From Gemmobacter megaterium (GTDB taxonomy: Bacteria; Pseudomonadota; Alphaproteobacteria; Rhodobacterales; Rhodobacteraceae): a DNA stretch of 64,000 nt. Every line of letters begins with the position of its first letter. Position 1 is the stretch's first letter. Location of the stretch: positions 1-64,000 of the forward strand of contig NZ_FTOT01000010.1 in assembly GCF_900156815.1 (NCBI RefSeq), in the 5' to 3' direction. The notes beneath the pieces are model-generated. The model worked only from the letters and a program-made list of their open reading frames with translations. It was not told where the DNA came from and did no database searches. The translations under genes were made by a program, and so were the position numbers. This document shows positions 1 through 64,000 of the stretch, piece after piece.

Positions 1-194
1 CCCCCGCCGCGCTGGACCCTGCCGATCTGTGGGAGACGGTGGCCGGCCTGCCCACGCCCAAGGCCGCCAGCCCCCTCCCGACCATCGAGGCCGGAGGCGC
101 CCCCTATGCCACCGACCTGCGCGGAACGGCCATTCCCGACAACGGCACCGCGCTGATCGGGGCGGTGCAGCGCGGGGATCAGCTTTCGTCGTAG
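1..194 (+). CDS. C-terminal 63 residues of an unidentified protein (partial)
   Basis: An open frame runs from the window edge (codons from base 3) to a TAG at 192-194. The fragment is Ala/Pro/Asp-rich and ends QRGDQLSS; it shows no motif that I recognise. The stop lies inside the 3' end of the convergent flippase gene (overlap 179-194), an arrangement common at real gene ends in this window. Given the neighbours, a polysaccharide-biosynthesis role is possible but is only an inference from position. Confidence 0.6.
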   Translation, partial: PAALDPADLWETVAGLPTPKAASPLPTIEAGGAPYATDLRGTAIPDNGTALIGAVQRGDQLSS

Positions 195-1594
195 CGCCGG
201 ATCTGGCGCCGCGCCACATAGCCGCGCAACTGGCGCGAGGCCGCCAGGGACAGCCCCAGCAGGATCGCCAGCCCGGCCCCCGTCCAGGGGTCGGGCATCC
301 AGCCCCCCGTGGCCAGACGGCTGGCATGAGCGATGGCCACCCCGGCCAGGACCGCCGATACGATCAGCACCGGCACCAGCGGCCGCCAGGGCAGGGACAG
401 GCGGCTCATCACCAGCCACAGCGCAATGACCAGGCCCAGGATCTCGCCCAGGATGCCCAGCCAGATCACCACCAGCAGGCCCTGGCCGGTGGCGGCGGCA
501 TACCAGGCAGGCAACAGCAGCAGCACGCGGGGAATATTGGCGATGGTGGCATTGCCGGTCCGGGCCACCGCCAGGGCGATGACCGAACTGGCCCCCTTGC
601 CCACCCGGCAGCCCTGCATCAGCGCCAGCCAGGTCAGAAGCGGGATGGCGGCGGCATATTTCTCGCCAAGCGCCAGATGCAGGAGGGGCCCGCCCAGCAG
701 GCCGACCCCCGCCACCAGCAGCGCGCCCAGCACCAGATGGGCCTGGATCGTCACCACTGACAAGGCGGCGAATTCTGCCGGATCGTCCTTGCTGGCCGAA
801 AGCTGGGGCAGGAAGAACTTGCTCAGCACCCCGGCCAGCAGCCCGACCGGCGCCATGGTCAGCGACAGCGCCATGGAAAACACCGCCAGCGTGGCCATGC
901 CCAGCTCGCGCCCCACGATCATGCGGTCGCCATTGAAGATGACGAACATCAGGATGCCATTGAGCATGATCGGCCAGCCAAAGCGCAGGCTGGTGGCCAT
1001 GATGGCCCGGTCAAAGCGCAGCTGATAGGGCCGCCGGGCCACCAGATGGCTGGCCAGCACCGACAGGGCGGCCTGCAACAGCACCGCAAACAGCAGCACC
1101 CGGAAATCGCCGAACATCAGATACAGCGGCCAGACCGCCAGCAGCGATCCCAGCGCGGGCAGCGCGCCCGAGATCAGCGTGGGCCAGTAGTTCATCTGCC
1201 GGGCCAGCCGCTGGGCATCGAAATGTTCGAAGGCGCGCAGCACCGGGGCCAGGGCGACCAACTGATAGGCCCAGACCAGATCGGACAGGCCAAAGAACCA
1301 GGCCATCGGCCAGGCCAGAACCACCAGCGCCATCCCGTTGACCAGGCCGCGCAGCACCTGGAACCCTTGCAGCGCCGCCTGAAAGGCCGGGTCATTGCCC
1401 TCGCGGGCCTGCACGATCTGCTGTTTCAGCCCCAGCGCCGAGACCATCTCGATCACGGCCATGGCCACCATGAAGGTGGCGGCGATGCCGAAATCCTCCA
1501 GGCTGATCAGCGCGGCGGCCAGCAGGCTGCGCAACATGCCCAGAAGCGTGTTGGACAGATTGCCCGAGAGGATCAGCGCAAAGGATCGGAACAT
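179..1594 (-). CDS. Wzx-type oligosaccharide flippase (polysaccharide transporter family)
   Basis: The 471-residue protein is almost entirely hydrophobic with about 12 predicted membrane spans, and begins with the N-terminal pattern of the MOP/Wzx flippase superfamily (LSGNLSNTLLGMLRSLLAA, then EDFGIAA). The family moves lipid-linked repeat units from the cytoplasmic to the periplasmic face of the inner membrane. A conserved mid-protein segment (GWPIMLNGILMFVIFNGDRMI, partial) fits family members. It is transcribed divergently from the F420-hydrogenase-like gene, with 168 bp between starts, and convergently with the partial gene at the window edge. Length is normal for the family. The exact glycan cannot be read from sequence. 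Confidence 0.88.
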   Translation of the reverse strand: MFRSFALILSGNLSNTLLGMLRSLLAAALISLEDFGIAATFMVAMAVIEMVSALGLKQQIVQAREGNDPAFQAALQGFQVLRGLVNGMALVVLAWPMAWFFGLSDLVWAYQLVALAPVLRAFEHFDAQRLARQMNYWPTLISGALPALGSLLAVWPLYLMFGDFRVLLFAVLLQAALSVLASHLVARRPYQLRFDRAIMATSLRFGWPIMLNGILMFVIFNGDRMIVGRELGMATLAVFSMALSLTMAPVGLLAGVLSKFFLPQLSASKDDPAEFAALSVVTIQAHLVLGALLVAGVGLLGGPLLHLALGEKYAAAIPLLTWLALMQGCRVGKGASSVIALAVARTGNATIANIPRVLLLLPAWYAAATGQGLLVVIWLGILGEILGLVIALWLVMSRLSLPWRPLVPVLIVSAVLAGVAIAHASRLATGGWMPDPWTGAGLAILLGLSLAASRQLRGYVARRQIRRYDES

Positions 1595-1762
1595 GGGCTA
1601 TCGGGGGTCTTCCGGGCGTGCCGCCCTGCTTGTCCGGGCTTTGGCCCCCCCTGTCAAGCGGCAAGACCGTGCCGTGCCTGCCATGGATTGGCCATTAAAT
1701 GGTGGCAATCCGGCGCGAAACCGGGTCTTAAGACAGCGAGCAGACCGAGATTGCAGACCTTG

Positions 1763-3007
1763 ATGCCCGATCCGTTTTCCCCCGGCCTTGCCCGTGTTGC
1801 CCGTGGCGATCTGTGTTCCGGTTGCGGCGGATGCGCGGCGCTGGCGCCGGATCGCATTGCGATGGCCCCCGATGCCGCAGGGTTCCTGCGCCCGGTCCAG
1901 AGTGCCGCGCTGGATCCGGCACAGGAGGCCGTCCTGACGCAGATCTGCCCCGGCCTTGGCCAGACCGTCGTGGCGGGCGGGCGGCCCGACCATCCGCTCT
2001 GGGGACCGTTCCTGGCGATGTCAAAGGGCCATGCCGCCGATCCCGCGCTGCGCCATGCCGGGGCCTCGGGCGGCGGGCTGAGCGCGATGGCGCTGTGGCT
2101 GCTGGACAGCGGCACCGTCGATGCGGTTCTTGTGACCGAGGCCGATCCGGACAATCCGCTGGGCAACCGGACCACCCTGGTGCGCGACCGGGCCGGGGTG
2201 CTGGCGGCGGCCGGGTCGCGCTATGCGCCGGCCAGCCCGCTGGCGGGGCTGCGCGCGCGGCTGATCCCCGGCGCCCGCCATGCGCTGGTGGGCAAGCCCT
2301 GCGATGTGGCGGCGTTCCGCGCGCTGGCCGCGCAGGATCCGGCGCTGGCCCAGGCGGTGCCGGTGGTGCTGTCGTTCTTTTGCGCGGGCACGCCGTCGCT
2401 GACCGGCGCGCGGCGCGTGGTCGAGCGGATGGGGGCCGATCCCGCGGCGGTGCGCGCCTTTCGCTATCGCGGCATGGGCTGGCCCGGTCTGGCCAGCGCC
2501 ACGCTGGCCGATGGCACGGTGCGGCAGATGAGCTATGCCGAAAGCTGGGGCAAGGTGCTGTCGGCCCATGTCCAGCATCGCTGCCGCATCTGTGCCGATG
2601 GCACCGGCACGGCGGCCGATCTGGTCTTTGCCGATGCCTGGGAGGCCGATGCCGATGGCTATCCGCTGTTCGAAGAGGCCGAGGGCGAAAGCCTGATCGT
2701 GGCCCGCACCGCGCTGGGGGCCGATCTGCTGGCCGGTGCCAGGGCGGCGGGCCGCCTGGTGGCCAGCCCCTTCGATCCGGCCGGACTGGCCGCGATCCAG
2801 CCCGGACAGCGCAGCCGGCGGCAGGGCCTGTTGGGGCGGCTGGCGGCCTTATGGCTGCTGGGGCGCCCGGTGCCGCGCTATCGCGGGCTGGGCCTGCGCG
2901 CGGCCGCGCGGCAGGGGGGGCTGCGGGTGGTCTGGCGCAATTTCCTTGGCATGGCGCGGCGGGCCCTGCGCCGCCGCCGCCCGGCTGCCCCCCGGCCCCA
3001 AGACTGA
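1763..3007 (+). CDS. Coenzyme F420 hydrogenase/dehydrogenase beta-subunit-like protein
   Basis: This 414-residue protein belongs to the FrhB/FdhB-like family often found in exopolysaccharide clusters. A CSGCGGC iron-sulfur cysteine set lies near residue 20, GASGG near residue 100, and further cysteine motifs FFCAGTPS and HRCRIC follow in the second half. The family binds Fe-S clusters and flavin and carries out redox chemistry. In polysaccharide loci its substrate is unknown, and it frequently sits beside a pyruvyl transferase, as here (15 bp to the next gene). The ATG at 1763 was chosen because the CxxC region follows it closely; the same frame stays open far upstream but overlaps the divergent flippase. 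The basic tail (RRALRRRR) is unusual. Confidence 0.8.
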   Translation: MPDPFSPGLARVARGDLCSGCGGCAALAPDRIAMAPDAAGFLRPVQSAALDPAQEAVLTQICPGLGQTVVAGGRPDHPLWGPFLAMSKGHAADPALRHAGASGGGLSAMALWLLDSGTVDAVLVTEADPDNPLGNRTTLVRDRAGVLAAAGSRYAPASPLAGLRARLIPGARHALVGKPCDVAAFRALAAQDPALAQAVPVVLSFFCAGTPSLTGARRVVERMGADPAAVRAFRYRGMGWPGLASATLADGTVRQMSYAESWGKVLSAHVQHRCRICADGTGTAADLVFADAWEADADGYPLFEEAEGESLIVARTALGADLLAGARAAGRLVASPFDPAGLAAIQPGQRSRRQGLLGRLAALWLLGRPVPRYRGLGLRAAARQGGLRVVWRNFLGMARRALRRRRPAAPRPQD

Positions 3008-3022
3008 CGCAAAGGTAGCACC

Positions 3023-4210
3023 ATGCTCAAGATCGCGCTGATCGCCCATTCCACCCGCTCCGACAACATGGGCGTCGGCGCCCTGACGGTCGCCGATATC
3101 GACATCCTGCGTCAGGCGGCGGCACGGGCCGGAACCCCGGTGCGCTTTCTGGTGGTCGACTGGAAGGACCGCCGCGTGCCCTATGTCACCGGGCCGGATA
3201 TCGAGATCCGCCCGATCCGCGCCCGCGACATCCTCAAGCCCTGGGTCTATGCCCGCATGATCGCCGATGCCGATATGGTGGTCGATATCGGCGGCGGCGA
3301 CAGTTTTGCCGATATCTATGGCGGGGCGCGGCTGCGGCGGATGATGGCGATGAAATACATCGCCCATGCGCTGGGGCGGCCCTTCGTGATGGCGCCGCAG
3401 ACCGTCGGGCCGTTCAAGGGCGCCACCGCACGCTGGTTCGCCGCGCGGTCCATGGCGCTGAGCCGCATCGTGGCCACCCGCGACGACATGTCGGCCCGCA
3501 TCGCCCGCGAGATGGGGCGCGCCGATCTGGTCGAGGCCTCGGATGTCGCGCTGCGGCTGCCCTATGCCGCGCCGCCGCCGCGCGATCCTGGCCGCCCGTT
3601 GCAGGTGGGGCTGAATGTCTCGGGCCTGCTGATGAACGGCGGCTATACCCGCAACAACATGTTCGGCCTGTCGGTCGATTATCCGGCCCTGATGCGCGGC
3701 GTGATCGCCGATCTGCTGGCCCATCCGCTGGGCTGCCAGGTGCATCTGGTGCCCCATGTGATCACGGGCCGCGGCGGGGTCGAGGATGACATGGCGGTGT
3801 CGCAGGCGCTGGCGGCCGAATTTCCGGCAGTCACGGTGGCCCCGGCCTTTGCCTCGCCCTCGGATGCGAAAAGCCATATCGCCGGGCTGGATTTCTTTGC
3901 CGGGGCGCGGATGCATGCCTGTATCGCGGCGTTTTCCTCGGGCGTGCCGGTGGTGCCCATGGCCTATAGCCGCAAATTTGCGGGTCTGTTCGGCAGCCTG
4001 GGTTATGATCGCACGGTGGATTGCACCCGCGACGATGCCGACAGCATCCGCCGCAGCCTGATCGCGGCGCTGGAAACCCGCGTGGTGCTGGAAGCCGAAA
4101 TCCGGTCGGCCCTGGCCCTGGGCCTGGCGCGGCTGGACCGCTACGAGGAGGCGCTGGTCGGGCTGATGCAGGCCCGGATGGCGCAGCGCGGGATCCGGGC
4201 CGGCGCCTAA
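3023..4210 (+). CDS. Polysaccharide pyruvyl transferase family protein (1)
   Basis: This 395-residue protein has the family hallmarks: an N-terminal NMGVGALTV nucleotide-like loop, DIGGGDSFADIYG near residue 93 and FVMAPQTVGPF near residue 122, with a GARMHA segment towards the C terminus. Family enzymes move a pyruvate ketal from phosphoenolpyruvate onto a sugar of an exopolysaccharide, or have been adapted as glycosyltransferases. An AAAGG ribosome site stands 7 bases before the ATG. It probably forms an operon with the F420-hydrogenase-like gene upstream. Its last 4 bases overlap the convergent GT2 gene. A second family member lies at 7994-9010. Confidence 0.88.
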   Translation: MLKIALIAHSTRSDNMGVGALTVADIDILRQAAARAGTPVRFLVVDWKDRRVPYVTGPDIEIRPIRARDILKPWVYARMIADADMVVDIGGGDSFADIYGGARLRRMMAMKYIAHALGRPFVMAPQTVGPFKGATARWFAARSMALSRIVATRDDMSARIAREMGRADLVEASDVALRLPYAAPPPRDPGRPLQVGLNVSGLLMNGGYTRNNMFGLSVDYPALMRGVIADLLAHPLGCQVHLVPHVITGRGGVEDDMAVSQALAAEFPAVTVAPAFASPSDAKSHIAGLDFFAGARMHACIAAFSSGVPVVPMAYSRKFAGLFGSLGYDRTVDCTRDDADSIRRSLIAALETRVVLEAEIRSALALGLARLDRYEEALVGLMQARMAQRGIRAGA

Positions 4211-5262
4211 TCCTCCGAGGCGAAACAGGCCGCGCGCAGCTCCAGATACAGCGCATCCACCTGGTCGGGCGGGGCCATGAGCAGATCCATCCCCACCCGT
4301 GCCGCCGCCCGCGCCCCCGCCAGCCGGTCGCGGCCGAACTCTCCGCGTGCCCCGGCCAGATATTGCGCGATCTTGTAGCGTTCGAACCGGCGCAGCGCGC
4401 GCTGGACCGCGCGGTCGGTCTGGCCCGAGCGGGCGATCACATAGGCATGGTTCAGCAGTTGCATCGCCCCCAGCGCGCGGCCATTGGCGCGGCGCTGCGG
4501 CGCCTTGTGGTGATAGATCCGGGCCTTGCGCGCGCCCACCAGCAGATGGCTGCGCAGCACCTGGAACCCGGCATCGACATCCTCGAACAGCGCATAGCGC
4601 CCCAGCGCCTCGTTGAAGCCGGACTGCCGGATCACATCGGTGCGGAACGACATGCGGAACCCCGTCATCCAGGGCACGGTGATCGCCTCTTCCCCGGCCA
4701 GCCAGTCCGGGGCGGGGGGCAGGCGGGCATAAAGCCGTTCGGCGGCCAGATGAAAGGGATCGGGGACATAGCGTTCCTCGAACCGGCGGCGCGGCTGGCT
4801 GATCCGGGCGCGCAGCCGGTCGGCCAGCGTCATGCGATAGGCGCTGGCAGCGGTGTCCAGCACATCGGGCGGCGGCGCATGGGATTCGGCCGAACAGACG
4901 CCACCGATCCGGCCCCCGGTGTCCAGATCGTAGATGCGCAGCATCGCCTCGATGGCGCCGGGCAACAGCAGGCTGTCATCGTCGGGAAAGAACACCACCT
5001 CGGTGCGCACCCTGGCCAGGCCGATGTTGCGCTGCACCGTCATGCCCGGCGGGCTGGGAACATGGATCAGCGGCACCGGGGTCGTCGGGGCCAGCCGGGC
5101 CATCAGCGCCTGATTGGCGGAGGGATCGTCCGAACTGTCGATGACCAGCAGCTCTGCGGGCAGGCGGCTGGCGCGCAGATGCAGCGGCAGCGCCAGGGCC
5201 AGCGCCTCGGGCCGGTTGCGGGTGACGATCACGGTCGTATGGAGGGTCGCGGTCACGGGCAT
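4207..5262 (-). CDS. GT2-family glycosyltransferase
   Basis: The 351-residue protein starts with TTVIVTRNRPE, followed by ELLVIDSSDDPS, GMTVQRNIGLA and VVFFPDDDSLL, the standard GT-A fold layout with the DxD metal site (DDD near residue 93). It should transfer a sugar from a nucleotide donor onto a growing lipid-linked chain on the cytoplasmic side. About 200 residues follow the catalytic core and show no recognised domain. It is a single gene, divergent from the deacetylase (146-bp gap) and convergent with the pyruvyl transferase. Donor and acceptor are unknown. Confidence 0.87.
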   Translation of the reverse strand: MPVTATLHTTVIVTRNRPEALALALPLHLRASRLPAELLVIDSSDDPSANQALMARLAPTTPVPLIHVPSPPGMTVQRNIGLARVRTEVVFFPDDDSLLLPGAIEAMLRIYDLDTGGRIGGVCSAESHAPPPDVLDTAASAYRMTLADRLRARISQPRRRFEERYVPDPFHLAAERLYARLPPAPDWLAGEEAITVPWMTGFRMSFRTDVIRQSGFNEALGRYALFEDVDAGFQVLRSHLLVGARKARIYHHKAPQRRANGRALGAMQLLNHAYVIARSGQTDRAVQRALRRFERYKIAQYLAGARGEFGRDRLAGARAAARVGMDLLMAPPDQVDALYLELRAACFASED

Positions 5263-5408
5263 CCGTCCTCTGGCAGGCCCCTGCGGTTGTCCTGCATGGG
5301 CTGGCCCCGGTCAAGCGCCGAAGTTCCGGCCCCGGCCCCGCGGCAGCGCCTCGACAGGGGGGTGGCTTTGCAATAGCCTTGGTCCGGATTGGCGGGTGGG
5401 CCGGACCG

Positions 5409-6077
5409 ATGCGATTGATCATACTGAATTTTCACGGCATCGGCGACCAGCCGCTGACCCGCGAGCCGGGCGAGGCGGACTATTGGATCAGCCCGGCCAT
5501 GTTCGACGAGGTGCTGGCCCTTGTGCGCCATCACCAGCAGCACCGCCCGATCGGGATCACCTTTGACGATGGCAACCTGTCGGATCTGGCCATCGGTGCC
5601 GAGGGGCTGGCCCGGCACGGGCTGTCGGCCACCTTCTTTGCCCTGTCCGACCGGCTGGAGGACAGCGCCAGCCTGTCGGCGGCGGATCTGCGCCGCCTGC
5701 TGGGGATGGGGCACCGGATCGGCACGCATGGGGCGGCGCATCTCGACTGGACCGGGCTGGACGCGGCCGGATTCCGGCGCGAGCTGGACCAGTCCACCGC
5801 CGTTCTGACCCAGGCCATCGGCCGCCCTGTCACCGAAGCGGCGATCCCCTTTGGCCGCTACAACCGGCGGGTGCTGGCCGAACTGGCCCGCCGCCCGTTC
5901 GGTGCCGTCTACAGCTCGGATGGCGGGCCGGTGCATTCGGGGCGGCTGCCGCTGCCGCGCACCTCGGTGCGGGCCGACATGACCCCGGCCCGCATCGACC
6001 GCCTGCTGGCGCAGCCCGAACCGCTGGCCCGGCGCCTGCGCCGCGCCGCCGCGCGCCTGAAGAAACGCTGGGAGTAG
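5409..6077 (+). CDS. Polysaccharide deacetylase family protein (CE4/NodB-like)
   Basis: This 222-residue protein carries the NodB-homology pattern: ILNFHGIGD at the N terminus, GITFDDGNLSD (motif 1 Asp-Asp) near residue 55, and HRIGTHGAAHLDW (motif 2, metal His residues) near residue 105. Such enzymes remove N- or O-acetyl groups from polysaccharides with a divalent metal. No signal peptide is evident, so it may act on a cytoplasmic or lipid-linked intermediate. The ATG at 5409 gives the usual RLIILNFHGI beginning; the frame stays open 30 bases further upstream. The ATP-grasp gene follows after 3 bp, so the two are very likely co-transcribed. Confidence 0.85.
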   Translation: MRLIILNFHGIGDQPLTREPGEADYWISPAMFDEVLALVRHHQQHRPIGITFDDGNLSDLAIGAEGLARHGLSATFFALSDRLEDSASLSAADLRRLLGMGHRIGTHGAAHLDWTGLDAAGFRRELDQSTAVLTQAIGRPVTEAAIPFGRYNRRVLAELARRPFGAVYSSDGGPVHSGRLPLPRTSVRADMTPARIDRLLAQPEPLARRLRRAAARLKKRWE

Positions 6078-6080
6078 ACC

Positions 6081-7259
6081 ATGGCCCATGTCCTGATCGG
6101 CTTTGCCGAGGCTTTGCCCGCCCCCGAGGTGGTGTTCTCCCTGCGCGCGGCAGGGCATGAGGTATCGGCCTTTGGCCGCACGGCGGCGCTGCCGCTGGCC
6201 CGGCTGCCGCTGCGGGGCCTGCATGTTCTGCACGATCTGCGCCATCATCCCGATGCGGCGGTGGCCGCGGTGCAGGCGCTGATGGCCGGGCCAGAGGCGC
6301 CCGATGTGGTGTTGCCGCTGGACGATGCCGGGCTGTGGCTGGTGGATGCCGCCCTGGGGGCCGATCCGCGGGTGGCCGGGGCCACCGGCGATCAGGCCCG
6401 CATCGCGCTGGACAAGCGGCGCCAATGCGAACTGGCCCGGCTCTCCGGGCTGAACGTGCCCGAAACCGTGATCCTGGAGGCCGGATCCCCGGCCCCTGCC
6501 GGGTTTCCCCTGCCGGCCATCGTCAAGCCTGCGCTGGCGGTGAAGGTGGGGCCGCAGGGCCTGGAGAAAGGCCCGACGCGCTATCTGCTGGCCGATGCGG
6601 ACCGGGCCGGGCTGGACGATCTGGCCACGCGCAGCGGCCAGCCCTTTCTGATGCAGCCGCTGATCGCCGGGACCGGCGAGGGGATTTTCGGATTTGCCAC
6701 AGCCGAAGGGGTGCTGGCCTGGTCGGCCCACCGGCGGGTGCGGATGATGAACCCGCATGGGTCGGGGTCTTCGGCCTGCGCGGCAGAACGGCCCGATCCG
6801 GGGGCCTGTGCGGGGATCGCGCGGTTCATGGCCGCCTGTGGCTGGCGGGGACCGTTCATGATGGAATTCCTGCGCGATGCCGATGGCAGATTGTGGTTCA
6901 TGGAGCTGAATGGCCGGATGTGGGGGTCGCTGGCGCTGGCCCGGCGGCAGGGGCTGGAATATCCGGCCTGGGCGGTGGCGGCGCAGGCGGATCCGGGGTT
7001 CCGGCCGGTGCCGCTGTCGGGCCTGCCGCCACTGCGGGGCCCGGTGCGCAATCTAGGGCGCGATCTGCTGCATCTGCTGTTCGTGCTGCGCGGACCCAGG
7101 ACCGCCTTTCACCGCCAGGGCTGGCCCCGGTTCTGGCACAGCTTGCGCGGGGTGCTGGCCCCGGCCCGGCTGCGGCAGTTCTACAACCATGATCCGGCGC
7201 ATCGGGGCTATGTGCTGCGCGATACGGTCTGGACCCTGCGGCAGGCGTTCAAACGATGA
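6081..7259 (+). CDS. ATP-grasp domain protein (probable carboxylate-amine ligase)
   Basis: The 392-residue protein has an ATP-grasp layout: an N-terminal preATP-like region, a KRRQCELARLSGLNVPET segment, a phosphate-binding FPLPAIVKPA near residue 150, and the metal-binding MEFLRDADGRLWFMELNGR near residue 260, where E and N of the MELNGR stretch bind magnesium. The family joins a carboxylate to an amine or alcohol through an acyl phosphate. A ribosome site GGGAG sits 6 bases before the ATG. It is sandwiched between a deacetylase and a PHP phosphoesterase with overlapping junctions, which suggests a single pathway, perhaps amino acid decoration of a deacetylated sugar (inference). Confidence 0.82.
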   Translation: MAHVLIGFAEALPAPEVVFSLRAAGHEVSAFGRTAALPLARLPLRGLHVLHDLRHHPDAAVAAVQALMAGPEAPDVVLPLDDAGLWLVDAALGADPRVAGATGDQARIALDKRRQCELARLSGLNVPETVILEAGSPAPAGFPLPAIVKPALAVKVGPQGLEKGPTRYLLADADRAGLDDLATRSGQPFLMQPLIAGTGEGIFGFATAEGVLAWSAHRRVRMMNPHGSGSSACAAERPDPGACAGIARFMAACGWRGPFMMEFLRDADGRLWFMELNGRMWGSLALARRQGLEYPAWAVAAQADPGFRPVPLSGLPPLRGPVRNLGRDLLHLLFVLRGPRTAFHRQGWPRFWHSLRGVLAPARLRQFYNHDPAHRGYVLRDTVWTLRQAFKR

Positions 7260-7990
7260 GGCGGATGCGCGTGGTGATCCATGCCCATTCGCTGTGGTCC
7301 TATGACGGGCGCTACAGTCTGGACCGGATCGCGCGGATCTATGGGCGGCTGGGCGCCGATGCCGTGATGATGACCGAGCATGACACCGGCTTTGCCCCGG
7401 AGCGGTTTGCGGCCTATCGCGCGGCCTGTGCCGCCGCCTCGACCCCGCGCTGCCATCTGGTGCCGGGGATCGAATATTCCTCGCCCGACAATGACATCCA
7501 TATCCTGACCTGGGGGGTAGGGCGGTTTCTGGGGGAACACCGCCCCGTTCTGGACACGCTGCGCGATGTGCAGGCGGCAGGCGGGGTGGCGGTGCTGGCC
7601 CATCCGGCCCGGCGCCGCGCCTGGGCCAAGGTCGATCCGGCCTGGTTCGGCCTGTTGCATGGCATCGAGTTGTGGAACCGCAAGGCCGATGGCATCGCCC
7701 ATGGGCCAGAGGCGCTGGCGCTGATCCGCCAGACCGGGCTGCCCGCCTTTGCCGGGCATGATTTTCACCGCCTGCGCCAGATCTGGCCGATCTGGCAAGG
7801 GGTCGATCCGCCCCCGCCCGGCGCCGATCCCGAAGCCGCGCTGGTGGCGGCCATTGCCGGGGGGCGCAGCACGGCGATGGCCTTTGGCCGCCCGGTCCTT
7901 GACCCGGACGGCGCCCCGCGCAGCCTGCATCATGCCCGTGCCGAACGCCTGCGCCGGGGCCTGCGCGACCTGATCCGCCGCAAGGGCTGA
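7256..7990 (+). CDS. PHP-domain protein (predicted metal-dependent phosphoesterase)
   Basis: This 244-residue protein has the PHP metal-binding pattern: HAHSLWSYDG near the N terminus, MMTEHDTGF near residue 40, GIEYSS near residue 75, LAHPAR near residue 115, and GHDFH near residue 168. PHP enzymes hydrolyse phosphoesters with bound metals. The start overlaps the ATP-grasp stop (ATGA); a second ATG nine bases in, following GAGGCGG, is an equally good start. The stop lies 3 bp from the convergent pyruvyl transferase gene. The substrate is unknown; sugar phosphate or a phosphodiester decoration would fit the context. Confidence 0.82.
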   Translation: MRRMRVVIHAHSLWSYDGRYSLDRIARIYGRLGADAVMMTEHDTGFAPERFAAYRAACAAASTPRCHLVPGIEYSSPDNDIHILTWGVGRFLGEHRPVLDTLRDVQAAGGVAVLAHPARRRAWAKVDPAWFGLLHGIELWNRKADGIAHGPEALALIRQTGLPAFAGHDFHRLRQIWPIWQGVDPPPPGADPEAALVAAIAGGRSTAMAFGRPVLDPDGAPRSLHHARAERLRRGLRDLIRRKG

Positions 7991-7993
7991 GGC

Positions 7994-9010
7994 TCAGCCG
8001 CGCGGCATCTGGTCCAGCAGGGCGCGCGCCTCGGCATAGTCGCGGGCGACATGGGTGCGGTCGTCTTGGCCCCAGGCGGCAATGAAGCGGCTGGTCTTGC
8101 CATAGAAATTGTCGATCACCACATGCGGCTTGCCCAGCAGGCTGGACAGGATATGCCCGTGCAGCCGGTCGGTGACCACGATTTCGGCCCGGTCGATCTG
8201 GGTCAGGCCAAGCGTCACCCGCGCCATCGCCATGCGGTCGAACATCTGCGCCCAAAGGCGGGCCAGCGGGGCGCCGGGAGCGACCATCGCCCCGCCCAGC
8301 ACCAGCTTTTCGGCCTTGCGGCGCAGGGCGGAATGGCGGTTCCAGTCTTCGGCCACCGCCCCGGCGGCCAGCAGGGCGGCCCGGCCGGCGGCCGCATCGG
8401 GCCGCTGTTCATGGTCGTCGCGCAGAAGCGCCACCACACCCCGTGGCGTGGTCGCAGGGGCAGGGCGGTGATCCGCCACAAGGCAAAAGGCGCTGTCGGG
8501 GGCCAGGATCACCGGACAGTCGAAATGCCGGGTGGCAAAGGCATGGCTTTCATGGTCGCGCACCATCAGATGAAAATCGCGATGTGCCCCGATGGCGCGC
8601 TTGCTGCGCTCGATCGCGGCCGGATCGCGGTAATGGATCGACTGGGGCAGTTGCACGATCCGGTGGCGCGGGTGATGGGCCAGCACCGCCTCGCGGTAGG
8701 TCTGATAGGCGGGCCAGACATCGCCGAAATTGCCGCCGCCATGCAGATAGATCAGCCGGTCCTCTGGCAGGTGGCGGCCGGGCCGGTCGGGGGCATAGCG
8801 CACATGCGAGACATGGTCGGGCCCGCGGCCATGCAGGCGCCGCAGCAGCACCGCCTCTCCGGCCCAGATCGCGCTGTCGCCGATGTTCCAGTGGCTGGGG
8901 TAATCCAGCAGCCCATAGCGGGGCCGCCCGGCGGCCAGCGGCGCCAGCGCCGCGTGCAGGGTGGCCGCAATGCTCCGGCACAGGGTCTGCGGATCGGGAA
9001 GGGCGGTCAT
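7994..9010 (-). CDS. Polysaccharide pyruvyl transferase family protein (2)
   Basis: The 338-residue protein shows HWNIGDSAIWAGE near residue 38, LIYLHGGGNFGD near residue 88, IVQLPQSIHY, and VVTDRLHGHIL near residue 280, matching the ExoV/WcaK branch of the pyruvyl transferase superfamily. It should add a pyruvate ketal to an exopolysaccharide sugar. The ATG at 9010 was chosen because the open frame further upstream runs into the GT2 gene 28 bp away. The two genes read in the same direction and likely form an operon. It is more ExoV-like than the copy at 3023-4210, so the two probably have different acceptors. Confidence 0.86.
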   Translation of the reverse strand: MTALPDPQTLCRSIAATLHAALAPLAAGRPRYGLLDYPSHWNIGDSAIWAGEAVLLRRLHGRGPDHVSHVRYAPDRPGRHLPEDRLIYLHGGGNFGDVWPAYQTYREAVLAHHPRHRIVQLPQSIHYRDPAAIERSKRAIGAHRDFHLMVRDHESHAFATRHFDCPVILAPDSAFCLVADHRPAPATTPRGVVALLRDDHEQRPDAAAGRAALLAAGAVAEDWNRHSALRRKAEKLVLGGAMVAPGAPLARLWAQMFDRMAMARVTLGLTQIDRAEIVVTDRLHGHILSSLLGKPHVVIDNFYGKTSRFIAAWGQDDRTHVARDYAEARALLDQMPRG

Positions 9011-9038
9011 GGCAGGCAGGATCCTGTCTGGGGCGGGG

Positions 9039-9968
9039 TCATTCGGCAGGGCGCGGGCGGTTCCAGCGCCCCGACAACTGGGCCGGATCGCCCCCGGCCA
9101 GCAGCCAGAACATGACCCGCGCGCGATAGGCGCGGATGCGGGCCAGCGCGGCAAAGGCCAGCGCCCGCGACCGCAGCCCCGAGATGCGGTCGCAGGTGGC
9201 CACCCGTGGCAGTTCGGCCAAGGGCGACAGGCCCATGGCCAGCGTCTTGGCCAGGAACCGCGCCTTGCCGCCGCGCCGGGCACAGGCCGCCTGGTAATCA
9301 TGCGCGCTGTGGCGGTCCCATTTGGCATAAAGCCCCGAGAAATCGTCCCGCGCCGGGTGATAGACCCGCATTCCCGCGACATAGCGGATGGCATGGCCGC
9401 GGGCGGTGGCACGCTGGCCCCAGTCGCGGTCCTCGGCCACATCCAGCCCGCCAAAGGGGCCGACATCCTCGAACACCGCGCGGCGCATCACCAGATTGCC
9501 GGTGCCGGTGAAGCCCTGCTGCGCGATATAAAGATCCATCCGGTAGGCATAGATGGATTCATACGCCTCCAGCATGGTCAGCCGCCCCGGATCGGCCAGG
9601 GCGATGCGCACATCGCCGCCCAGGATGGCCGCGCCAGGATCGGCCAGCGCCGTTTCGGCCAGCGCCAGCCAGCCCGGATCGGCGATGCAATCGGCGTCGA
9701 TGAAGGCCAGCACATCGCCCCGCGCCGCGGCCACGCCACGGTTGCGCGCCGGACCGGGGCCGGGCACCGGCTCGTAGAGCAGGGTGACGGCGGGATGCGC
9801 CTGGCAGATCGCCTGCGGCAGTTCGGCCGAGCCATTGTCGACCACGAGGATCTCGTCCGGCGGGCGGCGCCCCGAGGCCAGCGATGCCAGACACCGCGCC
9901 AGCATCTGCGGCTGGTTGAGATGCGGGATGATGACAGAGATCATTGGCACGGTGCGGCTGCGGGCCAT
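9039..9968 (-). CDS. GT2-family glycosyltransferase with signal of a membrane-associated C terminus
   Basis: This 309-residue protein contains MISVIIPHLNQ, EILVVDNGS, PGPARNRGVA and VLAFIDADCI, the canonical GT2 core with DAD metal site near residue 100, followed by VAEDRDWGQRA. The family transfers sugars from nucleotide donors during glycan assembly. The ATG at 9968 has AAGGA about 8 bases upstream; a second ATG eight codons later begins the core directly. Its C terminus is moderately hydrophobic (VMFWLLAGG) and may touch the membrane. It is followed by the ExoV-like gene. Confidence 0.87.
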   Translation of the reverse strand: MARSRTVPMISVIIPHLNQPQMLARCLASLASGRRPPDEILVVDNGSAELPQAICQAHPAVTLLYEPVPGPGPARNRGVAAARGDVLAFIDADCIADPGWLALAETALADPGAAILGGDVRIALADPGRLTMLEAYESIYAYRMDLYIAQQGFTGTGNLVMRRAVFEDVGPFGGLDVAEDRDWGQRATARGHAIRYVAGMRVYHPARDDFSGLYAKWDRHSAHDYQAACARRGGKARFLAKTLAMGLSPLAELPRVATCDRISGLRSRALAFAALARIRAYRARVMFWLLAGGDPAQLSGRWNRPRPAE

Positions 9969-10064
9969 CGGGCGATCCTTTGGGCGAGGCGTCTTCTGTC
10001 TGCACCCGGATTGTGAAAAATCAAAGGCGAATACGGTGTTTTCCAACGCCGCAGTGTCGCGCGA

Positions 10065-10325
10065 TCAGCTCAGCGCGACAAGCCCCCCCGCAGTGGTTCC
10101 CGTGGCGAGGATCTGGGCGGCCCGCACCGGATACAGCGCGCCGGGCTGGGCATTGGCCAGGGTGATCTCGCTGCCCGAGACCAGACGCAGGCGCAGATCG
10201 CCGCCGGTTCCGACATAGATCGCCCGGCTGACCCGTGCGAGCGGCTGGCTATCCGACGGGGTGACGGATTCGCCCTCCTGGGCCGGGGCGGTCAGGGTGG
10301 TATGGTGGGTGGTGAACGGATCCAT
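10065..10325 (-). CDS. Small RCAP_Rcc01079-family protein (spike base protein type)
   Basis: This 86-residue protein begins MDPFTTHHTTLTAPA, continues with RAIYVGTGGDLRLRL and ends RAAQILATGTTAGGLVAL. This is the pattern of the family first named from Rhodobacter capsulatus RCAP_rcc01079, described as a spike base protein linked to phage-like or gene-transfer-agent particles. No other phage gene is visible here. It lies alone between a GT2 gene and the tyrosine-kinase gene; the ATG at 10325 follows an AGGGAAAAG ribosome-site-like stretch. Assignment rests on recall of the family pattern, and a role inside an exopolysaccharide locus is unexplained. Confidence 0.7.
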   Translation of the reverse strand: MDPFTTHHTTLTAPAQEGESVTPSDSQPLARVSRAIYVGTGGDLRLRLVSGSEITLANAQPGALYPVRAAQILATGTTAGGLVALS

Positions 10326-10454
10326 GTGGCTTTTCCCTGGAACAAGGGCCCCGTCGGTCCGGGGCCGGCAGGGCAGAGCATCGCCGATCGAGATTAACAA
10401 CCGCGCAGCCCTGCGCGCGCCGCTGTGCCGCGGCGCGCAACATCGGCCGCCCGG

Positions 10455-11330
10455 TCAGTCATAGGCGCCATAGCCCTCGGTCCGGTCCATGTAGCGGCAT
10501 TTGTTCAGCACCACGCCCAGGACATTGGTCTGGGTGGCCAGATCGCGTTCGCAGACGTCGATTTCCTTGACGGTGGTGGTTTCGGCCGCCGCCAGCAGCA
10601 GCACGCAATCCAGTTGCCCGGCAAAGGCCATGACATCATCCCCGGCCAGCATCGGCGGCAGGTCGAAGATCATCACATCCGGGGCATAGATCTCCTCGAT
10701 CCCGGCCAGGGCGGTCAGGGCGCTCGAACTTTGCAGCAATTCGGCGGGGGCCCGGACAGGCCCGGCACAGGCCCCGATCGCCAGGTTCTGCGCACAGCGC
10801 AGCCCGGCCTGGGCGAACTCCGCCTCGCCGCGCAGCACCTTGGCGAAATCGCCGCCGCCCCGCAGGCCCAGCTTCTTGCCAAAGGACGGGCGGCGCAGGT
10901 CGGTTTCCAGCAGGATGCAGCGCTGTTCGGCGTTGCGCGCGACCCCGAAGCCCAGGTTCATCACCATGGTCGTCTTGCCGCAGCCCGGTGTGGGCGAGGT
11001 GATGCCCAGCCGCTTCCAGCCCTTGCTGCGCATCTGGTGCAGGACGCGGGTGCGCAGCATGTCGAAGGCGCCGGTTTCGGAATGGCCGGTCCCGCCGATG
11101 ATGCGCTGGCGTTCCAGCAGGGCGCGGTCGGGCGGCGACAGGGGCAGCGCCTCCCAGGCGGCGGTCGCCTCTGCCGGGCGCAGCGCGGGGCCCAGCAGCA
11201 TGGGCGCGGGGGCGGGCCCCGCAGCGGTCGCCGGATTGGGCGCCGGGCCCGTGGCGGGGGCCGGATCGGCCGGGTCAAGGCCGCTGCGGGCCGCGCGGGC
11301 CTTGGCAATGGCAGACTGGATGCGTTCCAT
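10455..11330 (-). CDS. CpsD/CapB-type tyrosine autokinase of the exosortase EPS system
   Basis: The 291-residue protein is a BY-kinase catalytic domain: Walker A TPGCGKTT (about 114-121), Walker A' LLETDLRRPS (about 140-149), and Walker B VMIFDLPPM in the last third. The C terminus has clustered tyrosines (Y280, Y287, Y290), the usual autophosphorylation tail. A Pro/Ala-rich linker fills residues 20-46. It should partner the Wzz-like protein encoded 21 bp upstream and control polymer length or export by phosphorylation cycles. It is the third gene of the ATPase-Wzz-kinase operon. Confidence 0.88.
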   Translation of the reverse strand: MERIQSAIAKARAARSGLDPADPAPATGPAPNPATAAGPAPAPMLLGPALRPAEATAAWEALPLSPPDRALLERQRIIGGTGHSETGAFDMLRTRVLHQMRSKGWKRLGITSPTPGCGKTTMVMNLGFGVARNAEQRCILLETDLRRPSFGKKLGLRGGGDFAKVLRGEAEFAQAGLRCAQNLAIGACAGPVRAPAELLQSSSALTALAGIEEIYAPDVMIFDLPPMLAGDDVMAFAGQLDCVLLLAAAETTTVKEIDVCERDLATQTNVLGVVLNKCRYMDRTEGYGAYD

Positions 11331-11351
11331 GGTGGTCGTTCCCTTCCCGCC

Positions 11352-12896
11352 TCAGGCCAGAGACAGCTTGCTGAGAAGCCGGTTGAACAGCATGTCAAGC
11401 GGCATGACATAGGTCTGCACCGCCCAGAGGCCCACGGGGATCAGCACCAGAACCGCCAGGAAGGCCAGCCCGATCACGGCCCGGCGGCGGCGGATTTCCT
11501 GACGGGTCCGCAGATAGGGCAGCGTGGCAAAGGGGGTGATGCCCAGCTTGCTCGTCAGATCCACCGGACGGCGGATCGCGCTGTTGAGGAATTCCAGCAG
11601 CACCACCAGCGCCAGACCCAGCGCCAGCCCGCCCCCGACCCCGGCAGCGGCGATCATCGGGCGGTTGGGGCTGGTGGGTGCGCGGGGCACCACGGCCTGT
11701 TCGATCACCGAGATCCGGCCCCCCTTCGACAGGGTTTCGATCAGGTCGCCGGTTTCGGCCCGTGCCTTGTTGGCCACGGCCTGGTTGTACTGCACGCGGA
11801 TGTTGGCATAGTCGCGTTCCAGCGTGTCGAGGGCGATGGCATTGCGCGGCGTGGCGTCGATGGCGGCCTTCAGCTCGGCCAGACGCGCCTCGATGCGGGT
11901 GGTCTCTTCGGTCAGCGCGGCGATCTGGCCGTCGAGATCGGCCAGCTGGATTTCATAGGCCGACAGCCCGGCCGTATCCGCCCCGCCCTGGGCCGCAACG
12001 GTGCGTTCCAGCGTGGCGATCTGGCCTTGCAGCATCAGGATGCGTGGATTGGTCGGCGACAGCACCGCCAGCAGCCCGTTCATCTGGTCCTGCAGGCTTT
12101 TGAGCTGGCGTTCCTCGGGGGTCATGTTGCGGCTGTTGGTGATTTCCACCTGGCCCGTGGTTTCATACAGGGTGACCAGCCGGGACCGGCGTTCCTCCAG
12201 CAAGGCGCGGTCGCGCTGCAACTGGACCAGCCGGTCCTGTTCCATTGCCTGCTGGCGGCGGCGAAATTCCAGGTTTTCCGGCAGCGCCTCCTGGTTTTCG
12301 GTCTTGAAGGTCAGGATCCGGGCGCCGATCCGGGCCAGTTCCTGGTCAAGGCGCTGCACCTCCTGGGCAAAGAAATCCAGCGTCTGCCCGGCGGTGCCGG
12401 TGCGCATGACCACATCCTCGCGCAGGATCATCGTCACCACATCATTGGCCACCGTGGCGGCCATCTGCCCGGTCGAGGCGCGGAAGGCCACGCTGACCAG
12501 GGTGGCCTGGCCGCTGGCGCCCCGGCGGGCCGGGCCGCCGGTGACCGCGATCTCGATCCGGTTGCGCATGTCGGCGACGATTTCATCGGGGTTCATCCGC
12601 TGGTCGGGCGGAAGGTTCGCATAGATGCCCAGCCGGTTCGCCATCTCGATCAGGTTGGCGCGGGTCAGGATGCGCTGCTGGATGATCTGCAACCGCTCGC
12701 TGGATTCGACCTGCACCGTCGAGGCGGCCAGATTGCCGGGGATCTGCTCGCTTTCGACCAGCAGCCTGGCCTGGGTGACATAGACCGGCGGCAGCAGGGT
12801 CGAGACCGTGACCCCGGTCGCCGTGCCCAGGGCGAGGGCGATCAGGAAATAGGGCAGCCGCCGCATGAACAGCGACAGATAGAACCGGAAATTCAT
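11352..12896 (-). CDS. Wzz/GumC-like polysaccharide chain-length determinant
   Basis: This 514-residue inner-membrane protein has a first transmembrane helix at about 13-35 (YFLIALALGTATGVTVSTLLP), a long periplasmic coiled-coil-rich region, the Pro-rich VVPRAPTSPNRP segment before a helix near residue 415, and a last helix near 475-495. This matches the PEP-CTERM/XrtA-type chain-length family. It sets polymer length and recruits the kinase encoded next. The start overlaps the ATPase stop (ATGA). It lacks a fused kinase domain, consistent with the separate kinase gene downstream. Confidence 0.88.
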   Translation of the reverse strand: MNFRFYLSLFMRRLPYFLIALALGTATGVTVSTLLPPVYVTQARLLVESEQIPGNLAASTVQVESSERLQIIQQRILTRANLIEMANRLGIYANLPPDQRMNPDEIVADMRNRIEIAVTGGPARRGASGQATLVSVAFRASTGQMAATVANDVVTMILREDVVMRTGTAGQTLDFFAQEVQRLDQELARIGARILTFKTENQEALPENLEFRRRQQAMEQDRLVQLQRDRALLEERRSRLVTLYETTGQVEITNSRNMTPEERQLKSLQDQMNGLLAVLSPTNPRILMLQGQIATLERTVAAQGGADTAGLSAYEIQLADLDGQIAALTEETTRIEARLAELKAAIDATPRNAIALDTLERDYANIRVQYNQAVANKARAETGDLIETLSKGGRISVIEQAVVPRAPTSPNRPMIAAAGVGGGLALGLALVVLLEFLNSAIRRPVDLTSKLGITPFATLPYLRTRQEIRRRRAVIGLAFLAVLVLIPVGLWAVQTYVMPLDMLFNRLLSKLSLA

Positions 12897-13801
12897 GCCG
12901 GGGATCCCCTGCTGCTGTCGGTGCGCTGGAACATGGGGCTGGCCTCGTCGGTTGCAGGGGGGCGGGCGCCGGCGGCAAAGAACACCCCATCGTCAAGCAC
13001 CTGTTCGATGGTGGTTCGGGTCACGCGGGCGGCGTTCTTGGTAAAGGCATAGACCAGCGCCAGATCGCACAGCTGGTTGACCAGCCGCGGCACGCCGCGG
13101 GCGGCCTCGGCCACCAGCGCACAGGCCTGGGGGGTGAAGATTTCGGTCTGGGCCCCGGCCTTGCGCAGGCGATGGTCGATATAGCCGCGCACGGTGGGGG
13201 CATCCATCGCGGGCAGATGGAAACTGGCCGTGACGCGCTGTGCGAACTGGGTCAGATCCGGGCGGTGCACGATGTCGCGCAATTCGGGCTGGCCGACCAG
13301 CACCAGCTGCAACAGCTCGTCCTTGTTGGAATTGATGTTGGTGAACATGCGCAGCTCTTCCAGCGATTCCCGGCTGAGGTTCTGCGCCTCGTCGAAGATC
13401 AGGATCACCCGGCGGCCAGCGGCATATTCGCTGATCAGGAAGTGCTGGAACTGGGCGAACAGATCGACATAGCCCTTGTCGGGGGCCGCAGGCTGATCCA
13501 GCGCCATCAGCACCCAGCGCAACAGCTCGCCCCGGTCGCCATGGGCATTGGCGATCAGCCCGATCCGCACCTCTTCAGAGACCGATTGCAGCAGATGGTG
13601 CAGCAGCGTCGTCTTGCCGGCCCCGACCTCGCCGGTGATCAGGGTGATGGGGGCGCGCGTCACCAGGCCGAATTCCAGCATTCCGTAAGCGCGCTGATGC
13701 GCGGGCGACCAGAACAGGAAATCCGGGTCGGGAACCAGGGAGAACGGCCGTTCGGTCAATCCGAAATGCGCGTTGTAAATATCCAGCGTAAAGCGCCCCA
13801 T
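12893..13801 (-). CDS. ExeA-like AAA ATPase of the exosortase/EPS locus
   Basis: The 302-residue protein contains Walker A GEVGAGKTTL (about 57-66), Walker B RVILIFDEAQ (131-140) and the motif FGLTERPFSLVPDPDFLFW at the N terminus, typical of the PEP-CTERM-locus secretion ATPase family related to ExeA. It probably energises assembly or regulation of the export apparatus. The ATG at 13801 is preceded by GGGAG five bases upstream; longer starts lack this. It is first in the minus-strand operon and faces the sugar-transferase gene across a 445-bp promoter region. Confidence 0.87.
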   Translation of the reverse strand: MGRFTLDIYNAHFGLTERPFSLVPDPDFLFWSPAHQRAYGMLEFGLVTRAPITLITGEVGAGKTTLLHHLLQSVSEEVRIGLIANAHGDRGELLRWVLMALDQPAAPDKGYVDLFAQFQHFLISEYAAGRRVILIFDEAQNLSRESLEELRMFTNINSNKDELLQLVLVGQPELRDIVHRPDLTQFAQRVTASFHLPAMDAPTVRGYIDHRLRKAGAQTEIFTPQACALVAEAARGVPRLVNQLCDLALVYAFTKNAARVTRTTIEQVLDDGVFFAAGARPPATDEASPMFQRTDSSRGSPA

Positions 13802-14246
13802 GATACTCCCGACATGATTACGTGGATGACCTAGAGGCAAATTCTGGCATCAATTTGTCGCAACGAACAGGCATGGCCCCCGCAGCAGAAAACACTTTTT
13901 CTGGATACAGTTGCCCCGCCCCTGGCGCAAGCCGAAGCGGAGATTTGCAGCGCCGACAGGGGAAATTCCGGCAGATTCGCACGCCCGGCCCGAAGTGGCG
14001 GCCACATCTGCGCAACAGTGCCCGGCCGGGCGCGGCTTTGTTTCCGGGGCAGGCGAAAATATTGATCCATCAAGGCTATTTTGTGGCAGCCGGTTCGAAA
14101 CTCTTTGCGAGAATCCTTGCCAGAGTGTTAACGTCCCCTTGTGCTGCCATAGCCTCACCTGTCGGTTTCCTGCCTCCTCCGGGGGTGGCCGGCTTGCGGC
14201 AAATGGCATCCGGTGTGGGACAAGGTGATTTTTTCAAGAGGATGTC
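13802..14246. promoter_or_regulatory. Divergent control region between the two EPS operons
   Basis: These 445 bases separate the ATPase-Wzz-kinase operon from the sugar-transferase operon and contain no convincing gene. Base composition is visibly more AT-rich than the flanks in patches (for example around 14055-14085 and 14225-14240). A TTGTGGCAGC sequence at 14081-14090 resembles the GTGGCAGAAA repeats upstream of the GT4 gene at 24991. Both promoters must lie here. No sigma-54 site with correct spacing was found. Confidence 0.6.
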
Positions 14247-14948
14247 ATGACCACTCATTATCGTGACCTGCAAGCGTCGATTGACGAAAAATCGCTTGCA
14301 GCGCCGGTGGGGATCGGCGGGGTTTTCCGCGCCCGCCGGCTGTCATACCGGCGCACCGGGAAATGGGCGCTGGATGTCGTTCTGGTGCTGCTGAGCCTGC
14401 CCTTCGTGCTGCCGCTGGTCGGGGTTCTGGCCCTGGCCATCTTCCTGCGCGACGGCAAGGCGCCGTTCTACAGCCAGGACCGTCTGGGCAAGGGCGGCCG
14501 CATCTACCGGCTGTGGAAGCTGCGCACCATGGTGGTCGATGCCGACCGGCTGCTGGCCGCGCATCTGGCGGCCGACCCGGCCGCCCGCCAGGAATGGCAC
14601 GAAACCCAGAAGCTGAAGCACGACCCCCGGATCACCCGCGTCGGGCGGCTGCTGCGCAAAAGCTCGCTGGATGAACTGCCGCAGCTGTGGAACGTGCTCA
14701 AGGGCGACATGAGCCTGGTCGGCCCCCGCCCCATGATGCCCGACCAGCGCCCGCTCTATCCCGGCGAGGCCTATTACCGCCTGCTGCCCGGCATCACCGG
14801 CCCCTGGCAGGTGTCGGAGCGCAATGCGACCACCTTTGCCGCCCGCGCCGGATTCGACACCGATTACGAAGACCGCCTGTCGCTGGGCACCGATCTGCGG
14901 CTGCTGCTGGCCACGGTTCGGGTGGTGATCCGCGGCACGGGCTACTAG
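14247..14948 (+). CDS. Undecaprenyl-phosphate sugar phosphotransferase (ExoY-like bacterial sugar transferase)
   Basis: This 233-residue protein has one hydrophobic segment (about 41-68) followed by the conserved PHPT core: YSQDRLGKGG, LWKLRTMVVDAD, RITRVGRLLRKSSLDELPQLWNVLKGDMSLVGPRP in pieces, and the PGITGPWQV segment. Family members start exopolysaccharide synthesis by moving a sugar-1-phosphate onto undecaprenyl phosphate at the cytoplasmic membrane face. It is the short single-span form, without the PglC/WcaJ N-terminal domain. It leads the plus-strand operon; the TPR lipoprotein gene follows after 107 bp. Confidence 0.92.
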   Translation: MTTHYRDLQASIDEKSLAAPVGIGGVFRARRLSYRRTGKWALDVVLVLLSLPFVLPLVGVLALAIFLRDGKAPFYSQDRLGKGGRIYRLWKLRTMVVDADRLLAAHLAADPAARQEWHETQKLKHDPRITRVGRLLRKSSLDELPQLWNVLKGDMSLVGPRPMMPDQRPLYPGEAYYRLLPGITGPWQVSERNATTFAARAGFDTDYEDRLSLGTDLRLLLATVRVVIRGTGY

Positions 14949-14970
14949 CCGGTCCGGGTCCGCCCCCTTC

Positions 14971-14998
14971 GGGCAGGAATGCCCTTGATTTGACTTGT
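14971..14998 (+). terminator. Weak stem-loop with T-rich tail after the sugar-transferase gene
   Basis: GGGCA and TGCCC (14971-14975, 14980-14984) pair around a GGAA loop, and the following bases are T-rich. The stem is short, so it may only attenuate read-through towards the TPR lipoprotein gene. Confidence 0.3.
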
Positions 14999-15055
14999 TT
15001 TGGCCTCGCTTTGCGGGAAACTGGGCCGCGACAGTCCCTGTGTTGCGAACGGATC

Positions 15056-17521
15056 ATGATCAGACGCCTTGCTCTCTCTCCCTTGCTTGCTGCCGGTCTG
15101 CTGGCCAGCACGCTGATGCTGTCCGGTTGTGAAAGCTCCGAGGAAAAGGCCGAACGGCATTTCCAGTCGGCCCTGACCCTGCTGGAGGCAGGCGATCAGG
15201 ACCGCGCGCTGGTCGAATTGCGCAATGTCTTCCAGCTCAACGGGTTTCACCGCGAAGCCAGGGAAACCTATATCGCCATCCAGCTCGAGCGCGGCAACAT
15301 GCGCGAGGCCACGGGGCAGTTGCTGCGCCTGGTCGAGCAATATCCCGACACGCTGGAGGCCCGCCAGAAGCTGGCCGAACTGGCGCTGATGCGGGGCGAC
15401 TGGCTGGAATTCGACCGTCACGGACATGCCGCCGTCGAACTGGATCCCGCCCCGGTTGCCAGCCGGGCCATCGCGGCCGCGCTGGCCTATCGCGCGGCGC
15501 TCAGCGGACGGTCCCCCGAAGGCCGGGCCGAGGCCGCCGATCTGGCGCGCGCGGTGCTGGCCGAGGCGCCCGACAACCCGATCGCGCAGCGCATCGTGAT
15601 CGACGCGCTGATGGCGGGCGACAGCGTGGCCCAGGCGCTGCCCGAGATCGACCGCCTGCTGGCCGAAGAGCCCGACAACGAGGAATTCCACATGCTGAAG
15701 TTCCGCCTGCTGGTCCAGCAGGAGGAGACCGAGGCCGTCGGGGAGCAGCTGCGCGAGATGCACCGGCGTTTCCCCCAGAACGAGGCCGTGCGCCAGTGGC
15801 TGCTGTCCTGGTATCTGGGGCGCAACGATCTGGACGGGGCCGAGGCCTTTCTGCGGTCGCTGGCCGGGCCGGACGATGGCCCGATCGAGGGGCATGTGGC
15901 CGTGGTGCAGATGTTGCAGGCCACCCGCGGGGCCGCCGCGGCGCGTGCCGAACTGACCCGTCTGGCAGAGGCGACCCGCGACACCCCGACGGGGGCATTC
16001 TGGCGCGCGCTGGGGGCGGTGCAGGATTATTCCGAAGGCCGGCGCCAGGAGGCGGTGGCCGAACTGGAAACCGTGCTCAAGGACGCGCCGGAAAACGAAC
16101 AGACGCATCGCATCAAGGTGATGATGGCGCAGATCCTGTTGTCCGAGGGCAATCCGGTCGGGGCCCGCGCCCGGATCGAGGAGGTGCTGACCGCCGATCC
16201 CGGCCATGTCGATGCGCTCAAGATGCGCGCGGCCTGGCGGATCGCCGAGGACAAGCCCGGCGAGGCGATCGTGGATCTGCGGGCCGCGTTGAACCAGGCG
16301 CCCCGCGATGCCCAGGTGCTGACGCTGATGGCGCAGGCCCATGAACGCGAGGGCGCCCGCGACCTGGCCGGGGAACGGCTGGCGCTGGCGGTCGAGGTTT
16401 CGGGGAATGCCCCCGAGGAATCGCTGCGCTATGCCCGGTTCCTGCTGCGCGAGGGCCAGGGCGATGGCCGGACCTATGTGGCCGAGACCGTGCTGAACGA
16501 TGCCCGCCGCGCCAGTCCCGGCCATGTCGGCGTGCTGGAACTGCTGGGCGAGATCCAGATCGCCAACCGCAACGAGGAACGCGCGCAAGAGATCATCGCC
16601 ACGCTGTCGGCCCAGACCGATCCCGCCGCCGCCGAAGCCGCGCGCAGGCTGGAAACCGCCATGGTGCTGGCCCGTGGGCGCAACGAGGAAAGCCTCGCCT
16701 TCCTGCAAGGCATGATCGAACAGGGCGATACCGACCTGCGCACCCTGGCGGTGATGATGGATGCCCAGTTGCGGGCGGGCAAACCCCAGGAGGCCCGCAG
16801 CTTCCTGCAAGGGCGCCTGACCCAGGATCCGCAGAACCCCGAACTGTTGCAGATGCTCGCCATCCTCGAAGGGTTGCTGGGCAATGTCGAGGCGGCCGAA
16901 ACCGCCTATCGCCAGGTGCTGGATCTGGTGCCGGCCGCGGAAAACACCGTCCGGCTGTATTACAGCCTGCTGATTTCGGCCGGACGCGATGACGAGGCCG
17001 GGGAATTGCTGCGCACGGCGCGGGCCAGCAAGCCCAAGTCGCTGATGCTGGGCTGGCTGCTGGCCGGCCATGTCGAGCGGGCAGGCGATACCGACGCGGC
17101 CATCGGCATCTACGAAGAGCTTTATGCGCTCGATACCAGCAACACGGTCATCGCCAACAACCTGGCCAGCCTGATCACCACCTACCGCCAGAGCCCCGAG
17201 GATCTGGAACGCGCCTTTGCCATCGCACGGCGGCTGCGCGGGCTGGAGGCGCCGGCCTTCCAGGACACCTATGGCTGGATCGAGTTCCGGCGCGGCAATA
17301 TCGAGGAGGCGCTGCGCTATCTGGAACCGGCAGCGGCCGGCCTGCCCGAGAATGCCCTGGCGCAGTTCCACCTTGGCATGGCCTATGCCGCCACCCCCGG
17401 ACGCGAGGCCGATGCCATTGCCGCCCTGACGCGGGCGCTGGAACTGGGCGAGGACAGCGGCCTGCCCCAGATGGAAACCGCCCGGCAAAAGCTGGACGAA
17501 CTGACGGCAAAGGCGCCCTGA
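15056..17521 (+). CDS. PrsT-like TPR-repeat lipoprotein of the exosortase/EPS system
   Basis: The 821-residue protein begins with a lipoprotein signal peptide with lipobox LSGC (lipidated Cys25) and then consists almost wholly of TPR-type helical repeats, for example LLEAGDQDRALVELRNVFQL near residue 45 and later AETAYRQVLDLVP. This is the layout of the PEP-CTERM-system TPR lipoprotein, which is usually somewhat longer (about 880-930 residues). It probably sits on the inner leaflet of the outer membrane as a scaffold between synthase and export protein. The ATG at 15056 is the only start giving the signal peptide. The downstream gap to the export gene is 172 bp. Confidence 0.87.
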   Translation: MIRRLALSPLLAAGLLASTLMLSGCESSEEKAERHFQSALTLLEAGDQDRALVELRNVFQLNGFHREARETYIAIQLERGNMREATGQLLRLVEQYPDTLEARQKLAELALMRGDWLEFDRHGHAAVELDPAPVASRAIAAALAYRAALSGRSPEGRAEAADLARAVLAEAPDNPIAQRIVIDALMAGDSVAQALPEIDRLLAEEPDNEEFHMLKFRLLVQQEETEAVGEQLREMHRRFPQNEAVRQWLLSWYLGRNDLDGAEAFLRSLAGPDDGPIEGHVAVVQMLQATRGAAAARAELTRLAEATRDTPTGAFWRALGAVQDYSEGRRQEAVAELETVLKDAPENEQTHRIKVMMAQILLSEGNPVGARARIEEVLTADPGHVDALKMRAAWRIAEDKPGEAIVDLRAALNQAPRDAQVLTLMAQAHEREGARDLAGERLALAVEVSGNAPEESLRYARFLLREGQGDGRTYVAETVLNDARRASPGHVGVLELLGEIQIANRNEERAQEIIATLSAQTDPAAAEAARRLETAMVLARGRNEESLAFLQGMIEQGDTDLRTLAVMMDAQLRAGKPQEARSFLQGRLTQDPQNPELLQMLAILEGLLGNVEAAETAYRQVLDLVPAAENTVRLYYSLLISAGRDDEAGELLRTARASKPKSLMLGWLLAGHVERAGDTDAAIGIYEELYALDTSNTVIANNLASLITTYRQSPEDLERAFAIARRLRGLEAPAFQDTYGWIEFRRGNIEEALRYLEPAAAGLPENALAQFHLGMAYAATPGREADAIAALTRALELGEDSGLPQMETARQKLDELTAKAP

Positions 17522-17693
17522 CCGGGGGGCTCTGTGGCGTGACCAGCACAGATCCGCAGGATATGCAGCACAGAACGGGCCCGGTCGCCGCGCATGGCTT
17601 CTGCCGCAGGCCAAAGTGCGTTAGGACAGATCAACACAAAGGCATCGGCCCGGCGCCCGCGCTGGTCCGACCTGCCGAGAGGGAGAACGAAAG

Positions 17694-18311
17694 ATGAGAA
17701 TCCTCCTTGCCGTGCTGGCCCTGCTGGGCTCTGCGCTGCTGGCCGGGGCCCCTGCCCAGGCCCAGCAATACATGGTGCGTCCCGGCGATGTGCTGCGCAT
17801 CGAGGTTCTTGAGGATCCGGGCCTGAACCGTTCGGTCATCGTGGCCCCCGACGGGCGGATCTCGATGCCGCTGGCCGGGGTGTTCAGCGCCTCGGGGCGC
17901 CCCTTGGAGGCGGTGCAAAGCGAACTGGCCCAGCGGCTGGCCGGCAATTTCGCGGTGGCGCCCAATGTCTTTGTCTCGCTGGAACGGCTGGGCGAGGCGC
18001 GGGCGACCGGCGGCGCCCCCGGCAAGGCGGCCAGCATCGGGGTCTTCGTGATGGGCGAAGGCGCCAAGAGCGGCCGGATCGACCTGGCGCCCAACACCAC
18101 CCTGTTGCAGGCCTTTGCGCAGATGGGCGGGTTCAGCAAATTCGCCGCCACCAAGCGCATCCAGCTGCGCCGGGTGGACCGCGCGACCGGGGCCGAGCAG
18201 ATCCATACCTTCAACTACGATGCCATGGTGAAGGGTGAGACCCGCAGCGGTCTGACGACGCTGATGGATGGCGATGTCATCCTGGTCCCGCAACGGCGCC
18301 TGTTCGAATAA
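17694..18311 (+). CDS. Wza-like polysaccharide export protein
   Basis: This 205-residue secreted protein has a Sec signal peptide (about 1-24, cleavage near AQAQQ), then YMVRPGDVLRIEVLEDPGLNRSVIV, the polysaccharide export (PES) motif, and a single SLBB-like region in the second half (GEGAKSGRIDLAPNTTLLQAF in part). It is the short form found in exosortase EPS loci and lacks the helical barrel of full Wza, and has no lipobox, so it may form the periplasmic ring with the beta-barrel protein encoded next. Confidence 0.9.
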   Translation: MRILLAVLALLGSALLAGAPAQAQQYMVRPGDVLRIEVLEDPGLNRSVIVAPDGRISMPLAGVFSASGRPLEAVQSELAQRLAGNFAVAPNVFVSLERLGEARATGGAPGKAASIGVFVMGEGAKSGRIDLAPNTTLLQAFAQMGGFSKFAATKRIQLRRVDRATGAEQIHTFNYDAMVKGETRSGLTTLMDGDVILVPQRRLFE

Positions 18312-18410
18312 CACATGTGGGCAGGGGGCGCGGCGGGCAGCTTCTGGCACAGGCGGTTTCGCGGGGGCCTTGCGCCGGACCGTGCCGCAGACAGCGTCGG
18401 GGGCGGCAGA

Positions 18411-19682
18411 ATGAGGCAGCGACAGGGCAACCGGCGTGGACTGGCCATCGGCGTCGTCCTGATCGGGGGGATTGCGCTGTCGGCGCAGGCCCTTGGGCAG
18501 GATCTGCGCTTTGGCTTCGACCAGCGGTTCGAGGCCAGCGACAACCAGGCGCTGCGCGCGCCCAGCCAGGGCTCCAGCCTGACATCGACCAGCCGCCTGT
18601 CGTTCGGCTATACCAGCGAAACCCCGGCCGCGACGTTCCAGTTCGGTGGCAGCGGCGTTCTGCGCGGGGTGTCGGGGGCGGTCAAGGGGCAGGGCGGTTT
18701 CCAGGATCCCTCGCTGCGGATGTCCTATACCCGGACTGCGGCCAGCGGGGAATTCGGCCTCTCGGCCCGGCTGACCAGCAATGAAATCGCCTTTCTGCGC
18801 CCGTTCGAGGATTTTCTCGATCCCGAAACCGGCGAATTCGTGCCCCCCGAGGATCTGGAGGATCTGACCGGCTCGGGGCGGCGGACCAGCTATGGGGCCG
18901 ATGCCCGGCTGCGCCTGGGCGACCAGGCGCGCGTTGGAACCACCCTGCGCGCCGGGATCCGCGGCACCCGCTATCAGGGCGTGACCAACCCCGCGCTGGT
19001 GGACAGCCGCCGGGTGTCGGCCGGGCTGGGCCTGCGCTTCAGCCTGTCCAATGTCACCGAGGCGGTGCTGGACATGGGATGGTCGCGGTTTTCCAACCAA
19101 TCCGCGCTGCAACCCGACCGTGATACGCTGTCGCTGTCGCTTGGCCTGTCGCATGACCGGCCCGATGGCCGGCTGACGGCCCGGCTCTCGGCGGAAAAGC
19201 GCGATGCAAGCCGCACCCGCTATGGGATCAGCCTGGGCCGGTCGCATGATCTGCTGCGCGGCGGGCTGTCCTATGGGTTGGGCGTCACCTGGGGCGATGC
19301 CGCCGGGCGGCGGCTGAACGGCAATATCGCCTGGACCCATGAGCTGCCCGATGGCCAGATCCGTCTGGCGGTCAACCATGGGCTGGCAACCGGCAGCAAT
19401 GACAGCACCCGGCAAGTCACCAGCGCGACCTTTGGCTGGCAGCATCGCGTGACCGAACTGTCGGCGCTGTCGCTGGACATGGGGTTGCATGACAGCCGCA
19501 ACCTGACCACCGGCACCTCGGTGCGCAATGTCAGCCTTGGGCTGGGCTACAGCCACCAGATCACCGAGGATTGGGCGCTGAACACCGGCTACCGCCACCG
19601 CCAGCGCGACAGTTCCGGCACGCAGGCCCGGTCGAACACCGTGTTCCTGAGCGTCAGGCGCGATTTCGCAACCCGGTTCTGA
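18411..19682 (+). CDS. Outer-membrane beta-barrel protein of the exosortase/EPS system
   Basis: The 423-residue protein has an N-terminal hydrophobic signal (about 12-30) and then alternating polar/hydrophobic strands with a C-terminal aromatic residue (ending RRDFATRF), the classic outer-membrane barrel signature. This matches the uncharacterised PEP-CTERM-system-associated outer-membrane family. A role as the outer-membrane pore for the exopolysaccharide is the natural inference. The ATG at 18411 was chosen as it gives a compact signal peptide preceded by a G-rich ribosome site; a start near 18315 would add 32 unlikely residues. Confidence 0.82.
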   Translation: MRQRQGNRRGLAIGVVLIGGIALSAQALGQDLRFGFDQRFEASDNQALRAPSQGSSLTSTSRLSFGYTSETPAATFQFGGSGVLRGVSGAVKGQGGFQDPSLRMSYTRTAASGEFGLSARLTSNEIAFLRPFEDFLDPETGEFVPPEDLEDLTGSGRRTSYGADARLRLGDQARVGTTLRAGIRGTRYQGVTNPALVDSRRVSAGLGLRFSLSNVTEAVLDMGWSRFSNQSALQPDRDTLSLSLGLSHDRPDGRLTARLSAEKRDASRTRYGISLGRSHDLLRGGLSYGLGVTWGDAAGRRLNGNIAWTHELPDGQIRLAVNHGLATGSNDSTRQVTSATFGWQHRVTELSALSLDMGLHDSRNLTTGTSVRNVSLGLGYSHQITEDWALNTGYRHRQRDSSGTQARSNTVFLSVRRDFATRF

Positions 19683-19697
19683 CCTGCCATCCGGGGC

Positions 19698-19717
19698 GGG
19701 CCGGCGCTATCCGGCCC
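19698..19717. terminator. Bidirectional stem-loop between convergent genes
   Basis: GGGCCGG and CCGGCCC pair around a 6-base loop just after the barrel gene stop and overlapping the last codons of the convergent 132-residue gene. It is followed by CTTCCT rather than a clean T run. Confidence 0.5.
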
Positions 19718-20105
19718 CTTCCTGGATTTCGAGGGCGGTGATGCGGTTGCCGACCCCGATGATCCGCACAAGGATGAACCTTGGCCGACCGCTCAGCACA
19801 TGCTGCGGGATATAGTCGAACCCCGGCATCACCCGGCATGAATAGGGGATCTGCGCGCGGGCCTCGGGGGTGGCAAAGAACGGATCGCCCCCGTCTTCGG
19901 GATCGCGCCGGTGAAAGCGGTGATAATTCGCGCGGTCCTGCTGGACGATGGCACAGAAATCGGCCAGCCGCTGGCCCGAGGAATTCACCATATCCTGCGG
20001 CCCCAGGGTGGCATGGTAATAGCCGATCTGATCCTGGGCCCGTGCCTCGGGGGCCATCAGACCCAGCAGGGGCGCTGTCAGCAGGCAGGCAAGCAACGGG
20101 CGCAT
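19707..20105 (-). CDS. Small secreted protein of unknown function
   Basis: This 132-residue protein has a signal peptide ([23 protein letters not shown]). The mature part contains [20 protein letters not shown], a [16 protein letters not shown] stretch, [18 protein letters not shown] and ends in a hydrophobic [20 protein letters not shown] strand. Two cysteines (near residues 51 and 91) could form a disulfide in the periplasm. I do not recognise the family. It is transcribed divergently from the exosortase gene (219-bp gap) and convergent with the barrel gene, so an accessory role in the exosortase/EPS system is possible. Confidence 0.75.
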
Positions 20106-20324
20106 GGGGTCTCTCCTTGGGGCAGGATCCGGGCCCCCAGACTGGCCGCGATGCGGCCCGCGATCAAGCCTGACCCGCGGCCAGGGCAAAACCACTGCTG
20201 CCGCTTTGTAAACATGCCGTTTCCGGCTTGCGTTTCTGTCGCCAAGACCGGGCATGGCGGTTATAGTGCGGGGCATGGCATCCGCCCCGCCCCGGTTCCA
20301 GACGATTTTGCAAAGGCCCGATTG
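20106..20324. promoter_or_regulatory. Divergent region upstream of the exosortase gene
   Basis: These 219 bases separate the secreted 132-residue gene (minus) from the exosortase gene (plus). No gene, strong palindrome or copy of the VPLPA-gene motif was found. Promoters for both directions are expected here. Confidence 0.4.
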
Positions 20325-21926
20325 ATGTCGATTTCCAGTACTCCGGAAACTGCCCGGACCCTGCCCTTTGGCCTGAACCCTGCGGGGCTGTTCTGGTTTG
20401 CGGTTCTGGTCGCGGCGTCGGTGCCGATCTACTGGATCGGGCTGGTCTCGCTGGGCAAGGCGTGGTCCACGCCGGAATACAGCCACGGGCCGCTGATCCC
20501 GGCGATTTCGCTGTATCTGTTCCTGCGCGAACTGCGCCATACCCCGCCGGCCCCGGCGGGAACCCCGGCCAATCGCTGGCCCGGCCTGGCGCTGGTGGCC
20601 TTTGCCCTGCTGTTCGGGATTGCCGGCAATCTGGTGCGCATTCCCGATCTGGTCGCCTATGCGCTGATCCTGTGGGTCGGCGGGGTGATGCTGGTGGGGT
20701 TCGGCTGGGCGCAGGGGCGGCGGCATTGGGCGCCGGTGCTGCATCTGGTCTTCATGCTGCCGCTGCCGCAATTCCTGTACTGGAAGATGTCGATCTTCCT
20801 GCAAGGCATCTCGTCGCAACTGGGGGTGTGGTTCGTCAGCCTGGCCGGGGTGCCGGTGTTTCTGGACGGCAATATCATCGACCTGGGCGTCTACAAGCTT
20901 CAGGTGGCCGAGGCCTGTTCGGGCCTGCGCTATCTGTTCCCGATCCTGTCGTTTTCCTATCTTGTCGCCATCCTCTATCGCGGGCCGATGTGGCACAAGG
21001 CCGTGCTTTTGCTGGCTGCCGCGCCGCTGACCGTGTTCATGAACTCGTTCCGCATCGGGGTGATCGGGGTGATGGTGAACTGGCGCGGCATCGAACATGC
21101 CGAAGGCTTTCTGCACTTCTTCGAAGGCTGGGTGATCTTTGGCTCCTGCGTGGCGATCCTGTTCCTGATGGCGATCGTGCTGCAACGCCTGACCCGCAAC
21201 CCCAAGCCGCTGGCCGAGGTGATCGACCTCGACTTCTCGGGCTTTGCCGCCCAGGGTGCGCGGTTCTTCGGCATTGCCGCCTCGCGCGGGCTGGTGGCGG
21301 CGGCGGTGCTGTCGCTGGCGGTGGCCGCGGCTTTTGTCGCGGTGCCGCCGCCGCCGCCGATCCAGCCCGAGCGCGACGATTTCCTGCTGTTCCCGCGCAA
21401 TATCGGCAGCTGGTCGGGCACGCCCACCCGGTTCGATCCGGCCACGGAACGGGTGCTGGGGGCCAGCGACTATATCACCGCCAATTACGCCTCGGCGGGC
21501 GAGCGGGGCTATGTCAACTTTTTCTCGGCCTGGTATGCCAAACAGACCGAAGGCCAGGCGATCCATTCGCCCGAGGTCTGCCTGCCGGTCGGCGGCTGGG
21601 AAGTGTTCTCGATCGACCCCTATACCGTCTCGATCCCCGGCACGGTCTATGGCGACTTCACGCTGTTGCGCGCGGTCATCCAGAAGGGGCTGGACAAGCA
21701 GATCGTCTATTACTGGTTCGAACAGCGCGGCAAGCGCATGACCAATGATTTCGCGGTCAAGGCCAGCGTGGTCTATGACAACCTGACCATGGGCCGTGGC
21801 GACGGTGCCATCGTGCGCTTTACCACCCCGCTGGAGCGCGGCGAGGACGAGGCCCAGGCCGATGCCCGGCTGCAACGCTTCATGGCGGATCTGTTGCCCA
21901 GGCTGCCGCGCTTCGTGCCGGAATGA
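20325..21926 (+). CDS. xrtD: VPLPA-CTERM-specific exosortase XrtD, fused to an EpsI domain
   Basis: The 533-residue integral membrane protein has about eight membrane spans in residues 20-290, carrying the exosortase catalytic triad: Cys198 in EACSGLRYL, Arg243 in [10 protein letters not shown] and His264 in FLHFFEGW. After a further helix near 320-340 comes a soluble EpsI (DUF3485) domain with [13 protein letters not shown] and [18 protein letters not shown]. The family cleaves or transfers secreted proteins at a C-terminal sorting signal in the inner membrane. The substrates here end in VPLPA/IPLPA-type CTERM tails, five of which are in this window. The start ATG at 20325 lies right after an in-frame-independent TGA and gives the normal N terminus. 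Confidence 0.92.
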
Positions 21927-21937
21927 GATGACATCCT

Positions 21938-21964
21938 GGCAGGTTTCCGATTGGGAACCCTGCC
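21938..21964 (+). terminator. Strong stem-loop downstream of xrtD
   Basis: GGCAGGTTTCC pairs with GGAACCCTGCC around the loop GATTG (11 bp, one mismatch), beginning 12 bases after the stop codon. No T run follows, so it may be a processing or attenuating structure rather than a classical terminator. Confidence 0.5.
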
Positions 21965-21993
21965 GGGTCAAATCATGAACAAGGCCAAAATGT

Positions 21994-22007
21994 GGCAAGA
22001 TTATGGC
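21994..22007 (+). promoter_or_regulatory. Copy 1 of the VPLPA-gene upstream motif (GGCAAGATTATGGC)
   Basis: The 14-mer fits the consensus GGYAARAWWAWGGC and is preceded by TGT. It ends exactly 93 bases before the ATG of the VPLPA-CTERM gene at 22101. Other copies lie at 23630-23643 and 26930-26943, with a weaker one at 48113-48126. Confidence 0.6.
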
Positions 22008-22025
22008 GTAGGGTGGGTTCCCCTA

Positions 22026-22042
22026 CGTCAAACGTCTTGACG
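22026..22042 (+). promoter_or_regulatory. Palindrome CGTCAA-N5-TTGACG upstream of a VPLPA-CTERM gene
   Basis: A perfect 6-base inverted repeat with a 5-base spacer, directly next to another small inverted repeat (GTAGGG at 22008-22013 with CCCTAC at 22021-22026). It lies 58 bases before the ATG at 22101. It could be an operator for a dimeric regulator; no match was found upstream of the other VPLPA genes. Confidence 0.4.
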
Positions 22043-22100
22043 CGAATCACCTGCGATCCCCACCCTTTTCGGACAGTGAATTTTTATTGGAGATCGTAGC

Positions 22101-22739
22101 ATGAACACTTACCGGAATGTTTCGGCCGCTCTTATGGCCATTGTCCTGGCGGCACCAGCCGCGCAGGCCGCAACCGTCAACCTCGACCTGGCGCCCTTTC
22201 TCACCGGCGATGTGATCGAGGATGTTTCGCCCGGATATGGCAGCGAGGGGCCGGTGACGCTGAACTGGAACCCCACCGGTGAGAGTGGGCGCAGATTGAT
22301 TCACTGGAACGGCAGCTATTCCGGCCGGGATGCCGCCTATTGCGCCAGCGGCACCAACTGCGCGCTCGATCTGACAGTGGCGGCGGGCCATAGCGTCACG
22401 CTGGACAGCTTCTGGCTGGGCGGCTGGCCCGATAGCAACCGCAATGTGACCTGGAGCGTGATGGATCTGGCCGACAGCAGCATCGTCGCCAGCGCCGTCA
22501 GCGCATTGGTCAGCGGTGCCACCGGGCTGGCCAATGCGATCGGCGCAACCTCGGACACCGGGTTCCGCATCCTGTTTGGCCCCGATGGATATAATGCCGG
22601 GATCAACGACATCACCTACAGCTATGCCCGGACGGGTGGGCCTGGCCCGGCACCGATCCCGCTGCCTGCGGCGGGCTGGATGCTGATCGCTGGTCTGGGC
22701 GGGTTGGTCGCCTTGCGGCGGCGCAAGACCGCCGCCTGA
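22101..22739 (+). CDS. VPLPA-CTERM secreted protein (1)
   Basis: The 212-residue protein has a signal peptide (about 1-23, ending AQAA) and a C-terminal sorting tail: IPLPAAGWMLIAGLGGL followed by RRRK, that is motif, hydrophobic span and basic end. The mature domain is a beta-rich, Gly/Ser/Asn-rich region with two cysteines (YCASGTNC) likely to form a disulfide. It is the presumed substrate of XrtD encoded just upstream and would be released to or anchored at the cell surface, probably within the exopolysaccharide matrix. Ribosome site GGAG stands 9 bases before the ATG. Its exact function is unknown. Confidence 0.88.
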   Translation: MNTYRNVSAALMAIVLAAPAAQAATVNLDLAPFLTGDVIEDVSPGYGSEGPVTLNWNPTGESGRRLIHWNGSYSGRDAAYCASGTNCALDLTVAAGHSVTLDSFWLGGWPDSNRNVTWSVMDLADSSIVASAVSALVSGATGLANAIGATSDTGFRILFGPDGYNAGINDITYSYARTGGPGPAPIPLPAAGWMLIAGLGGLVALRRRKTAA

Positions 22740-22752
22740 GCCATGACAGGCT

Positions 22753-22774
22753 GGCCGGGGGTCGCCCCCCGGCC
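22753..22774 (+). terminator. Rho-independent-like terminator after VPLPA protein 1
   Basis: GGCCGGGGG pairs with CCCCCGGCC around TCGC, followed by GGTTTCAT. It starts 13 bases after the stop. Confidence 0.6.
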
Positions 22775-22825
22775 GGTTTCATCCGGCATGGTCCAGCCGG
22801 ACGGCACAAGAAAAGACGGCGCAAG

Positions 22826-22851
22826 AAAAAAGGCCAGCCCGGAGGCTGGCC
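22826..22851 (-). terminator. Rho-independent terminator of VPLPA protein 2
   Basis: Read on the minus strand, GGCCAGCC-TCCG-GGCTGGCC forms a perfect 8-bp stem followed directly by six T residues. It lies 24 bases after the stop of the gene at 22876-23544. Confidence 0.85.
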
Positions 22852-22875
22852 TTTCATCGGATGTATCGGGGTCGT

Positions 22876-23544
22876 TCAGGCCGATTTGCGGCGACGACGC
22901 AGGGCGGCAAGGCCACCCAGACCGGCGATCAGCATCCAGCCCGCCGCAGGCAGCGGGATCGGTGCCGGGTTGGAGGCGGCGGTGAAGTTCGCTTCGAACA
23001 GGGCATTGCCGAGGTTGCTGAAGTAGTTCCAGCTCGAATTGCCGAACGGATCGCTGGTGTTGTTCCAGACGAAATAGTTCAGGCCGGGGGCATCGGTGCC
23101 CGAGGGCATGGTGGTGATCGCGGGGGCATTGCCCAGGCCGAACACGGTCAGGAAGGCGACATAGAGGTTGCCGGCCACCACCGAGGTTCCGCCGGTCACG
23201 AAGGTCAGCGGGCTGAACTCCGACGAGACCGGGGCGCTGGCATAATGGGTGAGCGGCGAGCCGAAGTTGTAGCCATGCGACGCGCTGCCGTTCCACGACC
23301 CGACGGCGCCGACGACATTGCCCACATCCCCGTTGAGGAACAGGGTGAAGCTGTCGAGCGTGCCGGTCACCGGGGCGGTGAAGACCTGGCCATAGGTCAT
23401 CGTATCGGGGATACCGAACGACCCGATGCTGCCACCTGTCGGGCTGTTCGAAATGGTGACAGCCGCCACCGGCGCAGCGGTCACAAGGCCGACAGCAAGG
23501 GCGGCAGCAGCAGCAAGGGCGCTCAGCCGGAGTTTCAGGGACAT
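22876..23544 (-). CDS. VPLPA-CTERM secreted protein (2)
   Basis: This 222-residue protein has a long signal peptide (to about VAAVT), a beta-rich mature region with GQVFTAPVTGTLDSFTLFLNG, a pattern seen in several PEP-CTERM-like proteins with a lectin- or jelly-roll-like fold, and a C-terminal IPLPAAGWMLIAGLGGL plus RRRRK tail. GGAG six bases before the ATG at 23544 supports that start; an ATG one codon upstream is also possible. It is a likely XrtD substrate. The upstream motif copy lies 85 bases before the start and a strong terminator follows. Confidence 0.87.
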   Translation of the reverse strand: MSLKLRLSALAAAAALAVGLVTAAPVAAVTISNSPTGGSIGSFGIPDTMTYGQVFTAPVTGTLDSFTLFLNGDVGNVVGAVGSWNGSASHGYNFGSPLTHYASAPVSSEFSPLTFVTGGTSVVAGNLYVAFLTVFGLGNAPAITTMPSGTDAPGLNYFVWNNTSDPFGNSSWNYFSNLGNALFEANFTAASNPAPIPLPAAGWMLIAGLGGLAALRRRRKSA

Positions 23545-23629
23545 CATAATCTCCACAATCGAGAAGCTGCCCCAGCGTCGTGACCCGGAGCGGAAATGGC
23601 GGCCAAGCAGATGCGACTCATCCGTTGGT

Positions 23630-23643
23630 GCCTTATTCTTACC
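23630..23643 (-). promoter_or_regulatory. Copy 2 of the VPLPA-gene upstream motif (GGTAAGAATAAGGC)
   Basis: On the minus strand this 14-mer fits GGYAARAWWAWGGC and, like copy 1, is preceded by TGT. It lies 85 bases upstream of the ATG at 23544. Confidence 0.6.
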
Positions 23644-23777
23644 ACAATTTCGGGAATGTCTATCAAAAGAATGAGACTTTCTTTCGATTCCAATCGTTTA
23701 TACGGAAACGATCCCTTGGCGCGGCGATTTTTGTGCGGCTTTCGGAAACACTGCGCGGAACAAGCCGACATTCCATG

Positions 23778-23808
23778 CAAAAGGCGGCCACCCCAGGGGA
23801 TGGCCGCC
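23778..23808 (-). terminator. Rho-independent terminator of VPLPA protein 3
   Basis: On the minus strand GGCGGCCA and TGGCCGCC pair around a 10-base loop that can itself pair (CCCC/GGGG), followed by TTTTGC. It begins 18 bases after the stop of the gene at 23827-24591. Confidence 0.8.
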
Positions 23809-23826
23809 AGTCTGCGTGACCGGATC

Positions 23827-24591
23827 TCAGGCTGCCTTGCGGCGACGGCGCAGCGCGGCCAGACCGCCCAGGCCCGCGATCAGCATCCAGCCTGCCGCCG
23901 GCAGCGGGATCGCCGACGGATCGGGCGGCAGCGAGCCTTCGTCGAGCAGCGCATAGCGCACCTGGCCCCCCATCACGAGGTATTCGCCGATCCCGTTGCC
24001 CCAGAACGAAACGCTGGTGAATTCGTCGGAATCGTCAAAGGCGGCGACGAAAATCTCGTAGACGCTGGAGGCCGGGTTGCTCTGGCTGGGGAAACGCCCC
24101 TCGGCCGTGGTCGTGGCCGAGGCCACCAGGATCGGCGCGCCGCCATCGAACGAGATGTAAAGATCGGTGCTGGGCTGGAAGCAGCAGGTGGCCCAGTCGC
24201 CGACTTCGAAGCCGATCGAGTTGATGGCCGATGCGAAGGTGAAGGTCAGGCCGCTGCCGAAATAATCCATCGGGTCGGTCCGCGGGTTGAAGCCGCCGCC
24301 TGCCGGGTTGATGCCGACCACCCGGCCCGACATCGTGCCATAGGAGGTGGTGGACAACGACCCGCCGTTGTTGCGGGTGATCACATAATCGCCCCGGTCC
24401 ACCGACGTGCCCGAAAAGTTGCTGTTCCACACATCGACATTGACGGTGCCGCCAGCGCCCGTGACCGTGGAATCGAACGAGCTGACGCCCGCAGTGATCC
24501 CGTCAAAGACCGTCACGATGGTCGCCTGGGCCGCTGTCGCTGCCCCCAGGGTGACCGCCGCGGCCACCAAGGCATTTTTCACGCTGAACAT
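23827..24591 (-). CDS. VPLPA-CTERM secreted protein (3)
   Basis: The 254-residue protein has a signal peptide (cleavage near AQAT), a beta-rich mature domain with FGSGLTFTFASAINSIGFEVGDWATCC and YISFDGG in the middle, typical of PEP-CTERM-type beta-sandwich proteins, and the tail IPLPAAGWMLIAGLGGL plus RRRRKAA. It has an AGGAAA ribosome site before the ATG at 24591. It is the third likely XrtD substrate in a row. The conserved 14-mer motif found upstream of its neighbours was not seen before this gene. Confidence 0.87.
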   Translation of the reverse strand: MFSVKNALVAAAVTLGAATAAQATIVTVFDGITAGVSSFDSTVTGAGGTVNVDVWNSNFSGTSVDRGDYVITRNNGGSLSTTSYGTMSGRVVGINPAGGGFNPRTDPMDYFGSGLTFTFASAINSIGFEVGDWATCCFQPSTDLYISFDGGAPILVASATTTAEGRFPSQSNPASSVYEIFVAAFDDSDEFTSVSFWGNGIGEYLVMGGQVRYALLDEGSLPPDPSAIPLPAAGWMLIAGLGGLAALRRRRKAA

Positions 24592-24990
24592 GATATTTCC
24601 TCTCGAAAGGTGATCGACAAATTCAAATGAGCAAAGGCGCAGACAACGCCATCCACACCCCCTCACCCACAGCGGCAAGCTATCACGGAATCGAGACGAA
24701 TCAAAAAAGGAAAACCGAAACTGCAAGGAAATACGGCGATTTTTGGGCGATTCCGGCAGGGTGGCAGAAAATTCATTTCTGTGGCAGAAACAATCACGAG
24801 GCTGTGGTCGGTCGGCAATACAGGGCGGAAACTGTGGCCGGGTGCCGGTCGTCGGCCCTGGCCTGCGGGGCCGGTGCCGCGCGGCCACCCTGCGGGGGGA
24901 TTCGGCCGATCTTCCGACATGTCTCTTGGCTTGTTAGGCGTTCTTGCTTAAGCCGTTAGCGTTGAACCATACGGCAGGATTTCGGATACG
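24592..24990. promoter_or_regulatory. Divergent region with a 20-bp-spaced direct repeat GTGGCAGAAA
   Basis: The 399 bases between VPLPA protein 3 and the GT4 gene hold no convincing gene. Two identical 10-mers GTGGCAGAAA begin at 24761 and 24781, exactly 20 bases (two helical turns) apart. Similar GTGGCA sequences occur at 14083 and 21993. Confidence 0.55.
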
Positions 24991-26196
24991 ATGCATTCAG
25001 ACAGACGCCGCGTCCTGATCGTGGTGGAAAACCTGCCCGTCCCGCTGGACCGCCGCGTCTGGCTGGAAGCGACGACCCTTGTGGCCCATGGCTATGAGGT
25101 CTCGGTGATCTGTCCGATGGCGCGCGGCTGGAATGCCCCTTACGAGATGATCGACGGCGTCCATATCCATCGTCATCCCATGCCGCTGGAGGCACATTCC
25201 GGCGCGGTGGCCTATGCCCGCGAATATGGCAATGCGATCCGGCACTGGTTCCGCCTGGCGCGCGACATCCGCCGCGGCCGTGGCTTTGACGTGATCCAGG
25301 GCTGCAACCCGCCCGATCTGGTGTTCCTGCTGGCCTGGTGGTACCGGCTGCGCGGCGTGCGCTACATCTTTGACCATCACGATGTCTGCCCCGAGCTGTT
25401 CGAGGCCAAGTTCGGCAAGCGCGGCTTGCTGTATACCGTGATGAAGCTGCTGGAGCGGCTGACCTTTGCCAGCGCCACCGTGTCGATGGCCACCAACGAG
25501 AGCTTTCGCCAGATCGCCATCGCGCGGGGCGGCATGGCGCCAGAGGATGTGTTCGTCGTCCGCTCGGCCCCGCGCACCGAAAGCTTTCTGCCCGGCCCGG
25601 CCGATCCGGCCCTGCGCCAGGGGGCGGGAACCGTCATCGGCTATGTCGGGGTGATCGGGCAGCAGGAAGGCATGGATCTGCTGGTCGAGGCCGCCGACCG
25701 GCTGGTGCGCAGGCTGGGGCATCAGGATGTGCATTTCCTGATCGTCGGCTTTGGATCCCATCTGGACGAGGTCAAGCGCGATGTCGCCGCCCGTGGGCTG
25801 GAGGCGCATTTCACCTTTACCGGCGCGCGCTATGGGGCCGATCTGCTGGCGGCGCTGAATTCCTGCGATATCGGCGTGGTGCCCGATCCCAAGAACGAGA
25901 TGAACGACATCTCGACCATGAACAAGATCATGGAATACATGGCGCTGGAAAAGCCGCTGGTGCAGTTCGATCTGGCCGAAGGTCGCGCCTCGGCAGGCGA
26001 GGCCGCGCTTTATGCCCGGCCCAATGATCCGGTGGATTTCGCGGAAAAGATCGCCCAGTTGATCGCCGACCCGGATCTGCGTGCCCGGATGGGCCGGATG
26101 GGGCGGCAAAGGGTGCTGGATCGTCTGGGCTGGGATCATTCGGTGCCGCATCTGCTGGCGGCCTATGACCGGGCCTTTGCCAGGATGGGGCGCTAA
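24991..26196 (+). CDS. GT4-family glycosyltransferase
   Basis: This 401-residue protein shows the two Rossmann domains of GT-B enzymes: VLIVVENLPVPLDRRVWLEA at the N terminus with FDHHDVCPELFEAKF near residue 130, then TVIGYVGVIGQQEGMDLLVEA near residue 215, and the donor-site region NDISTMNKIMEYMALEKPLV near residue 305. It should transfer a sugar from a nucleotide donor onto the exopolysaccharide precursor. Such GT4 genes are common in exosortase EPS loci. It stands alone between two minus-strand VPLPA genes. Confidence 0.88.
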   Translation: MHSDRRRVLIVVENLPVPLDRRVWLEATTLVAHGYEVSVICPMARGWNAPYEMIDGVHIHRHPMPLEAHSGAVAYAREYGNAIRHWFRLARDIRRGRGFDVIQGCNPPDLVFLLAWWYRLRGVRYIFDHHDVCPELFEAKFGKRGLLYTVMKLLERLTFASATVSMATNESFRQIAIARGGMAPEDVFVVRSAPRTESFLPGPADPALRQGAGTVIGYVGVIGQQEGMDLLVEAADRLVRRLGHQDVHFLIVGFGSHLDEVKRDVAARGLEAHFTFTGARYGADLLAALNSCDIGVVPDPKNEMNDISTMNKIMEYMALEKPLVQFDLAEGRASAGEAALYARPNDPVDFAEKIAQLIADPDLRARMGRMGRQRVLDRLGWDHSVPHLLAAYDRAFARMGR

Positions 26197-26225
26197 GACG
26201 GGAGCAGCCCCGCCGAGACGACAAA

Positions 26226-26248
26226 GGGCGCGGCCTGTGCGGCCGCGC
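26226..26248 (-). terminator. Terminator of VPLPA protein 4
   Basis: On the minus strand GCGCGGCC and GGCCGCGC pair around a 5-base loop, followed by CCTTTGT. It lies in the 79-bp gap between the convergent GT4 and VPLPA genes and could serve both. Confidence 0.6.
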
Positions 26249-26275
26249 GCCCGGTCTTGCCTTTGGTACGGCGGA

Positions 26276-26836
26276 TCAGACCGTCTTGCGACGGCGCAGC
26301 ACGACCAGCCCGCCCAGTGCGCTGAGCAGCAGCACGGCACCCGCCGGCAGCGGGATCGGCGCCGGGCCGCCATCGAGCGGATCCCCCGAATACCAGACCG
26401 AGGCATGGGACAGCCCGTTCATCGAGTTCCCCGGCCCCAGCGTGCCCCACAGCCCGTTCAGCCCTTCGGCGGTGTCGAGCTTGAACAGCGCATAGGAACT
26501 GGCCTGTTTCAGGGCTACCATCATATGTTCATAGGCCGTACCGGCCAGCGCCCAGGTCTGGCCCACCAGCGAGATCGAGGCATTGCCGCTGCCGCCGCCA
26601 TCGGTGGCGCCGCCCAGCGTCCAGCCGGTTTCGCCAAAGATCGACGACAGCGCGGTGATGTCGTTCTTGTCATTGCCACCAAAGCAGCCATGGGCCGTCA
26701 CCTTGTCCGGCATGCCTTGGGTCAGCGTATAGGTGACTTGCTGCATACCCGATCCGATCGAACAGGTCGCAGCACTGGCCGTGCCTGCCGAAAGGGCAAG
26801 AGCGGTCACAAGGGCCAGGGACTTCAGAATTGTCAT
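26276..26836 (-). CDS. VPLPA-CTERM secreted protein (4)
   Basis: This 186-residue protein has a signal peptide (to about ASA), a mature region with three cysteine-containing stretches near the N terminus (TCSIGSG, HGCFGG), and the C-terminal tail IPLPAGAVLLLSALGGL plus RRRK. The tail has GAVLLL instead of GWMLIA, like the protein at 47422-48054, so it belongs to a second tail subtype. AGGAGG eight bases before the ATG at 26836 fixes the start. The conserved upstream motif lies 93 bases before it. Confidence 0.87.
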   Translation of the reverse strand: MTILKSLALVTALALSAGTASAATCSIGSGMQQVTYTLTQGMPDKVTAHGCFGGNDKNDITALSSIFGETGWTLGGATDGGGSGNASISLVGQTWALAGTAYEHMMVALKQASSYALFKLDTAEGLNGLWGTLGPGNSMNGLSHASVWYSGDPLDGGPAPIPLPAGAVLLLSALGGLVVLRRRKTV

Positions 26837-26929
26837 GTTCAATGCCTCCTACGCAGAGAATGGACAGCAGATTTCCCTTTCCCGGCATGGCGGTCTGCCC
26901 GTCTGGTATGGGCAGGGCGTCAACCGATC

Positions 26930-26943
26930 GCCTTTATTTTGCC
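26930..26943 (-). promoter_or_regulatory. Copy 3 of the VPLPA-gene upstream motif (GGCAAAATAAAGGC)
   Basis: This minus-strand 14-mer matches GGYAARAWWAWGGC and lies exactly 93 bases upstream of the ATG at 26836, the same distance as copy 1. Confidence 0.6.
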
Positions 26944-27089
26944 CCTTTTCTGCCTTGTTTGCAACAAATCCTCCGGGATCGGGCGAATTTGCAACCTGTG
27001 CGGTCGCGCCGGGTTGGGGACCTGGCGGAATGCGCGCTATTCTCGGGTGTTGTTTCCGAAATCGAAACGAGTTTGCCCGGCCGGTCGGC

Positions 27090-27746
27090 TCAGGTGATTC
27101 GCCCCTTCTGGTGCCGCCCGGCCCAAAGCGCACAGAGAACCCCGGCCAGATAGCCGCCCAGATGGGTCTCCCAGGCCAGCAGTCCGCGCAACAGCACAAA
27201 GCTGACCAGGTTGAACAGCGCCAGCCCCAGGGTGATGGCCGCAAAGGGCCAGAGCGCGCCCCAGACCCCCCGGCCCTCGGCCCGGCGGTCCTGGACCAGC
27301 CCCCAGGCCCAGATCCCGGCCAGTCCGAACACCAGCCCCGAGGCGCCGACCATCGGCTGCGGGCTGCGCGACAGCAGGCCAAAGGCCAGCCCGCCCCCCA
27401 GCACGATCAGCAGGCAGGCCAGCAGGAACCCCGCACGGTCCAGCCGCTCGGCCGCCAGCCGCCCCAGCGGCAGGATGCCCAGCAGGTTGCCGATCAGATG
27501 ACCCGGCCCGCTGTGCAGGACGGCATGGGTCAGGAACATCGTCACCGGCTGGACGGCATAGTTCGGGGTCCAGCCATGCAGCAACCCGGCCCAGAAGGCC
27601 CCGTACTGATAGCTCAGCGGCCGCCACAGCACCGTGCCCCAAAGACCCAGATCCGCGCCCAGAACCACCAGTTCGGGCAGCGCCACCGCCACCGCCAGCC
27701 CGGTCACATAGCGCGGGGTCATATCTGCCGGAAACCGCGATGCCAC
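27090..27746 (-). CDS. Rhomboid-family intramembrane serine protease
   Basis: The 218-residue membrane protein has six predicted spans. It carries the rhomboid TM2 pattern HAVLHSGPGHLIGN, the catalytic Ser in VGASGLVFG, and the catalytic His in ETHLGGYLAG near the end. Family members cut transmembrane segments of other proteins inside the bilayer. A GTG at 27746 with AAGGG upstream is preferred; an ATG at 27722 is possible. Its nearness to XrtD and the VPLPA proteins suggests, without proof, that it trims C-terminal membrane tails. It is not clearly a rhombosortase, since no GlyGly-CTERM proteins were seen. Confidence 0.85.
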   Translation of the reverse strand: MASRFPADMTPRYVTGLAVAVALPELVVLGADLGLWGTVLWRPLSYQYGAFWAGLLHGWTPNYAVQPVTMFLTHAVLHSGPGHLIGNLLGILPLGRLAAERLDRAGFLLACLLIVLGGGLAFGLLSRSPQPMVGASGLVFGLAGIWAWGLVQDRRAEGRGVWGALWPFAAITLGLALFNLVSFVLLRGLLAWETHLGGYLAGVLCALWAGRHQKGRIT

Positions 27747-27810
27747 CTGCCTGCCCTTTCTGGCCGCTCCGCAACAGCACGGCCCGGCGCCGGGCAGAAT
27801 ACACAAGCCT

Positions 27811-27848
27811 GCCGCCCGCGCCATGCCTGCAAGGGGGGGGCGGGCGGC
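27811..27848. terminator. Large GC stem-loop between the coiled-coil and rhomboid genes
   Basis: GCCGCCCGC (27811-27819) and GCGGGCGGC (27840-27848) pair over a 20-base loop in the 204-bp gap. No T run follows; it may slow or end transcription from the coiled-coil gene. The rest of the gap holds nothing that I recognise. Confidence 0.4.
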
Positions 27849-27950
27849 AAGGCCCGTGGCCGGGGCGCTGCGGTCACGCCAGGCCCCGGCCGGGCGTTCT
27901 GGCCGGGAGCCTTGGTCGCCTTGCGCCCGTGCCAGACGGTCCCGCCAGTC

Positions 27951-29513
27951 TCAGCCGCTGTGATCCTCGGCGGGCGGGCCGTGTGCCCCGGTGTCGTGCA
28001 ACAGCAGATCCCGGATTAGTGCGACCTGGCCTTCGGCCCGCCGCAGCGCATCGTTGGCCAGGGCATTGCGGTGTTCCAGCATACGGATCCGCTCTTGCAG
28101 CCGGTCTTGTCCCTCTGGGGCGGCAGGTGGGGCGGGCCTGTCCTGGTCCGTAGCCAGATCGGTGGCGTGGCGCGCAAGTTCCGTCTGCAACCGGGCGATC
28201 TGCCGGGCCTGTTCGGCGGCTTCGGCCTGCGCGGCCGCGTGTTCGCGCAGCCGCGGTTCGGGATCGGGGGCCGGAGGAGGGCTGGCCAGCAGGGTATCGA
28301 TCTCCTCTTGCTGACCCTTTACCTGAGCGTCAAGCAAGGCGGTTTCGGACACAAGTAGGGTGATCCGGCCCTGCATGGCCAGAACCTGTCCGGCCAGTTC
28401 CTCGTTCTGCGTCCGGCTGGCGGCCAGATCCTGCCGTGTCTGGGCCAGTGTGGCCTCCAGCATGTCACAGCGGGCAGCACGGGGCTCGAGGCTGGCAAGG
28501 CTGTGGGCCATGGTCTTGGCGGCGGCTTCGGCCGCAACCAGCGCGGTGCGGGCCTCGGTTGCCTCGTGCCGGGCGGTGGCGGCTTCTTGCGACAGACGGG
28601 CGATTTCGTCTTGCAGGGCCACGATCTGGCTGGCCAAGCCAGAGGCCTCGGCTTGGGCGCGGTCGCGGTCCTTCCACATCTTGTGGCGAGTGTCCCTGGC
28701 CTCGGTCAGATCCTGCTCGATCTTGGCCAGGGCTGCCGCGGCCTGTGCCTGGGCGCGGGCAAGGGATGCGGCCATCTCGGTTCTTTCAGCCTGTGCCGTG
28801 TCGCGCTCTTGCCGGATCTGTGCCAGTTCGGCCTCGCACCGGGTCAACTGTCCGGTCAGATCCTGCAAGGCCTGGGCCTGCTGGTCTATTCCGAATGAAA
28901 GTTCGGGAAAATCGGGATCCGCCTCTTCACGCGCCTCGAGCCGGAACCCCAGGTCTTCAAGCCGCGCCGTCAGGGTGGCAGCATCTGCGGCGCCTTCGAA
29001 AAAGGTTTCGACCCCGCAGCGCAGCAGCACCCTGTCTGCCTGTGCCAGAAGCCCGGCATCTCCGAGCATTGTCAGAATTGCGGCCTCCGAGCCTGGGGCG
29101 TCGATCCAGAGCGTCACCGGGCCGGGCAGATTGGCCAGCGCCCCGGCCAGGGTGGCGGCCGTTTCCAGCCGCGCGTCATGGCGCGCGCGGCACCGTAATC
29201 CGGGGAACAAGGCGCGCAGGGCGGTGGTGGGGGGATGCAGGCTGGTCAGCCCGTTGGCCGACCAGACGGTGATTTCGGCCGTGCCGGACCGGGGACCAGG
29301 CAGACAGGCCAGGCGGATGGTGGTCTCTGTCCCGGACAGGCCCTCGTCCCCAGGCGCGGACGGATCGATCAGCGGATCCAGGATCACCACATGCGCAGGA
29401 CGTGTGCGCAGCGCAGCAACCCTTGCCGCATGAACCTCGGGCGAGGCCATGCCGATCACCACCAGCGCACCAGATGCGGAGCCGTGGGCAGGGGGCAAGT
29501 CCTGTGCAATCAT
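27951..29513 (-). CDS. Long coiled-coil protein with a degenerate FkbM-like N-terminal region
   Basis: This 520-residue protein has two parts. Residues 1-200 form an alpha/beta region with VVILDPLIDPS and GPVTLWIDAPGSEAAILTML, which resembles the DxxG-E part of FkbM-type methyltransferases, but the glycine-rich SAM loop is not visible. From about 205 to 500 it is a near-continuous coiled coil rich in Ala, Glu, Gln and Arg (for example LTRCEAELAQIRQERDTAQ). No signal peptide. AGGAAGG precedes the ATG at 29513. It may be a cytoplasmic scaffold or a tether for glycan-modifying enzymes; I do not recognise a named family. Confidence 0.75.
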   Translation of the reverse strand: MIAQDLPPAHGSASGALVVIGMASPEVHAARVAALRTRPAHVVILDPLIDPSAPGDEGLSGTETTIRLACLPGPRSGTAEITVWSANGLTSLHPPTTALRALFPGLRCRARHDARLETAATLAGALANLPGPVTLWIDAPGSEAAILTMLGDAGLLAQADRVLLRCGVETFFEGAADAATLTARLEDLGFRLEAREEADPDFPELSFGIDQQAQALQDLTGQLTRCEAELAQIRQERDTAQAERTEMAASLARAQAQAAAALAKIEQDLTEARDTRHKMWKDRDRAQAEASGLASQIVALQDEIARLSQEAATARHEATEARTALVAAEAAAKTMAHSLASLEPRAARCDMLEATLAQTRQDLAASRTQNEELAGQVLAMQGRITLLVSETALLDAQVKGQQEEIDTLLASPPPAPDPEPRLREHAAAQAEAAEQARQIARLQTELARHATDLATDQDRPAPPAAPEGQDRLQERIRMLEHRNALANDALRRAEGQVALIRDLLLHDTGAHGPPAEDHSG

Positions 29514-29733
29514 GGTGGCCTTCCTGTCATCGTCATGGACCGGCGGGCCGGCCCCTTTCCCCGCCAGACCCGCAAGGACGGGCGGAGCCCCCTGGCAGAG
29601 CCTTAGCAGAGGCGCCCTCTTTGGCGCAACGGGGCCGGTCGGCAGTCCCGGCCCCGGTGCGCTGCCCGCCTGATGCCAAACGGCCCTGCCAGGGCGCCCG
29701 ATGGACCCCCGGCCGGACAGACAAGGACCGTTG
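29514..29733. other. 220-bp gap without a recognised gene
   Basis: The gap lies between the ABC ATPase stop and the coiled-coil start. It is GC-rich with only small inverted repeats such as GGGCCGGCCC around 29548-29557. The coiled-coil gene promoter probably lies here. Confidence 0.4.
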
Positions 29734-31572
29734 CTAGGCGTCCTGCATCACCCAGTGATCCTCGCCGGCCTCGCGGTAGCTGCGCCGGGCGGGGATATGG
29801 TCGGCCGGGCGGATCGGGCTGGGGATCTCGTCATTCGACAGGGTCCGGCGCATCCGGCGGCGCGACGGGTCGGGCAACAGCACCGCCGACAGCAGCTTGC
29901 GCGTATAGGGGTGCTGCGGGTTGCCGAAGATGCGCGCGCGCGGGCCGATTTCCACGATCTCGCCCAGATACATCACGGCAACGCGGTGGCTGATGCGTTC
30001 GACCACCGCCATGTCATGGCTGATGAACAGATAGCTCAGCCCAAGCCCCGCCTGCAGTTCCAGCATCAGGTTGACGATCTGCGCCTTGATCGACACGTCC
30101 AGCGCCGAGACGGATTCATCCGCCACGATCAGCTTGGGTTCCATCGCCAGCGCGCGGGCAATGCAGATGCGCTGGCGTTGGCCACCGGAAAATTCGTGGG
30201 GATAGCGTTCGGCCATGCCCGGATCCAGCCCGACGCGCCCCAGCAGCGCCGCCACCCGGCCCGGCAGATCCGCGCGCGACACCAGCCGGTGCACCTGCAG
30301 CGGTTCGGCAATGGCATCACCCACCCTCTGGCGCGGGTCCAGGCTGGCAAAGGGATCCTGAAAGATCATCTGCATCTGGCGCCGCCCGGTTTTCAGCTCG
30401 GCCTTCGACAGATCCGACAGCTTGCGCCCGTCGAACACCACCTCGCCTGCCACCGGCTCCAGCAACCGCAGCACCGACCGCCCCGTCGTCGACTTGCCGC
30501 AGCCGCTTTCGCCGACCAGGGCCAGCGTCTCGCCGGCGCGCAGATCGAAGGACACATCCTCGACCGCATGGACCCGGCCCTGCACCCGGCGCAGAAAACC
30601 GCCGCGGATGTCGAAGCGCGTGGTCAGCCCGCGCACCTGCAACAATGGTGCGCCCTGATCCGGCAGGCGGCTGGCGACAGGAGGGGCGGGCCGTTCGCGC
30701 CCGTCCTCGTCCAGGTCGGGAAAGGGCATCGGCTGGCTGCTGTCGCCCATCGCGCCCAGTTGCGGCACCGCCGACAGCAGGGTGCGGGTATAGGGATGGC
30801 GGGGCCGGGCAAAGATGTCGGTGCAGCGGCCATCCTCGACGATATGGCCATGGCGCATGACCAGCGCACGATCGGCGATTTCCGCCACCACGCCCATGTC
30901 ATGGGTGATGAACAGCACGCCCATCCCCTCTTCTTGCTGCAATTCCTTGATCAGTTGCAGGATCTGCGCCTGAATGGTCACATCCAGCGCCGTTGTCGGC
31001 TCGTCCGCGATCAGCAGTTGCGGCCGGCAGGCCAGCGCCATGGCGATCATCGCGCGTTGCCGCATCCCGCCGGAAAACTGGTGCGGGAATTCGTCCACCC
31101 GCCGCGCCGCCGCCGGGATCCGGACCCGCTCCAGCAGGCGCAGCGCCTGGCGCCGCGCCTCCTGCATCGAGGCGCCATGATGGATCACCAGCGACTCGCC
31201 GATCTGTTCGCCCACGGTCATCGTGGGATTGAGCGAGGTCATCGGCTCCTGAAAGATCATTGCCATCCGCTGGCCGCGGATGCGGGCCATCTGGGGTTCG
31301 GGCAGGCGGGCCAGATCCTGGCCTTCGAACAGGATGCGCCCGGCGGCGATCCGGGCGCCCTGGGCGGGCAGCAACCCCATCACCGACAGCGCCGTGACCG
31401 ATTTGCCCGACCCGGATTCGCCCACCACCGCCACGGTTTCATTGCGGTGGATGGTCATGGACAGATCCTGCACGGCGGCGTTCCAGCGCCTGCCCATCAG
31501 GAATTCGGTCCGCAGGCCCTGCACCTCCAGCACGGGGGCGCTGTGCGGATCGGCGGTTTGCATGGTTATCAT
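29734..31572 (-). CDS. Dipeptide/opine-type ABC transporter, fused double ATP-binding protein
   Basis: The 612-residue protein contains two complete ABC ATPase domains, equivalent to DppD plus DppF in one chain: Walker A GESGSGKS and QFSGGMRQR with ADEPTTALD in the first half, then [18 protein letters not shown] and ADESVSALD in the second. Both end with the HPYTR region typical of oligopeptide transporters. It should power uptake through the two permeases encoded upstream. The ATG at 31572 has AAGGAT seven bases before it; an ATG at 31587 overlaps the permease stop but lacks a ribosome site. Confidence 0.9.
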
Positions 31573-31583
31573 GGCCGGATCCT

Positions 31584-32447
31584 TCATTCCACGCGGGTTT
31601 TCGGGTCGATGGCGTCGCGCAGCGCATCGCCCAGGATGTTCAGCGCCAGCACGGTCAGCAGGATCGCCAGGCTGGGAAACACCGCCAGCCACCAGGAATC
31701 GAGGATATTGTCGAACCCTTCGCGGATCATCCCGCCCCAGGTGGCGGTCGGCGGCGGCACCCCCAGCCCGATAAAGCTGAGCGCGGCCTCGGTGCGGATG
31801 GCGCTGGCCATCCACATCGAGCCGACGACCACCACTTCGGAGGCCATGTTGGGCAGGATGTGCCGCCCCATCAGCCGGCTGTCGGAAAACCCCATCGCGC
31901 GGCCCGCCTCGATGAAATCGCGCTGTTTCAGACTGATGGTCGGGGCGCGGGCCACGCGGGCAAAGGGCGCCATCTCGGTGATGGCAATGGCGATGATCAG
32001 GTTCTGGAAACTGGCCCCCAGCATGGCCGCGATCATCAGGCCCAGCAGCAGGGTGGGAAAGGACAGCATCACGTCCAGCACGCTCATCACGATGCGGTCG
32101 AAGGCGCCGCCGATGAACCCCGACAGGATGCCGATGGCCGAGCCGACGATCATGGCGATCAGGATGGCGACAAACCCCACCACCAGCGACACGCGGGCCC
32201 CGTGGATCAGCCGCGACAGCACATCGCGGCCATAGGTGTCGGTGCCCAGCAGGTAGTCGGCCGAAGGCGGTTGCAGCCGGTGCAGGATGTTCTGTTGCAG
32301 CGGGTCATAGGGGGCGATCCACGGCGCGAACACGGCTGCAAAGACAATGATGGCAAACAGCGCAAGACCCAGCCAGGACAGGCGGTTGCGGCGCAGCGCG
32401 GCCCACAGCGCATTGCCGCGGCGGGGGGAATGGGATGCAATCGACAT
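31584..32447 (-). CDS. Dipeptide/opine-type ABC transporter permease (DppC-like)
   Basis: This 287-residue membrane protein has the N-terminal LSWLGLALFAIIVFAAVFAPWIAPYDP helix, GTDTYGRDVLSRLIHGARVSL, and the EAA-loop region EAGRAMGFSDSRLMGRHILPN of OppC/DppC permeases. It pairs with the DppB-like permease whose stop overlaps its start (TGATG). The partner ATPase follows. Confidence 0.9.
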   Translation of the reverse strand: MSIASHSPRRGNALWAALRRNRLSWLGLALFAIIVFAAVFAPWIAPYDPLQQNILHRLQPPSADYLLGTDTYGRDVLSRLIHGARVSLVVGFVAILIAMIVGSAIGILSGFIGGAFDRIVMSVLDVMLSFPTLLLGLMIAAMLGASFQNLIIAIAITEMAPFARVARAPTISLKQRDFIEAGRAMGFSDSRLMGRHILPNMASEVVVVGSMWMASAIRTEAALSFIGLGVPPPTATWGGMIREGFDNILDSWWLAVFPSLAILLTVLALNILGDALRDAIDPKTRVE

Positions 32448-33385
32448 CAGTTGTATTTCACCCTCGGATCGACCAGCCCGTAGGCAATGTCTGTCAATGT
32501 GTTCACCAGCACCACGAACGTGGCGAAGATCACCATGAGCCCCTGCAACAGGGTATAGTCCCGCGCGTTCAGCGCCCCCAGGATCAGCTTGCCCAGACCG
32601 GGGCGCGAGAACACCATCTCGGTCAGGACCGAATTGCCGATCAGCGTCCCGAAATACAGGCCCACCACCGTGATGACCGGGATCAGCGCATTGCGCAGCG
32701 CATGGCGGCGGATCAGGCGCCCAGGGCCGACGCCCTTGGCCCGTGCGGTGCGGATGTAATCCTCGTTCAGCACGTTCAGCATCGAGGCGCGGGTGACGCG
32801 GGTGATATAGGCCGTCATGATCAGCCCCAGGTTCAGCGCCGGCAGCGCCAGCGCCCGCAGATGCGCCTCGAGCCCGGCGCCCCCGCTGCCCATCACCGGA
32901 AACCAGCGCAGATGCACCGCAAAGGCCAGCAGCATCAGAATGCCCGAAACAAAGGCCGGAAACGACAGCCCGATCAGCGACACGAGCCGGCTGACATAAT
33001 CGGGCCAGAGGTTGCGATAGATCGCCGCCGTGGTGCCCAGCGGCACCCCGAACACCGCCCCGATCACCAGCGCGGCCACGGTCAGCTCGATCGTGTAGGG
33101 CAGCACGACGGCCACCTCTTGCAAGACCGTGCGGCCCGTCGACATCGACCGGCCGAAATCACCCTGAAGGGTGCGCAGCACGAAATCGAAGAACTGCACA
33201 TGGATCGGCTGGTCCAGTCCCAGCTGCGCGCGCAGCCGTTGCAGGGCGTCCTCGCTGGCCTGATCGCCCAGGATGGTGATGGCCGGATCCCCCGGCACCA
33301 GCCGCACCAGCACAAAGATCACGACCAGCATCAGGAACAGGGTCGGGATCGCCAGCAGCAACCGGCGGAAAACATATTGGATCAT
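32447..33385 (-). CDS. Dipeptide/opine-type ABC transporter permease (DppB-like)
   Basis: The 312-residue membrane protein begins with YVFRRLLLAIPTLFLMLVVIFVLVRLVPGDP, the DppB/OppB signature, and has the RTARAKGVGPGRLIRRHALRN cytoplasmic loop that contacts the ATPase. It forms the transporter channel with the DppC-like protein. The start overlaps the stop of the upstream oxidase gene (ATGA), so oxidation and transport genes are translationally coupled. Confidence 0.9.
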   Translation of the reverse strand: MIQYVFRRLLLAIPTLFLMLVVIFVLVRLVPGDPAITILGDQASEDALQRLRAQLGLDQPIHVQFFDFVLRTLQGDFGRSMSTGRTVLQEVAVVLPYTIELTVAALVIGAVFGVPLGTTAAIYRNLWPDYVSRLVSLIGLSFPAFVSGILMLLAFAVHLRWFPVMGSGGAGLEAHLRALALPALNLGLIMTAYITRVTRASMLNVLNEDYIRTARAKGVGPGRLIRRHALRNALIPVITVVGLYFGTLIGNSVLTEMVFSRPGLGKLILGALNARDYTLLQGLMVIFATFVVLVNTLTDIAYGLVDPRVKYN

Positions 33386-34506
33386 GCGGCAACATCCCTG
33401 CTGTTGAAACGCGCGGCGGAAAACGGTGTCAGCGTGGCGGGCACCCGGCCGGTGCCGACCATCTCCGCCACGGCGGCCCCGGCGGCAGGGACCAGTTGAA
33501 ACCCGTGGCCGGAAAAGCCGAACACATGGTACATCCCTTCGGCCAGGGTCGAGGGGCCGATGACCGGCAGAAGATCGGCCGTCTTGCCTTCGAGCCCCGA
33601 CCAGCAGCGGGTGATCCGCGCCCCGCCAACCGCCGGCATCAATTCGCAGGCCGCGGCGGCCCCGGCGGCCAGCGCGCGGAAATCCAGCAGCGTTTCCTCG
33701 CGGTCCAGGTCATAGCGGCCCTGGATGCCCCCGCCCAGCACCAGCGTGCCTTGCGACGATTGCTTGAACGACAGCGACCGCCCGACGATGGACACCACGG
33801 GGCGGATCACCGCCTCGATCCGTTCGGTGACCATCATCATCGAGGCCTTGGCCGACAGCGGGATCGTCTCGCCCACCAGATCCGCGACCCGCGCCCCCCA
33901 GGCGCCGGCGGCATTGATGATGGTGGCGGCGCGCACCGTGCCGGCCCCGGTCTCGGCCCGCCAGTGCCCGCCCTCGCGCGTCAGGGACTGCACCCCGGCA
34001 CCTTCGCGCAGATGCACCCCGGCGGCCTCGGCTGCGGCACGAAACGCGATCAGTGTGCGATGGGGGTCGGCGGCGCCGTCGCGGGGCGCATGACAGGCCC
34101 CGATGAAGCGCGGGTTGATGCCGGGGACCAGCGCGCGCAACTGCTGCTGGTCGATCAGCGTCTCGGTATCATGGCCCGCGGCCTGCAACGCGGCCAGCCG
34201 GGCCCGTTCCCGCGCTGCCTGGGCATCGGTGGAAAACACCCGCAACTGCCCATGCGCGGCAAAGCCGCAGTCGTCGCCGACCAGCGCGGCAATCTCGTGC
34301 CACATCTGCATGGCGATCACCGACAGCGGCAGTTCCAGCGGGTTGCGCCCCAGCGTGCGCACGCCCGCCGCCGAGGCGCCCGACGCATGGCGCCCGACAA
34401 AGCGGCGTTCCAGCACCTGCACCCGGGCCCCGGCCCGCGCCAGATGCAGCGCGGCCGACAGCCCGTGCAGCCCCCCCCCGACGATCAGGACATCCGGGTG
34501 CGTCAT
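33382..34506 (-). CDS. FAD-dependent oxidase, DAO/sarcosine-oxidase-beta type (opine-oxidase B-like)
   Basis: This 374-residue protein starts with the dinucleotide-binding fold DVLIVGGGLHGLSAALHLA and closes with FGFSGHGFQLVPAAG, typical of DadA/SoxB/HcnC/OoxB flavoproteins. It likely forms a complex with the NAD(P)/FAD subunit and the 2Fe-2S protein encoded immediately upstream, oxidising the C-N bond of an opine, D-amino acid or similar compound. The ATG at 34506 overlaps the upstream stop; the frame is open further upstream but runs through the neighbouring gene. A second DAO-like gene lies at 36162-37301. Confidence 0.83.
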   Translation of the reverse strand: MTHPDVLIVGGGLHGLSAALHLARAGARVQVLERRFVGRHASGASAAGVRTLGRNPLELPLSVIAMQMWHEIAALVGDDCGFAAHGQLRVFSTDAQAARERARLAALQAAGHDTETLIDQQQLRALVPGINPRFIGACHAPRDGAADPHRTLIAFRAAAEAAGVHLREGAGVQSLTREGGHWRAETGAGTVRAATIINAAGAWGARVADLVGETIPLSAKASMMMVTERIEAVIRPVVSIVGRSLSFKQSSQGTLVLGGGIQGRYDLDREETLLDFRALAAGAAAACELMPAVGGARITRCWSGLEGKTADLLPVIGPSTLAEGMYHVFGFSGHGFQLVPAAGAAVAEMVGTGRVPATLTPFSAARFNSRDVAA

Positions 34507-35888
34507 GGCGCCTCGCGCCCCTCTTCCAATGCGGCCAGTTCGCGCAGCGTAACAGGCCGCAGCGGCGGGCGGATGCGGAAAAACCCGGTTTCGGCAGGGG
34601 TCTGGCCATAGGTTTCGGCCAGCAGGCGGTTGACCGTATAGCCGCATTGCCGCCCCTGGCATGGCCCCATGCCACAGCGGGTCACCGCCTTGACCTGGTT
34701 CGGCCCGCCCCGGTGGATCCGGGCCGCGGCACGGATCTCGCCTGCCGTCAGTTCCTCGCAGCGGCAGACGATGGTGTCATCGGCAATCGGGGTGTCGGGC
34801 GGCGGATAGACCGCGTCCAGAAATCCGCGCGCTGCGGTGGCGGCGCGCAATTCGGCACGGGTGGCAGCGATGGCATCGGCGGTGGCCGGACGGCCCAGCC
34901 GGGCCGCAATGCCCTGGGCTGCCAGCCGCCCGCGTGCAACGGCGGCCCGCGCCCCGGCGATCCCGGCCCCATCCCCCGCGACGAACAGCCCGTCGATGCC
35001 CGTCATGCCCCAATCGTCCAGCACCGGGCGCAGCGCGCCCTGGCCCGCGTCCCAGACATGCGGCGCCTCGACCGACAAGGTGGCATGGACCGAGGGCACG
35101 ACACCTTCGTGCACCAACAGCAGATCCGCCGCGACGCGGTGGCTGCGGCCATCGGCGGTGCGGTAGCAGATGGCCTCCAGCCGTGTTTCCCCCTCGGCCG
35201 CCAGATCGCGGATGCCGCGCTGGAGGCGCAGACCGGCCGCGCGCAGGTCGCGCAGCCAGCCCAGCCCCTTGCGCAGATCACCCCAGCCGCGCAGCGCGCC
35301 GCCGATCTGCGGCAAGGCGCGGCGGGCCGCCCCGGCCGGCGTGGTGTCCAGATAGCCCGCGATCTGCCCCCCGGCCGCCAGCAACTGGCGCATGTACAGG
35401 ATGGGCAGCGGCCCCGACCCGGCAATCCAGACCGGACGGTCGGGGATCTGGCCCGATCCCTTCATCAGGATTTGCGCGGCCCCCACCGTCATCACCCCTG
35501 GCAGGGTCCAGCCCGGAAGCGGGGCCGGGCGTTCCTGCGCGCCGGTGGCCAGCACCAGCGCCCTGGGCTCGGCCAGAAAGGCCTGCCCGTCCTGCGACAG
35601 GAACACGCGCAGGCCGCGCTCGATATGCCACATCCGGGTGCCGGGGCGGTATTCGGCACCGCTGGCACGGAACCGCGCCACCATATCGGCCCCGGCGGCA
35701 TAATCCGGCCCCAGCGCGCGGCGCAGCACATCGGGGCGCTGGCGTTCGACATCGCGCCAGATCTGCCCGCCCGGACGGGGCTGTTCATCGACGACCAGCG
35801 GCATCAGCCCCAGCCGGCGCAACTCGATGGCCGCCGCCATGCCCGCAGGCCCGGCCCCGACGATCAGGATATCATGGCCACTGTTCAT
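34503..35888 (-). CDS. NAD(P)/FAD oxidoreductase with BFD-type [2Fe-2S] domain (opine-oxidase A/HcnB-like)
   Basis: The 461-residue protein has an N-terminal DILIVGAGPAGMAAAIEL FAD site, an internal second Rossmann motif (VWIAGSGPLPI), GLFVAGDGAGIAGA, and a C-terminal cysteine cluster CRCEELTAGE with CGMGPCQGRQCG, which is the BFD-like [2Fe-2S] binding site. This layout matches OoxA/NoxA, HcnB and the alpha subunit of D-hydroxyproline dehydrogenase. It would pass electrons from the oxidase subunit. Both flanking junctions are 4-bp overlaps. Confidence 0.86.
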   Translation of the reverse strand: MNSGHDILIVGAGPAGMAAAIELRRLGLMPLVVDEQPRPGGQIWRDVERQRPDVLRRALGPDYAAGADMVARFRASGAEYRPGTRMWHIERGLRVFLSQDGQAFLAEPRALVLATGAQERPAPLPGWTLPGVMTVGAAQILMKGSGQIPDRPVWIAGSGPLPILYMRQLLAAGGQIAGYLDTTPAGAARRALPQIGGALRGWGDLRKGLGWLRDLRAAGLRLQRGIRDLAAEGETRLEAICYRTADGRSHRVAADLLLVHEGVVPSVHATLSVEAPHVWDAGQGALRPVLDDWGMTGIDGLFVAGDGAGIAGARAAVARGRLAAQGIAARLGRPATADAIAATRAELRAATAARGFLDAVYPPPDTPIADDTIVCRCEELTAGEIRAAARIHRGGPNQVKAVTRCGMGPCQGRQCGYTVNRLLAETYGQTPAETGFFRIRPPLRPVTLRELAALEEGREAP

Positions 35889-36181
35889 GCGGTGATCCTC
35901 AGCTTGCCCCTGGGGCGTTCGATCCTCATGCCCGGACGGACCTCGACCAGACAGGTCTGGACAGAGGTTTCCCCGTCCACCGTCGCCAGACAGTCAAAGC
36001 ACACGCCCATCAGGCAATAGGGTGCGCGGGGGGTTTCCTGCACCGGGGTATGCCGGGCGATATGCGGTGGTACCCGCAGCAACAGGGCGGCCACCGTCTC
36101 GCCCTCCTGTGCGGGGGTTTCGACACCGTCGACAAAGACCGGGACAGCCCGGCGCGCGGGATCAGCTAGCGGCTTGAACAT
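35885..36181 (-). CDS. Small (2Fe-2S)-binding protein (HcnA/gamma-subunit type)
   Basis: The 98-residue protein carries the ferredoxin-like motif CLMGVCFDCLATVDG with a further cysteine in SVQTCLVEV, the fourth ligand, and an N-terminal VPVFVDGVETPAQEGETVAALLL beta-grasp stretch. It is the small electron-transfer subunit of the three-part oxidase. It overlaps the downstream subunit by 4 bp and the upstream oxidase by 20 bp. Confidence 0.87.
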   Translation of the reverse strand: MFKPLADPARRAVPVFVDGVETPAQEGETVAALLLRVPPHIARHTPVQETPRAPYCLMGVCFDCLATVDGETSVQTCLVEVRPGMRIERPRGKLRITA

Positions 36182-37301
36182 GGAAACGCCTGTTGTGAAA
36201 GGGATCGAAGGCCGGTGACAGCGTGCCCGACGCGATGGCAGGGGCCAGCCGTGCCGCATGTACCGCCGCCAGCGTCACCCCCGAATGGCACCCGGCGACA
36301 AAGGCGCCGGGATGGTCGGCCGACTGCACATAGACCGGGCAGCCATCGGGGCTGAGCGAGCGCAGCCCCGACCAGTGCCGTACCAGTTGCAGCCGGGCAA
36401 AATCGGGCGAGATGTCCACGGTCTTGCGGGCCAGCCAGCCCGAGGCCCGGACCGAGGTCGATACATCCTCGCCGACGTTTTCCTTGGTGGCGCCGATCAT
36501 GATGGTGCCATCCGCCGTCTGCCGCAGCCCGCTGCACGGATAGGGCAGCACCGGGGCGATGCGCTGGGTCACCAGAACCTGCCCGCGCTCGGCACGGATC
36601 GGCACCTCCAGGCCCAGTTGACGCGCCAGCGCCGGGCTGGCGATGCCGGCGGCGATCACCACCCGCGCCGCACGCCATGTGCCCCGGTCGGAGGTTACGG
36701 CAAAGCCGCCTGCCTCGGGCCGGATCGCACTCACGCGGGTATTGCCGCGCAGATCCCCCCCCAGCCTCTGGAACCCTGCGTGCAGCGACGCCAGCAGGTG
36801 CAGCGGATTCACATGACCATCCCTCCAGCAGAAACTGGCCCCTGACACCGTCGCCCCCAGGGGCAGGTCGGGCAACAGCCCCTGCAGGGCGCGGCGGTCG
36901 ATCATCTCGATATCCGTTGCGCCGCTGGCCGGGTCGTCGGCCAGCCGCTCGGCCTCGAGCCGGGCGATCAGCGCGCGGCGCTGGTCATGGCCGGTATCGC
37001 CAAAGGTCAGCGCAATGCCGCCGCGGCGTTCGTAATCCACCTGGACCCCACCCGACACCTCGGCCAGATCGCGCAGAAAGGCGGGCCACAGATCCGCGCT
37101 CTGGCGGGTCAGGCGCTGATAGGCCGGCATCCCCGGCCCCTTGCCCTGCACCCAGACCAGCCCGAAATTGGCGCGTGCGGCACGGAAATCGGTATCGCCG
37201 CCATCCAGGACCAGCACCTGCTGCCCCCCCCGCGCCAGACCCCAGGCGATTGCCGCCCCCACGGTCCCGGCGCCGATCACGATCGTATCTGGCTCTCGCA
37301 C
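36162..37301 (-). CDS. Second DAO-family FAD oxidase, first gene of the catabolic operon
   Basis: This 379-residue flavoprotein has DTIVIGAGTVGAAIAWGLA at its start, NFGLVWVQGKG near residue 46 and a C-terminal AGCHSGVTLAAVHA segment of the glycine/D-amino-acid oxidase family. It differs clearly from the paralogue at 33382-34506, so one may be the B subunit of the complex and the other a separate enzyme. The start is a GTG at 37301 with AGGGAG 9 bases upstream. The gene faces the LysR regulator across 108 bp. Confidence 0.83.
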   Translation of the reverse strand: MREPDTIVIGAGTVGAAIAWGLARGGQQVLVLDGGDTDFRAARANFGLVWVQGKGPGMPAYQRLTRQSADLWPAFLRDLAEVSGGVQVDYERRGGIALTFGDTGHDQRRALIARLEAERLADDPASGATDIEMIDRRALQGLLPDLPLGATVSGASFCWRDGHVNPLHLLASLHAGFQRLGGDLRGNTRVSAIRPEAGGFAVTSDRGTWRAARVVIAAGIASPALARQLGLEVPIRAERGQVLVTQRIAPVLPYPCSGLRQTADGTIMIGATKENVGEDVSTSVRASGWLARKTVDISPDFARLQLVRHWSGLRSLSPDGCPVYVQSADHPGAFVAGCHSGVTLAAVHAARLAPAIASGTLSPAFDPFHNRRFHVQAAS

Positions 37302-37358
37302 TGGCTTGGACTCCCTCTTGTCTTGCAGTGATACGCGCGGGCTTGGTATATTTTCAAA

Positions 37359-37395
37359 GATCAGTTATTCAGATCAGTATTCAATAGAGTTATAT
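37359..37395. promoter_or_regulatory. Tandem repeat and AT-rich control site between LysR and the catabolic operon
   Basis: GATCAGTTATTCA (37359-37371) is followed at once by GATCAGTATTCA (37372-37383), a near-perfect tandem repeat. It runs into AATAGAGTTATAT (37383-37395), which closely matches AATAGAGTCAAAT at 39946-39958 upstream of the binding-protein gene. This is the likely binding site of the adjacent LysR regulator. Confidence 0.6.
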
Positions 37396-37409
37396 CTCAG
37401 GGCAGACTC

Positions 37410-38360
37410 ATGGCGCGGACGAAAACCTACCGGCAACCGACCATGCGCCAGATCGAGGCGTTCAAGGCCGTGATCGAAACCGGCACTGTCAGCCGCGCGG
37501 CCGAAGTGCTGAACATGTCGCAACCGGCGGCCAGCAAGCTGCTGACCAACCTCGAGGCCGATATCGGGCTGACGCTGTTCGAACGGCGGCGCGGGCTTTT
37601 GGTGCCCAACGAGCGCGGGGTGCGGTTCTATCAGGAAATCGACCGCATCTTTTCGGGGCTGAACCAGATCAACCGCGCCGTGGACAGCCTGCGGCGCGAG
37701 GAACAGGGGCAACTGGTGATCGGCTGCCTGCCGGGCCTGTCGGGGCATTTCATCTGTTCGGTGATCGCGGCGTTCAAGGCGCGGCACCCGGATGTGTTCA
37801 TCTCGCTCCAGGCACGCAGTTCGCAGTTCATCGTGGAATGGATGCGGGCCGGCCATGTCGATGTCGGTGTCATCACCGGGCGGGCCGAGGACACGCATAT
37901 CGAATCCACCTCGATCCTGCGCCAGCCGCTGACCTGCTTTCTGCCGCGCGATCATCCGCTGGCGGCCCGGACGGTGTTGACCATGGCGGACATTGCCGAT
38001 CAGCCGATCATTTCCTTCATGCAAGGCAGCTATACCCGGCTGTTGCAGGACAAGCTGTTCGAAAGCCACCGCGTGCAGCCGCATGTCGTGGTCGAGGCCA
38101 CCACCTCGCCCAATGTGTGCGAAATGGTGGCCCTGGGGCTGGGCATCGCGCTGTCGCATCCCTTTCATGCCGTGGGCATGGAAAACCGCATCGCGATCCG
38201 GCCCTTTGCCCCGGAAAACATCGTCGATTATCAGCTGTGCCGGCTGCGCCATGGGCGCAACCGGCGTCTGGTCTCGGCCTTTGTCGATTGCGTGCACGAA
38301 ACCTCCGAGGATTTCGCCCGCGGCATCGTCACCTGGCCGTCAACTCCGTCAGTTCCGTGA
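37410..38360 (+). CDS. LysR-family regulator of the opine/amino-acid operon (OccR/NocR-like)
   Basis: The 316-residue protein has an N-terminal winged helix (TMRQIEAFKAVIETGTVSRAAEVLNMSQPAASKLL in pieces), a dimer helix and a periplasmic-binding-like effector domain (GQLVIGCLPGLSGHF, TSPNVCEMVALGLGIALSHP). LysR regulators of opine genes are normally encoded next to and divergent from their targets, as here. AGGG precedes the ATG. The 3' end overlaps the convergent binding-protein gene by 32 bp. Confidence 0.87.
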   Translation: MARTKTYRQPTMRQIEAFKAVIETGTVSRAAEVLNMSQPAASKLLTNLEADIGLTLFERRRGLLVPNERGVRFYQEIDRIFSGLNQINRAVDSLRREEQGQLVIGCLPGLSGHFICSVIAAFKARHPDVFISLQARSSQFIVEWMRAGHVDVGVITGRAEDTHIESTSILRQPLTCFLPRDHPLAARTVLTMADIADQPIISFMQGSYTRLLQDKLFESHRVQPHVVVEATTSPNVCEMVALGLGIALSHPFHAVGMENRIAIRPFAPENIVDYQLCRLRHGRNRRLVSAFVDCVHETSEDFARGIVTWPSTPSVP

Positions 38361-39891
38361 TCGGCGGCGCCAGGTTCATCGCCCCCACCAGATCATAGCC
38401 GTAGTCCAGCCGGTCGCTGCGCAGCCAGACCTGGCGCAGGTTGAACAGCGGCACCGCGCAGATCTCCTCGTGGATCAGGCGTTGCGCCTCGGCCCAGTCG
38501 GCCAGCTGGCCTTGCGGATCGGTGTTGACCCGTGCCGCCTCGATCGCGGCATCCGCCACGTCACAATGGGAAAAATTGGTGATCGCGGTGGGTTTGCCGA
38601 CGATGGCGTCGGAATGGTAATATTCCGTCAGATAGCTGTCGGCGATGGGAAACCGGGCCGAGCCATAGAACACCATCCCGCTCAGATCCTTGCGGATCAG
38701 GTCGTGATAGGTCGGATGGTCCACCACCTGCAGATCCAGCTTGATCCCCGAGGCGGCAAGCTGGGCCTGGATCACCTCCATGATGGGCAGTTGCGCATTG
38801 TTGCTGGACACCACCTGCTTGATGGTGATGCCATCGGGGTGCCCCGCCTCGGCCAGCAGCTTTTTCACCGCCGCCGGGTCATAGCCGTAAACCCAAGCGC
38901 TGCATTCCTCGCCCAGATAGCCCGACGGGATGACCGAACAGCCCTTGGGCGCCACATCGGCCCCGACAAAGGCCACGATCTCGTCGATGTTGATGGCGCG
39001 GGCCACCGCCTCGCGCACGCGGCGGTCATCCAGCGGCGCCTGGCGGGTGTTCAGGTGCAGGGTGCGGAATTCGGCCGGCCAGAACACATCGACGACCACG
39101 TTCGCCTCGCGTGCCCAGCGATCGATCCAGCGCTGTTCGCGTTTGCCATAGATCAGGTCCAGCTCGCCCGAGGTAAAGGCCAGCTCGCGGCTGGCATCGG
39201 CCTGGATCAGGCGGTAGTCGATGCCCGTAATCTTGGGGGTGCCCCGGAAATAGCCGTCATGGCGGGCAAAGGTGACGCTTTGCTGCGTCTGGTGCGAGAC
39301 GAAGGCAAAGGGCCCGGTGCCCACCGGCTGCTTGCCGAAATCGGCGCCTGCCGCCTCGGCCGCCGCCTTGCTGACGATATGGCCGCCATGGTAATTCGAC
39401 AACAGTCCCAGAAAGCCCGGCACCGGATGGGCCAGAACGATGCGCACGGTGCGTGGGTCCAGCGCCTCGATGGTCTGGAACCCGGCATAGGCGGCGGCAA
39501 AGGAGGACCGCTCCGGATCCTTGGCGCGTTCCAGCGAATAGACCACATCCTCGGCCGTCAGCACGCCCCAGTCGCCGTGAAAGGCCACGCCCTCGCGCAG
39601 GGTGAAAACCCATTCCAGCCCGTCATCCGAGGTTGTCCAGCTTTCGGCCAGATCGGGTTCCAGCGCGCCCGGATCGGCATTGCCGGGCGGAAAGCGCAGC
39701 AGCCCGTTGTAGATCCAGCCCACCGCGCCCTTGTCGCCGGTGGCGCTGGCCCGGTGCGGGTCAAGCGTGGTGATGTCGGGCGCGTTGATCCCGACACGCA
39801 GCACCTGATCCTGCGCCAGGGCCGGGGCCGCCAGGGCCATCCCTGCCAGCAGCGTGCCGCCCAATATCAGCCGTTTCCCTGTTGTGGTCAT
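38329..39891 (-). CDS. ABC transporter solute-binding protein, family 5 (dipeptide/opine type)
   Basis: This 520-residue protein has a Sec signal peptide (about 1-26, AQDQV) and family-5 landmarks: ITTLDPHRASATGDKG, LEPDLAESWTTSDDGLEWVF, VGTGPFAFVSHQ, and LDDRRVREAVARAINID. It delivers the substrate to the permeases encoded at 31584-33385, although it is transcribed separately. The ATG at 39891 gives the only sensible signal peptide; the frame is open far upstream. The substrate is unknown; the gene neighbourhood favours an opine or another N-substituted amino acid. Confidence 0.88.
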   Translation of the reverse strand: MTTTGKRLILGGTLLAGMALAAPALAQDQVLRVGINAPDITTLDPHRASATGDKGAVGWIYNGLLRFPPGNADPGALEPDLAESWTTSDDGLEWVFTLREGVAFHGDWGVLTAEDVVYSLERAKDPERSSFAAAYAGFQTIEALDPRTVRIVLAHPVPGFLGLLSNYHGGHIVSKAAAEAAGADFGKQPVGTGPFAFVSHQTQQSVTFARHDGYFRGTPKITGIDYRLIQADASRELAFTSGELDLIYGKREQRWIDRWAREANVVVDVFWPAEFRTLHLNTRQAPLDDRRVREAVARAINIDEIVAFVGADVAPKGCSVIPSGYLGEECSAWVYGYDPAAVKKLLAEAGHPDGITIKQVVSSNNAQLPIMEVIQAQLAASGIKLDLQVVDHPTYHDLIRKDLSGMVFYGSARFPIADSYLTEYYHSDAIVGKPTAITNFSHCDVADAAIEAARVNTDPQGQLADWAEAQRLIHEEICAVPLFNLRQVWLRSDRLDYGYDLVGAMNLAPPITELTELTAR

Positions 39892-39945
39892 TTTTCCCTC
39901 GCCATCTTGTCTGATGTTGCCCAGCCACAGAACCAAGGTCCGGTA

Positions 39946-39995
39946 AATAGAGTCAAATAGCGCATTTCGCGTTCGGTATTCCTTTGGGCAATACC
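39946..39995. promoter_or_regulatory. Divergent control region with a LysR-type palindrome
   Basis: AATAGAGTCAAAT (39946-39958) nearly repeats the site beside the LysR gene. GGTATT (39975-39980) and AATACC (39990-39995) form an inverted repeat with a 9-base spacer, a LysR-box-like layout. The region lies between the binding-protein and opine-dehydrogenase genes. Confidence 0.55.
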
Positions 39996-40125
39996 AAAGC
40001 CGCGGGACCTCGCTATAACCCATGCGCATATCTGCCAGAGTTTTCGGACTTTGACGGAACGGGCACGGGCCCCCTATCCCCCCCTGGGGGCGCGCTGCTG
40101 CGCCATGGATCACAAGGGGAAAACC

Positions 40126-41205
40126 ATGCGCGTTGCCATCGCCGGTGCCGGGGGCATCGGATATTCCTACGCCGCCTTTCTGGCGCAGGGCGGGCACAGC
40201 CCGGTGCTGTGGTCGCCCTCGAACAGCCGGGCGCAGGATCTGGCCCAGGGCGTGCCGCTGACCGCCACCGGCGCGATCGAGGGGCAGTTTTCCGTGGCCG
40301 TGGCGCAGGATCCGGCAGCACTGCTGGCCGGGGCCGATGCGGTGATCCTGGCGCTGCCCGCCTATGGCCATCGCGCGGTGATCGACCGCATCCTGCCGCA
40401 TCTGGCAACGGGGCAAAGCGTCATTCTCAGCGCGCATCTGTCCTTTGCCGCGCTTTATCTGTCGCGGGGGCTGGCGGCGCGAGGGCTGCGCTGCCCGATC
40501 ATCGTGTGGAACACCACCGCCTCGACCGGGCGCCAGACCGGGGCGGCCGCGGTATCGGTCTCGTTGGTGCGGCGCGAGGTCGAGATGACGGTGATCCCCA
40601 CAGAGGGCATGGCGGCGGCGCTGGCGCTGTGCACCGAGCTGTTCGGCGTGCGGTTCCGGCCGGTCGACAGCCTGCTGGCCGTCGATCTGGGCAACCTGAA
40701 CCCGACGGTGCATTGCGGGCTGGCGCTGTTCAACCTGACCCGGATGGAACGGGGCGAAACCTGGGTGCAACAGGATCACATGACGCCCGCCGTCTGCCGG
40801 TTTCTCGAGGATCTGGATCTGGAACGACGGGCCGTCGCATCGGCGCTGGGGGTCAGTGCACGGTCGATCCATCAAAGCTATGCCGTGCCCGGCAAGGTCG
40901 AGATCGCCCCCCTGGCCATGATGATGACCGAGGTGGTCCGGATTCGCCGTCCGGTCAACGGGCCGAAATCGCTGGACACCCGCTATGTGACCGAGGATGT
41001 GCCCTTTGGTCTGGTGCCCCTGGTGCGGCTGGCCGATATGGCGGGGGTCGCGGTGCCGTTGCATCAGGCGGCCATTCTGATGTTCTCCTCGCTCTATGGC
41101 CGTGATCTGGCACTGGAAAACGACCTCCTGCCAGATATTGCCCCGGCCTTCGGGTCACTGGACGGGCTGCGCCGCATGGCAGCGCAAGGCTGGGCCGCGG
41201 GCTGA
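40126..41205 (+). CDS. Octopine/nopaline dehydrogenase family protein
   Basis: The 359-residue protein has an N-terminal Rossmann fold (MRVAIAGAGGIGYSYAAFL), SVILSAHLSF, and the opine-dehydrogenase C-terminal domain with NLNPTVHCGLALFN and MMTEVVRIRRPVNGP, followed by RYVTEDVPFGLVPL. The family couples an amino acid and a keto acid by NAD(P)H-dependent reductive condensation, or the reverse. AAGGGG six bases before the ATG at 40126 supports this start; two upstream ATGs would add only a disordered extension. It faces the binding-protein gene across a 234-bp promoter region. Confidence 0.85.
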   Translation: MRVAIAGAGGIGYSYAAFLAQGGHSPVLWSPSNSRAQDLAQGVPLTATGAIEGQFSVAVAQDPAALLAGADAVILALPAYGHRAVIDRILPHLATGQSVILSAHLSFAALYLSRGLAARGLRCPIIVWNTTASTGRQTGAAAVSVSLVRREVEMTVIPTEGMAAALALCTELFGVRFRPVDSLLAVDLGNLNPTVHCGLALFNLTRMERGETWVQQDHMTPAVCRFLEDLDLERRAVASALGVSARSIHQSYAVPGKVEIAPLAMMMTEVVRIRRPVNGPKSLDTRYVTEDVPFGLVPLVRLADMAGVAVPLHQAAILMFSSLYGRDLALENDLLPDIAPAFGSLDGLRRMAAQGWAAG

Positions 41206-41262
41206 CACCCCCGGAACCGGCGGCGTCGGGTTCGGACCCTGGCTGACAGGGCAGGGAGGATG

Positions 41263-41288
41263 CCCCCCTGAAGGGGGGTCTTGCTTGG
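41263..41288 (+). terminator. Terminator after the opine-dehydrogenase gene
   Basis: CCCCCC and GGGGGG (41263-41268, 41273-41278) pair around TGAA, followed by TCTTGCTT. Confidence 0.7.
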
Positions 41289-41301
41289 CCATCCCGGCAT
41301 G

Positions 41302-41324
41302 TCCGATAAGGCAAGATTATCGGA
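41302..41324. promoter_or_regulatory. Inverted repeat TCCGATAA-N7-TTATCGGA
   Basis: An 8-bp perfect inverted repeat, extendable to 11 bp with one G-T pair, in AT-rich sequence. It lies between the convergent opine-dehydrogenase and permease genes, where no start codon is near, so an RNA structure or a remnant site is as likely as an operator. Confidence 0.4.
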
Positions 41325-41362
41325 TATTGAAACAAACCTCTCTATGGCGCGCGTTATGATCC

Positions 41363-41378
41363 CCTGATGCGCATCAGG
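41363..41378. repeat. Perfect 16-bp palindrome CCTGATGCGCATCAGG
   Basis: A perfect palindrome in the same intergenic region (41206-41513). No second copy was noticed in the window. Confidence 0.45.
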
Positions 41379-41466
41379 ATTTCTAGCGTCATGTTTTTAA
41401 GCAAATCCGCAAGCCCGACTGATCGGGCCAATCGGCGCGGATGACGGCCTTTTGCAACTGCGGGGT

Positions 41467-41495
41467 GCTGCCGGATCCGCGGCGGGTCCGGCAGC
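41467..41495 (-). terminator. Stem-loop after the second import operon
   Basis: GCTGCCGGA and TCCGGCAGC pair over an 11-base loop 18 bases beyond the permease stop. No T run follows on the minus strand. Confidence 0.45.
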
Positions 41496-41513
41496 CTCAG
41501 GCCATGCGATGGT

Positions 41514-42419
41514 TCAGGCGTGCAGCTTTTCGCGCCCGGTGCCACCGCCCCGGCGCAGGGCGGGCAGGCCCAGCGTCAGCAGCACGAACACCGCCGTCAC
41601 CAGCTTCAGATCGCTGGGATGCAGGCCCAGCGACAGGCCCAGCGAGACAAACTGGTAATAGATCGCCGCGCCGATCACCGGCGCCAGCAACTGGCGGGTG
41701 ATGGTCTGGCGTCCCACCACCGTTTCCCCGATCACCAGCGACGCAAGGCCGTTGATCAGCAGCCCCATCCCCATGCCGATATCGGCAAAGCCCTGCAACT
41801 GCACGACCAGCGCCCCGCCAAAGGCCGACAACCCGTTGGCCAGACCCAGCCCCACCAGCGTCCAGGTCCACAGGTTGATGCCCAGCGACGGCGCCAGATC
41901 GGGGTTGATGCCGACCACCCGCAGGGCCGCCCCGGCCTCGGTCGCCAGAAACCAGCGCAGCGCCAGCAGCATGACGACCACCAGCACGCCAAAGACCAGA
42001 ATTTGCAGCGCCACCGATCCCAGAATGGCCGGGCTGATCTGAAGAAACACGCTGTCGGCCGAAAACAGCGCCACGTTGGACCGCCCCATCACCCGCATGT
42101 TGACGCTGTAAAGCGCGGTAAACACCAGAATCCCGGCCAGCAGCGAATTCAGCCGGAATTGCAGGTGGATCAGCGCGGTGGCCATGCCTGCCGCGATCCC
42201 GGCGCCAAAGGCCACCGCCGTGGCCAGAAAGGGGTTCCACCCCGCCAGGATCAGCGCGGCACAGACGCAGCCGCCCAGCGGGAACGCCCCCTCGCTGGTC
42301 AGGTCGGGAAAGCTGAGCAGCCGGAACGGGATCATGATCCCCATCACGACAAAGGCATACATCAGGCTTTGCGCGAAGGTGACGGGGATCAGGTTCAGGA
42401 AGGCGTCGATCACAGGCAT
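41514..42419 (-). CDS. ABC transporter permease (LIV/TrpX-type)
   Basis: This 301-residue membrane protein has about eight spans and resembles branched-chain/TrpX-type permeases: LLSFPDLTSEGAFPLGGCV near residue 34, FRLNSLLAGILVFTALYSVNMRVMGRSN near 90 in part, and GEALRVVGINPD-like loop AGAALRVVGINPDLA. It is paired with the ATPase 3 bp upstream and the PF04392-type binding protein. Such systems import amino-acid-like or aromatic compounds; the ligand is not known. Confidence 0.87.
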   Translation of the reverse strand: MPVIDAFLNLIPVTFAQSLMYAFVVMGIMIPFRLLSFPDLTSEGAFPLGGCVCAALILAGWNPFLATAVAFGAGIAAGMATALIHLQFRLNSLLAGILVFTALYSVNMRVMGRSNVALFSADSVFLQISPAILGSVALQILVFGVLVVVMLLALRWFLATEAGAALRVVGINPDLAPSLGINLWTWTLVGLGLANGLSAFGGALVVQLQGFADIGMGMGLLINGLASLVIGETVVGRQTITRQLLAPVIGAAIYYQFVSLGLSLGLHPSDLKLVTAVFVLLTLGLPALRRGGGTGREKLHA

Positions 42420-42422
42420 GGC

Positions 42423-43250
42423 TCAGTGTCCCAGCAGCATTCGGTCAGTGTCGATGCGGAATTTCTCGACCAGATCGGCGGCGGTCAGCGCCGATTTTTC
42501 CGACCCGCCGATGTCCAGCCGGATGCGGCCGGCATCCATCATCACCAGCCGGTTGCCGGTCTCGATCGCCTGGCGCATGTTATGCGTGACCATCAGCGCG
42601 GTCAGGCCATGATCCTGCACCACACGCAACGTGGCCTGCATGACGATTTCGGCGGTGCGCGGATCCAGCGCGGCGGTATGTTCGTCCAGCAACAACAGCG
42701 CGGGCCGCGACATGACCGCCATGATCAGCGACAGCGCCTGCCGCTGGCCACCGGACAGCAGCGCAACCGGCGTGGTCAGCCGGTCCTCCAGCCCCAGCGC
42801 CAGCGGGCGCAGGCGGTCGCGGTAGGTGTCGCGCCGCGCGCGGTCCAGCGCCAGCCGCAGGCGGCGGGGCTGCCCGCGCCGTTCGGCCAGGGCCAGGTTT
42901 TCCTCGATGGTCATGGCGGCGGCGGTGCCGATCATCGGATCCTGAAAGACGCGGGTGATCCAACCGGCCCGCCGGTGCCCTGGAACGCGGGTGATATTGC
43001 GCCCTGCCAGGGTGATCGTTCCGGCATCCGGCGCAAAGGCCCCGGCGATGCTGTTCAGCAGCGTCGATTTGCCCGCCCCGTTCGAGCCGATGACCACCGC
43101 AAAATCGCCGGGCATCAGCGCCAGATCCACCCCGTCCAGCGCAGGCCGCGCCCCCGGAAGGCCGCCGCCAAAGGTCTTGCGCAGGCCCTGCACGGCCAGA
43201 AGGGGGGGGCCGCCCCCCTGCGGGCGTTCCGGGATCACTTCAGCAGCCAC
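42423..43250 (-). CDS. ABC transporter ATP-binding protein (LIV/TrpY-type)
   Basis: The 275-residue ATPase contains Walker A GSNGAGKST near residue 58, the signature LSGGQRQ, and Walker B LLLLDEHTAALD. It starts at a GTG at 43250 with AAGGA upstream and overlaps the binding-protein stop by 16 bp. It powers the permease encoded next. Confidence 0.9.
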   Translation of the reverse strand: MAAEVIPERPQGGGPPLLAVQGLRKTFGGGLPGARPALDGVDLALMPGDFAVVIGSNGAGKSTLLNSIAGAFAPDAGTITLAGRNITRVPGHRRAGWITRVFQDPMIGTAAAMTIEENLALAERRGQPRRLRLALDRARRDTYRDRLRPLALGLEDRLTTPVALLSGGQRQALSLIMAVMSRPALLLLDEHTAALDPRTAEIVMQATLRVVQDHGLTALMVTHNMRQAIETGNRLVMMDAGRIRLDIGGSEKSALTAADLVEKFRIDTDRMLLGH

Positions 43251-44203
43251 GGGCTGTCCTTCAGGGCGTCGGGGATCGGCAGGCCGACAGCCTCCATGCC
43301 CTTGACGCTGACATAGCTGTCGAAATCCCCGGCCACCGGCACATAGGGCGCGATATCGGCAGGCTTGGCGCCCTTGAGGATCCGGTCGGCAATATCGGCC
43401 GCATGTTCGCCGTTCTTGCGGTAGGAAATCGCATGGAACCCTGCCAGCTGATCCTGAAGGGCCGGGTTGAACACCGAATTGAACAGCGGCATCCTGATAC
43501 GCTGCGCCACCTGCGCAACGATCGGCACGGCTGTCTGCACGACATTCGACTGGATCAGGAACACCGCATCGACCTGCCCGGCCAGGCTTTGCATCCGCTG
43601 GGGCAGGTCGGCCGAGGCCTCGACCGGAACGCCGACAATCCTGATGCCCGCCTTTTTACCGGCCTCGGTCAGCAGTTCCATATTGGTGGCGTCGTTATCC
43701 TCGCCGGGGTTGAACAGGGTGCCCACCGCCTGGATGCCAGGGATCACCTGTTTCAGAAACGCCAGCGTCGCATCGAAATCGGGCATCATCGACGCGCCGG
43801 TGCTGGTGGCCGAGCCGTGCTGCCAGTCGGGCACGATGCCCGCCACCACCGGATCGACGACCGAGGCAAAGACGATGGGGATCGTCTTGTCGGTGATGCC
43901 CCGCACCGCCGCCTGGTTGAGGCCCGTGGTGATGGCCAGCACCAGCGCGGGCTTTTCCGCCTCGACCTTGGCCAGAACCTGCGGGATCAGCGTGCGGTCG
44001 AAGTTCGCATGGCTGAAACTGTAGGTCACGGCCGTACCCTCGGCATGGCCCAGGGCGCCCATGCGGTCCTTGAACCCTTCGGCCACCTGGTTCAGGGCCG
44101 GGTGTTCGCCAAAGCTGGCAATGGCAATATGTTTCGTCTCGGCCTGCGCGGTCGCGGCGGTCAAGGCGAGGGCGGCGGCAAGCCGCAGGGTCTTGAGGCT
44201 CAT
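43235..44203 (-). CDS. ABC transporter substrate-binding protein (PF04392 type)
   Basis: The 322-residue periplasmic protein has a signal peptide (cleavage near AQAE), KHIAIASFGEHPALNQVAEGFKD, PIVFASVVDPVVAGIV, and LFNPGEDNDATN, the landmarks of the TrpX-like binding-protein family. AAAGGA precedes the ATG. The start overlaps the upstream dipeptidase stop (ATGA), so the two are coupled. Confidence 0.87.
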   Translation of the reverse strand: MSLKTLRLAAALALTAATAQAETKHIAIASFGEHPALNQVAEGFKDRMGALGHAEGTAVTYSFSHANFDRTLIPQVLAKVEAEKPALVLAITTGLNQAAVRGITDKTIPIVFASVVDPVVAGIVPDWQHGSATSTGASMMPDFDATLAFLKQVIPGIQAVGTLFNPGEDNDATNMELLTEAGKKAGIRIVGVPVEASADLPQRMQSLAGQVDAVFLIQSNVVQTAVPIVAQVAQRIRMPLFNSVFNPALQDQLAGFHAISYRKNGEHAADIADRILKGAKPADIAPYVPVAGDFDSYVSVKGMEAVGLPIPDALKDSPWLLK

Positions 44204-45237
44204 GCGTCTGTCCTTTGTTGGGTGGGGCGCCAGGTCTGCGCGGCGACACGCAGGAAGTTCTCGCCAAGAATCCCGAGGATGGCCGTTTCGTCATAGCCGT
44301 GGCGGTCCAGCGCCTCGACCAGGTCTGGCAGGGCTTCGGGTTTGACATCGGCCCAGGGCGGACGCGGATAGCCGCGCTGCGCCATCAGGGGGCCGGAGTC
44401 ATAAAGCTTGGTCATGAAGGGCTGGTAGAACACCGTATCCAACCCAAGGCCCACATGCTGCGGCCCGACCAGTTGCGCGATATGGTCGATGTGGCGCATC
44501 ACCGCGCCGACGCCCGAGCTGTTGTCATCGGTCAGGAACGCCCCGATGGAGTTGATGCCGACCACGCCGCCCTTGGCGGCAATGGCGCGGATCTGCTCAT
44601 CGGTCACATTGCGTTCGTGGTTCTTGATCGCGCGGGCGCTGGAATGGCTGGCGATCACCGGCTTGTCCGACAGTTCCACGATATCGAGCGAGGTGCGGAT
44701 ACCGGCATGGCTGACATCCAGCAACATCCCCACGCGGTTCGCCTCGGCGACAAAGGCGCGGCCCAGCAGCGACAGCCCGGCGTTTTCCGGTTCGTGGCAG
44801 CCGTCCCCCAGCGGATTGCGGGTGTTGTAGCACAGGATCATCCAGCGGATGCCCAGCCGGTACCAGGTATCGATCAGCGCCGGATCATAGCCCAGGGGGC
44901 TGGCGCCTTGCAGGTGAAAGCCGATGCCCAGCTTGCCATCGCGTTTGGCGGCGCGGATATCCTCGACCGAGTCCACGATGCGGCACAGGTCGCTGCGGTT
45001 CTCGAAATAGCGGCGCTGCTGCGCGAAATGGCGCAGCGTGGGTTCGGGCCGGTCCCAGTCGGCACCGATGGTCATCGACAGGCAACTGAACCCCGCATTG
45101 TGGTAGCGGGGCAGCATCGAGGGCCCTTCGTCCAGACATTCCGGCGTCCAGCCGACGGCGCTTTCCCACACGAGGGCGCGTTCCAATAGTGAAACAAGCT
45201 GAGGTGCCAAGCCGCGACTCCCTTTGGTATTTGACAC
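44200..45237 (-). CDS. Membrane-dipeptidase (M19) family protein with altered metal ligands
   Basis: This 345-residue protein matches the M19 renal-dipeptidase barrel: MLLDVSHAG and KPVIASHSSARAI carry the two conserved histidines, and HVGLGLDTVFY the conserved acid. The N-terminal His-x-Asp metal pair is not visible (the site reads VWESAVGW) and the bridging Glu is replaced by Gln (FHLQGAS). It may therefore bind metal differently or act on another amide. It is first in the transport operon. A GTG at 45237 or a TTG at 45210 with AAGGGAG upstream is the start. Confidence 0.78.
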   Translation of the reverse strand: MSNTKGSRGLAPQLVSLLERALVWESAVGWTPECLDEGPSMLPRYHNAGFSCLSMTIGADWDRPEPTLRHFAQQRRYFENRSDLCRIVDSVEDIRAAKRDGKLGIGFHLQGASPLGYDPALIDTWYRLGIRWMILCYNTRNPLGDGCHEPENAGLSLLGRAFVAEANRVGMLLDVSHAGIRTSLDIVELSDKPVIASHSSARAIKNHERNVTDEQIRAIAAKGGVVGINSIGAFLTDDNSSGVGAVMRHIDHIAQLVGPQHVGLGLDTVFYQPFMTKLYDSGPLMAQRGYPRPPWADVKPEALPDLVEALDRHGYDETAILGILGENFLRVAAQTWRPTQQRTDA

Positions 45238-45287
45238 AGGATGCCTTGTATCCCTGGCTTGCCCTAGGGGGTGTTTCGGGTATCACT

Positions 45288-45303
45288 GTTCCATGATCGG
45301 AAC
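45288..45303. promoter_or_regulatory. Palindrome GTTCC-N6-GGAAC upstream of the LysR gene
   Basis: A perfect 5-base inverted repeat inside the 78-bp gap between the dipeptidase and the divergent LysR gene; a candidate autoregulatory site. Confidence 0.4.
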
Positions 45304-45315
45304 AAAGGACCCGCC

Positions 45316-46290
45316 GTGCCCGCGCCTCCCGACCCGACGGATCTGATGCTGTTTGCGCTGGTGGTGACTGCCGGCGGCTTTTCCGAGGCGACAAAGCACT
45401 CTGGCATCCCCAAATCCACGCTGTCCCGCCGGATCGGCGCGCTGGAGGCGCGGCTGGGCGAAAAGGTGCTGCAACGCACCACCCGCCGCATCGTGCTGAC
45501 CGAGATGGGCCAGCGGATCCTGGGCGCCGCCGAACAGATCGCACATGAGGCAGAGCGGGTGGCCGAAGTGGCCGAACACCGCCAGTTGACGCCGTCGGGC
45601 CGCCTGCGCGTGTCGGCCCCCGCCGATCTTGCAGGCATCGTTCTGGGCCCGATGCTGGCCGCCTTTGCCACCGCCTGGCCCGAGGTGCAGCTCGATCTGG
45701 ATCTGTCCCCGCGCTATGTCGATGTGATCGCAGAGAGTTTCGATCTGGCAATCCGGGTGGGCGAGGGCGACACATCGCAACAGCTGACGGCACGGCATCT
45801 GACGAACCTCGATCTGGGGATCTATGCCGCGCCCGGCTATCTGGACCGCTGCGGCCAGCCCTCGCGCGCGCAGGATCTGGCAGAGTTTCATCTGCTGGCG
45901 CTGACAAGCGCCGGGGCCGCGCAGCCCTGGGCCCTGGACCGGCAGGGACAGGGGATCACCATCGACATGGCCGGCCGGCGGGTGGGGGCCAATTCCTATG
46001 ACATGCTGCGCCGCCTGGCGCTGATGGGCGCAGGCATTGCCGTATTGCCGGTGTTGTTTGCCCAGGAGCCGGAACACCAGGGCGCGCTGGTGCGGCTGTT
46101 GCCGCACTGGGCGCTGAAGCCGGTGACGGTGCGGGCGGTGTTTCCAAGCCGTCGGCTGATGCCGCAAAAGACCAGGGTGTTCCTGGATGCCCTGCTGCAC
46201 CACCTCCGCCCCGGACGCCCTGCGGATCCGGCCTTGATCGCGGCCTACAGCCTGATGACCGGCGGCCCCCAGCGCAACGGGCTGCTCTAG
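45316..46290 (+). CDS. LysR-family regulator of the dipeptidase/ABC operon
   Basis: The 324-residue protein has an N-terminal helix-turn-helix (FALVVTAGGFSEATKHSGIPKSTLSRRIGALE in pieces) and an effector domain with GRLRVSAPADLAGIVLGPML and FDLAIRVGEG, typical of the CrgA/AaeR-like LysR group. It begins at GTG 45316 with AAAGGA seven bases upstream. It is divergent from the dipeptidase gene and is its likely regulator. Confidence 0.86.
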   Translation: MPAPPDPTDLMLFALVVTAGGFSEATKHSGIPKSTLSRRIGALEARLGEKVLQRTTRRIVLTEMGQRILGAAEQIAHEAERVAEVAEHRQLTPSGRLRVSAPADLAGIVLGPMLAAFATAWPEVQLDLDLSPRYVDVIAESFDLAIRVGEGDTSQQLTARHLTNLDLGIYAAPGYLDRCGQPSRAQDLAEFHLLALTSAGAAQPWALDRQGQGITIDMAGRRVGANSYDMLRRLALMGAGIAVLPVLFAQEPEHQGALVRLLPHWALKPVTVRAVFPSRRLMPQKTRVFLDALLHHLRPGRPADPALIAAYSLMTGGPQRNGLL

Positions 46291-46419
46291 GCAGACGGCC
46301 AGCCGTGGCCGCCACCCACAGGTCATGCCCCTTCGGGCAAGGGTGTCAGGCTGAAACGCGGCCACGACAGCGCGCAGTGCGGCCAGCACGGGCAGACGCG
46401 AATCTGCGAACTGAACACG

Positions 46420-46740
46420 GCACGGCGCATCGCGCCTGGGGCGGAAAACGTCGTGCAGAGGACAGATGGCGGCGTCCAGAATGCGCGATGCAAAGCCCAG
46501 AAGGCGGGCTGCATTCGACATTTGCCACGGCGCGCGCGGCGCGGCGCAGGATGCACAAGGCGCAGGGCGGGACACATCGTGCGGGATGCGCGGTGCGGGC
46601 TGCACCTGACACCCCACATCCGCCAGAAGACGTGCTGCGGGACGCACAAAACGCGGTCCAAAGAGCGCGATGCTCGGGACAGGAAACGCGGGGCGCATGG
46701 CATTGCGCGCGATGCGCACTGCATCTGACAAAAGACGTCA
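46420..46740. repeat. Imperfect interspersed repeats rich in GCGATGC-type units
   Basis: Related units such as GCGCGATGC, GCGGGATGCGCGG, GCAGGATGCACAAGGCGC and GCGGGACGCACAAAACGC recur five or six times in about 320 bases, and TGCACCTGACA near 46601 and TGCATCTGACA near 46710 also match. Translations of both strands are Cys/His/Arg-rich but look like by-products. This is not a regular tandem array or a CRISPR. Confidence 0.4.
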
Positions 46741-46772
46741 AATCGGCCCTCGGGGCAGATTTTCCACATTGA

Positions 46773-46825
46773 GTACAAGCCCTTGGTGCCTTCTCCGCTT
46801 GTGCTGGGAGAAGGCGGTCTTGTAC
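46773..46825. repeat. Nested inverted repeat (REP-like element)
   Basis: Outer arms GTACAAG (46773-46779) and CTTGTAC (46819-46825) enclose inner arms GCCTTCTCC (46788-46796) and GGAGAAGGC (46807-46815). The CTTCTCC...GGAGAAG core recalls intergenic palindromic repeats of many GC-rich genomes. Confidence 0.5.
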
Positions 46826-47040
46826 GAAGCTGGCAAGAAATAGGAACGTATACTTCACATGGGCGGCAGTCGCAGACCGACCGATCAGGGACACCAGCAG
46901 ATCGTCCGGGAACGGGCGAAAGGCGCCGCTGTGTGCGGTCTGGGCATCGCCCGAAGGTCTCCTCCAACACGGTCTTCAACCTGCTGGGCCATGGCCGGTT
47001 CGCCGTTTCGGCCAGTGACAGCCAGACCAGGGAACTGCCG

Positions 47041-47363
47041 GTGAAGGTCACCGAGCGTGACCTTCGCGGCTTCGAGGCTGCATTTTCGCATTGCGGTATC
47101 GCGCACCGCCCGGACGCCCTGCGCCGCTCGATCCTGTCTGCGACGACATTCTGCGTCCAGATGAGGACATGACAAAAGAACTGCAGAGCTTGAGCGCCGC
47201 ATTGAACCGGGTCGGGAACAAGGCCACCCAGGTTGCGCAACGCCTGAACGGGGGCAAAGCTCAAGAGAGAGGCTACCCTACACGACCGACAGCCATTGCG
47301 AGATCCGCGATCTCGCAGCACTCGCCTTCGACATGCCAGCCAGAGACAGCGGGCGCATCACGA
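47041..47363 (+). pseudogene. Decayed mobC-like plasmid mobilisation gene
   Basis: Three frames in turn give pieces of a MobC-type relaxosome protein: VKVTERDLRGFEAAFSHCGI then HRPDALRRSILSA (frame from 47041); DEDMTKELQSLSAALNRVGN and TQVAQRLN (47181 on, next frame); and EIRDLAALAFDM near 47310 in the third frame. The order and spacing are those expected of MobC, whose hallmark is a Leu-rich helix followed by RVGNN-NQIA-RLN. At least two frameshifts make it non-functional. No relaxase gene is visible nearby. Confidence 0.6.
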
Positions 47364-47394
47364 AAACGACGGGCCCCATTTCCGGGGCCCGTCG
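47362..47394 (-). terminator. Rho-independent terminator of VPLPA protein 5
   Basis: On the minus strand CGACGGGCCCC and GGGGCCCGTCG form a perfect 11-bp stem with a 6-base loop followed by TTTTCG. Confidence 0.85.
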
Positions 47395-47421
47395 CGTGTT
47401 CCGGCGATGCGATGGGCCGGA

Positions 47422-48054
47422 TCAGGCCGCGGGCTGGCTTGCCTTGCGGCGGCGCAGGACGGCCAGGCCGCCCAGGGCGCCCAGCAGCAGCACGCCGCCG
47501 GCTGGCAGCGGAACCGCCGACACCTGCACCGAGATCGAGGACAGGTCGAAGTTGTTCGACCAGGGCGCGAATTCACCGAACCAGACGCCGACGGCATCCG
47601 CGGCCAGCGCCGTGGTCAGCGCCGTGCCGGTCAGCTGATAGGTCACCGAACCGCTGCCGACCAGCGTTCCCAGCGAGATGCGCGTGGCCGACGAGGTATC
47701 GAGATTGCCGCCGCCGGTCAGCGCGCCTGCGGTAAAGGTCTGCCACTGCTCGGACAGGAAGAAACCGTTGCCTGCATTGGCGTAGTTCACCGTCACGCTG
47801 ATGGCGTTGATCTGGTTGCCGATGCTGGCCAGCGAGAACTGCTGGTAAAACGGCGTGCCGGATCCGTCGTTCAGGCGGGCATAGTTGCTGCCATAGGTGA
47901 CGCGCGGGGCCGCCCCTTGGGTTGCGGTACCGGCTGCGCCGAAATCCGTGCCGTAGTTCTGGGTGAATGTCACCGTGGCGGCATCGGCCGCAGCTCCAAG
48001 GCCGATGACAGCGGAAAGGGCAATGGCGGGGAGGGAAAGATATTGCTGGATCAT
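47422..48054 (-). CDS. VPLPA-CTERM secreted protein (5)
   Basis: This 210-residue protein has a signal peptide (about 1-26, ADAA), a beta-rich mature domain with VTFTQNYGTDFG and ISVTVNYANAGNGFFLSEQW, and the C-terminal VPLPAGGVLLLGALGGL plus RRRK tail. It lies 25 kb from xrtD but should be one of its substrates. The ATG at 48054 gives a standard signal peptide; AGGAG is 14 bases upstream, and an ATG at 48087 would lengthen the N terminus by 11 residues. A motif-like site lies 58 bases upstream. Confidence 0.85.
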   Translation of the reverse strand: MIQQYLSLPAIALSAVIGLGAAADAATVTFTQNYGTDFGAAGTATQGAAPRVTYGSNYARLNDGSGTPFYQQFSLASIGNQINAISVTVNYANAGNGFFLSEQWQTFTAGALTGGGNLDTSSATRISLGTLVGSGSVTYQLTGTALTTALAADAVGVWFGEFAPWSNNFDLSSISVQVSAVPLPAGGVLLLGALGGLAVLRRRKASQPAA

Positions 48055-48495
48055 GGGAAGGTTCAAGGCTCCTGTCGTGAACATCATGGCCGGACGCCAC
48101 TTGGCGCGACGCGCCTTTTTTAGGCCACATTTTCGCCATGGTCCAAGAAAAACCCCCGAAAAGATCAAATTTCCGTGCCTGCGACCGGCATTGCGATGCA
48201 GATCCTCCGCGATCCGGGACCGGGGCAAAGATTGTCGATACCTCCTCAACAATCATGCGAGCCCCGGAAATCCGGGGCGCCTGGGCATGTGCCAGCCTCG
48301 TGCCGGGTGATTCCCGTTCTGGTGGCCTGCCGCAACCTTTGAGGGCAAGGGCCGGCTGGTATCGGGTCGATCCCCGAGCGGAGGGCCGCGCACAGGGGCG
48401 CCGGCGCATCGCCCCGGCCCCCGCTTTCACATTGCCCGGACACAGGCGATGCGTGTAGGTCAGGGAAACCGACCCCTGGCCAAAGCGAGACCTCC
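48055..48495. promoter_or_regulatory. Divergent 441-bp region before the nonulosonate cluster
   Basis: No gene was recognised. A site at 48113-48126 (minus strand GGCCTAAAAAAGGC) matches the VPLPA-gene motif in 12 of 14 positions and is preceded by TGT, but stands only 58 bases from the start codon. Confidence 0.4.
48113..48126 (-). promoter_or_regulatory. Weak copy 4 of the VPLPA-gene upstream motif
   Basis: Minus-strand GGCCTAAAAAAGGC matches GGYAARAWWAWGGC at 12 of 14 positions and has the preceding TGT. It lies 58 bases before the ATG at 48054. Confidence 0.4.
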
Positions 48496-49536
48496 GTGCA
48501 GACTTCCATCACGATTGCCGGTCGCAAGATCGGGCCTGATCACCCCCCGCTGGTCATTGCCGAAATCGGCATCAACCATGGCGGCGATCTGGCTGTCGCC
48601 AAGGACATGGTGCGGCTTGCCGCCCTGTCGGGCTGCGAAATGGTCAAGCACCAGACCCATATCCTGGACGACGAGATGACCGACGAGGCTAAGGCGATCT
48701 TTCCGCCCAATGCCGATGTCTCGATCTGGGATGTGATGGCCGCCTGCGCGCTGAGCCTGGACGAGGAAGCCGAGCTGAAGCGCTATACCGAAAGCCTGGG
48801 GATGATCTGGATCTCCACCCCGTTTTCCCGCGCGGCCGCCGATTATCTGGAAACCCTCGACGTGCCCGCCTACAAAATCGGGTCGGGAGAGGCCGACAAC
48901 CTGCCGCTGATCCGCCATATCGCGCGCAAGGGAAAACCCGTGATCCTGTCCACGGGCATGCAGACCATCGAAACGATCCGCGCCTCTGTGCACATTCTGG
49001 ACGCGGCAGGCGTGCCCTATGCGCTGCTGGAATGCACCAACCTCTATCCCAGCCCGCCGGAGATTGTGTCCCTGCGCGGCGTGACCGATCTGAAGGCGGC
49101 CTTCCCGAACGCCGTCGTCGGCTTTTCCGACCATTCCATCGGGCCGGAAATGGCACTGGCCTCGGTCGCGCTGGGGGCATGTATCCTGGAGCGGCATTAT
49201 ACCGACACCCGCTATCGCAAGGGGCCCGACATCATCAATTCGATGGACCCGGCCGAGTTGCGCCACCTGATCGACCGCAGCCGCGAGATCTGGATTGCCG
49301 CCAACAACCCCAAGCAACGGACCGCCCCCGAAGAAGATGTCTACCGTTTCGCCCGCGGCTCGGTGGTGGCCGATGCCGATCTGCCCGCAGGCCATGTGAT
49401 CCGCGAACAGGACATCTGGGCCCGCCGCCCCGGATCGGGGGAAATCCCGGCCTATGACTTCGACAAGCTGCTGGGCAAACGCCTGACCCGCGCCGTCACC
49501 CGCAACACCCAGTTGAAATGGAGCGATCTGGCGTGA
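48496..49536 (+). CDS. neuB: N-acetylneuraminate synthase family protein (NeuB-like)
   Basis: The 346-residue protein is a full NeuB-family enzyme: VIAEIGINHGGD at the start, TPFSRAAADYLETLDVPAYKIGSGE in the barrel, LSTGMQT, GFSDHSIG, ILERHYTDTRYRKGPD, and a C-terminal SAF domain (ARGSVVADADLPAGHVI). It condenses phosphoenolpyruvate with a 6-carbon N-acyl sugar to give a nonulosonic acid such as Neu5Ac or legionaminic acid. It starts at a GTG. Its stop overlaps the next start (GTGA), so expression is coupled to the RgpF-like gene. Confidence 0.9.
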   Translation: MQTSITIAGRKIGPDHPPLVIAEIGINHGGDLAVAKDMVRLAALSGCEMVKHQTHILDDEMTDEAKAIFPPNADVSIWDVMAACALSLDEEAELKRYTESLGMIWISTPFSRAAADYLETLDVPAYKIGSGEADNLPLIRHIARKGKPVILSTGMQTIETIRASVHILDAAGVPYALLECTNLYPSPPEIVSLRGVTDLKAAFPNAVVGFSDHSIGPEMALASVALGACILERHYTDTRYRKGPDIINSMDPAELRHLIDRSREIWIAANNPKQRTAPEEDVYRFARGSVVADADLPAGHVIREQDIWARRPGSGEIPAYDFDKLLGKRLTRAVTRNTQLKWSDLA

Positions 49537-50612
49537 TCCCCGGCTGGAAGGTCCGGCGCGAACTGGCCCGGCTGGGCCAGCAGATGCGCGCGATCCCCGA
49601 GGCGGTCTGGGAACCCCTGGCCAATGCCCGCTACGACCGCCGGTTCCCCGACCAGCTGACGATCCATGCCGGGCAGGCGGCGCTGACAGGCGATATCGCG
49701 CTGGTGCTGATCTATCCGCAACCCCGGCTGCCCGAGAGCACGGTGGCCCTGTGCCACAGCCTGGTTGCGGCAGGCTTTGCCCCGCTGGTGGTGTCGAACG
49801 CGCCGCTGGATGCCGCGATGGTCGCCCGGCTGGCGCCCCATGTCTGGCTGCTGGTGCAGCGCCCCAATCTGGGCCATGATTTCGGCGGCTACCGCGACGG
49901 CATCCGCCTGCTGTGGCACCGGGGCGTCACCCCGGACCGGCTGCTGATCCTGAACGACAGTGTCTGGCTGCTGGACAATGACGCCGGGGCGCTGGTGGCG
50001 CGGTTGCAGGCGGCGGGGGGCGATGTGGCGGGCAGCATCCTGCGCGACCGCGGGGGCGAGCGGTTTCTGGAATCCTACTGCTATCTGATGCAGGCCAGCG
50101 CGGTGCGGCATCCGGCCTTCCGGTCCTTCTGGCAAGGGCTGCGGCTGACCTCGAACAAATACAAGGTGATCCGCCGGGGCGAACGTGGCCACAGCGCCGC
50201 GCTGATCGCGGGCGGCTTGCGGCTGGTGCCCGCCTTTGACACGGCAGGGTTTCGCGCCGATCTGGACCGCGCCGGGGACGACCGGCTGGCGCAGGTGTTG
50301 CGCTTTGCCGCCTGGCCCGGCCCCGAGGGGGGGGCGGCGGCGCGGGATCTGCTGGCGCGGTGCGAAACGCCCGGCTGGCGCGCGGACGCGCTGGCGCTGG
50401 TCGACCGCGCACTGGCCCAGGGACAGTTCTACAGCCTTTTCCCCGTCGCCTCCTGCGGGCTGTCGGGCTATCCTTTCCTGAAGCGATCCGGCGACCGGGT
50501 GGCAAGGATCTGGCGACAGGCCTTTCTGGCCGCCGTACGGGCCGGGCAGATCCCGGCCCCCGATCCTGTCATCCTGGCCGAACTGGACGCGCGGGTTGCA
50601 ACAGAGGCCTGA
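49533..50612 (+). CDS. RgpF-like (rhamnan synthesis F family) protein
   Basis: This 359-residue protein has the family core VQRPNLGHDFGGYRDGIRLL then RLLILNDSVWLLDND (about 105-155) and a LESYCYLMQASAVRHPAF segment. RgpF proteins take part in rhamnan side-chain synthesis and are thought to be glycosyltransferases; here the glycan is unknown. GTG 49533 with GGAG nine bases before was chosen; an ATG at 49518 would overlap neuB more deeply and has no ribosome site. Confidence 0.78.
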   Translation: MIPGWKVRRELARLGQQMRAIPEAVWEPLANARYDRRFPDQLTIHAGQAALTGDIALVLIYPQPRLPESTVALCHSLVAAGFAPLVVSNAPLDAAMVARLAPHVWLLVQRPNLGHDFGGYRDGIRLLWHRGVTPDRLLILNDSVWLLDNDAGALVARLQAAGGDVAGSILRDRGGERFLESYCYLMQASAVRHPAFRSFWQGLRLTSNKYKVIRRGERGHSAALIAGGLRLVPAFDTAGFRADLDRAGDDRLAQVLRFAAWPGPEGGAAARDLLARCETPGWRADALALVDRALAQGQFYSLFPVASCGLSGYPFLKRSGDRVARIWRQAFLAAVRAGQIPAPDPVILAELDARVATEA

Positions 50613-50669
50613 GATGCCGGACATGACACAAGACGCCGCCCACCGGGCACCCGGCCATCGGTGCCAGGC

Positions 50670-51386
50670 ATGAAGCAGACCGCCAGCCTGAGCTTTCCCT
50701 TCCGGCGGTTCTGGAAGACGCTGCACTTTCACGGTCTGCAGGTGCCGGTGCAGGGGGCCCATGTCAGCAAGCCGGTGTGGAAACACATCTGGCGCGGCGA
50801 TTACGAATGGCCCGAACTGCGCGCCCTGTCGGCCCTGATGCGCCCCGAAGACCGGGTGCTGGAACTGGGGCTGGGCATGGGGCTGGTCTCGGGCGTGATG
50901 GCCAGGCGCCATCCTGGTGCCCGCTTTACCAGCTACGAGGCCAACCCGGCCTTGCCCGAAGCAATCGCCCGGCTGCACCGCACCAACGGGATCACCAATG
51001 TCGAGGTGCGCTCGGCGGTGGTCGCTCCGCTGGACCAGGGCGCCACGCGCAGCTTTCGCCTGCACCGGCATTTCACCGAAAGCTCGCTGGTGGCGGGCGC
51101 CGCCGATCTGGAGGCGGTGGAGGTGCCGGTCCATGACCCCGCCGCCGTCTTTGCCGAGGTGCGCCCCGACCTGCTGGTCTGCGACATCGAAGGCGCAGAG
51201 GAAGAACTGATCCCGGTGCTGCCCCTGGCGGGGCTGCGCGCCGCCGTGATCGAACTGCACCCCCATATCGTCAGCCGGGCCGGAATGGCGCGGATCTTCG
51301 GCGCCTTTCTGGGGGCCGGGCTGGTGCCGGTGGTGGAGCAGTCCTTTGAAACCGTGGTCGCCTTTGAACGGGTCGATGCGTCATGA
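50670..51386 (+). CDS. FkbM-family methyltransferase
   Basis: The 238-residue protein has an SAM-binding loop VLELGLGMGLVSGVMA near residue 68, FTSYEANPALP after it, and LLVCDIEGAEEEL near residue 170, the FkbM landmarks. It should methylate a hydroxyl of a sugar in the cluster product. The ATG at 50670 was chosen; a GTG at 50661 is equally possible as neither has a strong ribosome site. Its stop overlaps the next start (ATGA). Confidence 0.83.
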   Translation: MKQTASLSFPFRRFWKTLHFHGLQVPVQGAHVSKPVWKHIWRGDYEWPELRALSALMRPEDRVLELGLGMGLVSGVMARRHPGARFTSYEANPALPEAIARLHRTNGITNVEVRSAVVAPLDQGATRSFRLHRHFTESSLVAGAADLEAVEVPVHDPAAVFAEVRPDLLVCDIEGAEEELIPVLPLAGLRAAVIELHPHIVSRAGMARIFGAFLGAGLVPVVEQSFETVVAFERVDAS

Positions 51387-52504
51387 CCCGACAATTGCTG
51401 TTTCTTACAGGCACCCGTGCCGATTTCGGCAAGCTGGAGCCGCTGGCAGCGGCGGCCCGCGAGGCCGGGCATGGCGTGACCTTTTTTGTCACCGGGATGC
51501 ACATGATGGCCCGCTATGGCCTGACCGTGAACGAGGTGCGCCGGATGCCGGGCACGCAGACGCATGAATTTCTCAACCAGCGCATGGGCGACAGCCAGGA
51601 CATCGTGCTGGCGAAAACCGTGACCGGCCTGTCGGATTACCTGGCCGAGAATCGCCCCGACCTGCTGGTCATCCATGGCGACCGGATCGAGGCGCTGGCC
51701 GGGTCGCTGGTGGCGGCGACGAATTACATCCGCTCGGCCCATATCGAGGGCGGCGAGGTCTCGGGCACCATCGACGAGGTGTTCCGCCACTGCAACACCA
51801 AGCTGTGCACGCATCATTTCGTGTCGTCGGACAAGGCGAAACGGCGGGTGATGGCCTTGGGGGAACCCGAAAGCTCGATCCATGTCATCGGCTCGCCGGA
51901 ACTGGATTTCCACGCCGGCCCGTCAGGCGTGACACTGGATCAGGTGCGCGCGCGCTATGGCATTCCCTTTGCCGATTACGGCATCGTCACCTTTCACCCG
52001 GTCACCTCGGAACAGGCCAGCATGGGCGCCCAGGCTGCGGCGCTGTTCGGCGCGCTGGAGGCGTCGGGGCGCAGCTTCGTGGTGATCGCGCCGAACAACG
52101 ATCCGGGGTCCGAGGGGATCTTTGCCGTGATCGACGCCCTGCCCAAGGACAGGTTCCGCGTGCTGCCCTCGATGCGGTTCGCGCATTTTTCCGAACTGAT
52201 GAAACATGCGGCCTGTCTTGTGGGCAATTCCAGCGCCGGGGTGCGCGAGGCGCCGTTCCTGGGGCTGGCCTCGCTGGACATCGGCACGCGGCAGACCAAC
52301 CGGGCGCAGGCCGCATCGGTCAGCGCCTGCGCGGCCGGGGATGCTGCGGCGATCGCGCGGTTTCTGGCCACCGAATGGGGCCACCGCCACCCGCCGCACA
52401 AGGGCTTTGGCGAAGGGCGGGCCGCCGACCGCTTTGCCGCCGTTCTGGCCGATCCGGAATTCTGGGGGCGGGGGCTGCAAAAGGCCTTTCAGGACATTGG
52501 CTAG
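51383..52504 (+). CDS. neuC: UDP-N-acetylglucosamine 2-epimerase, hydrolysing (NeuC-like)
   Basis: This 373-residue protein shows LLFLTGTRADFGKLEPL, LLVIHGDRIEALAGSLVA, AHIEGGEVSGTIDEVFRHC, and CLVGNSSAGVREAPFLG, the NeuC/LegG pattern. It makes N-acylmannosamine (or a 6-deoxy relative) from a UDP-sugar, the substrate of the NeuB enzyme. The dinucleotide and catalytic residues appear intact. It joins its neighbours in a six-gene operon (neuB to the second GT30). Confidence 0.9.
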   Translation: MTRQLLFLTGTRADFGKLEPLAAAAREAGHGVTFFVTGMHMMARYGLTVNEVRRMPGTQTHEFLNQRMGDSQDIVLAKTVTGLSDYLAENRPDLLVIHGDRIEALAGSLVAATNYIRSAHIEGGEVSGTIDEVFRHCNTKLCTHHFVSSDKAKRRVMALGEPESSIHVIGSPELDFHAGPSGVTLDQVRARYGIPFADYGIVTFHPVTSEQASMGAQAAALFGALEASGRSFVVIAPNNDPGSEGIFAVIDALPKDRFRVLPSMRFAHFSELMKHAACLVGNSSAGVREAPFLGLASLDIGTRQTNRAQAASVSACAAGDAAAIARFLATEWGHRHPPHKGFGEGRAADRFAAVLADPEFWGRGLQKAFQDIG

Positions 52505-52514
52505 CGCCGCACCC

Positions 52515-53756
52515 ATGGGGGTGGCGCTGCGTGGCTATCTGGCGGCGGCGCAGGCCCTGCCGCTGCTGGCGCCCGCCCTGATGCGCCGCCGTCTGGCGCG
52601 CGGCAAGGAAGACCCCGCCCGCTGGCGCGAAAAGCTGGGCGCGGCCACGGCCCCGCGCCCCGATGGTCCGCTGATCTGGCTTCATGCCGTGGGCCTGGGC
52701 GAGGTGCTGGCCCTGCGCGGGTTGATCGGCGAAATGGCCGCCCAGGCGCCAGAGGCGGCCTTCCTTGTCACCTCGACCGCGCGCTCCTCGGCCAGGGTGA
52801 TGGCCGCGAACCTGCCGCCGCGCACCCGGCACCAGTTCCTGCCGCTGGATGCGCCGCAATATGTCGCGCGGTTCCTCGACCATTGGCGCCCCTGCCTGTC
52901 GGTCTGGGCCGAACAGGAGATCTGGCCAGCGGCGGTGGTCGCGGCCCATGCGCGGGGCATTCCTCTGGCGCTGATCAATGCGCGCATCACCGCCGAAAGC
53001 CATGCCCGCCGCGCCCGCGTGCGCCGGGTCTATGCCGATCTGCTGGCGCGGTTCGCGCTGGTGTCAGCGCAGGATCCGGGCACGGCAGAGCGGCTGGGCG
53101 ATCTGGGCGCGCGCCAGGTGGTGGTGGGCGGGTCGCTGAAACCCGCCGCCCCCCCGCTGGCGGTAGAGGCGGCGGATCTGGCCATGGTGCAGGCCGCGCT
53201 GGCCGGGCGCGCGGTCTGGGCCGCCGCCTCGACCCATCCGGGCGACGAGGCCGAGGCGCTGGCAGCCGCCGCCGCCTTGCCGGACCGGCTGCTGATCCTG
53301 ATCCCGCGGGACATTGGCCGGGCCGATGCCCTGGCCGCCGATCTGGCCGCGCGGGGCCTGCCCCATGTCCGGCGCAGCAAAGGCGCGCTGCCGGGGCCCG
53401 ACACCCGCGTCTGGCTGGCCGACAGCTATGGCGAGCTGGGGCTATGGTACCGGCTGGCAACGGCGGCGCTGGTGGGCGGCGGGTTCGATGCCATCGGCGG
53501 GCACAACCCCTGGGAACCCGCAGCGCTGGGGGCGGCCATCCTGCATGGCCCGGATGTGCGCAATTTCGCCACCGATTATGCGCGGCTGTCACAGGCAGAG
53601 GCGGCCCGCGCGCTGGCGCCCGGCGAACTGGCCACGGCCCTGCGCGACCCCGGCCTTTGTGCCATGGCGACGCGGGCGCGCGCGCTGGTCGAGGCCGCCC
53701 GAGGCAGCCTGCATCCGCTGGCCCGCGATCTTCTGGCACTGGCGGATCTGCCATGA
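52515..53756 (+). CDS. GT30-family (Kdo-transferase-like) glycosyltransferase, soluble form
   Basis: The 413-residue protein has the WaaA pattern: WLHAVGLGEVLALRGL with the catalytic Glu, VWAEQEIWPAAV, AAASTHPGDEAEAL and LADSYGELGLWY followed by GGHNPWEPAALGA. WaaA enzymes transfer Kdo from CMP-Kdo. Unlike normal WaaA it shows no clear N-terminal membrane anchor, only a short LPLLAPALM hydrophobic start. Its stop overlaps the next GT30 gene (ATGA). With the paralogue it could add Kdo or the NeuB-type sugar to a surface glycan. Confidence 0.83.
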   Translation: MGVALRGYLAAAQALPLLAPALMRRRLARGKEDPARWREKLGAATAPRPDGPLIWLHAVGLGEVLALRGLIGEMAAQAPEAAFLVTSTARSSARVMAANLPPRTRHQFLPLDAPQYVARFLDHWRPCLSVWAEQEIWPAAVVAAHARGIPLALINARITAESHARRARVRRVYADLLARFALVSAQDPGTAERLGDLGARQVVVGGSLKPAAPPLAVEAADLAMVQAALAGRAVWAAASTHPGDEAEALAAAAALPDRLLILIPRDIGRADALAADLAARGLPHVRRSKGALPGPDTRVWLADSYGELGLWYRLATAALVGGGFDAIGGHNPWEPAALGAAILHGPDVRNFATDYARLSQAEAARALAPGELATALRDPGLCAMATRARALVEAARGSLHPLARDLLALADLP

Positions 53757-55093
53757 GCGTGACGCTGCGCCTGTTTCTGGGGCTGTGGTCGGCGCTCTGG
53801 ACGCTGGGCCTGCCGCTGATCCTGATCTATCTCTACCGCCGTGCCCGCAAGGATCCGGCCTATGGCGCGCATCTGGCCGAACGGTTCGGCCGCTATCCCC
53901 GGCCCATGCCCGGCGCGGTCTGGATCCATGCGGTCAGCCTGGGGGAACTGCGCTCGGCCGTGCCGCTGATCCGGGCGCTGCTGGCGCGCGGGGACCGGGT
54001 GGTCGTCACCCATTTCACCCCTGCCGGACGCGGCGAGGCCGAGCGGGTCTTTGCCCCCGAGATCGCCGCCGGGCGGCTGCAGGCGGTCTGGGTGCCGCTG
54101 GAAACCGGCTGGGCCTATGCCGGGTTCTTTCGCGCCTTTCGCCCTGTCTACGGGCTGGTGATGGAAATCGAGATCTGGCCCCGCATGATCTTTGCCGCCC
54201 GTGCGGCGGGGGTGCCGCTGTTCATGTGCAATGCACAATATCCGCGGGCCTCGATGGCGCGGGATGCACGCGGGCTGCGGCTGCGCCATCAGGTGATGCG
54301 CGGCTTTGCCGGGGCGCTGGTGAAATCCGACCTGCAGGCGGCACGCTTTGCCGGCGTCGGGGTGGGCAACATCGCGGTGACGGGCGAATTGCGCTTTGAC
54401 CAGCCGGTGCCGCAGGCGCTGGTGGCGGGCGGGGTGGCGGCGCGGCGCTGGATCGGGGCCCCCGCACGGGTGATCACCATCGCCAGCGCGGTCGAAGGCG
54501 AGGATGACACCTATCTGCAGGCCATCCATGCCCTGCGCGCCCATCATGCGGCGCGGGGGCTGCCCTTGCCGCTGGTGGTCTATGTCCCGCGCCGCCCCGA
54601 ACGGTTCGATGCGGTGGCGGCCACCCTGCGCGGGGCCGGGCTGTCGGTGCTGCGCCGCTCAAGCCTGGGGGCGGGGTTCGATCCGGTGGGCTGGGGCGCG
54701 GCGCCCGCCCTGCCGGATGTGCTGCTGGGCGATACCCTGGGCGAGATGTACGGCTATCTGGCCATGGCCGATCTGGTGGTGGTGGGCGGCGGCTTCACCC
54801 CGCATGGCGCGCATAACATCATCGAGCCGCTGGCCTTGGGCAAACCCGTACTGACCGGCCCCGCCACCGGCACGATCGAATACCCCTTTGTCGAGGCCGA
54901 GGCGGCGGGCGTCGCCCGGTCGGTCCCCGATGCAAAAGGGCTGGAACAGGCTCTGATCGGCGGTTTTGAGCCTGATCCAGCCGCCATCACCGGCTTTTTC
55001 ACCGCCCATTCCGGCGGGGCCGCGCGCACGCTGGACGCGCTGCCGGGGCTGATGGCCACCATCAGCCCATCGGCAGGGTCAGCGCACCGCTGA
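53753..55093 (+). CDS. GT30-family (Kdo-transferase-like) glycosyltransferase, membrane-anchored form
   Basis: This 446-residue protein has an N-terminal membrane helix (about 5-27), RRARKDPAYGAHLAERFGRY, WIHAVSLGELRSAVPL (catalytic Glu), VMEIEIWPRMI, ASAVEGEDDTY and LLGDTLGEMYGYLAMADLVV then GAHNIIEPLALGKPV. This is the full WaaA layout. It is a diverged copy of the gene before it. The 3' end overlaps the convergent Gfo/Idh gene by 32 bp. A single housekeeping waaA would be expected elsewhere; tandem copies in a capsule-like locus are unusual. Confidence 0.85.
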   Translation: MSVTLRLFLGLWSALWTLGLPLILIYLYRRARKDPAYGAHLAERFGRYPRPMPGAVWIHAVSLGELRSAVPLIRALLARGDRVVVTHFTPAGRGEAERVFAPEIAAGRLQAVWVPLETGWAYAGFFRAFRPVYGLVMEIEIWPRMIFAARAAGVPLFMCNAQYPRASMARDARGLRLRHQVMRGFAGALVKSDLQAARFAGVGVGNIAVTGELRFDQPVPQALVAGGVAARRWIGAPARVITIASAVEGEDDTYLQAIHALRAHHAARGLPLPLVVYVPRRPERFDAVAATLRGAGLSVLRRSSLGAGFDPVGWGAAPALPDVLLGDTLGEMYGYLAMADLVVVGGGFTPHGAHNIIEPLALGKPVLTGPATGTIEYPFVEAEAAGVARSVPDAKGLEQALIGGFEPDPAAITGFFTAHSGGAARTLDALPGLMATISPSAGSAHR

Positions 55094-56012
55094 ACTGCCG
55101 CGCCTCCCAGGCGCGGGCGATCAGCATCGACGAGGGTTCCATCACATCAAAACGCGGGCGCAAGGGATCGTCGGGCAGCGCACCGCCTGCCGCCAGCGCC
55201 AGAAACTCGGTCATGGCGGCCAGGAACATGTCGTTGCGCTCGAACGGGAAATCGCGCGTCTCGGCGCCCGCATCGGTCAGGATCGTCAGCCGCGATGCCA
55301 GCAGATCGGCCTCGATCCGCCGGGACAGGCCCGAGATCACCAGACGGCGCACAAAGACCGGCGAGAGGTAATCCATCGCAATCCGCACCGCCGCCCCGCC
55401 CGGCGTGGTCAGATGCAGGCTGGTGGCGAAATCCACCGCCGGAAACTCGGCATGGCCCAGGCTTTGCACATCCTGCACCTGCACTCCTGGGAACAGCGCC
55501 AGCACCAGATCGACCTCGTGGCACAGATCCAGCAGCACACCGCCCCCTGCGGGCCGGGCGGCATAGCTGGCGGCAAAGCTCCAGTCGGGGCGCCATTGCC
55601 GCACGTCATGGCCGATCTCGGCATGGATGCGGAAAGTGTCGGACAGATCCATCGCCGCCAGCGCCCGCACCACCGGATGCCAGCGCATCATGAACCCCAC
55701 CATCGACCGCGCGGCCACCGGGGCCGCCGCCGCGTGGATCGCGCGGGCCTGATCCTCCTGCCAGGCCAGCGGCTTTTCGGCATAGAAGGGCCAGTTTCTG
55801 GCCGAACAGAGCCGTATCAGCTCCAGCCGGATCGGGGTTTCGGTGGCAATGACCACGCCGGCAATATCGTCCCGCGCGGCCAGCGCCGCCGTGTCCAGGC
55901 CGCGCCAGGGCAGCAGTTCCACCCGCGCGCCCAGGGTGGCCAGGTTCGCCGCATGGCGCCGCCCGATGGATCCGGCGCCGATAACGGCGATCACCCCCGC
56001 AGGGATCACCAT
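55062..56012 (-). CDS. Gfo/Idh/MocA-family oxidoreductase
   Basis: The 316-residue protein has an N-terminal Rossmann fold (VIAVIGAGSIGRRHAANLA), the FYAEKPLAW segment with catalytic Lys, and LLDLCHEVDLV with the conserved His of the family. It oxidises or reduces a sugar or sugar nucleotide with NAD(P). It is last in the CMP-sugar synthetase-SDR-Gfo/Idh operon with a 7-bp overlap. Related trios in legionaminic-acid loci suggest precursor-sugar synthesis; the exact step is not known. Confidence 0.84.
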   Translation of the reverse strand: MVIPAGVIAVIGAGSIGRRHAANLATLGARVELLPWRGLDTAALAARDDIAGVVIATETPIRLELIRLCSARNWPFYAEKPLAWQEDQARAIHAAAAPVAARSMVGFMMRWHPVVRALAAMDLSDTFRIHAEIGHDVRQWRPDWSFAASYAARPAGGGVLLDLCHEVDLVLALFPGVQVQDVQSLGHAEFPAVDFATSLHLTTPGGAAVRIAMDYLSPVFVRRLVISGLSRRIEADLLASRLTILTDAGAETRDFPFERNDMFLAAMTEFLALAAGGALPDDPLRPRFDVMEPSSMLIARAWEARQFSGALTLPMG

Positions 56013-56806
56013 GCCGAGAACCCGCCATCCACATTGATCATCTGGCCGGTCATGTAGCCCGCGGCCGGGCTGGACAGGAACAGCATGGCATCGGCGATTT
56101 CATCCGGTTTCGCCATGCGGCCCGCCATGATCAATTCGCCCACCCGGCGCTGGAATTCCTCGGAATGGTTGTTGAACACGGCACCGGGCGCGATGGTGTT
56201 CACCGTGGCCCCGCGCGCCGCCCAATAGCCCGCCAGCCAGACCGTCAGCCCATGGACCCCCGCCTTGCTGACACCATAGGCGGAAAAGTTCTTGAACGGC
56301 ATCCCGTCGTAAATCTTGTGATGCGCGCCGTTCAGCGCATACATCGAGGCCACGTTGATCAGCGTGCAGGGCCATTTGCCGACGATGTCGCGGTCCATCT
56401 GGCGGGCCACCATGAAGGGCGCCGTCAGGTTGGTGCGCATGGTGCGTTCCCAGTCCGACACCGAAATATCGGCGAAATCGGGAAACGGCTTGCCTGCCCC
56501 CATCAGCAGCTCGCCGGTGATGGCGGCATTGTTCAGCACCACATTGGGCTGCCAGCCATCGGCCAGGATGCGCTGGAAAATGCCCGTAACCTGATCCTCG
56601 TCCGAGACATCGAGATCGTAGAAGCGAAAGCGCGGGTCGTCGCCATGAAGCGCCTTGAGCGCATCGGCCCGTGCCCCCGGCAGATCCGAGGCGATGACAT
56701 GGGCGCCTGCCGCCAGCATCCGGCGCACATAGGTCGATCCCAGCACTCCCCCGGATCCGGTGATAAAGATCGTGCGGCCCGACAGGTCGGATACCGGATC
56801 AGCCAT
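56006..56806 (-). CDS. SDR-family oxidoreductase (PtmA-like)
   Basis: This 266-residue short-chain dehydrogenase has TGSGGVLGSTYVRRML (cofactor loop), LNNAAITGE, VASMYALNG and YGVSKAGVHGL (catalytic Tyr and Lys), ending VDGGFSAW. It resembles the SDR found with CMP-legionaminate synthetases. AAGGAG precedes the ATG. It overlaps both neighbours by 7-8 bp. Confidence 0.86.
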   Translation of the reverse strand: MADPVSDLSGRTIFITGSGGVLGSTYVRRMLAAGAHVIASDLPGARADALKALHGDDPRFRFYDLDVSDEDQVTGIFQRILADGWQPNVVLNNAAITGELLMGAGKPFPDFADISVSDWERTMRTNLTAPFMVARQMDRDIVGKWPCTLINVASMYALNGAHHKIYDGMPFKNFSAYGVSKAGVHGLTVWLAGYWAARGATVNTIAPGAVFNNHSEEFQRRVGELIMAGRMAKPDEIADAMLFLSSPAAGYMTGQMINVDGGFSAW

Positions 56807-57509
56807 GATGCTCTCCTTTCAGGCGTTCGCCCATCATCCAGTCCACCAGGCGGAAATCGAAGGGCGTATCAATGTCGGTGCAGCGTTCGGGCGGCATCTC
56901 GAACGGGATGACGCGCCCTTCGTAGATGGTTTTCGCCCGGCGCAGATACTCGGGATCGACCACATAGGTCGAGGCCGCATGTTCCCAGACCTTTGGTGCC
57001 GCCTGCCGCGACCAGACGCCGCCCGGCAGTTCCTTGGACACCTTCAGCCCGCCCTGGTCGTTCAGTTCGACCAGGTTGAAATAGGGGTTCTTGCGCGCTT
57101 CGCAGACGCTCATCACCATGTCGGGGCGTTCAGCCTCGAACAGGTCGAGGGCAGCGTCGATGTCGCTGTCGAGCCGCAGGGGCGAGGTGCAGTCGAGATC
57201 GAGAAAGGCCGTGACCGGCTGTCCCGCCGCCGCCTCGCCTGCGGCCAGCGCATGTTGCCACACGCCCCATTTCGGGGCCGCATCGGTCGCCAGTTCCGCC
57301 GGGCGCAGGCCGATAGGCAGGGCGCCCCTGGCCACCGCATGATCATAGATCTGCGGATCGTCGGTCGAGACCACCACCGCGCCCACGCGCGGATTGGACA
57401 ACAGCTGGTCCAGCGACCAGTCGATCAGCGGCTTGCCGCAAAGCGGGCGGAAGTTCTTGCCCGGAACCCCCTTCGAACCCTTGCGGGCGCCGATATGGCC
57501 TAGGATCAT
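56799..57509 (-). CDS. Acylneuraminate cytidylyltransferase family protein (NeuA/PtmB-like)
   Basis: The 236-residue protein starts with MILGHIGARKGSKGVPGKNF, the CTP-binding loop of CMP-sialic-acid synthetases, and has VVVSTDDPQIYDHA, AFLDLDCTSPLR and IDTPFDFRLVDWMM. It activates the NeuB product to its CMP form. It is the first gene of the minus-strand trio and faces kpsF over 132 bp. The single-domain form is like PtmB/LegF and does not carry the C-terminal esterase seen in some NeuA proteins. Confidence 0.86.
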   Translation of the reverse strand: MILGHIGARKGSKGVPGKNFRPLCGKPLIDWSLDQLLSNPRVGAVVVSTDDPQIYDHAVARGALPIGLRPAELATDAAPKWGVWQHALAAGEAAAGQPVTAFLDLDCTSPLRLDSDIDAALDLFEAERPDMVMSVCEARKNPYFNLVELNDQGGLKVSKELPGGVWSRQAAPKVWEHAASTYVVDPEYLRRAKTIYEGRVIPFEMPPERCTDIDTPFDFRLVDWMMGERLKGEHHG

Positions 57510-57641
57510 GCCGGTCTCCTTGCGCTGATCTGTGGCCGCCTTTCTAGCGCCGACGCGGCGGATCTGCCAGCCGGGCGAAGGGGATGGGCAAAGGGCATGG
57601 CGCCCCCTATGTAGGGACAATCGCAACAGGGACCGCCCCCC

Positions 57642-58601
57642 GTGACCAAACCGACCGACCATACCGCCACCGCGGCCCGCGTGCTGATCACCGAAGCCGA
57701 GGCGCTGAAGACGCTGGCCGCAGGGCTGCCGGACGATTTTGCGCGCTGCATCGACACCATCCTGACCCTGCCGGGCCGGGTGGTGCTGGCAGGAATCGGC
57801 AAATCGGGCCATGTGGCGCGCAAGATCGCCTCGACCCTGGCCTCGACCGGAACGCCGGCGTTCTTTGTCCATCCGGCCGAGGCCAGCCATGGCGATCTGG
57901 GCATGGTGACGCCGGGCGATCTGTGCATCCTGTTGTCCAACAGCGGCGAAACGGCGGAACTGCGCGACCTGATCGCCCATTGCGCGCGTTTTGGCATTCC
58001 GCTGGCAGGCATGTCGCGGAACCCCGACAGCGCGCTGATGCAGGCAGCCGGGTTCCGGCTGACCATCCCCGACCTGCCCGAGGCCTGTGCCATCGGCATG
58101 GCGCCCACCACCTCGACCACGCTGATGATGGGGCTGGGCGATGCGCTGGCGGTTGCGCTGATGGAGGCACGGCGCTTTCGGGCCGAGGAATTCCGCGCCT
58201 TTCATCCGGGTGGCAAGCTGGGGGCGCAACTGACCCAGGTGCGCCAGGTGATGCATGGGGCCGACAGGCTGCCGCTGGTCACCGAGGAGACGCCGATGAC
58301 GCAGGCGATCCTGACCATGACCGCCGGGGGCTTTGGCATTGCCGCCGTGGTGGACGGGCAGGGCGACCTGAAGGGCGTGGTCAGCGACGGCGACCTGCGG
58401 CGTCACATGGCCGGGCTGATGGACCGGCGCGCCGGCGAGATTTGCAGCCGCCATCCGGTGACCGCCACCCCCGACATGCTGGCCGCCGAGGCGCTGGCGA
58501 TATTGAACCGCAACAAGATCACCGTGCTGATCGTCTGCCAGGGCGCGCGCCCGGTGGGCATCCTGCATCTGCACGACCTGCTGCGCCTTGGCGTGATGTG
58601 A
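57642..58601 (+). CDS. kpsF: Arabinose-5-phosphate isomerase (KpsF/KdsD-like)
   Basis: This 319-residue protein has an SIS domain (VVLAGIGKSGHVARKIASTLASTG, ILLSNSGETAELRDLI, FHPGGKLGAQL) and two C-terminal CBS repeats. It converts ribulose-5-phosphate into arabinose-5-phosphate, the first step to Kdo. It starts at a GTG. Eight bp separate it from kdsA. Confidence 0.92.
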   Translation: MTKPTDHTATAARVLITEAEALKTLAAGLPDDFARCIDTILTLPGRVVLAGIGKSGHVARKIASTLASTGTPAFFVHPAEASHGDLGMVTPGDLCILLSNSGETAELRDLIAHCARFGIPLAGMSRNPDSALMQAAGFRLTIPDLPEACAIGMAPTTSTTLMMGLGDALAVALMEARRFRAEEFRAFHPGGKLGAQLTQVRQVMHGADRLPLVTEETPMTQAILTMTAGGFGIAAVVDGQGDLKGVVSDGDLRRHMAGLMDRRAGEICSRHPVTATPDMLAAEALAILNRNKITVLIVCQGARPVGILHLHDLLRLGVM

Positions 58602-58609
58602 GGACGAAG

Positions 58610-59437
58610 ATGACCCCCCAGACCGTGACCATCGGCGATATCTCCATCGGCGGGCAGGCCCCCGTCGCACTGATTTCCGGCCCTTGCCAGCTGGAAAGCC
58701 ATGCCCATGCCCGGATGATCTGCGAAGGGCTGCTGGAGGCCTGCACGCCCACGGGCACGCAGTTCATCTTCAAGGCCAGCTACGACAAGGCCAACCGCTC
58801 CAGCCTGGCGGGCACACGCGGGCTGGGGATGGACGCGGGCCTGCGCATCCTGTCCGATATCCGGGCCGAATATGGCGTGCCGGTGCTGACCGATGTGCAT
58901 GAACCGGGGCATTGCGCGATTGCGGCGCAGGCGGTGGATGTGCTGCAAATTCCGGCCTTCCTGTGCCGCCAGACCGATCTGTTGCTGGCTGCGGGCGAAA
59001 CCGGGCTGGCGATCAACATCAAGAAGGGCCAGTTCCTGGCGCCCTGGGACATGGCGCATGTCGCCGCCAAGGTGGAATCGACCGGCAACCGGCGCATCCT
59101 GCTGTGCGAACGGGGCACCTCGTTCGGCTATAACACCCTTGTGACCGATTTCCGCGGCCTGCCCACCATGGCCGCGACCGGCTGGCCCGTGGTGTTCGAC
59201 GCCACCCATTCGGTGCAGCAGCCGGGGGGCCTGGGCGGGTCATCGGGCGGGCAGCGGCAATTCGCCCCGGTTCTGGCGCGGGCGGCCTGTGCGGTGGGCG
59301 TTTCCGCCCTGTTCATCGAAACCCACGATGATCCCGACCGCGCGCCCAGCGACGGGCCCAACATGATCCCGCTGGCGGAAATGGGCGCGCTGATCGCCCG
59401 GCTGCGGGCCTTTGACGCGCTGGCCAAGGAGATCTGA
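58610..59437 (+). CDS. kdsA: 3-deoxy-8-phosphooctulonate synthase
   Basis: The 275-residue protein shows ISGPCQLESHAHA, FKASYDKANRSS, VLTDVHEPGHC, IPAFLCRQTDLL, INIKKGQFLAPWDM and VFDATHSVQQPGG, the full KdsA set. It condenses arabinose-5-phosphate with phosphoenolpyruvate to give Kdo-8-phosphate. GAGG precedes the ATG at 58610. No phosphatase kdsC is in the window, so that step must be supplied elsewhere. Confidence 0.95.
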   Translation: MTPQTVTIGDISIGGQAPVALISGPCQLESHAHARMICEGLLEACTPTGTQFIFKASYDKANRSSLAGTRGLGMDAGLRILSDIRAEYGVPVLTDVHEPGHCAIAAQAVDVLQIPAFLCRQTDLLLAAGETGLAINIKKGQFLAPWDMAHVAAKVESTGNRRILLCERGTSFGYNTLVTDFRGLPTMAATGWPVVFDATHSVQQPGGLGGSSGGQRQFAPVLARAACAVGVSALFIETHDDPDRAPSDGPNMIPLAEMGALIARLRAFDALAKEI

Positions 59438-59440
59438 GCG

Positions 59441-60244
59441 ATGGAGGCCTGCATCGTCATTCCCGCCCGCTATGCCAGCACCCGCTATCCGGGCAAGCCG
59501 CTGGCCACCCTGCGCGGCGCCTCGGGCACCCCGCGCAGCCTGATCGAACGCAGCGTGATGGCCGCCCGCGCCGCCGCCCAAGGGCAGATCCCGGTCTTTG
59601 TGGCCACCGACGATGACCGGATCGAGGCCGAGGCCCGGCGCATCGGGGCGGATGTGATCCGCACCTCCGAGACCTGCCGCAATGGCACCGAACGGGTGGC
59701 CGAGGCGGTCGCGCGCGCCGGGATCGCCCCCGAGATCGTGGTCAACCTGCAAGGCGATGCCCCGCTGACCCCGCCGCATTTCGTCACCGCGCTGATCGAC
59801 GCGCTGCGCGCCGATCCTGCGGTCGGCATGGCCACGCCCTGCCTGCGCTGCGAGGCCGAGGTGGTGGACAACCTGCTGGCCGACCGCCGCGCCGGCCGGG
59901 TGGGCGCGACCACGGTGGTCTTTGGCCAATCCGGCGATGCGCTCTATTTTTCCAAGGAAGTGCTGCCCTTCACCAATGGCAAGGGCGTGGTCGATGGCAC
60001 CGTGCCGGTGTTCCACCATGTCGGCGTCTATGCCTATCGCCCGGCCGCCCTTGCCGCCTATCAGGGCTGGGAACCGGGGCCGCTGGAAAGGCTCGAAGGG
60101 CTGGAACAGCTGCGTTTCCTGGAAAACGGCCATCCGGTGCGCATGGTCGAGGTGACCGCCCCCGGCGCCGTGTTCTGGGAGCTGAACAACCCTTCGGACG
60201 TGCCGCTGATCGAAGGCTACCTGGCCCGCACCGGGCAGGATTGA
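59441..60244 (+). CDS. kdsB: 3-deoxy-manno-octulosonate cytidylyltransferase
   Basis: This 267-residue protein starts with CIVIPARYASTRYPGKPLA and has VNLQGDAPL, NGTERVAEAV and YAYRPAALAAYQ, the KdsB pattern. It makes CMP-Kdo from Kdo and CTP. With kpsF and kdsA it forms a complete capsule-type Kdo activation operon with gaps of 8 and 3 bp, separate from any housekeeping set. Confidence 0.92.
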   Translation: MEACIVIPARYASTRYPGKPLATLRGASGTPRSLIERSVMAARAAAQGQIPVFVATDDDRIEAEARRIGADVIRTSETCRNGTERVAEAVARAGIAPEIVVNLQGDAPLTPPHFVTALIDALRADPAVGMATPCLRCEAEVVDNLLADRRAGRVGATTVVFGQSGDALYFSKEVLPFTNGKGVVDGTVPVFHHVGVYAYRPAALAAYQGWEPGPLERLEGLEQLRFLENGHPVRMVEVTAPGAVFWELNNPSDVPLIEGYLARTGQD

Positions 60245-60384
60245 GGCCGCCCGGCGCCGGGGCGGGCCATCGGCATGGGCAGAACCCGTCCGATGGCACA
60301 AGGACGGTCCGGTTTTGCTGGCGCAGCGAAAGAGACTGTCGCATACAGGGGTCTGGAAGACAGACCATTGCAGCTGGACCATCC

Positions 60385-61821
60385 ATGATCACTCCTCTTC
60401 TTCTCTGCGGCGGCTCGGGCACACGCCTGTGGCCCTTGTCGCGCAAGTCCTTTCCCAAGCAGTTCGCCAGCATCACCGGCGCCGAAAGCCTGTTTCAGGG
60501 GGCCGCGCGGCGGCTGGCGGGCGACGGGTTTGCCGCCCCGCTCATTGTCACCGGCAATGATTTCCGCTTCATCGTCACCGAACAGCTCGCGGCCTGCGAG
60601 ATGGCCCCCCGCGCCATCCTGATCGAGCCCGAGGGGCGCAACACCGCCCCCGCCGTGCTGGCCGCCGCCCTGGTGCTGGCCAAGGACGACCCCGCCGCGC
60701 TGATGCTGGTGGCCCCGTCGGATCATGTGATCCCCGACGATGCCGCCTTTCGCGCCGCCGTGCAGGCCGCCGCCGCCCGCGCGCAGGGCGGCGATCTGGT
60801 CACCTTCGGGATCACCCCCGACCGGGCCGAAACCGGCTATGGCTATCTGGAACTTGCCCCCGGTGCCGATGCGGGCGCGGCCACGCCCCAGCCGCTGGCG
60901 CGCTTCGTCGAAAAGCCCGATGCGGCACGGGCGGCCCAGATGGTGGCTTCGGGCAATTTCCTGTGGAATGCGGGCATCTTCCTGTTCACCGCCGAAACGC
61001 TGATCGCCGCCTTCCGCGCCCATGCCCCCACCGTGCTGGCCCCGGTCGAGGCCGCCGTGGCCGAGGCCCATGCCGATCTGGGCTTCACCCGGCTGGCCGC
61101 CGGACCCTGGGCCGGGGTGCCCGACATTTCCATCGATTATGCGATCATGGAAAAGGCGCCGAACCTGGCCGTCATGCCCTATGGCGCGGGCTGGTCGGAT
61201 CTGGGCGGCTGGGATGCGGTCTGGCAGGAAAGCGGCCCCGATGCGGCCGGCAATGTCACCTCGGACCATGCCACGGCCATCGGCTGCACCGACACGCTTC
61301 TGCGGTCGGAAAGCCCCAGGGTGGAACTGGTGGGCATCGGCTTGCAGGACATCGTCGCCATCGCCACCACCGATGCCGTGCTGGTCGCCCACAAATCCGA
61401 AGCGCAGCGCGTCAAGGAGGCGGTCGCCGCGCTCAAGGCGCAGGGCCGCGCCCAGGCCACCGCCTTTCCCACCGATCACCGCCCCTGGGGCTGGTTCGAA
61501 AGCCTGGTGGTCGGCAACCGCTTTCAGGTCAAGCGCATCCATGTGCATCCCGGCGCCGCGCTCAGCCTGCAAAGCCACCATCACCGTTCGGAACACTGGA
61601 TCGTGGTCGAGGGCACGGCCCGCGTCACCATCGACGACCAGGTGCAACTGGTGACGGAAAACCAGTCGGTCTATATCCCGCTGGGCGCTGTGCACCGGAT
61701 GGAAAACCCCGGCAAGGTGCCGATGGTGCTGATCGAGGTGCAGACCGGCAGCTATCTGGGCGAGGATGACATCATCCGCTACGAGGATGTCTATGCCCGC
61801 GGGCAAGGCGCCAAGGGCTGA
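60385..61821 (+). CDS. Mannose-1-phosphate guanylyltransferase / mannose-6-phosphate isomerase
   Basis: The 478-residue bifunctional enzyme (ManC/AlgA/XanB type) has the nucleotidyl site LLCGGSGTRLWPLSRKSFPKQF, the ARFVEKPD motif near residue 172, and a C-terminal cupin with RIHVHPGAALSLQSHHHRSEHW in part for the isomerase activity. It produces GDP-mannose, the precursor of mannose, fucose or rhamnose-like units. It has a 140-bp leader after kdsB and may have its own promoter. The downstream gene is convergent, 9 bp away. Confidence 0.92.
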   Translation: MITPLLLCGGSGTRLWPLSRKSFPKQFASITGAESLFQGAARRLAGDGFAAPLIVTGNDFRFIVTEQLAACEMAPRAILIEPEGRNTAPAVLAAALVLAKDDPAALMLVAPSDHVIPDDAAFRAAVQAAAARAQGGDLVTFGITPDRAETGYGYLELAPGADAGAATPQPLARFVEKPDAARAAQMVASGNFLWNAGIFLFTAETLIAAFRAHAPTVLAPVEAAVAEAHADLGFTRLAAGPWAGVPDISIDYAIMEKAPNLAVMPYGAGWSDLGGWDAVWQESGPDAAGNVTSDHATAIGCTDTLLRSESPRVELVGIGLQDIVAIATTDAVLVAHKSEAQRVKEAVAALKAQGRAQATAFPTDHRPWGWFESLVVGNRFQVKRIHVHPGAALSLQSHHHRSEHWIVVEGTARVTIDDQVQLVTENQSVYIPLGAVHRMENPGKVPMVLIEVQTGSYLGEDDIIRYEDVYARGQGAKG

Positions 61822-61830
61822 CTGGTCCTG

Positions 61831-62556
61831 TCAGCCCGAGCCCGCGTCTGCATACGTCAAGATCTGCCGTAGCACCAGCGCACCATATCGCGCGTTCGCA
61901 TGGTGATCATCCTCCGGGTTCTCGTTGTCGAAGGCCAGATTTGTTGTGCCGTCCGGCAGGACGCTGGAGTCAGGCTGTGCGATCACCGCGATCCCGGCCT
62001 GTTCCAGCGCGGCACGCACCTGCGCCCGGTAAAGCGTGTCAAGGTGAAGGGCGATCTCTACCGGCATCCGGCGCAGGTAACGCGCATTGGAAAAGGGCCG
62101 AGGCGCTTCGAGCACCGCGCAATCAGGGCAGACCCGCGCCAGATCACGCGTGAGTTGCAGCGCATAGCGGCTGTCCGCATCGATCATCGCCGCGATCATA
62201 CGGTCGGACAATGCGATCTGCGCCTCTTGAGCGAAGCGCCAGGGCGCATGCGCATGCCATGAGTGATTGCGCAGCAGGCGGGTGGGATGCAGCGGCAAAG
62301 ATACAACGAGAAGCGCATCCTTGCCTGCTGCACCGGCGATTTCCCCCGCCGAGAAACTGCGATTGCGCCACTCCGGAACAATCGTAGTGACCGTCTGCGC
62401 CTCGGGATCGAACCTGTGTACGGGCGCACGCGCGCTTCCTCCGGCCCCTAAGGGCCAGAACACGATGCGCGATGCGTCAACCTCCTGTTCCAGGAGATCG
62501 GCCCCGCGCCGCAAGGCCCCAAGATGGGAATCTCCGGTCAACAGCACCGATCTCAT
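61831..62556 (-). CDS. SGNH-like protein of unknown function
   Basis: This 241-residue protein begins MRSVLLTGDSHLGALRRG, where GDSH may be the nucleophile block of the SGNH hydrolase fold, and ends with DDHHANARYG, which could be the D-x-x-H block. Its middle contains ALLVVSLPLHPTRLLRNHSW. No signal peptide. It is coupled to the GSCFA gene (ATGA overlap). Removal or transfer of acyl groups on the glycan would fit, but this is inference. Confidence 0.65.
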   Translation of the reverse strand: MRSVLLTGDSHLGALRRGADLLEQEVDASRIVFWPLGAGGSARAPVHRFDPEAQTVTTIVPEWRNRSFSAGEIAGAAGKDALLVVSLPLHPTRLLRNHSWHAHAPWRFAQEAQIALSDRMIAAMIDADSRYALQLTRDLARVCPDCAVLEAPRPFSNARYLRRMPVEIALHLDTLYRAQVRAALEQAGIAVIAQPDSSVLPDGTTNLAFDNENPEDDHHANARYGALVLRQILTYADAGSG

Positions 62557-63650
62557 GCCGGTCTGCCTTCGCCGAAGGCCGCCAAAAGCTCCTCCTCACA
62601 TTTCACATCGTCTTGGCGAGCCCTGCCTTTGCGTGCCTTCCGCCCCTTTCCCCTGGACCGGCCACCATCACCTTGCGTCACAGGGGCAGGTGTTTCCTCA
62701 AGCCCCAGACCGGCGAAGAAGCAGCCCATCACGTGATCAACGCCATGCGGATTCACGCTGCGCTGGTTCGGCTCGAAGAAGGTGCCGCGGAACACCGGAG
62801 AATTGATGATCTCGTAGGAAGGGAAATAGCTGACCGCCTTGAGTTTGCGCGCGGCCGCACCAGCCACAGCGCGCAGGACAGATTTCGATTCCATCGTTGC
62901 TACCACTACGTGATTGCCCGAATTGGTTGCCGTTAGCGGGACCGGCGACACCGTCAGCAGCACCTTCGGTCCCTTGTCGCGATGCTTGCGGATCAGCGTG
63001 ATCGCCCGTTGCAGATTTTCGAATACGAAATCGTAATCCTGGTTGCGGAATACATGCCGCTCGGGGTCGAAGCTGCCAGCATGGGTGCCGGGGCACATAG
63101 GGTATTCGAAACCGCCCTCGGCATCCCACCAGCTTTCGGTCAGGCCAAGCGTAAACACGAACAGGCCGCATTCGGTGATGGACTTGCGAAAGGCGGCAAT
63201 GCACGTCCGGCGCGAGGCAAGCATCTCCTCGACAGACCCGAAGCCATCCGGCTCGATGGCCGGGCGGAACGGATCGAAGACACGCCCGTCGCGCTCCCAG
63301 TAGATGTCGGGCGGGGCAGAGACATCCAACGCCCATTCGACCCATTGGCGCAGCAGCGAGGCCGTATAGATATTTCCAGTCCGCGCCGAAAAGACCCCGT
63401 AGTTGAATTGCCGCGCCAAGGTATCGTCCAATCCACCGGGGGCAGGTTCGGCATTGAGCCAACTGTATCCCCGCGCGACCAGCGCCCGACTGAAGTGCTG
63501 CGCGAAACACGATCCGTAGGTGGTGATCGTCATGCGCGGCGTGACGGCGAAAGGTGCGGTCCACAAGCCCGAGATGTCCAGCATGTGCCGCTTGGCAACC
63601 GCCGGCGCCCAAAATGCCTGTTCGGGAAGCGTAGAATAGGGAGTAGTCAT
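62553..63650 (-). CDS. GSCFA-domain protein
   Basis: The 365-residue protein carries the family motif TTYGSCFAQHF at about residues 43-53, then FVFTLGLTESWWD near residue 165, VLLTVSPVPLTAT near 230 and FPSYEIINSP near 280, the normal GSCFA layout, a family in the SGNH hydrolase superfamily. A basic, charged tail (GRSRGKGRKARKGRARQ) follows. Its base composition looks lower in GC than the neighbours, which hints at separate origin. It likely modifies the surface glycan. Confidence 0.8.
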   Translation of the reverse strand: MTTPYSTLPEQAFWAPAVAKRHMLDISGLWTAPFAVTPRMTITTYGSCFAQHFSRALVARGYSWLNAEPAPGGLDDTLARQFNYGVFSARTGNIYTASLLRQWVEWALDVSAPPDIYWERDGRVFDPFRPAIEPDGFGSVEEMLASRRTCIAAFRKSITECGLFVFTLGLTESWWDAEGGFEYPMCPGTHAGSFDPERHVFRNQDYDFVFENLQRAITLIRKHRDKGPKVLLTVSPVPLTATNSGNHVVVATMESKSVLRAVAGAAARKLKAVSYFPSYEIINSPVFRGTFFEPNQRSVNPHGVDHVMGCFFAGLGLEETPAPVTQGDGGRSRGKGRKARKGRARQDDVKCEEELLAAFGEGRPA

Positions 63651-63808
63651 GATGCGATATCCAGAGAGGCGGTGTATTGGCCGGAATGCGCCAGAATGGC
63701 CCCGCGAGCAACGTGCGACAGATGGGCCATATTGCGCAAGGGCCATTCCCGTCCACGGTACCGATGCGACGGCCCGGCCCGCGGATCCCTCCGGGCAGCG
63801 TTCCCCGA
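63651..63808. other. 158-bp gap without a recognised gene
   Basis: No palindrome with a T run or start-site pattern was recognised; the promoter of the GSCFA-SGNH pair should be here. Confidence 0.35.
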
Positions 63809-64000
63809 TCAGCCCAGCACGCCCCGCAGTTCGGCCACCAGCGCGCAGGCAAAGCGGTCCAGTTCCCGCGCTTCGGCCTCGGGGTCGGACAGCAGGTCAT
63901 GCAGCCGGGCCTGGGCCTCGGCATAGGCCTCCAGCCGGGCGGCATCGGGGGGCAGGGTCGGGTCGATCCCCTGTTCGGCCGCCTGGCCCCACAGATCCAG
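63809..64000 (-). CDS. C-terminal 63 residues of an unidentified protein (partial)
   Basis: The minus-strand frame enters from the window end and stops at TGA (63809-63811). The fragment is acidic and helical, rich in Ala, Leu and Glu (AEAQARLHDLLSDPEAEAREL), and ends ELRGVLG. No domain can be assigned; a polysaccharide-related enzyme is likely only from context. Confidence 0.55.
   Translation of the reverse strand: MDLWGQAAEQGIDPTLPPDAARLEAYAEAQARLHDLLSDPEAEARELDRFACALVAELRGVLG

What the first reader, a model, noticed from the sequence alone, without database searches (positions are those of the whole stretch)
21994..26943. Shared 14-bp motif GGYAARAWWAWGGC upstream of VPLPA-CTERM genes
GGCAAGATTATGGC (21994-22007), GGTAAGAATAAGGC (minus, 23630-23643) and GGCAAAATAAAGGC (minus, 26930-26943) sit 93, 85 and 93 bases before the ATGs of three separate VPLPA-CTERM genes. 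A weaker copy (48113-48126, 12 of 14) precedes a fourth. Three of the four are preceded by TGT. Equal distance in two unlinked orientations argues for a promoter or activator site controlling the XrtD substrates as a regulon. I know of no described regulator with this site.
Basis: partly seen in the sequence, partly recalled or inferred. Interest (0 to 1): 0.8.

Follow-up and report, generated by a model that had tools for sequence, protein, structure and literature searches.

The report
Probable ChvI boxes controlling exosortase substrates
A repeated DNA signal in front of genes for surface-sorted proteins looks like the docking site of a widespread bacterial envelope-stress switch (ChvG-ChvI), which would tie a poorly understood protein-sorting system to slime production under one control.

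Summary
The motif is real and more than chance. It is not a free-standing 14-mer but part of an 11-bp tandem direct repeat, GGC-N8-GGC with an A-rich spacer (three units before the genes at 22101, 26836, 48087). A matrix trained without this genome scores four of its eight VPLPA-CTERM promoters above 16 bits and a fifth at 13.9. Of 146 VPLPA-CTERM upstream regions, 66 carry GGC-N8-GGC (shuffles 24.8 +/- 4.2), and GGC pairs peak at exactly 11 bp. The same box (12 bits or more) precedes the initiating-glycosyltransferase gene in 14 of 26 XrtD loci.

One is described: the Sinorhizobium meliloti ChvI consensus is reported as N-GCC-N8-GCC, the same site on the other strand. This genome has a chvI-chvG pair, and the ChvI recognition helix is nearly invariant in 59 loci. 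The known PEP-CTERM link, sigma-54, fails: no RpoN here, and only 7 of 32 carrier genomes have one above cut-off.

Best reading: ChvI boxes joining XrtD substrates and polysaccharide genes in an envelope-stress regulon. Binding by ChvI and the direction of control are inferred. Nine S. meliloti fragments bound by ChvI in vitro showed no such site above background.

The parts
21983..22007 (+). three-unit 11-bp direct repeat GGC-N8-GGC-N8-GGC before the VPLPA-CTERM gene at 22101
   Evidence: one of two exact matches to the 3-unit pattern in 4.17 Mb; matrix trained without this genome 18.6 bits
23630..23643 (-). two-unit repeat GGT-N8-GGC before the VPLPA-CTERM gene starting at 23544
   Evidence: 13.9 bits with the matrix trained without this genome
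26930..26954 (-). three-unit repeat before the VPLPA-CTERM gene starting at 26836
   Evidence: one mismatch to the 3-unit pattern; 17.8 bits
48113..48137 (-). three-unit repeat about 25 bp before the ATG at 48087 of a further VPLPA-CTERM gene
   Evidence: second exact 3-unit match in the genome; 16.3 bits
24726..24758 (-). marginal box-like stretch before the fifth VPLPA-CTERM gene (24591)
   Evidence: 12.5 bits only
13836..13868 (+). weak box between the divergent AAA-ATPase gene and the WbaP-like gene (14247)
   Evidence: 11.6 bits; corresponding promoters score 12 bits or more in 14 of 26 other XrtD loci
22101..22739 (+). VPLPA-CTERM protein gene
   Evidence: TIGR03370 42.2 bits, cut-off 25.35
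22876..23544 (-). VPLPA-CTERM protein gene
   Evidence: TIGR03370 42.4 bits; start chosen by script
23827..24591 (-). VPLPA-CTERM protein gene
   Evidence: TIGR03370 43.3 bits; start
26276..26836 (-). VPLPA-CTERM protein gene
   Evidence: TIGR03370 36.7 bits; start
47422..48087 (-). VPLPA-CTERM protein gene
   Evidence: TIGR03370 34.5 bits; start
19911..21926 (+). VPLPA-CTERM-specific exosortase XrtD with EpsI domain
   Evidence: TIGR04152 671.6 bits, cut-off 400; TIGR02914 124.6 bits
14247..14948 (+). WbaP-like initiating glycosyltransferase of the XrtD polysaccharide locus
   Evidence: TIGR03022 257.4 bits, below the cut-off of 403; a WbaP-like family occurs in 26 other XrtD loci

Best explanation
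The motif is a binding site for an OmpR-family response regulator, most likely ChvI of the ChvG-ChvI envelope-stress two-component system. ChvI would bind head to tail on 11-bp direct repeats (GGC plus A-rich spacer), about one helical turn per unit, upstream of VPLPA-CTERM genes and of the WbaP-like gene of the XrtD-linked polysaccharide locus. The sorted surface proteins and the polysaccharide would thus be switched together when the envelope is stressed. Shown: the repeat, its exact 11-bp spacing, its enrichment before VPLPA-CTERM and WbaP genes, the match to the reported ChvI consensus, a ChvI-type regulator here and the conservation of its recognition helix. Inferred: that ChvI and not another regulator binds, that phosphorylation matters, and that the effect is activation (in S. 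meliloti ChvI is reported to activate some operons and repress others, PMC3687685, passages).
For: (a) De novo motif search in 146 upstream regions (8 of them from this genome) gives tGGCaAAAt.tGgC with period 11; trained on 138 regions without this genome it scores 18.6, 17.8, 16.3 and 13.9 bits at the window sites and 18.1 bits, reversed strand, before a VPLPA gene on contig C31. (b) GGC-N8-GGC in 66 of 146 VPLPA regions; shuffles 24.8 +/- 4.2, 0 of 200 reach 66; controls 123 of 419; G+C-matched bins 21/64 v 12/108, 14/33 v 17/86, 19/28 v 30/98. (c) GGC pairs at distance 11: 91; other distances mean 38.8, largest 51. (d) Held-out genomes: 17.1% of 146 VPLPA regions at 16 bits or more, 2.1% of 420 control draws, 0.1% of 1460 shuffles. 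(e) WbaP promoters, not used in training: 10 of 26 at 14 bits or more; XrtD 0/67, outer-membrane protein 0/31, rhomboid 0/28, Wzc-like 0/27, kinase-like 0/25, glycosyltransferase 0/21, export protein 3/29, TPR protein 3/30, AAA gene 3/24. (f) S. meliloti ChvI consensus N-GCC-N8-GCC as reported in PMC9731502 (passage). (g) chvI-like gene at C24:357886-358584 with a chvG-like gene downstream and a pckA-like gene divergent, the pckA-chvI neighbourhood named for S. meliloti; a 14.1-bit box lies before chvI itself. (h) Recognition helix DRTIDSH(I/V)KRLRKK in 30 of 30 family loci; in 29 of 29 class loci the same or with conservative changes only (17 identical to one of these two forms). (i) ChvGI is said to regulate exopolysaccharide genes in alphaproteobacteria (abstract start of PMC9731502 in the listing).
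Against: No binding data. The Caulobacter ChvI motif is given as TTGC-N3-GCAA, so the consensus is not agreed across species. Nine pSymB fragments bound by S. meliloti ChvI in vitro (PMC3687685) all score under 8 bits, and bare GGC-N8-GGC is in 2 of 9, random pSymB pieces 2.6 on average (GGY-N8-GGY 5 of 9 v 4.7); the authors call that screen not saturating and most of its fragments lay in coding DNA. chvI promoters in the family carry the box only irregularly (24 of 30 loci parsed; GGC pairs at 11 bp 10, at other distances 2-8). Three of eight VPLPA genes here have no good box (12.5, 6.4 and 6.4 bits), and 80 of 146 regions lack GGC-N8-GGC. The looser GGY-N8-GGY hardly separates VPLPA regions from controls (92 of 146 v 226 of 419, p 0.035). 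A third unit is not enriched across all regions. In the window the WbaP promoter has only an 11.6-bit hit. The name ChvI rests on recall, gene order and a weak ChvG model match; no ChvI-named model was among the 25 hits shown, whose best was TIGR03787 below cut-off.
Confidence: 0.6

Rival explanations
1. Another OmpR/PhoB-family response regulator, or an unrelated regulator that reads tandem repeats, binds the site.
For: This genome has 12 Trans_reg_C matches, 10 of them over the cut-off. OmpR-family regulators often bind direct repeats, e.g. CenR TGA-N8-TGA in Rhodobacter sphaeroides (PMC9275681, passages). None of the ten gene families found in 20 or more XrtD loci is a regulator (families named from the window members), so linkage does not point to ChvI. 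The in-vitro ChvI fragments did not support ChvI.
Against: Of the two consensus sequences seen for OmpR-family proteins with an N8 spacer, only that of ChvI has GCC/GGC half-sites. Recognition helices of five other regulators of this genome that could be parsed differ.
Confidence: 0.27
2. Sigma-54 -24/-12 promoter (GG-N10-GC), as in the RpoN-dependent PEP-CTERM gene pepA.
For: The 14-mer has GG and GC at the right spacing; RpoN-dependent pepA is published (PMC9850573, passages: TGGCAC and CTGCTT).
Against: No Sigma54_DBD match at E 0.001 and no rpoN_sigma match above 11.1 bits, cut-off 277, in a genome rated 100% complete; 7 of 32 VPLPA-carrying genomes (chosen by me, not at random) have RpoN over the cut-off. 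GAFTGA is absent from three activator-type proteins; three others could not be parsed. The third GGC unit and reversed-strand copies do not fit.
Confidence: 0.02
3. Intrinsically curved DNA: phased A-tracts, or overlapping sigma-70 promoter elements, without a specific protein.
For: AAA and WWW pairs also peak at 10-11 bp, and TAA (z 5.7) and AAT (z 4.1) pairs peak at 11. In this genome the best sigma-70-like hexamers overlap or adjoin the repeats.
Against: GGC peaks sharply at 11 (z 7.5; 44 pairs at 10 bp and 43 at 22 against a mean of 37.9), CGC hardly (z 2.4). Excess A-tract phasing is confined to promoters with the box (peak/trough 1.84; 1.39 without box; 1.36 controls).
Confidence: 0.08
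4. Chance resemblance of A+T-rich promoter DNA.
For: The 14-mer was chosen after seeing the sites.
Against: Tests on held-out or untrained sequences and shuffles.
Confidence: 0.02

Closest known systems
Sinorhizobium meliloti ChvI binding sequence (Ratib et al. 2018, seen only as quoted in PMC9731502)
   Same: GCC-N8-GCC direct repeats, i.e. GGC-N8-GGC read on the other strand; a regulator with a ChvI-type recognition helix is present here
   Different: targets here are XrtD substrates and an XrtD-linked polysaccharide locus; spacer is A-rich (not compared with the S. meliloti spacer); three units in three window sites
CenR site of Rhodobacter sphaeroides (PMC9275681, passages)
   Same: OmpR-family tandem direct repeat with N8 spacer, upstream of envelope genes
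   Different: TGA half-sites instead of GGC
RpoN control, probably with PrsK-PrsR, of PEP-CTERM genes (PMC9850573, passages)
   Same: shared control of exosortase substrates
   Different: sigma-54 promoter; no RpoN here; different promoter architecture

Membership tests
ChvI binding site | GCC/GGC direct repeats separated by N8 | tested here: met
   for the window sites (23630-23643 has GGT in one half); for other genomes; consensus from PMC9731502
ChvI binding site | ChvI-ChvG pair encoded in the genome, with conserved recognition helix | tested here: met
   naming partly from recall, ChvG model match weak and from a partial sequence
ChvI binding site | matrix from VPLPA promoters also recognises DNA bound by ChvI | tested here: not met
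   0 of 9 pSymB fragments at 8 bits or more, no excess of bare GGC-N8-GGC; fragments come from an in-vitro screen that mostly hit coding DNA
ChvI binding site | box conserved before chvI itself (autoregulation) | tested here: inconclusive
   14.1 bits in this genome, irregular in 24 parsed family loci
ChvI binding site | physical binding of ChvI | not testable with these tools
   needs gel shift or ChIP
OmpR-family tandem site | direct repeat with a period of 10-11 bp | tested here: met
   sharp peak at 11 bp
sigma-54 promoter | RpoN present in the genome | tested here: not met
CenR site | TGA-N8-TGA half-sites | tested here: not met
   half-sites are GGC; consensus

The most novel reading that the evidence does not exclude
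In Rhodobacteraceae the ChvG-ChvI envelope-stress system controls a joint regulon of XrtD-sorted (VPLPA-CTERM) surface proteins and the XrtD-linked polysaccharide locus, in place of the RpoN control known for a PEP-CTERM gene of another proteobacterium. In the held library (openly licensed PubMed Central papers only) no paper found joins ChvI to exosortases: ChvI + exosortase 0 papers; ChvI + PEP-CTERM 1 paper, unrelated by its title, listing only; VPLPA-CTERM 1 paper, listing only; exosortase + response regulator + direct repeat 1 paper, listing only.
Probability: 0.53. Interest if true: 0.65.

Novelty: new member of a known kind. Interest (0 to 1): 0.55.

Why it matters
What exosortase systems do in alphaproteobacteria is, to my knowledge, hardly known. 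A named, widespread regulator makes it directly testable when and why VPLPA-CTERM proteins are made, and predicts that they work together with the polysaccharide made by the same locus. It also gives a sequence-based way to look for further members of the regulon.

Tried and rejected
Sigma-54: my first hypothesis, because the 14-mer has GG-N10-GC and an RpoN-dependent PEP-CTERM gene is published; dropped. A regulator encoded in the XrtD neighbourhood: none among the ten families found in 20 or more loci; the 35 further families found in 4 to 11 loci were only looked at by eye and include proteins that look like plasmid replication and partition proteins, one of them ParB-like, so a rarer linked regulator is not excluded. 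Autoregulation of chvI as proof: irregular. S. meliloti in-vitro fragments as positive controls: no support; the four pSymA fragments and the chromosomal ones were not tested. Third-unit enrichment across all regions: not found, although in 48 strong sites a G recurs 11 and 22 bp after the second GGC. A fixed promoter position downstream of the box: not seen. SMb21440, one of three gel-shift targets, could not be located because the pSymB record held here has no gene table.

Rows dropped or limited: VPLPA set = 29 loci brought, the 8 genes of this genome, 100 regions fetched from the matches listed (that list was itself cut off, best first), and 14 genes found in the named XrtD loci: 151. Three were dropped for lack of a clear C-terminal motif and 1 exact duplicate was dropped, leaving 147, of which 146 were used. 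Start codons were chosen by script and some are probably wrong; none were removed for that. The control set (419) comes from XrtD neighbourhoods, not from the same genomes, and holds at least one VPLPA gene and several WbaP genes. The WbaP family was singled out after one search showed such hits; one search then reports all ten families. L077 and L123 show the same WbaP site and come from one contig, so the 26 WbaP promoters are at most 25 independent ones. The seed of the matrix was informed, which included the 8 regions of this genome; its training did not include them. One search started from a bare GGC-N8-GGC frame; in it each named locus counted as its own genome. The 3-unit pattern was designed after seeing the window sites. 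One search parsed no helices because of a mistake in my pattern; one search parsed 56 of 59 with a pattern that asked for part of the helix; one search repeated this by tblastn for all 59, without that fault.
Full report
What was checked. The genome has eight such genes at E 0.01: five in the window and three on contig C31. Of the 35 matches with up to 1 mismatch to the 14-mer in the genome (backwards control 11) four lie before VPLPA-CTERM genes, one of them on C31 on the opposite strand (C31:14760).

What the motif is. Overlapping hits 11 bp apart suggested a longer object. A de novo search, started from random words, in 146 upstream regions of VPLPA-CTERM genes (8 from this genome) returned a tandem direct repeat tGGCaAAAt.tGgC with a period of 11 bp. 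The window sites read GGC-N8-GGC-N8-GGC (21983-22007; 26930-26954; 48113-48137) or GGT-N8-GGC (23630-23643). A matrix trained on 138 regions of other genomes scores the window sites 18.6, 17.8, 16.3 and 13.9 bits and one C31 gene 18.1 bits on the reverse strand; the other three genes score 12.5 (24591), 6.4 and 6.4. In the 64-kb window the four best hits are the sites at 21983-22007 (twice, in two registers), 26930 and 48113; the fifth (15.0 bits, 21917-21949) overlaps the end of XrtD upstream of the first site, and 23630 comes sixth. A 3-unit pattern, designed after seeing the sites, has two exact matches in 4.17 Mb, both before VPLPA-CTERM genes, and 15 with one mismatch at most, four of them before VPLPA-CTERM genes; the backwards control gave 10. 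So elsewhere in the genome it is at background.

Statistics on other genomes. GGC-N8-GGC on either strand is found in 66 of 146 regions; shuffles give 24.8 +/- 4.2 (0 of 200 reach it); 123 of 419 control regions from XrtD neighbourhoods have it (Fisher p 0.0004). The looser GGY-N8-GGY separates poorly (92 of 146 v 226 of 419, p 0.035). Controls are richer in G+C; in three G+C bins the counts are 21/64 v 12/108, 14/33 v 17/86 and 19/28 v 30/98. GGC pairs at 11 bp number 91; other distances average 38.8, largest 51. Among the triplets GGC/GCC has the sharpest peak at 11 (z 7.5), followed by TAA (5.7) and AAT (4.1). In four-fold cross-validation by genome, 17.1% of held-out VPLPA regions reach 16 bits, 2.1% of control draws, 0.1% of shuffles; AUC 0.70 and 0.72. 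So the site is strongly enriched but far from universal. It occurs on both strands: 49 of 147 regions reach 13 bits forward, 22 reversed (this matrix was trained on most of them).

A second class of targets. The strongest control hits turned out to be largely polysaccharide genes (19 rows of 14 bits or more). Tested by gene family, with the matrix trained on VPLPA promoters only, WbaP-like initiating-glycosyltransferase promoters in XrtD loci score 12 bits or more in 14 of 26 and 14 or more in 10 of 26 (one duplicate pair included). At 14 bits the others give: XrtD 0/67, outer-membrane protein 0/31, rhomboid 0/28, Wzc-like 0/27, kinase-like 0/25, glycosyltransferase 0/21, export protein 3/29, TPR protein 3/30, AAA gene (divergent from WbaP) 3/24. 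In the window the matching intergenic region has only a weak hit, 11.6 bits at 13836-13868.

Which regulator. Sigma-54 was my first guess and is excluded here: no Sigma54_DBD, no rpoN_sigma (best 11.1 bits, cut-off 277), and 7 of 32 VPLPA-carrying genomes have RpoN over the cut-off. A direct repeat of one helical turn suits OmpR-family regulators (PMC9275681, passages). The ChvI consensus of S. meliloti, N-GCC-N8-GCC, is the same site on the other strand (PMC9731502, passage of the discussion; the original paper is not held). This genome has a chvI-like gene at C24:357886-358584, followed by a chvG-like gene (59 bits with a ChvG model, cut-off 740, from a partial sequence) and with a pckA-like gene divergent; pckA and chvI are neighbours in S. 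meliloti too. The names ChvI and pckA rest partly on recall: no ChvI-named model was among the 25 hits shown. ChvI-type proteins are found in 54 of 61 family genomes (E 1e-70) and 35 of 58 class genomes (E 1e-60). The recognition helix is DRTIDSH(I/V)KRLRKK in 30 of 30 family loci, and in 29 of 29 class loci the same or with conservative changes only (one search had parsed 56 of the 59). That makes a conserved binding specificity likely, but does not prove it.

Against this. Caulobacter ChvI is assigned another motif. None of nine S. meliloti fragments bound in vitro reached 8 bits, and bare GGC-N8-GGC occurs in 2 of 9 against 2.6 expected from random pieces. chvI's own promoters are irregular. 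Across all regions more than two units are not enriched. DNA curvature may contribute: A-tracts are phased, but the excess is confined to promoters that have the box.

Direction of control. In this genome the best sigma-70-like hexamers overlap or adjoin the repeats, which would suit repression; the median distance of 92.5 bp to the ATG (48 sites) would suit activation from upstream. Neither is decisive. Activation is my guess from the role of ChvI in exopolysaccharide production.

Verdict. A real site, wrongly thought to have no known counterpart: most likely ChvI boxes, giving exosortase substrates and their polysaccharide locus a shared envelope-stress control. New as a set of targets, known as a kind of site.

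Noticed in passing
window 27090-27824 (-): Rhomboid-type protein resembling rhombosortase (TIGR03902 35.8 bits, cut-off 84); its family is present in 28 XrtD loci, this window counted, so it may belong to the XrtD system.
   Followed up: partly
window 14687-19682 (+): The XrtD locus carries relatives of XrtA/PEP-CTERM system parts, all below cut-off: PrsT-like TPR protein, export protein, TIGR03016-like outer-membrane protein; families found in 30-34 loci.
   Followed up: partly
L271 1501-1524 (C19:84993, -): 3-unit box with one mismatch in the gap of about 90 bp before a predicted 418-aa gene (L271 1587-2843) of unknown function; possible further regulon member.
   Followed up: no
L027 (C24:358609-358622, -): One-mismatch copy of the 14-mer just before the chvI-like gene.
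   Followed up: partly
G000 versus G001-G004: Of five genomes of the genus only this one has VPLPA-CTERM matches at E 1e-4: the XrtD system was gained here or lost in the others.
   Followed up: no
L280 (C24:357886-358584): ChvI also resembles the response regulator of the proteobacterial dedicated sortase system (TIGR03787 240.5 bits, cut-off 335.7).
   Followed up: no
chvI upstream regions, L280-L309: A different conserved element (GATTCGCAGTT...TTGATTC, read by eye) recurs about 60-90 bp before chvI in many family genomes.
   Followed up: no
XrtD loci, families 10, 13, 14: Proteins that look by eye like plasmid replication and partition proteins lie within 10 kb of XrtD in 8-11 loci, so the system may often be plasmid-borne.
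   Followed up: no
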